Source of the DNA: Plasmodium brasilianum
Lineage: Eukaryota; Apicomplexa; Aconoidasida; Haemosporida; Plasmodiidae
NCBI RefSeq assembly: GCF_023973825.1
Contig: NW_027122941.1
Span: 1-36,846, forward strand
Direction of reading: 5' to 3'
Length of the DNA: 36,846 nt
How positions within the stretch are numbered: the stretch's first letter is position 1; each line of letters opens with the position of its first letter. The translations under genes were made by a program, and so were the position numbers. The notes beneath the pieces were generated by a model. That model saw nothing but the letters and a program-made list of their open reading frames with translations. It searched no databases and was not told the DNA's origin. This document shows, one piece after another, positions 1 through 36,846 of the stretch.

Positions 1-129
1 AATAATTTATTTGGTACTGTAATTTATTTCGTACCTTTCATTATAATGGGTGTCACGATTATATCATGGATTATTTTTTATCATAAAAAGGTAAAGAAAT
101 ATGAAAAAATTAAGTTTAGAAAAATGTAA
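1..129 (+). CDS. Fam-l-like exported protein, 3' end only
   Basis: The window opens inside the last exon of a gene in the frame starting at base 1, and the stop TAA is at 127-129. The 42 visible residues hold a hydrophobic span (about residues 9-28) followed by a basic tail containing YHKKVKKYEKIKF. This tail is almost the same as the C-terminus of the gene ending at 10672, so both belong to the same two-membrane-span family. I read that family as fam-l of Plasmodium malariae, which is recognition from memory. The visible part is the second membrane span and the short lysine-rich tail. The leader, the export-like motif and the first membrane span lie to the left of the window. Function is unknown for the family; export to the host red cell is the usual inference. 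Confidence 0.8.
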   Translation, partial: NNLFGTVIYFVPFIIMGVTIISWIIFYHKKVKKYEKIKFRKM

Positions 130-1085
130 AATGTAGAGTAAGTAATATGCTTTCTTTTAAAATAAGTTTTTAATAATAAATATTATCTGTAATATCTTTA
201 GTGATTTCCTAATAAAAATAACTACAATTGCATAAATTTTATAAATATTCACATACGCGGCCTTCATTATACATAAGTAAAATACGTTTTTCGTTTATTA
301 GTTTATTTCAAATTTTTATTATTTTTCAATTCGTATTATAAAAAATTTGTTCATATTAATAAAATGTATTTGTCACAATTATATTTATTTTTTATTTAAA
401 TATATTTTTATAAAAATAATATACATGTACATTAAAATTAATATATAATTCAGCAACTATTATTATTTTATAGAATTCTTGTAATAATTTACATTTCATA
501 TAAAATGCGTTGCTTTTTATTTTATATGTTATTCTAGTCCAAAATGGTTGTTTTATCATGTTACAAAGAATTTTTATTTTTAGATTTAAATTAGCAATAT
601 ACGTGTATTGTTTTGTATATAACTGAAGAATATAAATATATTTTATTGTGAAGATATGTATATATATATATCTATTACTAATTACAAAATGTAATATTAA
701 TCCTATAAAATATGCTTCATGAAAAATATATCATAAGGTATAATTATTGTAGAAACCATTTTAATTTAATTTTAGTACTTTTTACATGATATAAATTTGA
801 GGATATAAATATATATGATGAAAAAATATCTTTATTAAATGTTGATTATTTATATATATCATCCAGGTAATACAGTGTGTAAGGTTATAATTAAAATGAA
901 TATTTAGTATCATTCATTATAAAATTTAAATTTGGTGTTAACTAAATTTATAAAAGCGAATTAAATAAATATTATATTCAAAATTTATAAATAAATAGAA
1001 GATATATATTTTTTATTTTTTACATTATCAAAATATTATATTAATAAATTAAATGTTTACATATATAAATAGACAGTATGTACAA

Positions 1086-1117
1086 TTTTTTTTTTTTTTT
1101 AATTGTAAAATTTTAAG

Positions 1118-1151
<34 letters not shown>
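1086..1151. repeat. Poly-T tract followed by (TA)15 microsatellite
   Basis: A run of 15 T (1086-1100) is followed, after 21 bases, by an uninterrupted TA repeat at 1122-1151. Such tracts are ordinary in Plasmodium intergenic DNA and are length-variable between isolates. Confidence 0.9.
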
Positions 1152-1153
<2 letters not shown>

Positions 1154-2529
1154 TAAAAATCTATGTAGTCTTTAAAAATATTGAAACAATATATGTTTTT
1201 CTGAATTAATATAATAATGCGTATATATATTTATAAATATATTTCCTATTTTCCATATATACAAATATATTAAATAAAGTGTTTATATGCATTTTGAGAT
1301 GTATATAAATACGCATAATTTCTATTGATAACTAATAATTCCTTTATATTTATAAATCTACTTTTCTGAATAAAATATAATTAAAATTTTCTTTTAATTT
1401 TATTTTAGATAATTTTCTGGTACATAACCTTGTTTTTTTAGTCATGTAAGTTTTAGTTAGTTCTATTATTAAAATATTGTATATTTTTTGTATAAGAGTT
1501 AATTAAGTATAATGTATTTTATTTTAGAATAATAATGTTTTTCTCGTAATATTGGTAACTAATATTAATATATTAAATATACTTTTTTAGAGTTTCTAAT
1601 GAAAAATATTAGATAATGTTAATATATATTATAGTTATTATATTTACAAAAAAAAAATTAAGAAGAATTATTTAGTTAATGATATAACATGTAGATATTT
1701 TTTTCTTTGGAACAATATACTAAAGTGATATGAATTTTGAAACCTATATATACAAACATTAATGAGTAATGAAAGCGAAAAAAATGCTAATAAGAATTTA
1801 ATATAAAATATTTATGTGTTTTTTGTTATATAATATGAAGTATTACTATATATTATTAAAATATTTTCTTCTGTGGGTATTATATATATATGCATGTAAA
1901 ATAAGTATATTACGATATATATATATGCATATGTTTTTTTTTGTTTTTTGTTTTTTAGTAATTTTTGAATAATTTTAAAATATTTATATGTGTATATGAA
2001 TATTGAATATAAATTACATATGCACATATACTTGTAATAAGTTCTTCATATTCTCGATTTTTTGTTTTTATTGCAGATTTATACTTCTAACTTTTATCTC
2101 ATTTTTTTGTTTCTACTTTTTTTGCATTTAATACTTGAAAAATTAAAATTAGAAAATAAAATCTTATTAAATTTTAATGGAATTACAAGGTATAAAAATT
2201 ATTATATTTAAGAAAAAGTAGAATTGGTGTTCTACTATTGTGACGAAGTCAATGAATCGTGGATATAATATAAACTGATATAATAATTGTTGTGATATAT
2301 GTAGTAATAATTGTAAATTTTCTTTTATTTTGCACACAGTGTATGCTTTATTTCATTGTATCAATAAATATTCATGGAGTATATGTTCATAAATATTAAT
2401 AAAAATAATAAAGTAGAATTTCGCGAATAAATATTATATGTATGTAAGCATTAAGAATATGATAGATATGAATAATAAAAACTATTTTTTGGATTGCATA
2501 TATAACTATGAAAATCATTTATTCAACGA

Positions 2530-2810
2530 AAAAGTTACGCAGGAAAAAGAGAGGATGGAGAAGAAGAGAAACCAAACATAGAAAGGATGGACAGGAGAAA
2601 TTCCAAAAAAAAAAATAAGAAAAAAAAAAACAGTAAATCATATAAATTGTTATTTCTTATGAAACCAAATATGAATTTATAACTGCTAATTTTAAAACCA
2701 TTATATTTTCCTTTTATTTATACGTTAAGACAACAGTTACAAAGATATTTTTCTAAAAACAAAGATGGATATAAACGTATGTGTTTAATGAATAAGTCAG
2801 AGAAAAAAGG
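2530..2810 (+). other. Patch of reduced AT content, possible coding debris
   Basis: This patch is purine-rich and visibly less AT-rich than its surroundings. Short plus-strand frames give peptides rich in K, R, E, Q and G, for example around 2725-2816, where one frame reads LRQQLQRYFSKNKDGYKRM and ends at TAA. The reading is broken by stops and frame changes, and I cannot assign it to a family. It may be the remains of a charged exported-protein gene or simply a purine-rich spacer. Confidence 0.25.
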
Positions 2811-4327
2811 AAGATAATTTAAATAAAATATTTTACCAAAATATTTGTTTTTCCCTTTATTCTCATAAAAAGGAGAAAAACTGAGAAAATTAGCTTCTAA
2901 TTATGTATTTGGAAATTGGGAATATAAAAAATGAAATCATATATATTAAAGAATTTATATTTGTTACACATGTTTCTAAAGCTAATACATATATACATGC
3001 ATATGTATAAGTATATGTACATCCACTTGAACATACGTGTATCTCATAATGTGATATATCAATTTACATATTTCATCATATGTACCGTTTTATGTTTAAT
3101 AAATGCATATATACTTTTATACGTAGTTAAGTACTTTGAATTATTCTTCCGCATAATTAAAAAAGTTTATTTAATCACTTTCTCTTCCACAGAGTGCATA
3201 TGTAAAAATTAAAATAGAAAAAATAAAATGCATTTTATATTGCATGTTTTACATATTCAGCCTTATGATATTTTTTGAGGAATTTCTTTTTGTGACAATG
3301 TTTTGCTTATATATACGTACATTTTTTATATGTTGACTCCATCTGTAAAATATATTTATAGAGGCTCTAATGTGTACTTAAACTTTTAAAAAAAAATATA
3401 ACTAATAATACATTTTTTATCGAAAGTTAATATTGCGTACATAAATAAATGAAATGGTTTGTGTATACAAGTGTATGCATAATTGTATGGATACATAAGA
3501 TTGTATTATTCATGATTGAATGCGTATTTATACATATAGCACTTATGAATATATATATTTTTTTTTGTACTATTCTTCTTTTGACGTTTTAGCTTGTTTA
3601 CATTTTTAAGTTGTAAACGTATGCATATACATATATATGTACATATAAATATTTGTATGCTGGAAATTTATTTAGATGTTTTTTTTCACATTACCCCTTA
3701 TGCTCTCCTGATGTACATGGACCCATGTAAGTGTTCATGCATATAAGATAGAATGAGACGAATGATAGTACTCTAATATATGACAAGCTAATATCACCAC
3801 AGTATGAAATTCATTAAAAAGTATATTTCTCTTAATGTTGTTAACAAAAGGAAGAATAAAGTATATAGATGTTAAGGTAAAATAAACGTGTTGTTGATTA
3901 AATTAATTAGTTGTATAGATAATTCGTTTAACAATAGCTCTATTTTATAATAAGTCACATTTGTAAATTTACATGTGATTACTTTTATTAAAGATTCTTA
4001 TAAAGGTTTTTAATTAGCATAATTGTTATAAGAATTCAGAAAGAACCAATTTAAAAGTAAAAATGGGAAAAGTAAAAAATGGAAAGGTACAAATTATTAG
4101 TTTTTTAAAGTTCTATGAAAACAATTTACATATACATAAATGCATAGGATGGTCTTACGAATGGATGCATGTGCTTATAATATGCATCACATTTAAACAC
4201 GTATATAAGGATGAACACAGAAGTAATAATAAAAAATATTGTACAAGCAAATTACTTATACATGTATGAATATAATGAATTTATTAATTTGATACTAAAA
4301 AAAAATCAATTTTAACTATAGTTATTG

Positions 4328-4345
4328 TTTTTTTTTTTTTTTTTT
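4328..4345. repeat. Poly-T tract
   Basis: An uninterrupted run of 18 T in intergenic DNA. It has no evident role beyond being part of the AT-rich spacer. Confidence 0.9.
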
Positions 4346-7300
4346 AAACATCTCATTAGTTTAATATAAATAAATTTATTGGTAATAAGAAAAGATTAAG
4401 TAGGTTTTGAAACAAAAAAATTAATTAGAATAAATAGATGTCAGAAAGCTCTTTAGAAGAATGAAATACATATAGATAAAAATTAGAATAATCCTTATTT
4501 CAGTGATCACATTATCAAATATATGTTTGCCCGAACATATCTCATAGAATTTATAGTTGTAATAGTATTGTAGGAGAGGTATATTCTACAATAAAAATTA
4601 TTACTGAATGAAACAATGAGAGATTAATAATTTCACTGGAAATATATATAAATTACATTAATTTATATCTATATAAAATATTGAAATTAAAAAAGTCATA
4701 TTTGTCATTATTATTACATCATTAGTAATATCTCTAATTAGAAGAAACATAAATTATTTATATAAAAGAAATATTTGTGAAAAATTATTATTACAAATTA
4801 CACTAAATCTACAAAAAGTCAATAAAAATTAAGGGACTAATATTAATATTAATACATATATATGAGAACTCATATATGTACATTTATAAAATGAATATTT
4901 ATATTTAATAATACCATTGATTAATGTCGTATACAATTACTAAGTAACTAATTAGATATTTCAAATAAAAAGGAAGTTATTTATTGATAATTCTTTCATT
5001 TTTATGAATGCACCTAATTATTTAATTTAATTGGACGTTAATATAATTAATTAATATAGCATGCATATAGTAATTAAAAAATAAAATACGAAAGCTGCTA
5101 AAAAATATCAATTGAATTAGTTGCATGAAAGCTTAGAAAATAATAACTAAAAAAATGCTTATTATATTCATGTAATTTTTATAATTATATAATTTTCATA
5201 ATAGGAAGTTTTAATTATTAAGTTGTGTTATACTTTTTTACATCAATACAAATTTGTAAATTTTGACAAGTTGTTATCCAAATGAAAGTATCATATAAAT
5301 GTCTTTAACCAAGTATCTTGACAAATATATATATATATAAATATATAAATTTATATAGTGCATATATTTACATGAACACGAAATAAAATAATAATTATGT
5401 CATTTTTCTATAATGCTCCAGAGTAATGTATACTATGTAGCATATATAAATTCAAGGATATTTTATATTTATTTTTAATTAATTTTGTTTAACTTGTTTA
5501 CATACACAAATTAGCATCTATTATTATATAATAAACATAATATATTTTTGATATTACATTTTTATAATTATCTACGTTTATTATATTAAACAAACAGAAT
5601 GAAATATAAGTAGTTTTGCTTTTATAGATATATTTCATTAAAAACCCAATTTAATTTATTTGAGTATGTCACATAGTAGTTTTAATATAATGTGATATTT
5701 TAAGTAATATTTATTTGTATGCCAACAAAAATTATGTACATTACAATATCGACCATAAAAGTGTTAAAAGGATATATGATGCGTCAAAAGTTTTTCTAAA
5801 TTTTATAATATGTTATACTATATATTATCTTTTTCTATTTCTTAATTATATTATTTTCCGTTGTAAATTATTTTATTTGATATAATTTGTTTATTATAAT
5901 TTTCCCTTTTTTAATCATAATTACTGAAAAATATTTATTATTAAATATAATTGTGCATGATTCTTATATTTTTTTAATATTACTATTTCTCTATATATTA
6001 TAAAATAACATATATTTTAACCAAAAAAAAAAAAAAATAATATTAATTAATTAATAAATTTAATAAATTTTATTTTAGTTATAATAAATAAAATACTTGT
6101 ATTTTAATTATATAGAAATTATTGTATTCTATTTATAATAATAATATACAATTGTATAAAAGTGCTAAATTGAATAAAGCTCTTTAAAATATTATAATTT
6201 TTTATTTGAATTAAATTCTAGAATATACTTTTAAAATTATTCTTCTACAAATATTTTACATGTCGTATATATATGGTACATATTAGGTTATAATTTTAGC
6301 TATAAAAAATAACATTTTTTATATTTCGTTTCCATCTTATGGATACTCTTTTATCTTACACAACTATTTGTATTTTTCGTTTGTAAAATAGTGTTTAAAA
6401 AGTGTGACATGTATAAATAATTAAGCTTATTATATGGAATTTCTTTAAAAATATAATAACCATATTCCTAATATATGCTAATATTCTCATTCTCAAAGAA
6501 TATCTGATTTTTTTATGCTAATTATAAAATAAAATTTTTGTGTATCAAAAAAGCCATTTTATACTTTTTCTGAAAAGTATTATTAACAAAAATTTAGATC
6601 TGTTCTGTCAGGTTATTAAAATAAATATGTTTTTTGATCATTCATTAAGAAAATTAGTTTTCTGAAATATCATTTTAATGCTTCTTTTTTTAATAATAAA
6701 TTTATTGGAAATATATAAAAAAATATTTTTTAGATTATCATAGTTTTTTATATCTTTTACACTATTCATGGAATTTTCTAATTTTTAAAAAAATAAAATA
6801 ACTATGGAAATTACTATACGCTTATGTTACTAACATGTGAATATAATGTAGAACTTTTAACAAAATTCATGTATTATAAAAATAAATAAATCCATCTTCA
6901 ATGGAAACAATTAATGTTTTATATTAGCAAAATTACTTAAATCTATCCCTTTTAGAAGTACATTTCCGCAATTCATTGGTGCAGTATAATATGATAACAT
7001 AAAATTTGTCTTAAATTTTTGTTCCTGCATATTGTATGCTCAAATATACACCTATAGGATAATTATTATTATGAGTAAAGAACTTTATCACCTTATAAAT
7101 AATAAAAATACCTTCCTTTCATTGTAATAAAACTTTTATAATCATTTACATAATTAGAACAGTGGAAATGGATTATTAGTTTCTATAACTGTTATAATAT
7201 TTTCAGAAAATTAGAAAGGAAGTAATAATATTTAATTAAAGATATATTACAACATAATGTATATGATAATTCCTAATACAAAGAGGTAATGTTGAATTAA

Positions 7301-9194
7301 AAGATCATCGAATGTATTAATATAAAGATGATGATACTTCAAGAACTGCATCCAAAAAAATATTCATGAAATGCATATCCATTATATTCAAGGCATATAT
7401 AGTGAGAGATATATCATTAAAAAAAAACTATACAGAGCATTTATTCATATATATTATAACACAAAATATGTCTGTATTACCAAGAAAAAAAGTTTAAAGC
7501 TTTCAGAATATATGAGTAATATTTTAGAATTTACTATATTGAATACATTTTCTATCGTATTTTTATTATATTTTTATTTCATATTTCATTAGTAAATTTG
7601 TAATATATATTAGGGTGACATGTACTAACGAGATTATTTAATTCTCAATAAAGTGTTACAATTGTATGGTTATTAGTTACGTTTTATGCATTTTAATTCT
7701 TTATATACTATTAAAATTCTAAAATGTGTCGCTGAAGTAGAAAAAGATAAAATTAAAGCATATTTACAATTGATAGATAGTTTTAAAAAATACCTTTTTC
7801 CTTGTATCTAATAGATATTTCTTTTATGATTAATGAAAATATGTTAACAAAAATTAACTGTCGTATACATATAAAAAATTTTTTATGAAACGTTGATATT
7901 GTACAGGTACATGTTTGCACAAAAAAGTAATAAGATATATGTTAAATAATATTAAGGGTTTTTATGTTTCTATATTTTTTTTGTATTACAATTAATTATT
8001 CTTTACATATATATATATGTAATAATTCTTTCTTGATTCATTAAAATGTGAAATTCAAATTGTTCACTAATCAGAATGAAGATATATACCTAATATGCAA
8101 ACATTACATATGTAATTGTTTCATTGGGGTTTTTATTATAATATATATGTGACATCTAAGCTATTATATTATATTGTAATCAATGTATTTTAACTTATAA
8201 AGTAATTTATATATTTAACCATTTATATTCTTCTTATTTTTTTAAAGGTTGTATGTTTTCATTTTTGATCCTATTAATAAATATATGTTATATTACTTTT
8301 AATTTTAATATATGATTACTTTTTTATTTAGTAAAATCAGAATTATTTTATTTTTTGTGTTAAGTTGTAATTTTTATTTAAATGCAAACATAACAAAACA
8401 TCTTCATAAAAAACATATTTTGAAAATTATATATTTAATAAGTTATATGAAATAAGAATGTATTAACAAATTTCAAAATTTTTTTATAGTTAAAGTATTA
8501 AATTATAAATAAATAATGATATAATTCTCATTTAAAAATTAACTATTAATAGAACATTATGAATTTGAGAATATATGAAGCTTTATAATTAAATTAGGAT
8601 TTCTATTAAAAATTGTGATTTACTTTTTATCCTATATAAATACGGGATGTAATACATTTGTATAAGTATTGCTTAAATAACTATGATATAATATATTAAT
8701 AAGAAAATATTATGTTCATGAATACATTTGACATAATTAAACAAGTGCATTTTTCTATCAGCATTTTGATTATGTGAATATACTTTATACAACTATTACT
8801 CTCTTTTTATTTACTATATTTCTTCTGAATATATATATTAGCTAAAAAAATATATCTATTATTTAATCGACGAATTTAACAATTTTACATTTATAAATAA
8901 TATTAAAAAATATAACTAATTAAATACTATACCCTTCAAAAATGATATTACAAAAATAAAAGTTCTGTATTTATGTACCTTTTCAATTTATTGTTTTTTA
9001 CTAGATTAAGTGATACGTCATATATTTAATATTTTAAATATGTTGTATACCATAAATAAATGCATATGATTATGAAGTAAATGATGCAATCACTATAAAT
9101 AATGAGAAAAAAAATTTATACAAAATATTATTTTCTTATTTTATTATTACTATTATTTTATTGGTACAATAATAATATTTTTTAGAAATAAGCA

Positions 9195-9325
9195 ATTTTT
9201 CCGAAATATTATTTTCAGTATGTTAGAATTATTAGTAGGATAACATCATTTAAATAAGTGATATTTCTCCCAAAATTTAGAGGAAACAATCATCTATATT
9301 CTCTACTTTCTACATTTTCTATATA
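9195..9325 (+). promoter_or_regulatory. Conserved fam-gene upstream block, copy 1
   Basis: This block starts with a TTTTTCCGAAATATTAT stretch and ends with the core TCTATATTCTCTAC (from 9293) followed by TTCT-rich sequence. Blocks of the same structure occur at 12822, 30205 and 36530. Here the core starts 422 bases upstream of the start codon of the gene at 9715. The fixed distance across otherwise diverged flanks suggests a promoter element or 5' untranslated leader rather than chance. The assignment is inference from comparison within this window. Confidence 0.6.
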
Positions 9326-9714
9326 CTCAATACATATAAATATTATGAAAGCATATATATATATTTTTTAATAAAAATTGATAAAGAAATTATTTAATTA
9401 CTTCACTGTATTAAATAAAAAATTCATATATTTTGAATATCTAATAATGAAATTAATTTGTATTATATTAATGAAAGTTATTGTTTTAAAAATTGCATTT
9501 TTATAAAAAATTTATAGTTTATTTTTGCAGTCATTTTTTTTTTGTTTCTGTTGTATAAGTAATTATAGTTATACAGTTTTTATTATTATATTACGGGAAA
9601 ATAAAAGAAGACAAATTAAACAAATAATAATAGCGTTATTTATTATTAAAAGGATATTTTTTTATTGTCAAATGAACCCTTGTTAAATATATTTAAGTAT
9701 TAATATTCTATATA

Positions 9715-10672
9715 ATGGAGAAACAAATTAAGTCACTGTCATTTATTAAATTTGTTACATTTGTCCTTTTAAGTTGGATATTTCATTTTCATACTTGTGT
9801 GGTTATAATAATTTTATATAGATATACATGTATTATTTATATTTTTAGAGTTTTATATTAATAATTGTTTTTTAGTATGATATTATTTATTTGATCATAT
9901 AATAATTTTATTTTTGTTTTTTCAGAGTACGCACGAGAAATCTTTGAATGAATGCTACAATAATCGTAAAAAATTATATACAAGATATTTTCGTTTATTG
10001 GCAAAATATAAGCAAGTTAAGGATTCAAGTATAGTATGTTTAAAAGAAGATATACCAAATGGGAATAACGATAAAAAAGATATATATAGTAATGAAAAAA
10101 GGAACACAGAAACCATGAAACAATCAAATGGAAGTCCATTATATAATGTTAAAGGCCATAAACAATCTATGAAAAATAAAACCTGTATATTTGAAACAAA
10201 AAAATATTCCCATTTAGAAAAAAAAATATTCAAAGAACTTGATTATGAAGATTTTCTCAGAAATAACAGAACAATTAGCAATAAAGTTTACAAAAAAATA
10301 ATACTTAAAAAGTACGGATTACGGCTTATTTTACCTGTATTATTCTTTTTATTATTATTAATACCCATTATATTAAATATATCTGAAAGTTTTGCACTTG
10401 TAGATGAGTTATACAAGGCATTGAAAACGTCTTTTGGAAAAAGTTGGATAAGTCCTTTAAAAGAATGGTTATGGAAATCCCCTTTATGGTGGTTGGGTAT
10501 TAGAGGAAAAAATACTCAAGGAGCTGAGAGGTCTTTAATTGTTATTCCTTTTTTTAGGAGTATAATTTATTTTTTACCTCTCTTTATATTGGGAGTTACA
10601 ATTATATTACGAATTGTATATTACCATAAAAAAGTTAAAAAATATGAAAGAATTAAGTTCAAGCAAAGGTAA
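9715..10672 (+). CDS. Fam-l-like exported two-membrane-span protein, two exons
   Basis: Exon 1 is 9715-9801 (29 codons beginning MEKQIKS) and exon 2 is 9926-10672, giving 277 residues. Exon 1 encodes a recessed hydrophobic leader (about residues 9-25). Residues 52-56 read RLLAK, which resembles the PEXEL export motif RxLx(E/Q/D) but has Lys at the fifth position. A charged region follows, including HLEKKIFKELDY, then a first membrane span (about 161-182), a Trp-rich loop (WISPLKEWLW and LWWLG), a second span (about 239-261) and a basic tail YYHKKVKKYERIKF. The tail matches the partial gene at 1-129. The acceptor TTTTTTCAG before 9926 is clear. The donor is poor: GTTATA at 9802, where sister genes have GTATGA, and an alternative donor GTGGTT at 9799 also keeps frame. 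Without splicing, exon 1 runs into a stop. Start chosen because all sisters begin ME(K/R/E)K. The family name fam-l is from memory; function is unknown. The gene is followed in the same direction by the fam-m-like gene at 13342. Confidence 0.85.
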
Positions 10673-12821
10673 AATATAGCAAAGAGATAATGATTTTTTC
10701 CGTAAATAAATATTCAATAAGAACTAATATATGTAGTATATTTAATCATATGTAAAATAAATATATCAATAATTGCAAAAATTATATGCATGAATGTGCA
10801 TACAGAAGGACATTTTAATAAATCAGTGTAAAAAAATATTTCTTAGTTTTATTGTGGATTTTAATTTTTCGTGTTTTTCATTTTGTACATTAAGATATAT
10901 TTTCATCATGATAAATATTATGACTTTGTATATATATGTGTATATACGTATTTTAATAAATTATTATGAAAAGTATACGTTTGTGTGTTAAAACTAATGC
11001 ATAAAAAAACAATTTATATAATTTTATTAAAATTATATGTTAAATTATATATATTTTATAAGAAATGGTGCTTTATATTTTTAATCTTTCTCCAGTATAA
11101 AATATTTTTTGTTGAAGGAATTAAAAAAAAGTCTTATTAATTTTAAATCATAAACAAAAGTGTCTTGTTATGAAATAATAAAAAGAAGGGAATGTACTAT
11201 GATGTCTTAATATATATATATATATATATTTTTCTTAAAAAAATATAGTAATTGCTATATAAAATAAATTGTGATAAATGATTTTTAGATCATTTACGGT
11301 AAATATCAATTTAGTAAACGTCTTTTTTTTATGCATTCTACAAATTTTTACTTAGAAACGTATAATAACATGATAACTGTTTTCTTACTATATACTTTTT
11401 ATAATTATTTACTAACTTTGGTATATTAATTATATAGAACTCAACAAAAAAGAAAACAATAATTATTTTATAGTTGAACTTATTAGTAAGTCAGTGAAAT
11501 TCTGGAATTTTTGTTAAATATATATTTAATGAAATATTTAATATAATTACAGAATTCACTTAATGAATTAATTATAATTATATATTAATAAATAATATGT
11601 TAATCTTTTTAATTTCCTACCATGGGTTTTTCATAATTATAGTCTACTAAAAATGTGTTTTATATTTATATAAATAAAATTATTCACTAAATGTAATGAA
11701 CGTATATATATTTATTTTTGAAGTAATATAATTTTTTCTATGTTCACATATATATATATATATGTTCTATTTTGTATGATTATCTATAAAAATACTAAGT
11801 AAATGTTTAATGTTATTTTTAACATTCATAAAATTATATTTTGTATATAGTATGTATTAGTAACTTTTTCAAATTAATAATAATCATTTAACAAAAAAAA
11901 ATTAAAAATAAAAGAAAGAACTATTATTTTTATAGATGATAACTACGTATCCTTTTCTTTTTTTTTTTTGTTTGATAACTATGAATAATGTATACTGAAA
12001 GAGATACTCCGTTTTCTTTCTTTTCCTAATGTTTATCTAAACATATATGTTGTACATCATAACCTATAAAATCATTTTTTAAGTAATTTTCTTTTATAAC
12101 ATTTAATTTTTTATAGATTCAAATGAAAATCATAATATAATATCAATACTGTTTTAGTTCTATCACAGTCAATTAAAAAAATACTATGTATTATATGAAA
12201 TAACCTACGAATATTTATTTTTTTTTAAAGTGTCCTTAGAACTTGCTGAAAATGAAACTAGAGTTTAAGATATTACGGTATGTTGAAATTGAAAATATTG
12301 ATTATCAAAATATTAATAAAAAATATATGTATAAATTCTTTTTTAATATTATATATTATTATAGTATGTAAAAATTATTTTGTGCATTAAAATTATATAT
12401 ATTCTTTATAATATATGGAATAATTTTATTTAGAAAAAGTTTTTTTTTCTCATATTACCATCTCCTATATATAAATATATAATTAATTAAAAAAACAATA
12501 AAAATAATTAGGTAGATGCATACAGATATTTTTCATTTAAAAAAATATTATATATAAAACAATTAAAAGTTGTAAAATTTATAAATTATGATACAAATAT
12601 AAAAAATAATTTATTTTCATATAGAATATATATTCCTTCATTGATTACTTAGTAGAATATATTTTTAATTTTTTAGATATTTTATAGAACATAAAATATT
12701 ATATATTACTATGGAATAAATGAAGTATCTGTTATGATTAACATAACGTAAAATGTTATTTATTTAATATATTATTACTATTAAATAGTTATAAAAATAT
12801 ATATTATATTAGGAATAACGA
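10673..12821. other. Intergenic region between the paired fam genes
   Basis: No gene seen. It contains the probable 3' untranslated region of the upstream gene and a TA tract near 11210. A short frame at 10794-10991 is not supported by any domain or splice signal. Confidence 0.7.
11210..11229. repeat. (AT)10 microsatellite
   Basis: A 20-base uninterrupted AT repeat in the spacer between two fam-type genes. Confidence 0.9.
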
Positions 12822-12947
12822 TTATTTCCAAAATATAATGTTAACAATTCTAAATTTAATAGGAAAAAGTCATAACAATTAGTTATTATTAACTTAGCAT
12901 ATAAGAATATATTATCTATATTCTCTAAGTTCTCTATTCTATATAAA
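12822..12947 (+). promoter_or_regulatory. Conserved fam-gene upstream block, copy 2
   Basis: It begins TTATTTCCAAAATATAATG and ends in the core TCTATATTCTCTAAGTTCTC (from 12915) followed by TATTCTATATAAAC. The core lies 427 bases upstream of the start of the gene at 13342. It matches the blocks at 9195, 30205 and 36530 in sequence and distance. Confidence 0.6.
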
Positions 12948-13341
12948 CGTAATATTTCGAAATATAATAAAATGGTGTATTTTTTTTTATATTTTTTTTT
13001 TGGTATGAAATAATTAAAACATTATTTAATTAGTGTACCAATATAAAAAATTAGATTATATATTTTTAATGCTTATGAATAAATTGAAATTATTTTATAA
13101 TAAAGAGGATTAGTTTTTATTTTAGGTAATATTATAATAAAAATTAAATATATATTTTTAATGTTATTTTGCTTCGTATATACAGTATAATCTAATATTG
13201 TTACACGTAATTTACTAAATATTTATGAAAGAATAATAAAAGTGAATTTTAAAATAAATACAAAATCTTATATCACTCACAGTATATTCTATTGTTATTA
13301 ACATTGTTTTCATTTAATATATTAAAATATTAAGTATCTAT

Positions 13342-14232
13342 ATGATGGAACGTAAAATTAAGTCAACCATGTTCATTAAAATTTCTGTATTAATCATCTT
13401 AAATTTGATATATCATTTTAACATGGATGAGGTATGATAATACTATTTAAGCATATATGCTTATTAATAATTTCCAAGTTTAATTTTTATAAATATTAAT
13501 TTTTTGAGAGAAATGATTTATTCCTTTAAATAATTATTTTTTGCTATTGTTTTTTAGAGAGTATTTAATAGATCTATGGATGAAAGTTACGAACCTGATA
13601 GATTAGATACAAAAAATTATAGAATACTAGCAAAATGTATACATAACAGCGATTCATATACTTTAGGGATAAAAAAGAATATGCCAAAAACTACAGAATA
13701 CAAAAAAAAAGATATATCTAAAAATGAGAAACTGGACAAAAAAAAAAACAAACAATTAAATAGAAGTTTATTAAATAAGGCACAATATTATACAGAAGTT
13801 ACAGATTATAATAAAGGAATGTTTGATGGAAAACATTTCCATTTTGAAAAAAAATGGGTTAAAAAAAAAGATTATGATCATTATCTTGAAAGAAACAGGA
13901 GAATTTGTGATATATCTTTAAAAAAAATAAAATTTAGAAAATATGGAATTGGGATTTCTATGTTTCTTATTTTTCTCTTGCTGGGAATAGGAATACCCGT
14001 ATTACCAAGACTGGAGTCTTTGAAAAATGCATGGGACAGTATTAAGAATGATTCAGTATGGGATCCTTTTAAAACATTTATAGATCCATTGATACAGGGA
14101 AATGAATACTATATTTTTATAGCATTATTTAGCGTGCTTATGATTATGTTATCTATTATGATTATAATAAGTACTTACAAGATCTTAAGAAATAATGAAA
14201 AATATAATAAAATTAAGTTAATAAATGAGTAA
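13342..14232 (+). CDS. Fam-m-like exported two-membrane-span protein, two exons
   Basis: Exon 1 is 13342-13431, donor GTATGA at 13432. Exon 2 is 13558-14232, acceptor TTTTTTAG. The product is 254 residues from the first of two tandem ATGs. The second ATG (13345) gives 253 and aligns better with sisters that begin ME. A hydrophobic leader covers about residues 10-25. RILAK at 52-56 is a PEXEL-like motif with Lys instead of E/Q/D at the fifth position. The middle contains LLNKAQYYTEV, GKHFHFEKKWVKKKDY and ERNRRICDISLKKIKF, a block I recognise from P. malariae fam-m proteins; the l/m naming is from memory. Membrane spans lie at about 160-180 and 214-237, and the tail reads YKILRNNEKYNKIK. It lies 2.7 kb downstream of the fam-l-like gene on the same strand, which fits the fam-l/fam-m doublets I recall for P. 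malariae. Function is unknown. Confidence 0.87.
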
Positions 14233-16942
14233 AATGAATAATAAGGAATATATATGTTTATGTAATGAAATTTTCAATATGAATAATAAGTGTAATATTT
14301 TTGGTGATGTTCTTAAATAGAATACATATAATTTCTGAAATATTATAAATGCAAGCGAGTATATATGGTGTTTTAGAAACACAACATGAAAAATATATTT
14401 TCTTCGTTTTTTTTTGGATTTAAATATTTTAATAATTTTGTATCTAAACACAGAATATGATTTTATCTTAATAAATATTATGGAATAATGTATTTATTTA
14501 TATAATTAAATATATTTATATGAAAAATATGTGATTGTGCTTGAAAATTAATATAGTACAAAACAGATAATTATTTATAATTCTAGAAATTTATATTTGC
14601 TATAAAATGTTTTTCTTTCTATATTATAAATTGTAAACTAAAATTATTATTTATTCAGGTAAATAAGAAAATGTATTATTTTAAAATTAACAAGAAATGT
14701 CTCCTATGTTGTACTAAAAGATAGTGATGATATTTCGTTGCATTGATATGTATATGTGTATTGTTTTAGTTAATAAAGAACTTAATATATATTATAAATA
14801 ATATGCTATAAGTAAAATATGTTATAATATATATTGTTTGTAACAATTATTGTAATAAACTTCTAGACTCTCTTTCATCGTATAAAAGTAAAATTATAGA
14901 TATATTATAAAGTAATATTCCTTTAAGTAGGACACTTAATTTAGGATTTATCGATAATATTTTAATTTTACTATTATTATTATTTTATTTTATTAGTTTA
15001 CAAATATTATTAAATATAGAATTAATTATTTTTTAAGAAAAAAATATTTTTCAAGTATTTTAAAAAAAATATATTATTTTCCTCATATATATAGAAAAAA
15101 AAATTAAATTAATAGATTTTGAATTTTAAAGAGAAAATTTTTAAACCGTAGTGTTTTTTTTATTTACATTTTATATTTTTAATATATAAATGAAAGGAAT
15201 TTGTTTAGCACGGAAATTATATCTTTATGAAAATTAAATTATGTATAGATTGAATTTGTAGAACTGAATAAATAATGTTTATAGATTAATTCTGCTTAAA
15301 ATATTTTAAGTTTGTGTTACATAAATAAATTAGTAACTTATTACTATATTATTTTTATAATTTATTTTTGTTATGTGTCTTATAATGCAGTTCACCATAT
15401 ATATAATATATATTTTAATAAATTATTAATGTAGAAATAAAAACAACGATTAAAAAATATAACAGAATAAATTTGTTTTAATATTTATTAGATGTATGCA
15501 TCATTTGTTAAAACTTTTGTTTTACTAAATATACGATTACTATAAAGAAATGTTTGTGAAAAATATAACTAACAGATTGATCGCCGTTAGTACTATTGTA
15601 TTTATTCTTTTTATATAAATATGCCAATGTTTCAATAATTTTCTATAGTTTCAATATTATATATATTTTGTATTATTATTTTATGGGTCCTATTAAATAT
15701 AATGCAAAATGTATCATATCTACTTAATAGCTAAAATTCATATTTATAGTAAAATACAAAGATATACATAGTTATGTACAATGAAAAAAAATGCGTGAGT
15801 ATTGTGACGTTTTCAGTTAACAAATTACAATTATAACTGAAAATTTTATGCAATGAGAAATGTAATACCCCTTTTTTAAAATATCATTGTTATATGAATA
15901 TATAAGTAATAAGATGCATGGATACTATAAAAATAAATTCTATCTGAAAATGCAAGAATATAAGAATTATCTTTCTACTTATCAGATCTTATAAATATTA
16001 TCATGTTACTTCCTATTATATTATTAGGAATATGTTTCGTATTTTTCCATTTATATAAAGTAAAGAAAAACGAAATATAGAAACATAAATACCACTTGTT
16101 ACCATTATAATTTAATTTATAGAAAATTTAATAATTATAATATAGTGTTAAATATGTATATTATTTATCATGTATCGATTTTTTTTAATCTCTTGGATGT
16201 TATATATAAAATAGGGTATTAAGGTAGTAAAAAAATTATTATAATAATACTCAAGAAGAACATATTTATGAATTATTAACTAATGGTAAGAAGTTTTCCC
16301 AACAAAATTCAAGCAAAATTATAATGCATCTTTGTTAGCGTAAATCGTAAATGAGCTTTAAATAATGTCAAATAAAAGATATGTCAATAGAAGAAAAAAA
16401 TGTTAAAATTGTTATATAATTGGTTAAATCTTCAATTTTATAAACTGAAATAAAAAAAATAATAAAGATTTTAAATAATGTTATAAAGAAATAATATATA
16501 TATTTCTATATTTTGATTAATGTTTTCGTTTCAAGATTTTACATTTTTGATTTATATAATAATATTATTGATGTAGTTTTTAATGTTCTTTTATATTCTT
16601 TTCTTTCGTCTGCTTTAATACTTAAATAATAAATGTTATATTATATTATATTATTTTTTAATGTTATGCACGTTTAATTTAACTTCTTGTGTTATATATT
16701 TAAGTGTTAAAATTATTTATATAATATTCCAAGTAAAATATCTTGCATAAAGGCATTTTTTGACTAATGATGCTTAAAATAATAATGTATTTATGTTATC
16801 CTTTACGTTGGATAATTTTCGTAGACATATATACATTTATGATAGATAAAATTATTTATTAATAAATTTCTACATATGTATAACATATATACCACTAAGT
16901 ATCTATTTTCTATTGAAAACAATATAAACTGTGACTCTTGTA
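14233..16942. other. Intergenic region, left copy of a duplicated spacer
   Basis: No intact gene. The stretch aligns by eye, with many differences, to 31592-34304. Both follow a fam-type gene and end at the 3' end of a minus-strand PIR pseudogene. It contains a relic peptide at 15964-16080. Minus-strand frame 14218-14451 is a chance frame. Confidence 0.65.
15964..16080 (+). pseudogene. Relic of an unidentified membrane-protein gene, C-terminal end
   Basis: An open stretch of 38 codons ends at TAG (16078-16080). It reads as a hydrophobic span (MLLPIILLGICFVFF) followed by HLYKVKKNEI. A diverged version with the same ending pattern (GIFILFFFLYEVNKNNI then stop) is found at 33280-33414, the matching place in the second duplicated block. 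Upstream frames are broken by stops, though both copies keep traces of a KIS...NK..G.YK pattern. Two copies sharing a membrane span plus basic tail argue for a decayed gene rather than spacer. The family is not recognised. Confidence 0.4.
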
Positions 16943-18092
16943 TCACGTGTCTCCTTGAGGATGATAAGCCATATTATGAAAACTTCCTTCATTATTTCTA
17001 TTTACTTCATCATGTAGGTTTTGTAACGATTCTCATGTTTCTTCTTGAAATTTGTTAAGTTCAATTATTTTTTTCATTCGTAAATGACTATGTATCTATG
17101 ATTTCAATGGAGTAAACTATATGAAAATATATGTATATATACTTAAAAATATAATTGTTATGTGATCATAATTTTTGTGAAAATAACTTATACAATTTGT
17201 GATAAAATTTTATTAATTTTAATTGTAATATTTAATAACATTATATAAAAAAAATAAAGTGAAAGATATTAGTAATACAATAGCTGCTATTAAATTGGGA
17301 ACAAATATATAATCTGCATTTGTAGGTGCTAATATTTGTGGTAAACTATTGCATGGAGTCAATTTGTTCATTTTATCATCATATGCCTTCTTAAAATTCA
17401 TTAGCTCTTCACAAAAAGCGTTTTCATATATTTTTTTTGATATATTTCGTAATTTTCCTTATAAAGTTTATAACATTTTCTGATATTATCACAATAACTT
17501 GTATTATATACACTGCTTGTGCCATTATATTTGAGAAAATCTCTATAATACGTATATAGTTCTTTAATCTTATCTAAAACTTCCTTAGGTATAATTTTTA
17601 ATTCTTGAATGCATATATTTTCTGTTTCGGACGAAAATATTTTATATTCTTGAAAACAATTAGGATTCTTATTATATTTTTCATCTGCATTTATCCTATA
17701 ATTTGCGTATTTGCAACATCTGTTTCTATCCGATTTATATAGTTTCTTTATTTAAATTAAATATATACCTATCACTTGATATTTAGAGGTACAATTATCT
17801 CCAATTTTCGTACATTTCTTTCCAGGATTTTCAATATTGTTCCTGTCATTATCACTCTAAAATTTTGAGATCGTATCGTCCAACTTCTTTTTATATTTAA
17901 AATATAATGTAACAGTATTCTCCTGAAAATAAAAAAATATATAATGATTATATATAAATATGAAAAATCATATTCTCATAAAGTTTATATATATACCATT
18001 TCTAGAATATTGAATTCTTAATACAATTATATATATAATTATTATAAAATAAAAATAAATTTTACCTTTTCTTCTGTACTTCCATAGAACAT
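16943..18092 (-). pseudogene. PIR gene pseudogene, three exons recognisable
   Basis: Read on the minus strand. Exon 1 is 18092-18066 (9 codons, then donor GTAAA). Exon 2 is about 17922-17240. Exon 3 is about 17116-16943. Exon 2 carries the PIR pattern of spaced cysteines and aromatic residues, including SYCDNIRKCYKLY and FCEELMNFKKAY, then a membrane span before FFLYN. Exon 3 begins FTPLKS, as PIR exon 3 does (usually FTPxGSW), and ends HNMAYHPQ. Several lesions are visible: TAG at about 17859-17857, TAA at about 17754-17752, a frameshift near 17430 next to a run of eight A, TAG at 17098-17096 where the conserved Trp of GSW should be, and TGA near 17035. The exon 2 donor is also weak (GTTATT). 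PIR proteins are variant antigens on infected cells; this copy cannot make one, but it could act as a recombination donor (inference). Confidence 0.8.
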
Positions 18093-21000
18093 TGTATATA
18101 AGTGTACGTGAATTAAATAACAAAAATTAAATTTGTATCATATTAATATTTATATAAATGAAAAAAAAAATATAATATATTTATATGTGGTGTATTCCTT
18201 TTTTTAATACATAGAAATAAAAAAAAAGTGCTTACAAAAAGCCATTTTTACTTTTTGTTAATATTAAAATAAGGTACAATAGTTAGTAAAATATAAAATA
18301 AACTCATTTAATTGATAAAATAATTTGAAAAACAAGATTACTTTAATGTAAATGAAAAAAATATAGAAGAAAATACGCTTTCCTATTTTTTTATTTGTAT
18401 GGGGCTTATATAATTATTCTGATATATTGTACAAAGAAATAAATTAATTTTAGTTCATTATTATATACACTTTTCATTATATTGAAATATCTATATAGAA
18501 TCCATTTTGGTCTTCTAAATTATTATAAACAGATAAATATTAAAAACATAAAAGGTACATAATTTTTTTTTTCTTTTATTATATTTTTTTTATTCTTAAG
18601 GTGATGCCTTTCATAGTATTTCAATTCATATTTATAGGAAGTTTTAATATCAAAAGTATATTGGTCAAAAAGCTTAAATTCACAAATGTTACTAAAATTA
18701 AAATCAAATTAAATGAAAAAAAAATTTAACTAAAAGGAAATGTAGTTTATTAAAATAAGTAATTATGTTTTTTAATAAAAAATATATTTCTTCAAAAATT
18801 TTGTTTTAATTATAAATGTAAGATTCCATAAATTGAATATATGATGAATTATTAAATAATCTGTTTATTCTCTCCATTCTATTGTATTTGAATGTTAAAA
18901 TTTTACTTTTTTCTTTATCACCTTCAACATTGAATATTTTTTATTTTTATACTGGATATATAAATGTATACAAAAAAGTAAATATTTCTATAATATAATT
19001 GATTATAATTATATACAAAAAATAGAAAAGTTTAATAATTATCCTAACTTTTTTAATAAAATTTACTATTAAAATAGTTTGTACTTGGAAAATAACAAAA
19101 TCTTATATTCATATGTCAATAAAAATTTATTATTATAATCTCTAGAGAATACACTATATTAGTAATCATGTTTATGATAAATGTTTTTATATGCATATAT
19201 AATAAAATAGTTGCGAACATTAATATCATAATACTTTCAAATTTTGTATATGTTACTACTATTCTATTTATAGATATTATATCTCAGATGAGTTCAATAA
19301 CATAATGAAATTTAATTCAAGTTACTTAGAAAATAATAATTATTTCTACTTTTTTTTTATATATCATATTATTTAAAAATATTTTACTCTTATATAGATT
19401 TAATATAATTTATAAATCACAATATACAATATTATAATTCTCTCAATTTATTCATCATATAATTAAATATATTTTAAAAAGAATAAGAAAAGAATAAGAA
19501 ATTTGTTTTTTTATTATTAATATATATATGGAATGAAGAGTTTTTTTAATCACGAATAATGATTAAGTTAAAATAGCAGCATAATTATTATAATTGTTAA
19601 GTATTTTTTAATGTTATTTTATAATAGATATTCTTTGTTTCTTATTTTATTACTTTATTTTTCATAATATTATTTATTTTTCTTTATGTATTATCATATT
19701 GGGTTGTTTATAAAAATAAAATGACTTTTTTTAATTTCTATTAATGCATTTAATTAAATAGACCTGTTTGAATTTAATAATATACTAACTTATTATTAAA
19801 TATAATTTTAACCAAATATAAAAGGAACAAGATGATGTATCCATTTTTATAATGATTATAATGGAATTATTTGATACTTTATTATTTCTACATAGTGAAA
19901 TTTCACTGTAAGACTTTCGTGTATATGCATACATTTTTTAAAGTATTATAAATATTTTCAAGAATTATAAGAATACCTGTGAATCAGTTAATTATGTACA
20001 GAGCATTTTTTATTTTCTTATACTTATGAATATTTTATAGTGTACTCTCAATATTTATATTATTATAATTGTTAGTTTAAAATATATTTTTCATTTTATT
20101 TATGTGCATTAGTTTTTGCATAGTTTTTTAGTATTTTTTTTTTATTTTAGAAAAAATTATGTTACTTCAGAAACATTCCAAATAAAGTTTCTTTTATAAT
20201 GAAATTCCAATTTTTTTAATATTCATTTGTAAGAAATAATAATAATAACTATATATATATTATAGATATATGTTTTTGTTTTTGTTTTTTTAAATATATT
20301 ATTCCTCTTCTATTTCAGGAAATCATAAATAAATTAATGGTACATAATTTATGAATGAGCGGGGTTAATATGACAAATAAGAAAATTCATGATATAGAAT
20401 GAAAATGCATTCACTTTTTATAAATTTATTTTATATCATATAAAATACATTTAAACACACTGGAAGACAGTCTTGAGATAAAATACCAAGAAAGAATTAT
20501 TTTAAAAGTGTAATCTATATCTCATTATAAATATATCTGTTTAAAATGTATCTTCTCTGATTTAACTAATATCACTTTGAGAATTAGTAAATATATAAAT
20601 AAAAAAAATGCAACACCTGTATATTTCATTTATTACGCTTTACTATAACAATAAAAATGAAGACTTATATCGATGTAATAATAATAATTAACACTACAAT
20701 ATATTATCGAAGAACCTGTAATTATTAATTACATATGAAGGCATTATTAAAGTAACAATAGTAATATTATCATGTATATACAATATGAATTATTCCTTAG
20801 GGTGTTCAATTAAACCAATGTTTATATTATTTTTTTACATAATTGTAGTGATAACTGAATTTTTCACAAATTAATTGAATATATATTATATCTAAAATAT
20901 ATATATAATAATCTTTACATTTTATTTATTTTTTATATGATTAAAAGATTAAGTTATTGGACAATAATTAAGAAAATATTAATACATAATTTGTTGGATT

Positions 21001-24000
21001 TCTTTATAAATAACATTTATTGAGGATTAAATAATGGAAAGTTCATATATCATTTCTAAATATGATATGTACTATTATTCATGTATATTGCTAGTAATTA
21101 CATTAGATATAATAAATAATTTAATTAATGGGTTTTGACATAATTACCGAATTGTAAACAGTGAAAACCTTACTTTACTAATAACATATATTACTTGTTT
21201 TGTTTTTTAGTATGATTATTCTCTATTTTTTTAATATGTTTTTTGGTTCTATTAATTTATAACCATATATTTATGTTTTAGGACACTGATTTTATTATGT
21301 ACTAAACAAAGATATTAGGTAATATATATTACAGGAATTATTTAAGTCTTATTATGGGTGTAGCTATTCTTAAAACGTTTTAATATATTATTAATTTTTA
21401 TAAATATACTAAATTTGTATTTTTACTAATACCATATATTAAATAAATTAGTTAAAAAATAAGTATCTTGAAATAATTTCCTTCGGTTAATTTTACTTTT
21501 GTTTATTTTATAATATATTTAATATGAAACTTGATATAATAATATATTAATATATTTTAAATGTAACTAGTACTTGCATAAATATTTAATGAAATATTTA
21601 TGGATGTATATTATTAGCCACATATTACTTGTATATAATTGGAATAAAACTATGTTATATTAAGACATTCTAGAAAATGAAAAATTAATAAAATTTATGC
21701 CTTATGTATAAAAATAATAAATCTATATAAATTATTTTATTACGATAGAACTAATAATTATAATATGGACGTTTTATTATTCGCATTAAATTATGAAAAA
21801 ATATACATTAAATATCTAATGAGGAACTCAAATTTACGCCATATGTAACTAAATATGGTATGAAATATATTTAATGATATATAATTAGAGTAAATATATG
21901 AATATAATATATTTATTAGAAAGTGTTATATACCTTAGTTGAAATATTAATTTATTTGCTTATCTATTCAACAGATTAAAAGCATATGATCATAATTTTA
22001 TATACACTTCTATTGAATTATGTAATATAAATTTATCCGTAAATATTGTATTTGTTTATTTTCAACATATCGATGTATATATAAAAGAAAATTATACAAA
22101 CATATATATTGTTTAGAAATGAGAATGGAACTGATTTATGTGGTATATATATTCATTTAATAAATTACTATTAATTCATTTATGTAATTTTTAAATGAAA
22201 CACTTTTTTTCATTAAACTAATACATTCTTTTTATCATGTATTATTTATTTATTTTACTAATAAAAACATATAATTCATTAAACCACGTTTACTATGTGT
22301 GCATTTATTATTTTGTATTTGTGATAAGTAACTAATGAGACATTTTGGTGTTTATAAAACTTTATAAATGTAATATATAAAAGTATAATCATAAGAATTT
22401 AACCATTAGGACGTACAATATAAATTGAGAAATAATCTCATAAGATAAGAATTTTATTTACATTTTAATAATTCTTAATAATGAAGTATACATTAAAATC
22501 TGTTAATATGTAATTTTCGTATAATTTAAAATATTTCATTACGTTTAAAAAATATATATCTTTTATATTTCTTCAAATTATATTTACAGAATAATCCATA
22601 TCATTCCTTATAAATAAAAACATAATTAATCATCTGTAAAGCTAATTGCTATTTTAGCTCTCATCAAAAAATGCATAATAACCATTACCATCTAATGTAT
22701 ATCTCAATATACGTACAAAATCATAGTATAAAGATAAACTATAGATATTAAAAATAGATCTTTCTTCTTTTAATACGTTATTCTACATAAAAAATTATAA
22801 TGAGTTATAATATACAATCTATAATCAAGAGATAAAGTAGTTTTTGATTATGTATAATATTGGGGGATTCTAAATATATTGATTTATTAATATGATACTT
22901 TATTCTTTAGTTTATGAAAAATATATTACTATTACTAAAGATACGCAAATATTTATAAGAATAAAATTGAAATATTACAAAAATGATTAAAAAATAAAAT
23001 ATTTTTATTTTTTCCTCTTATAACTTCAATAAAAAAGAAAATTTTTTTATATTAAATATATTAATTATATAGTTAATTAATTTAGTCAGAATAATTCATA
23101 GAAGTATAATATATTTAATGTAATACATAAAAACAATTAAATATTATAAAAATAATTATATATTTTATAATTATTATAGAAAGACTATGATTTTAAATTA
23201 CTAAAATGGTAACTTATGAAATGGAAAGTACAAGTATTCTCGTAAAATAAAATAAATAAATTTATATAAAAAGAAAAATTATTAAGAATATTTTTAAAAA
23301 AGTATAAAAGTATCAAAACAAATTAAGCATTTTATTGTAATTGCGTGCTGCTCATTTTAATATCATTAGTTATTTCTTTATGGTTCATAAATGGAAAAAA
23401 TAATAAACTTAATTAAAATTATTGTTAAGGCCTTTAATTAAATAAAACATATAATGTAAAAAAAAATATATAAATGAAAAAAAGAATATAATATTCATTA
23501 AAAAAAAAAAATTCCAATATTATTTTTTTTTTTTTCATATAAAAACTAAATATTAAATATTTTTTTATTTCTTCTTTGCATCGTTATTAAGAAAGCATTG
23601 ATTTACTAGAACGTAAAAATTATTTGTATCAAAATATAAAAATAAAACCAAAATAAAACATTATAATTATGAATAAAAATAGAAATCAATATTAATTAGA
23701 AAAATAAGGAGAAAAGCAAAAATGTAATAATAAAACAATATATTTTTTTTTTATGCGTAATAAAGAATGAAGAGTAAAATCCCAGGAATATATATGTATA
23801 AGCTATAATAATACTTTATGTGTAATATTCTTATAATAACATGATAATCTCTTTATTCCTAATTTATAATTTATTATATGTTATTTTTTAAAATAAATTT
23901 TAATGAGAAATACATATTTACAGAAACATGAAAAATAAAATATACGTTAATATTTTATTAAATATTGATGTGATAAATAATACTGCAGTTAATTTATAAT

Positions 24001-25212
24001 TAGAAAAGAGAAAATATATAAGAAATATTGAAGAATATCTACAAAATTCTGAATATAATTATGTTATCAATCAACATTGTGTATACACAAAAGATTAAAA
24101 AGTTATTTTAATTACATTTTCCAAAATATGCATATATATTTAGACTGCATTAACTCCTTTTCAGCTGTATTTAATATAATATATTTATTATGCTACAAAA
24201 GTTAATAGTGCTTTATCCTGATTTTAAGAAAAATAATTTTTAATTTTTTTTTTAAAACGCTTTTATATTATATAATATATAGTATATATGCTTGTTTAAT
24301 ATATATATAAATAGTTTGATGCATAGAAAAATTCATACTGAGGGGACTGTATTGTTGAAAAAAAAATTAAATATTAACCTAAAACATAAAGTTTTCATTG
24401 AAAGAAGAAAACAATATTTAGTTACGTTATAAGGATTATTTAAGAAATTATAAGAAATAAAATAAACAATATATTATAACCCATATATTTTATCATTTTA
24501 AAAACCATGTATATTTTATGTTGCGTGTTTTTGTAATATTCCTTCTTCAATTACCTATTTTTAATATTTATAATATTATTTTTGTTAATTTTGTTAATGA
24601 GTGTATATTTCATTGTATTCCTTATGATGCCATAAATATATAGATAAATTTGTATGAATATAAATGGAAAAGATTCATCAAAAAAACTGTAATTTTTTAA
24701 TTTTATTAGATATTTACAATAGGATATATGCAAATATTTAAAATTACAATAGTGTTAAAAAAATTAAAAATAACAATTCATTACAATTTTAAAATTTTTA
24801 TGTAAAAGATGTTATTTCTTTTTATGAAAATACTCTAATTGTAATTCATTATATATATATATATATATAATAACGTGTGCTATGTTGTGTACATTTGTTT
24901 TATTTATTTGTTATTATATCGCATTAAACATATTAAAAGTATTAGTGTTTTTATTAAAATTATCAATATAGTAGAAAAATACAATTATAATTTTTTGTAC
25001 AAAATAAGTTAGATGATATTTTAACTAAGTAATATATACATATACGTGTAAAGATTAATGAAGAAAAAAACATCGGAGAAAACTGTTTGCATATATGTTA
25101 TCATTATTTAAGCATAAATAAATGAATAAATATATATATATATATAATATACATATGTAGCTCTCTATCATTTAGTATATATTTATCATCAAATTTAAAG
25201 GAAATTATAGAA
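18093..25212. other. Gene-free AT-rich subtelomeric DNA, 7.1 kb
   Basis: I find no gene, splice-compatible exon pair or clear pseudogene. Short open frames such as 24551-24733 on the minus strand show no domain. The first few hundred bases should contain the promoter of the minus-strand PIR pseudogene. The last few hundred should hold the promoter of the PIR gene at 25213; these include a TA tract at about 25131-25146. Confidence 0.65.
24850..24869. repeat. (TA)10 microsatellite
   Basis: A 20-base uninterrupted TA repeat, about 350 bases upstream of the PIR gene. Confidence 0.9.
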
Positions 25213-27161
25213 ATGGAAGAAATCGATTATGTATATTTTCATTTTTCGTACAAACAATAATTTATATTTCCTTATTAAAATAAAATATTTTACATCAAAA
25301 AACATAAGAATATTCACTTATTATAAGAAATATTTAAGTATTTAAACTATTCATATTTTATAATTTATTTTTAGGATAAAATTTTACAAAAGTTACCTTC
25401 ACATAAGATATATGATGCTTTCAATAAAGAGGTCACTGATACTCAATATAACAGCCTTTGTAATATATTTAATTCTGTAAAAGATGATTACAAAAATAAA
25501 ACTATTGATCTTTGTAAAAAATTTGCAAGAAATTTAGAAAATTTATCTAAAATAAGTACATCAGGGAACAAGTACGATAGTTGTTCTCATTATGTGTACT
25601 GGGTTTATGAAGAAATCAGGAAATTGTTTAAGAAAGAAGCATCAACTGATGATGTCAAAACTATTATTAAAAATTTTAATAAATTAAACACTTTTCTTAT
25701 TAGTAAATACGCAGTATTTAATTGTAATTATTATTTTTTTTATAATGACTTGTTAGAATTGGATAACAAAAGAGAAGAGAAATATTTACATGATTATTTT
25801 AAAAATTATAGTAGTATTAAAAGTAGTGCTAACTGTAAAAGCGTTGGAATTGATGATTATAAAAAGTACCTTAATGTTGTCAGAGATGTTTATAAAAGAA
25901 AGAAGAATAATTGTTGTTTTAATGGAATTTCGTTGTGTCAAAGTTATTTCTTGAATTGTAGTGATAATCTGGATCCAAGTAAACTCATATATACGTTAGA
26001 ATCTACAAGCGCTGATTGTAAAAAACTAGAAAATATATCTAATACTGAAACAGAAAAAGAAAAATTAGATTCTAGGGAATTCGAGGAATTTTTGAAGTCA
26101 ATTAATTTTACTTCATGTCCTGGTCTAGTTAGTGACGAGCCTTCAACATCTACTAGAATATCTACTTCAGGTAATGGTATATCTTCAGAGAGTAATATTA
26201 AAACGCATTCATGTAGTTTATTAGGAGCAAATATCAAGCCCTATATTACTGTGACTGCAGATATAGGCAAGGAAAAATTAGAACAATCTGAGGGTATTTC
26301 TTCTAGAGGACATATATCAACATTAGGTGGAGATTTAGCAAATACTGATAGTGGAACGAGAAGTAATGAAGAATTTAGTAGTAATTCTGAAAGGAATATT
26401 AATGTTTTTCCTGGAAAAAATGGAAAAAATGTTGATTTAAGATGGAAATTAGATGAAAAAGGAAAACTACGCTGTCCTAGTGACAAACCAGGGGAAGATA
26501 AAACAGGACTTTGTATGTACGTGGAAAAATTGGTTAACCAAGATATACTTGTTAGATTAGAGGAATCTGGTGGTTATCGTTTAAATAAGGGAAAGAAATG
26601 GCCAGCACAATCATTAAAAATAGTTCTTAAAAATGATAAGATAGGTCAGTTAGCGATAATTAACTCACAGGAATTAAGAAATCCTAAACATCTGCAAGCT
26701 TTAAAGGCTCATCAAGCAGTGACTACTAATATTAAAAATCCAAATTATCATGCACTTCCTAGAAATTATTCAGAATCTATTATATTACAGAATGCTTTTG
26801 TGCGTGCTTCCATTGTAGCTTCTTTAGTAATGGGATTAATTTTTGCGTTTTTCCTTTATTTTAAAGTAAATACCAAAATCCATTTCGTGCTATAATTAAA
26901 TTATGAGTTTCTATTTATAACAGATTTATTTTAAAATGTTTTAACTATAATATAATCACACTTAATATGTGTTACATCTTTTATTTTGTTTATTAGTTTA
27001 CTCCCTTTGGATCATATGTAGGTAAAATTAAAAAAAAAAAAAATAGACATAGATATAATTTAGCTGCTTTACATACTCAAGGATTATCAAAAAGATTCAT
27101 AAAACGAACTTATAGGCATTCTAACAGAAGGAGATTTAGTGTAGTATATATAGAAGAATGA
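25213..27161 (+). CDS. PIR (Plasmodium interspersed repeat) protein, three exons, long form
   Basis: Exon 1 is 25213-25230 (MEEIDY, donor GTATAT). Exon 2 is 25375-26865 (acceptor TTATTTTTAG, donor GTAAAT). Exon 3 is 26997-27161 (acceptor TTTATTAG). The phases agree and no internal stop is present, giving 557 residues. The start fits the PIR pattern: MEEIDYDKILQKLPS then IYDAF, followed by a Cys-rich helical domain with CSHYVYWVYEEIRKLF and CCFNGISLCQSYF (residues 1 to about 230). A Ser/Thr-rich linker runs from about 258 to 350. About 130 further residues with two cysteines (about 373 and 386) precede one membrane span (about 484-502). Exon 3 begins FTPFGSYVG and is strongly basic (KKKKNRHRY, HSNRRRF), as in PIR cytoplasmic tails, with Tyr replacing the usual Trp. 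No PEXEL or signal peptide is seen, which is usual for PIR. The product is expected to be a variant antigen at or near the infected-cell surface. It is longer than the PIR sizes I recall (roughly 250-400 residues). Confidence 0.93.
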
Positions 27162-30100
27162 ACATAATTTTCTTGGTGTTATACATAATATCAAATGATT
27201 AATTTTTAAGATATTAAAAAGTATACAAAATTGAGATAAATGTGCATTTCTATTAATTATCCATAATTTAAAAAAGCAATAAATAAAGAGCTACAGTTAA
27301 AATATATTCCTTCTTGCTTTTAACTTTTTATATTAATTTGTATGTGTTTTTTTGTATATATTTTAATAATATTATTAATTGAATTTTTATATAATACTGA
27401 TTTTTTATTAAAATTTTATTTTTTAAATTACTATAATTTTAGCAGACACTATTATTATTACTTATATATAAAAAAATAGAAATGATTATAATGTTTAGTA
27501 ATAATTTAAGGCTCTAATAAATCTTGAGTTTCTGTAATATATTGGTTGAATATTTTTATTTATTTTAATTTTACCTATTATATACTAAGTTCATTTAATA
27601 ACTTGTTAAAGCTTCTAATATAAGAAATGTATTATAGCTATAATTAATGTAAAAATTAATTTAAATTTACATGTACAATGAATAAGTTTAAAACTAGTAA
27701 ATTAGCAAATAAAATTGTACCTCTACTAACTTTAGAAAATGTAAACATAATGTAACTCATAAAACAATAATACTTTGTGCATTCTAATAAAAAAAGATAA
27801 ATAGAAAATTAAGATTAAAGATTATGTTATCATTCATGTAACAAAGTTTTAAATTTCTAACAATATTTATATAGTCTTATTTTATATTATTTTTTCGGTA
27901 AAATGATATTGCATCTGACGAGCATTGCATCTTTTTATATACGATAAAGTTTATTAATATTCTGAACGCTATACCAGATAAGACTTTTATTAAATATATA
28001 ATTAATTAAAGTTCAATATTAAATATATTCTCGATATGTTTAATTAATACAATTTATATTATTTGTCAGAGGAATTTATTATAAATATACATGAAAAAAT
28101 TAATTAAAAGAATATCATCATTAAAAAAGTTTATGCATTTATTTGTGTCAAAAAAAAGAATTATGAAATAATAAGTATTATACTAGATAACTATATTAAG
28201 TATACGTAAATTATATTATATTACTACTGTTCTCTGACATAATTATATGTAAAATTTTAGTGATGTTCCATTAGCAGTTATATAAAAATATATCCATTAT
28301 TCAATATTAGAAAAAAAAAACTTTTAATTATATATTTATAGAATAAATACATACAAACTAAAAAAAATAACGATTACAAAAAAACTTTAATATGAGCCTT
28401 TAGAAGATATAATATACATAAAATAAAGTATCAAAAACTACCAGAAAATAAAAATTTTTGTGTCAGTGATATATATAAATATTTTAATAGATCTTATTAC
28501 CTAATGTAAGAATTATATTACTGTTTAACTTATATGTTATACACTTACTTTTTAGTATTTTAAAAACATTAACTAAAAACTATTATTTTAATTTTTTTCA
28601 CGTTTTTTATATTATTTTTATTTTTTATTTTTTTTGTAATTTATCATTAATTTATTTATTACATTTATATAAGAGTGTTTTTATTTATTTTTGCAATGTT
28701 TCATTGTTAGTTTATAAGATTAATTAATCATTATAAAAAACAATATTTCAATTTAGTCAATAATATTATTGATATGAATTTTTTTTATTAATTAGATTAA
28801 AATTTATTAATAATTATTTTATATTTTATTATTCCAAAAATACGAATAAATGCCATATAAAATAGACCTATAACTATTAAAACACATTAAATAATAGAGA
28901 AAACAAAATATGTTAAATAGATAATTTTTACACTCATATACTTTTTTACTATTATGGCTTCATAAATTAAACTATGTATACTATTCAAAGTCTAATTCAC
29001 AATGTATAAGAAATGAAATTATGAGGGATAACTTTAGAACTACAATACTGCTGTTAGGTGTTTCATGAGAACTATAATTGTTTTTGCAAAGTTATTATTT
29101 ATATGTTCTTATGTATTATTCATTTGAATTATTCCTTTTAACTTTTATCTTTTTGAATTAAAGATAATCTAAAAATATCATAATTCATAAGAAAATGTTT
29201 GCTTTAATTTTTGTTATTTATATATAATCACTATATTATTATAATATTTTCTTATGTTTTATTGTTACTATATAAAATATAGCGGTAATAAATATTTTTA
29301 GAATTATACATAATTCTTATTATAATTTTAAATTCGTTAAATCATTAATACACATTTTTAATAATTAGTGGATGTAATATATATAAATTATATACAGATT
29401 AATCATTTATACTTTTTCTATAAGTATATGTTATTAAATTATTTAAAATTATTTATATACATATTACACCTTCCTATTTTAATTTTTAAGAATAGTTTAC
29501 TTTATTGTGAATTTATTTTAATTATTAAATTATTAATATAATTTTTTTCATAAAAGATGCAATTTTATTTAGTAAAAGTGTAATTTAATTAATTATTTAA
29601 TTTCAAAGTATTTTAAGTATTTACAAGCAAAAAGTTATTAAACTAATAAGATAAAAAAAAGAATGCTTATTTATTTTTTATATAATAACAATTAAACTAC
29701 ACCATTAGGTCAATATATGCTGCATTATAAAAAAAGAAAAATATAGAATTCCCATTTTATTTTATATAAATGCAAAATTTTATATAAATAGATTAATAAT
29801 ATATTACTTTCTTTTTTTTTTTTTCTTATTTATTATACAAATATTTCTTCTAAATACATAATGAACTAGAAAAAAAAGAATTTAAGCGCATTCAAAATTT
29901 TTCATTTAGAAATAATTGAATAAATTAATTATATTAAAAAGTTATGAACTTCAAAAAATACATTACAAAAATAAAAAAGCATTCATTATTTTCCTTTAAA
30001 ATATATATTTTTTTTATTAAGTAGTATATTAGAAATTTTGGTTTTTCAATATATTATAAAATATGTGTAGTATGATAGATTTACATGGTAAATAAATGAA

Positions 30101-30204
30101 TGAAATATATAACACAAAAATTAGCACATATTATATTTTTTTTTTGTTAAAATTTTTACTATTATTATATTTTTACATTAATTAATGTTTTATTAATAAT
30201 AAGT
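27162..30204. other. Intergenic region
   Basis: No gene or pseudogene that I can support. It separates the PIR gene from the next fam-type gene and contains scattered homopolymer runs. Confidence 0.65.
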
Positions 30205-30337
30205 AATTTTTCCATAATATAATGTTTATAAAATTATCATTAATAGAAGGAAAATATTGTTAAAATTATTTATGATTCTCTCCATAAAAAGGGAAACAAA
30301 TTATCTATATTCTGTAAATTCTATATTCTATATAAAC
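30205..30337 (+). promoter_or_regulatory. Conserved fam-gene upstream block, copy 3
   Basis: It begins AATTTTTCCATAATATAATG and ends with the core TCTATATTCTGTAAATTC (from 30304) followed by TATATTCTATATAAAC. The core lies 407 bases upstream of the start codon at 30711. It corresponds to the blocks at 9195, 12822 and 36530. Confidence 0.6.
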
Positions 30338-30361
30338 TTAATATTTAGATATATTTATATA

Positions 30362-30381
30362 TTTTTTTTTTTTTTTTTTTT
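30362..30381. repeat. Poly-T tract, 20 bases
   Basis: A run of 20 T directly downstream of the conserved upstream block. The copy at 12822 is likewise followed by T-rich runs near 12980-13001, so the tract may belong to the shared 5' region. Confidence 0.9.
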
Positions 30382-30710
30382 GAAGTATAAAAAACAATTA
30401 TTTAAATATACTTATATATTAAACAACTAATACATATATATTGGATAATTATTAATTAGCGCGTATTATATTATGTTTACAAAAGGTAATTTTGTTTATA
30501 ATTAAGACTAAGTTAATAATTTTACAATATATTTTTAGAGTTATATTCCTTTTTATTTATTGTAAAATGCATTATAATTATGTACTATAATTAAATGTTT
30601 ATGAAATAATATTAAAAAAATATATATAATGTTCTTTGTAATTAGAAGAATACAATTTTATTATTAAATATTTTCTCAATGAATATATTACAATATTAGA
30701 ATTTTGAATC

Positions 30711-31591
30711 ATGGAAGAAAAATTTAAGTTACAATTTTTTATTAAAATTTTTTCGTTTCTCATTTTAACATGGATAAATCATTTTAACAATAACATGGTA
30801 TGATAATAATATGGATACATGTATTATAAATATTATACTCATTTTATTTCTATTAATAATTTTGTTAGTATGAAATTATTTGTTTTTTTAAATTATGCAT
30901 GTATTCCTTGTTTTGTCAGAGTAGCTTTAATAAATATTTAGATAAGAATTATGACAATAATAGAAAATTAGGTCAAATAACTTATCGTTTACTAGCAAAA
31001 CGTAAACAGATGAAATGTCCATATACAGTATGGATGGATGATGTGATACCAAATAATGGAAAGTACATAAAAAAAGATATATATAATAATGAAAAAATAA
31101 ATGAAGAAAAAAATATATTGGAAGATAAAGGTTCATTAAAAAGTGGAAAAAACTATAAGCTACCTAGAAGAACTGAATCATCTATGTACATTCGAGGAAA
31201 TTCATATTGTAAAAAGAGAATATTTGACAAAATTTATTATAAAAATATAGTTAGGAATTCATGGATTAAAGATTTTATATCTTTAAAGGAAGATATAAAA
31301 TTAAAATTACTTGGGATTTTTATTTTAGGGAGCTTCCATGTACTAGTTGGTATCACGTTAATAGTCTTAGGAAAATTGGGGTACTTGGATGATGTTAATA
31401 ATGTTATGTGTTTATTTAATAAAATAAGTCTATTTGTTGTGTTATTTTATATATTAACTTTTGTAGTTGCTGTAGCAATGTTTTTTATACAAAGGAGAGT
31501 TGTAAAATATTTAAAAGCTTTAGAAAAAAAATATGATATTAATAATACGGCATATCCTTCTTTACGTAAGGTAGCTATCTATAATAAATAA
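30711..31591 (+). CDS. Exported protein related to fam-l/fam-m, divergent C-terminus, two exons
   Basis: Exon 1 is 30711-30797 (MEEKFKLQFFIKIF..., donor GTATGA). Exon 2 is 30920-31591 (acceptor TTTTGTCAG). The product is 252 residues. The leader exon and the first part of exon 2 align with the genes at 9715 and 13342, including RLLAK at 52-56 and a following IPNNG...KKDIYNNEK stretch. It also carries RKLGQ at 44-48, which fits the canonical PEXEL pattern RxLx(E/Q/D); the other two genes lack this. The C-terminal half differs from both: KRIFDKIYYKNIVRN, then two spans at about 158-180 and 199-219 with a short loop, and a basic tail. This resembles what is usually annotated only as 'Plasmodium exported protein, unknown function'. 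Export to the red cell is the likely fate; the role is unknown. The start is set by alignment with its sisters. Confidence 0.87.
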
Positions 31592-34304
31592 GATCTGTAA
31601 TACCATAAATAATATACACAAATAGCACACATAACAATAAATTACTTAGATTACATATATCCAAATGCACTTAATATCTTTGTTAACCGGCAAAAGTAAA
31701 AATATATTCCTTTAATTGTTTTATTAATTTGAATTTTTCAATGACTGCACTTTATATTTTAACGTTTTTTTTAATTATAATAGCATATTATAATATATAT
31801 ATCTATATTTTACATTATTTTTAAAAAAATATAAACATGTTTTTTAATGTTAATATATAGAAGTCCGATCCGTATAAATCTATTGATGTATTGTACCAAA
31901 TTACATTTGCTACTATAAAAAATAATACTAATTATTATTTTACATTTTTTTCAAGACACAAATTATTAAATCCTGTGTAAATAAAAAAAGTAATTATTCG
32001 TTTAAATTTAAAACTAAATATGTCTTTTTTAGGGAATTATGAATTGAATTGAATGTACTTTGTTGTATAAATTCATATATTTATAATAAAATCAAATTCA
32101 TTGTTTATTTTAGGAAATAATATTTATCATACATATAATATTATATATATTTATTTTAAAATATATTTTTAAAAAACGCGTTATTTTTTTTTAATATTAT
32201 AATTATTAGGTTATAAATATATAATAATATAATATCCTTTTATGTAGAATCCATAGTCTAGTGGAGTATGGTTAATATTTTAATTTTATCCTGGTTCCTT
32301 TTTTTCTTTATATGATAATTTTACGTACATAATTAAATATATAATTCTTTTTTAAAATGAATAGAATATACTTCAAGATTCTAAGAAATCGAAATATTTT
32401 TTTTATTTATATACCTAAAAAAAAGAAAAAAAGTTTATAGACTATTTAAATTTTAAAAGTATCTTTTAATTTGCAAAATTTTTTTTTTCTTTTAATAATA
32501 TACATTTAAAATATAAATGAAATCAAGGTTTTTTTTTTTTTGATTGATATAATTTTTTTATAAATAATAAATTAAAATATGTTGAATTCTGATGAGAATT
32601 AAAAAAATAATTTTTATATATTAATTTTTTTAAAAATAACATAAGTTTATAATGCATAAATAAGTGTATAAAGAAGAGTTATTTTATTATTTTTATAATT
32701 TTCTTTGTTATGAGCATTATTACACTGTTAGAATATATATATATATTATTATAAATATTTACATTAAAATTAAAGACAATGATTAAAAAAATATAACAAT
32801 TTAAATAGTGTTTTTATATTTATTTAAAGTATGACCATATGCTGAACACTTTTTTTCTACTAAATTTATGATTACTATAAAGAAATGATCAAGTAAAATA
32901 AAATCGACTACTTCCTTATTAAAAAATTATTTGGGTTTATACTTTTTATAAGAATATTCCAAAATTTCCATGAAGTGATATAGTTTCTTTAATATATATT
33001 TTCTTCTTTATTTTTTTGGATGTGGTATTTATTACAATTAGAAAAATGTCATATGTATGTTAGTAAATAAAATTCGGATATAAAATAAAATCCGAGGTAA
33101 TACATTGTTATGTGAAATAATAAAAACGAGTGAGTATTCTGAAAATTTTAATGTACAAATTAGAACAATACATAAAAAATACACATAATGGAAAAAGAGT
33201 GTTCCATTTATAAAATATCATACGTTTAGTAATATGTATATAATAAGTTCTATGGAAACTATAAAGTAGAATTGTATGAGGAACCTTAAGTAATGTAGAA
33301 TTATATTTCAACTTTCCTGATCCTTTTCATAATTTCGTGTTACTTTCTATGACATTTATTGGAATATTTATCTTATTTTTCTTTTTGTATGAAGTAAATA
33401 AAAATAATATTTAGGAACATGAACAATGTATTTTGTTACTATAATATGATTTATAGAAAAATAGATAATTATAAGGTAAATTCATATATATTTCTTATTT
33501 ATCATGTATCTATTTGTTTAATTTACTTAGATGTTAAATATATAAAATGGTATTAAAAAAGAAAAAGAATTAAGAATTGTGCTTGAGAGGAATATATTTA
33601 TCAATTATTAATTAATGGATATGAATCTTTTCATTTATATTTGAGAAGTACTAAAATTAACCTATCCTATCATATTGCATAAGGATTCTTAATACATTGT
33701 CACATAGAACATCTAAAAAATCAAGATTGCAATATTAATATTGTTGTATTCTGGGTTGAATTTTTAATTCAACTTAATTGTAAGAAAATAAATAATGATA
33801 GAAGCTTAAAATAATGTTAGTTATAATTAAATAATATCTATTATTTTTCTTTTTGATTAATGTTTTTATCTTAGGTTATTGTTTTTTTATTATGTAATAA
33901 AACTATTATTGTTATATTTGATTCTTTTGTTTTGTTTTGTTTTCTCCCCCTTTTTAATACTTATGTAATAAACATTACTTCATATAATTGTACATGAGAA
34001 TCAGCATATTCTTATTAATCTTGCGTTGTATATTTATGTTTTAAAAATATTTGTTTTCCATTCTTAAAAAAATTTCATACAAATGTTAATTTTTCTGCTT
34101 ATGACTTTTACCATAGGGTTGAATTTATGTCATGCTTTTTTTTAAAATATATTTACATCATTATTTTTGTAATTTTTAGACAAATGTATTCATTTATTTA
34201 TTTTTATTTTGTCTTATGTATTAATGAATTTCCTCTTATACGTAACATATACACGAATAAATGTTCGACTTTCTAATGAAAATAATATAAACTCTACTTT
34301 TGTA
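31592..34304. other. Intergenic region, right copy of a duplicated spacer
   Basis: This stretch is the partner of 14233-16942. Matching landmarks include a stretch ending ATTACTATAAAGAAATG (near 15534-15552 and 32868-32887) and a TTTATCATGTATC stretch (near 16165 and 33500), in the same order. No intact gene. A relic peptide lies at 33280-33414. Minus-strand frame 33108-33311 is not supported. Confidence 0.6.
33280..33414 (+). pseudogene. Relic of an unidentified membrane-protein gene, second copy
   Basis: An open stretch of 44 codons ends at TAG (33412-33414). It reads GTLSNVELYFNFPDP, then a hydrophobic span ending GIFILFFFLYEVNKNNI. It lies 1823 bases after the stop of the upstream fam-type gene, while the first copy (15964-16080) ends 1848 bases after its own. 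The two share the pattern GI-(3)-FF-x-LY-x-V-x-KN-x-I before the stop. Frames further upstream are interrupted. The family is not recognised. Confidence 0.4.
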
Positions 34305-35535
34305 TCAAGTGTAGAATTGTGGTTGATAGTCTATATTATGAAGACTTCGTTCATAATTTATATTTGCTTCATAATGTGTGTTTTGTGGTGATTATATTGC
34401 TTCTTTTTCAACTTATTTAAGTTTAATTAGTTTTTCCTTTAGTAAACGATTACGTAGATATGATTTCATTGGAGTAAATTATATGAAAAAAAAGATATAT
34501 ATATGTAATTAAAAGTATTATTTTATTGTTTTTAATACTTTGTGTGATAATGAATTATAAGAATTGTGATACGTTATTCACATTATTAATTATAATATTT
34601 ATTAATCTTATATAAAAAAATTAAGGTGAAAATTGTTAGTAATAATGCAGATATTGTAAAGCTAGCAACAAATACATAATCTATTTTAGTAGGTGGTAAA
34701 TTTGTGGCACACCAGGACAAGAAGTTACATTACACATTATATTATTATATATTTCTTTAAAATCGTTTAATTCTTTACAAAAAAAGTTTTTAACTTTTTT
34801 TTGGAATTGATAGTAATATTGAATAAAAAAGTCAAAGGAATTTTTAATATGTATACAATAGTTATCATTAGAATCAAAATATTGCCCATTAAAATTGTTA
34901 GAAGCATTATCATAACTGTATAGTACTTAGAGTTTTTTAAAATTTCTGTATCAATATTTTTAAACTCTTGCACGAATATATTATTTAATTGGGACGGAAA
35001 TTTATTTTATATCTGAAAATTAAGTGGCATTCTTAATATATTTTTATTAAGCGATTATCAGGTAATTCAAATCTTTATAATATTTGATGCTATAAGAATT
35101 ATATTGTTCATTTAGTACAATTAAATATCCAACAGTATCTAGACTTGATATTATAAATTCGTTATTTCAACTACTGCCACATTTCTTTCCTGGATTTTTA
35201 GCACTTTACCCGTGTCATTTTGAACATCTGAAATAGCATCTACAATTTCCTTTTAATGTTTAAGATATAATGTCACAGAATTTTACTAAATATAAAAAAA
35301 AATGATATTAATTTTATAATATACTTGTATGTTTTTGACTCTACTAACAGAATTCATTTTTTAAAATAAAATTAGTTTGATATTAACATACATAATACAG
35401 CAATTACTCATTTTATTCTATATAAATTAATAACTACTTCATTAAAAATTAATAATATATTTATAATGAAAATTAATTAACTTCTTAATTAAATGTAAAT
35501 AAATTTTATGAATAAATACATTACCTGCATAACAT
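34305..35535 (-). pseudogene. PIR gene pseudogene, heavily decayed paralogue of the one at 16943
   Basis: Minus strand. Traces of all three exons can be followed. The exon 1 remnant is about 35535-35525 (ATGTTATGCAG, then GTAA). Exon 2 is about 35280-34600, with NSVTLYLKH, NPGKKC, VQEFKNIDTEILKN, FCKELNDFKEIY and a membrane span ending IFLYK. The exon 3 remnant begins at 34478 (FTPMKSYLRNRL) and ends near 34305 (HNIDYQPQ). Each piece matches the pseudogene at 16943-18092 in the same order. Decay is further advanced: several stops, at least two frameshifts (one near 34700), a shortened exon 1, and the exon 3 acceptor changed from TATAG to TATAA. The minus-strand frame 34767-34973 is only a shifted reading of this relic. 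It makes no protein. Confidence 0.75.
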
Positions 35536-36529
35536 TATTATATATAGATGCTTATTTATAAATTTTTCCTATTGTTATTTTTTTTACTCGTACGTTAACC
35601 TAAACAACAGTAGAAATATTAATACGTGAATAATTATAATTATATTCTATTAATGTCTTGGAATTTTTACAAAATTTAATGTTCTTTAAAATAATATAAA
35701 TTTTAAAGAATATGCATGTTATATGTATAGATAGATCATAAAATGATTATGGTGTTTTTATCAATGTTTGGACATCTAACATATTATAATTTAAATGTTA
35801 ATATTTATTTTGTTAATAAAGATAAATTATATGGTTTTGCATGAAATTTATTTATGGAATTTTAACATTATTAAACGCAAATTTTGTTAAAACTGCTTTA
35901 CGTTATGCTTATACTGAAACCCCCCTTTAGATAAATATTTGATTTATTAATAACATGGTAAATATTTTTAAAAACATGTAACTTATAAAATGAAAAATCA
36001 TAAGTTATTCAAATTTTTTAACAGGTATATCTGGACGGAGATATCTTAATATCAATATTTTTAATTTATGCATATAAATAAAATTGGAAATCTTGTAAAT
36101 ATATATTTTAATGTTTTTTAATTATTTTTATTTTATCTTAATTAATGTTAAAATATATAATATTTTATGAAATAATATTCTTTTCCATATATGACATTCA
36201 CACGTATGTACCACTTGTTTGTTTAGATTCAGGTTATTAGTAGTATATATTCAAGAACTTATAGTTCAAGTTTAATTTGTAGTGGTTATTTATGTGTGGG
36301 ATAACTAATTTGCGTATTAAGGAATTTTATAGAGGAAAAGATACATTTATTATATTATTATTGCAATTGAATAATAGTTTATTTAATAATATTATATGAG
36401 AATTATTTAAATATTTATTACAAAATAAATTGGTAAACAATATAGTAATGTTTATTTATTCTTAATGTAATTATACAGATACAATGGTAAAAACAGCGAC
36501 ATTAGAATTTAATATTTTTTATATAAAAA
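35536..36529. other. Intergenic region
   Basis: No gene seen. It lies between the 5' end of the second PIR pseudogene and the promoter-like block at 36530. A run of six C at 35930-35935 is unusual for this DNA but is not a telomere repeat. Confidence 0.6.
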
Positions 36530-36656
36530 TTATTCCAAAAATATAATTTTAATGTAAAAATTTATAATATTTATATATCAATTAAAAGAGTAATATTTTT
36601 CTAAAAATATAGCGCAAAGTATTCTCTATATTCTCTATATTGTGTATATATTCAAT
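36530..36656 (+). promoter_or_regulatory. Conserved fam-gene upstream block, copy 4 (gene outside window)
   Basis: It begins TTATTCCAAAAATATAAT and contains the core TCTATATTCTCTATATTG from 36625. The sequence after it (TTAAATAATTACTTAAATTA, then TATATTTTGAATAT) also matches the region downstream of the block at 9195. By the distances seen in the three complete genes (407-427), the start codon should lie at about 37032-37052, beyond the right edge. Confidence 0.55.
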
Positions 36657-36846
36657 ATATTAAGAAATCAAATATTATATTCTTTAACTTATATATGAAA
36701 TAATTATTAAATAATTACTTAAATTAATGTATTAAATAGATAATTTATATATTTTGAATATTTGTTATTGAATTCGAATGATATTATTCTAATTCAAATT
36801 ACCTTTTTAAAGTTAGGATTAAAATAAATACTTTATAATATACTTT
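36657..36846 (+). other. Probable 5' leader region of a fam-type gene beyond the window
   Basis: This stretch aligns with about 9326-9520, the region between the upstream block and the start of the fam-l-like gene at 9715. No coding sequence is reached before the window ends. Confidence 0.45.

What the first reader, a model, noticed from the sequence alone, without database searches (positions are those of the whole stretch)
12822..35535. Duplicated block: fam-type gene, relic membrane peptide, minus-strand PIR pseudogene
The order of elements is the same at 12822-18092 and 30205-35535: upstream block, two-exon fam-type gene on plus, relic membrane peptide, PIR pseudogene on minus. The gap from gene stop to the pseudogene 3' end is 2711 bases in one copy and 2714 in the other. 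The spacers share small landmarks in the same order. This points to an old segmental duplication, after which both PIR copies died, apparently to different degrees. The fam genes diverged so far that their C-terminal halves no longer align by eye, although the non-coding spacer kept its length.
Basis: partly seen in the sequence, partly recalled or inferred. Interest (0 to 1): 0.75.

Follow-up and report, generated by a model that had tools for sequence, protein, structure and literature searches.

The report
Shuffled malaria chromosome-end gene cassette
Two look-alike blocks in this malaria-parasite sequence are members of a cassette scattered over many chromosome ends, and in one group of copies the non-coding stretch between its two antigen-type genes stays nearly uniform while the genes on either side look reshuffled.

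Summary
12393-17954 and 29762-35318 align end to end; the spacer alone scores 631 bits against at most 51.8 in 100 shuffles. The interpretation needs changing: the pair was not made by copying one block to the other. The window is a whole contig of Plasmodium brasilianum. Hits of three capped searches group into 62 further places with spacer or pir similarity, and both copies have far closer relatives on other contigs (95-96%) than each other (69%). The cassette is: fam-type gene (PF12420), about 3 kb, convergent pir gene. On seven long contigs it reads towards the near contig end in 25 of 26 places. The pir exon is open in 7 of 26 copies examined, including five of A's nearest relatives, so the two pirs died separately.

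The new part: in a group of 13 cassettes the spacer core is uniform (93-96% to one reference copy), while the fam gene (75-100%; three not listed) and the pir 5' flank (79-96%) vary independently, and the closest pair on one side is the most distant on the other. Nearby sites in the core carry a recombination signal. Best reading: non-allelic exchange between chromosome ends through the spacer. An artefact of the hybrid assembly is not excluded.

The parts
9881..10669 (+). X: second fam-type gene (exon 2) upstream of A on the same strand, its probable doublet partner
   Evidence: PF12420, 269 bits
12393..13341 (+). A: 5' flank of the fam gene
   Evidence: 0.66 identical to B's 5' flank
13342..13431 (+). 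A: fam exon 1 (limits by my reading of the GT...AG intron)
13558..14232 (+). A: fam exon 2, open; fam-m by database names
   Evidence: PF12420 188 bits; 88% to an NCBI 'fam-m protein' of P. malariae
14233..14816 (+). A: 3' flank of the fam gene
   Evidence: 0.59 to B; similar stretches follow other fam genes of the window
14817..16894 (.). A: non-coding spacer
   Evidence: 0.68 to B; 96% to C18, 74-77% to 13 other places
16895..17250 (-). A: 3' end of the pir (last exon and tail, by my reading)
   Evidence: 0.76 to B, best-kept element
17251..17954 (-). A: broken pir exon 2; longest open piece 17404-17751 (116 aa)
   Evidence: 50% aa identity to the open pir exon of L021
18091..20814 (-). A: 5' flank of the pir, shared with many other cassettes but not with B
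   Evidence: 75% to C10 and C13 up to 20814; 0.54 to B
29762..30710 (+). B: 5' flank of the fam gene
30711..30797 (+). B: fam exon 1
   Evidence: protein P0001, 252 aa
30920..31591 (+). B: fam-type exon 2, open (MKS88_000316)
   Evidence: PF12420 153 bits
31592..32132 (+). B: 3' flank of the fam gene
32133..34256 (.). B: non-coding spacer
   Evidence: 0.68 to A; 95-96% to two places on C18 and one on C43
34257..34617 (-). B: 3' end of the pir
   Evidence: 0.76 to A
34618..35318 (-). B: broken pir exon 2; longest open piece 34684-34926 (81 aa)

Best explanation
Both blocks are members of a dispersed, polar cassette family of P. brasilianum chromosome ends: a fam-l/fam-m-type gene reading towards the chromosome end, then about 3 kb to a convergent pir gene. 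Cassettes on different chromosomes recombine with one another non-allelically. The spacer offers long collinear homology, so exchanges or conversion tracts that end in it re-pair what lies on its left (fam gene and promoter) with what lies on its right (pir and its 5' flank), and in one group of 13 copies this has kept the spacer core nearly uniform while the genes on both sides keep older, divergent variants. Shown here, within this assembly: dispersal, polarity, re-paired flanks, and a recombination signal inside the spacer core. Inferred: that exchange is the cause of the uniform core, that the spacer's likeness helps the exchange, and that the result serves antigen diversity.
For: 62 further places and fixed order and spacing. 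In five cassettes at both ends of C1 and C7 and at the right end of C2 the spacer core is 0.933-0.951 identical in all ten pairs, against 0.56-0.95 in the 5' flank and 0.75-0.94 distally; L014/L021 is the best pair in the 5' flank and the worst distally, L016/L023 the reverse. In 12 further cassettes matched by place the spacer is 93-96% to L021, fam 75-100% (nine listed), pir flank 79-96%, fam and flank uncorrelated (rho 0.08, n=9). Six testable fam dS values (0.07-0.58) and ten pir dS values (0.14-0.35) exceed the spacer divergence of the same pairs (p 0.054-0.111). PHI-type test in eight copies: incompatibility of near sites 0.20 vs 0.464 (SD 0.013) when permuted, p=0.0005, the floor of 2000 permutations. 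C7 and C13 differ by 0-3 per 100 bases from the fam gene to about 4000 (7 in one bin there), 0-3 to about 4800 in mid-spacer, then 3-12, then 8-38 in pir exon 2.
Against: The four B-type copies are alike over the whole 8 kb, without a specially uniform spacer, so the pattern is shown in one group only. A itself stands about 24% off that group in the spacer. In 20 diverged copies the linkage along the cassette is weakest in the pir body, not in the spacer, so some exchange points lie in the pir. The loci read were found by likeness to the window's spacer or pir, which favours alike spacers. The assembly is a polished MaSuRCA hybrid, and chimeric joins would tend to fall in the most alike segments. 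No G3-type quadruplex motif was found in the window, so that proposed trigger is absent.
Confidence: 0.72

Rival explanations
1. Local segmental duplication: one block on this contig was copied to the other place, and both then decayed.
For: The two blocks are collinear over 5.5 kb and lie 17 kb apart on one contig.
Against: Both have much closer relatives on other contigs, and their neighbourhoods follow different places.
Confidence: 0.03
2. The spacer is kept alike by its own function (regulatory RNA, 3' ends, boundary element), not by exchange.
For: It is better kept than the fam gene in 20 diverged copies (tile means 0.66-0.69 vs 0.54-0.59) and its length is steady, 2975-3130 bases between fixed alignment columns.
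Against: Spacers of different groups differ by 24-35%, which steady constraint strong enough for 5% within the group would not allow; no Rfam match; no long open frame in the window's spacers (52 aa +, 50-72 aa -); recombination signal in the core.
Confidence: 0.08
3. Assembly artefact: chimeric joins in alike spacers and short-read polishing mixed copies, which mimics exchange.
For: Hybrid MaSuRCA assembly polished with Pilon. The perfect match of 34012-36846 to C43 runs to the contig end, and the end of C4 repeats C18 against the usual orientation.
Against: Joins alone would not make the spacer core more alike than the silent sites of both neighbouring genes; re-pairing is seen over at least 12 further cassettes on nine contigs.
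Confidence: 0.12
4. Plain birth and death of whole cassettes by segmental duplication, with faster evolution of the genes and no exchange.
For: Fits the B-type group, alike over the whole 8 kb.
Against: Best and worst pairs swap along the cassette; silent sites are more diverged than the spacer; PHI-type test; C7/C13 step in mid-spacer.
Confidence: 0.05

Closest known systems
fam-l / fam-m doublets of P. malariae (Rutledge et al. 2017, PMC5326575; passages and the first part of section 2 seen)
   Same: Same gene families (PF12420), telomere-facing, two fam genes in a row (X and A); about half of pir genes are pseudogenes there too.
   Different: The paper reports fam-l with fam-m as the unit and found no co-evolution of neighbouring pir and fam-m genes. 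Here the pir lies at a fixed distance behind the fam gene in many places, and the linkage between them is weak but present (r 0.43, 21 copies), in line with re-pairing.
Segmental duplication SD1 of P. falciparum chromosome ends (PMC2279139; outline and abstract seen)
   Same: A multi-gene block of more than 10 kb with variant-antigen genes repeated on several chromosome ends.
   Different: SD1 is described as conserved with its genes; here, in the 13-copy group, only the non-coding core is uniform and the genes differ.
Mitotic recombination among P. falciparum var genes (PMC5093961; passages seen)
   Same: Exchange between antigen genes, mostly at chromosome ends.
   Different: There the points are var-associated and near quadruplex motifs; here several steps lie in the spacer, and the window has no G3-type quadruplex motif.
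70-bp repeats upstream of trypanosome VSG genes (recalled, from no call)
   Same: Shared non-coding sequence beside variable antigen genes that serves as recombination homology.
   Different: Not homologous; the spacer here is not a short repeat array, lies at the 3' ends of two genes, and no recombination role has been tested.

Membership tests
Fam-L/Fam-M (PF12420) | Match to PF12420 above its cut-off | tested here: met
   X 269, A 188, B 153 bits; cut-off 34
Fam-L/Fam-M (PF12420) | Short signal-type exon 1, intron, long exon 2 | tested here: met
   Read in the sequence for A and B; B agrees with P0001, 252 aa
Fam-L/Fam-M (PF12420) | Faces the telomere | tested here: inconclusive
   25 of 26 related places on seven long contigs read towards the near contig end; the window's own contig is unplaced, so A and B cannot be tested
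Fam-L/Fam-M (PF12420) | Export motif and export to the red cell | not tested
   no call
pir/vir (PF05795) | Match to PF05795 | tested here: inconclusive
   The window's two open pieces do not match; seven open relatives in the same slot do, four over the cut-off of 28 bits and three below
pir/vir (PF05795) | Uninterrupted long exon 2 | tested here: not met
   A and B: longest pieces 116 and 81 aa, against 239-272 aa in seven other copies; so pseudogenes
Local segmental duplication | The two copies are each other's closest relatives | tested here: not met
Dispersed chromosome-end segmental duplication | Collinear copies on several chromosomes | tested here: met
Dispersed chromosome-end segmental duplication | High identity across the whole block, genes included | tested here: inconclusive
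   Met in the four B-type copies, not met in the 13-copy group, where only the spacer core is uniform

The most novel reading that the evidence does not exclude
The convergent spacer between fam-type and pir genes is a recombination platform: it is kept alike across chromosome ends by repeated exchange, so that fam and pir variants are re-paired, and broken pirs persist as anchors and donors rather than as genes.
Probability: 0.2. Interest if true: 0.75.

Novelty: new variant of a known kind. Interest (0 to 1): 0.5.

Why it matters
It gives the little-studied chromosome ends of P. malariae/P. brasilianum a repeating unit and a testable account of how two antigen-type families are reshuffled. 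Non-coding DNA that is more alike than the silent sites of both neighbouring genes is the reverse of the usual expectation and makes the question of where chromosome ends recombine testable with long reads. Five searches of the held library listed no paper that, by title and start of abstract, describes a fam-spacer-pir unit or such a uniform spacer; that library lacks most subscription papers, and I opened four papers, none in full.

Tried and rejected
Local duplication: rejected by nearest relatives. Non-coding RNA: no Rfam match in the window, no tRNA. A hidden gene in the spacer: the longest open frames in the 2 kb tested are 52 aa (+) and 50-72 aa (-) in the window's copies and 41-95 (+) and 44-165 (-) over all 26 rows, the largest minus values being L011 and L026, which have no pir match behind the spacer. 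The frame of the 'relic peptide' is not kept in many of 20 copies. Quadruplex trigger: no G3-type motif in the window, one weak G2-type at 10488. The C18 deletion junction was only looked at. My recalled idea that A is fam-l was wrong: database names say fam-m. Pfam on the window's pir pieces gave nothing useful.

Sampling and dropped rows. Each of the three searches behind one search scored 40 candidates of 77, 87 and 65, so 62 is a lower bound. I left out the window's own rows, a few short fragments, and five rows at places already in the list. DNA of 25 of the 62 places was read: 20 in contig order (C1 to C8), two on C43, three on C18 picked as closest relatives. They were found by likeness to the window's spacer or pir; and the flank comparison were made because of that. 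L019 (cut by a contig end) was dropped; L011 from the correlations (and, in the reduced figures, L029, L031, L032 and L033, leaving 21 copies); L011, L026, L029, L031, L032 and L033 (20 copies).
Full report
What was checked. The two blocks align end to end: 14817-17954 with 32133-35318 at 68.2% (1008 bits) and 12472-13748 with 29851-31113 at 66.5%. The spacer alone scores 631 bits; 100 dinucleotide shuffles reach at most 51.8 and seven other window stretches at most 38.3. By element the spacer (0.68) and the 3' part of the pir (0.76) are better kept than the C-half of fam exon 2 (0.53), and past the pir the similarity ends (0.54).

Where it is. The window is the whole of contig C34 in a 31.4 Mb, 43-contig assembly. 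B's protein is MKS88_000316 of Plasmodium brasilianum, on a contig of 36846 bases. The size fits the published genome of 14 chromosomes and 29 unplaced contigs, made with MaSuRCA and Pilon (PMC9671904, passages seen); that this is the same assembly is my inference.

Not a local duplication. Spacer A has one relative at 96% (C18), then 13 at 74-77%; spacer B has three at 95-96% (C18 twice, C43) and two full-length ones at 75-76% (C8, C26); A and B are 69% alike. Hits of three searches, for the two spacers and A's pir region, group into 62 places besides the window's own, a lower bound. A's neighbourhood (1900-9900 and 11247-16601) follows C18 from about 148 down to 133 kb at 88-95%. B's follows two places on C18 and one on C43 at 94-96% from about 28.6 kb to the contig end, and at 85-86% over 26.9-29.8 kb. 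Further left, 20.81-25.26 kb is collinear with C18 78-83 kb and part of it with C43 281-283 kb at 70-73%.

The cassette. DNA of 25 of the 62 places was read. All 25 have spacer similarity, L011 and L031 only part of it. Just upstream, at a nearly constant offset, 22 of 25 have a fam-type protein match: A-type best in 10, B-type in 10, X-type in 2; L009, L017 and L019 have none in that test. Of the 22 loci L009-L030, 20 have a pir match and L011 and L026 do not. On C18 (L031) the stretch equivalent to 16602-19171, pir included, is missing. The distance between the columns equivalent to A's fam stop and A's 17251 is 2975-3130 bases in 20 copies. On seven contigs of known length of 0.77 Mb or more, 25 of 26 places read towards the near contig end, counted by hand; the exception lies at the very end of C4.

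State of the genes. The fam exon is open over 200 aa or more in 23 of 26 copies. The pir exon 2 is open over 239-272 aa in 7 of 26 rows; three of the other rows (L011, L026, L031) have no pir in that place. All seven open frames match PF05795, four above and three below the cut-off. Five of A's nearest relatives are open and the four B-type copies are all broken, so the window's two pirs died separately. Among those five open pirs dN/dS is 0.66-1.28; for fam pairs of A's group that could be tested it is 0.45-0.79.

Uneven divergence. In five cassettes, at both ends of C1 and C7 and the right end of C2, the core from about 900 bases after the fam stop to the pir membrane segment is 0.933-0.951 identical in all ten pairs. 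The same pairs range over 0.56-0.95 in the 5' flank, 0.72-0.94 in fam exon 2, 0.72-0.87 in pir exon 2, 0.77-0.96 in the pir 5' flank and 0.75-0.94 distally. L014/L021 is the best pair in the 5' flank and the worst distally; L016/L023 is the reverse. Silent divergence of the fam (dS 0.07-0.58, six pairs) and of the pir (0.14-0.35, ten pairs) exceeds the divergence of the stretch from 3' flank to spacer in the same pairs (p 0.054-0.111). To lean less on the loci that I had read, I searched with L021's spacer core, fam gene and pir flank and matched the hits by place: in all 12 other copies with a spacer above 90%, the spacer is 93-96, the fam 75-100 in the nine listed (three not among the 40 scored) and the flank 79-96; fam and flank do not correlate (rho 0.08, p 0.83, n=9). 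In eight copies near informative sites of the core are far more compatible than in permuted order (0.20 vs 0.464, SD 0.013, p=0.0005, the floor). C7 and C13 are nearly identical from the fam gene to mid-spacer (with a small patch of differences near 4000), then part. C1 and C7 (L014, L021) run at about 95% for 9 kb except for a patch over pir exon 2.

Results against the reading. The B-type group shows block-wide likeness without a special spacer. A is about 24% off the uniform group in the spacer. Across 20 diverged copies the linkage is tight within the spacer (0.84-0.94 between tiles from 15600 to 16800) and weakest across the pir body (0.38 between tiles 16400 and 17600), so exchange points lie in the pir at least as much as in the spacer. 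Over 21 copies the correlations are 5' flank-fam 0.72, fam-spacer 0.73, spacer-pir 0.54, pir-flank 0.79, 5' flank-pir flank 0.17 (p 0.11). A polished hybrid assembly could create false joins in the most alike segments; the uniform core beside divergent silent sites argues against that as the whole story, but no reads were available. A single recent spread of one spacer version, rather than continuing exchange, is also possible and would need the same kind of exchange.

How it most likely works. Ends of the same orientation pair through long collinear homology, of which the spacer is the most alike part in this group. Exchanges or conversion tracts that end there move a fam gene with its promoter, or a pir with its flank, into a new partner cassette, and keep the spacer alike within the exchanging group. 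Shown, within this assembly: dispersal, polarity, re-paired flanks, recombination signal in the spacer core. Inferred: the mechanism, selection that keeps gene variants apart, and any benefit to the parasite.

Comparison. Telomere-facing fam-l/fam-m doublets and many pir pseudogenes are known (PMC5326575); conserved multi-gene duplications at P. falciparum chromosome ends are known (PMC2279139, abstract); recombination among antigen genes is known (PMC5093961, passages). A fam-spacer-pir unit with a uniform non-coding core was not listed. I rate it a new variant of a known kind.

Noticed in passing
window 34012-36846: Identical to C43 (one indel at 35293) up to the contig end, while the part before it is 85-98% alike in 250-base bins: a very recent exchange or a contig-end artefact.
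   Followed up: partly
window 1900-9153: 7.25 kb block 98% identical to C10:2079220-2086480 and 95% to places on C12 and C18.
   Followed up: no
window 25375-26892: Plus-strand open frame of 506 aa with a strong PF05795 (Vir) match, a pir-type gene that looks open, between the two blocks.
   Followed up: no
L031 (C18:129000-138304): Cassette 95.5% like A from 11247 to 16601 that then continues at the equivalent of 19172: about 2.57 kb with the pir is missing.
   Followed up: partly
L019 (C4:1232019-1238050): The last 6 kb of contig C4 gives the same scores as a stretch of C18 (about 175-178 kb) for two queries and runs against the usual orientation: inverted copy or assembly fault.
   Followed up: no
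L011 (C1:1482434-1492433); hits on C24 (two) and C28: Four places keep only the first part of spacer B and stop at the same point, equivalent to 32762: a truncated form of the cassette.
   Followed up: no
L014 and L021, about 6100-6700 of L021: Two cassettes on C1 and C7 are about 95% alike for 9 kb except for a patch of 600 bases over pir exon 2, as a gene-conversion patch would look.
   Followed up: partly
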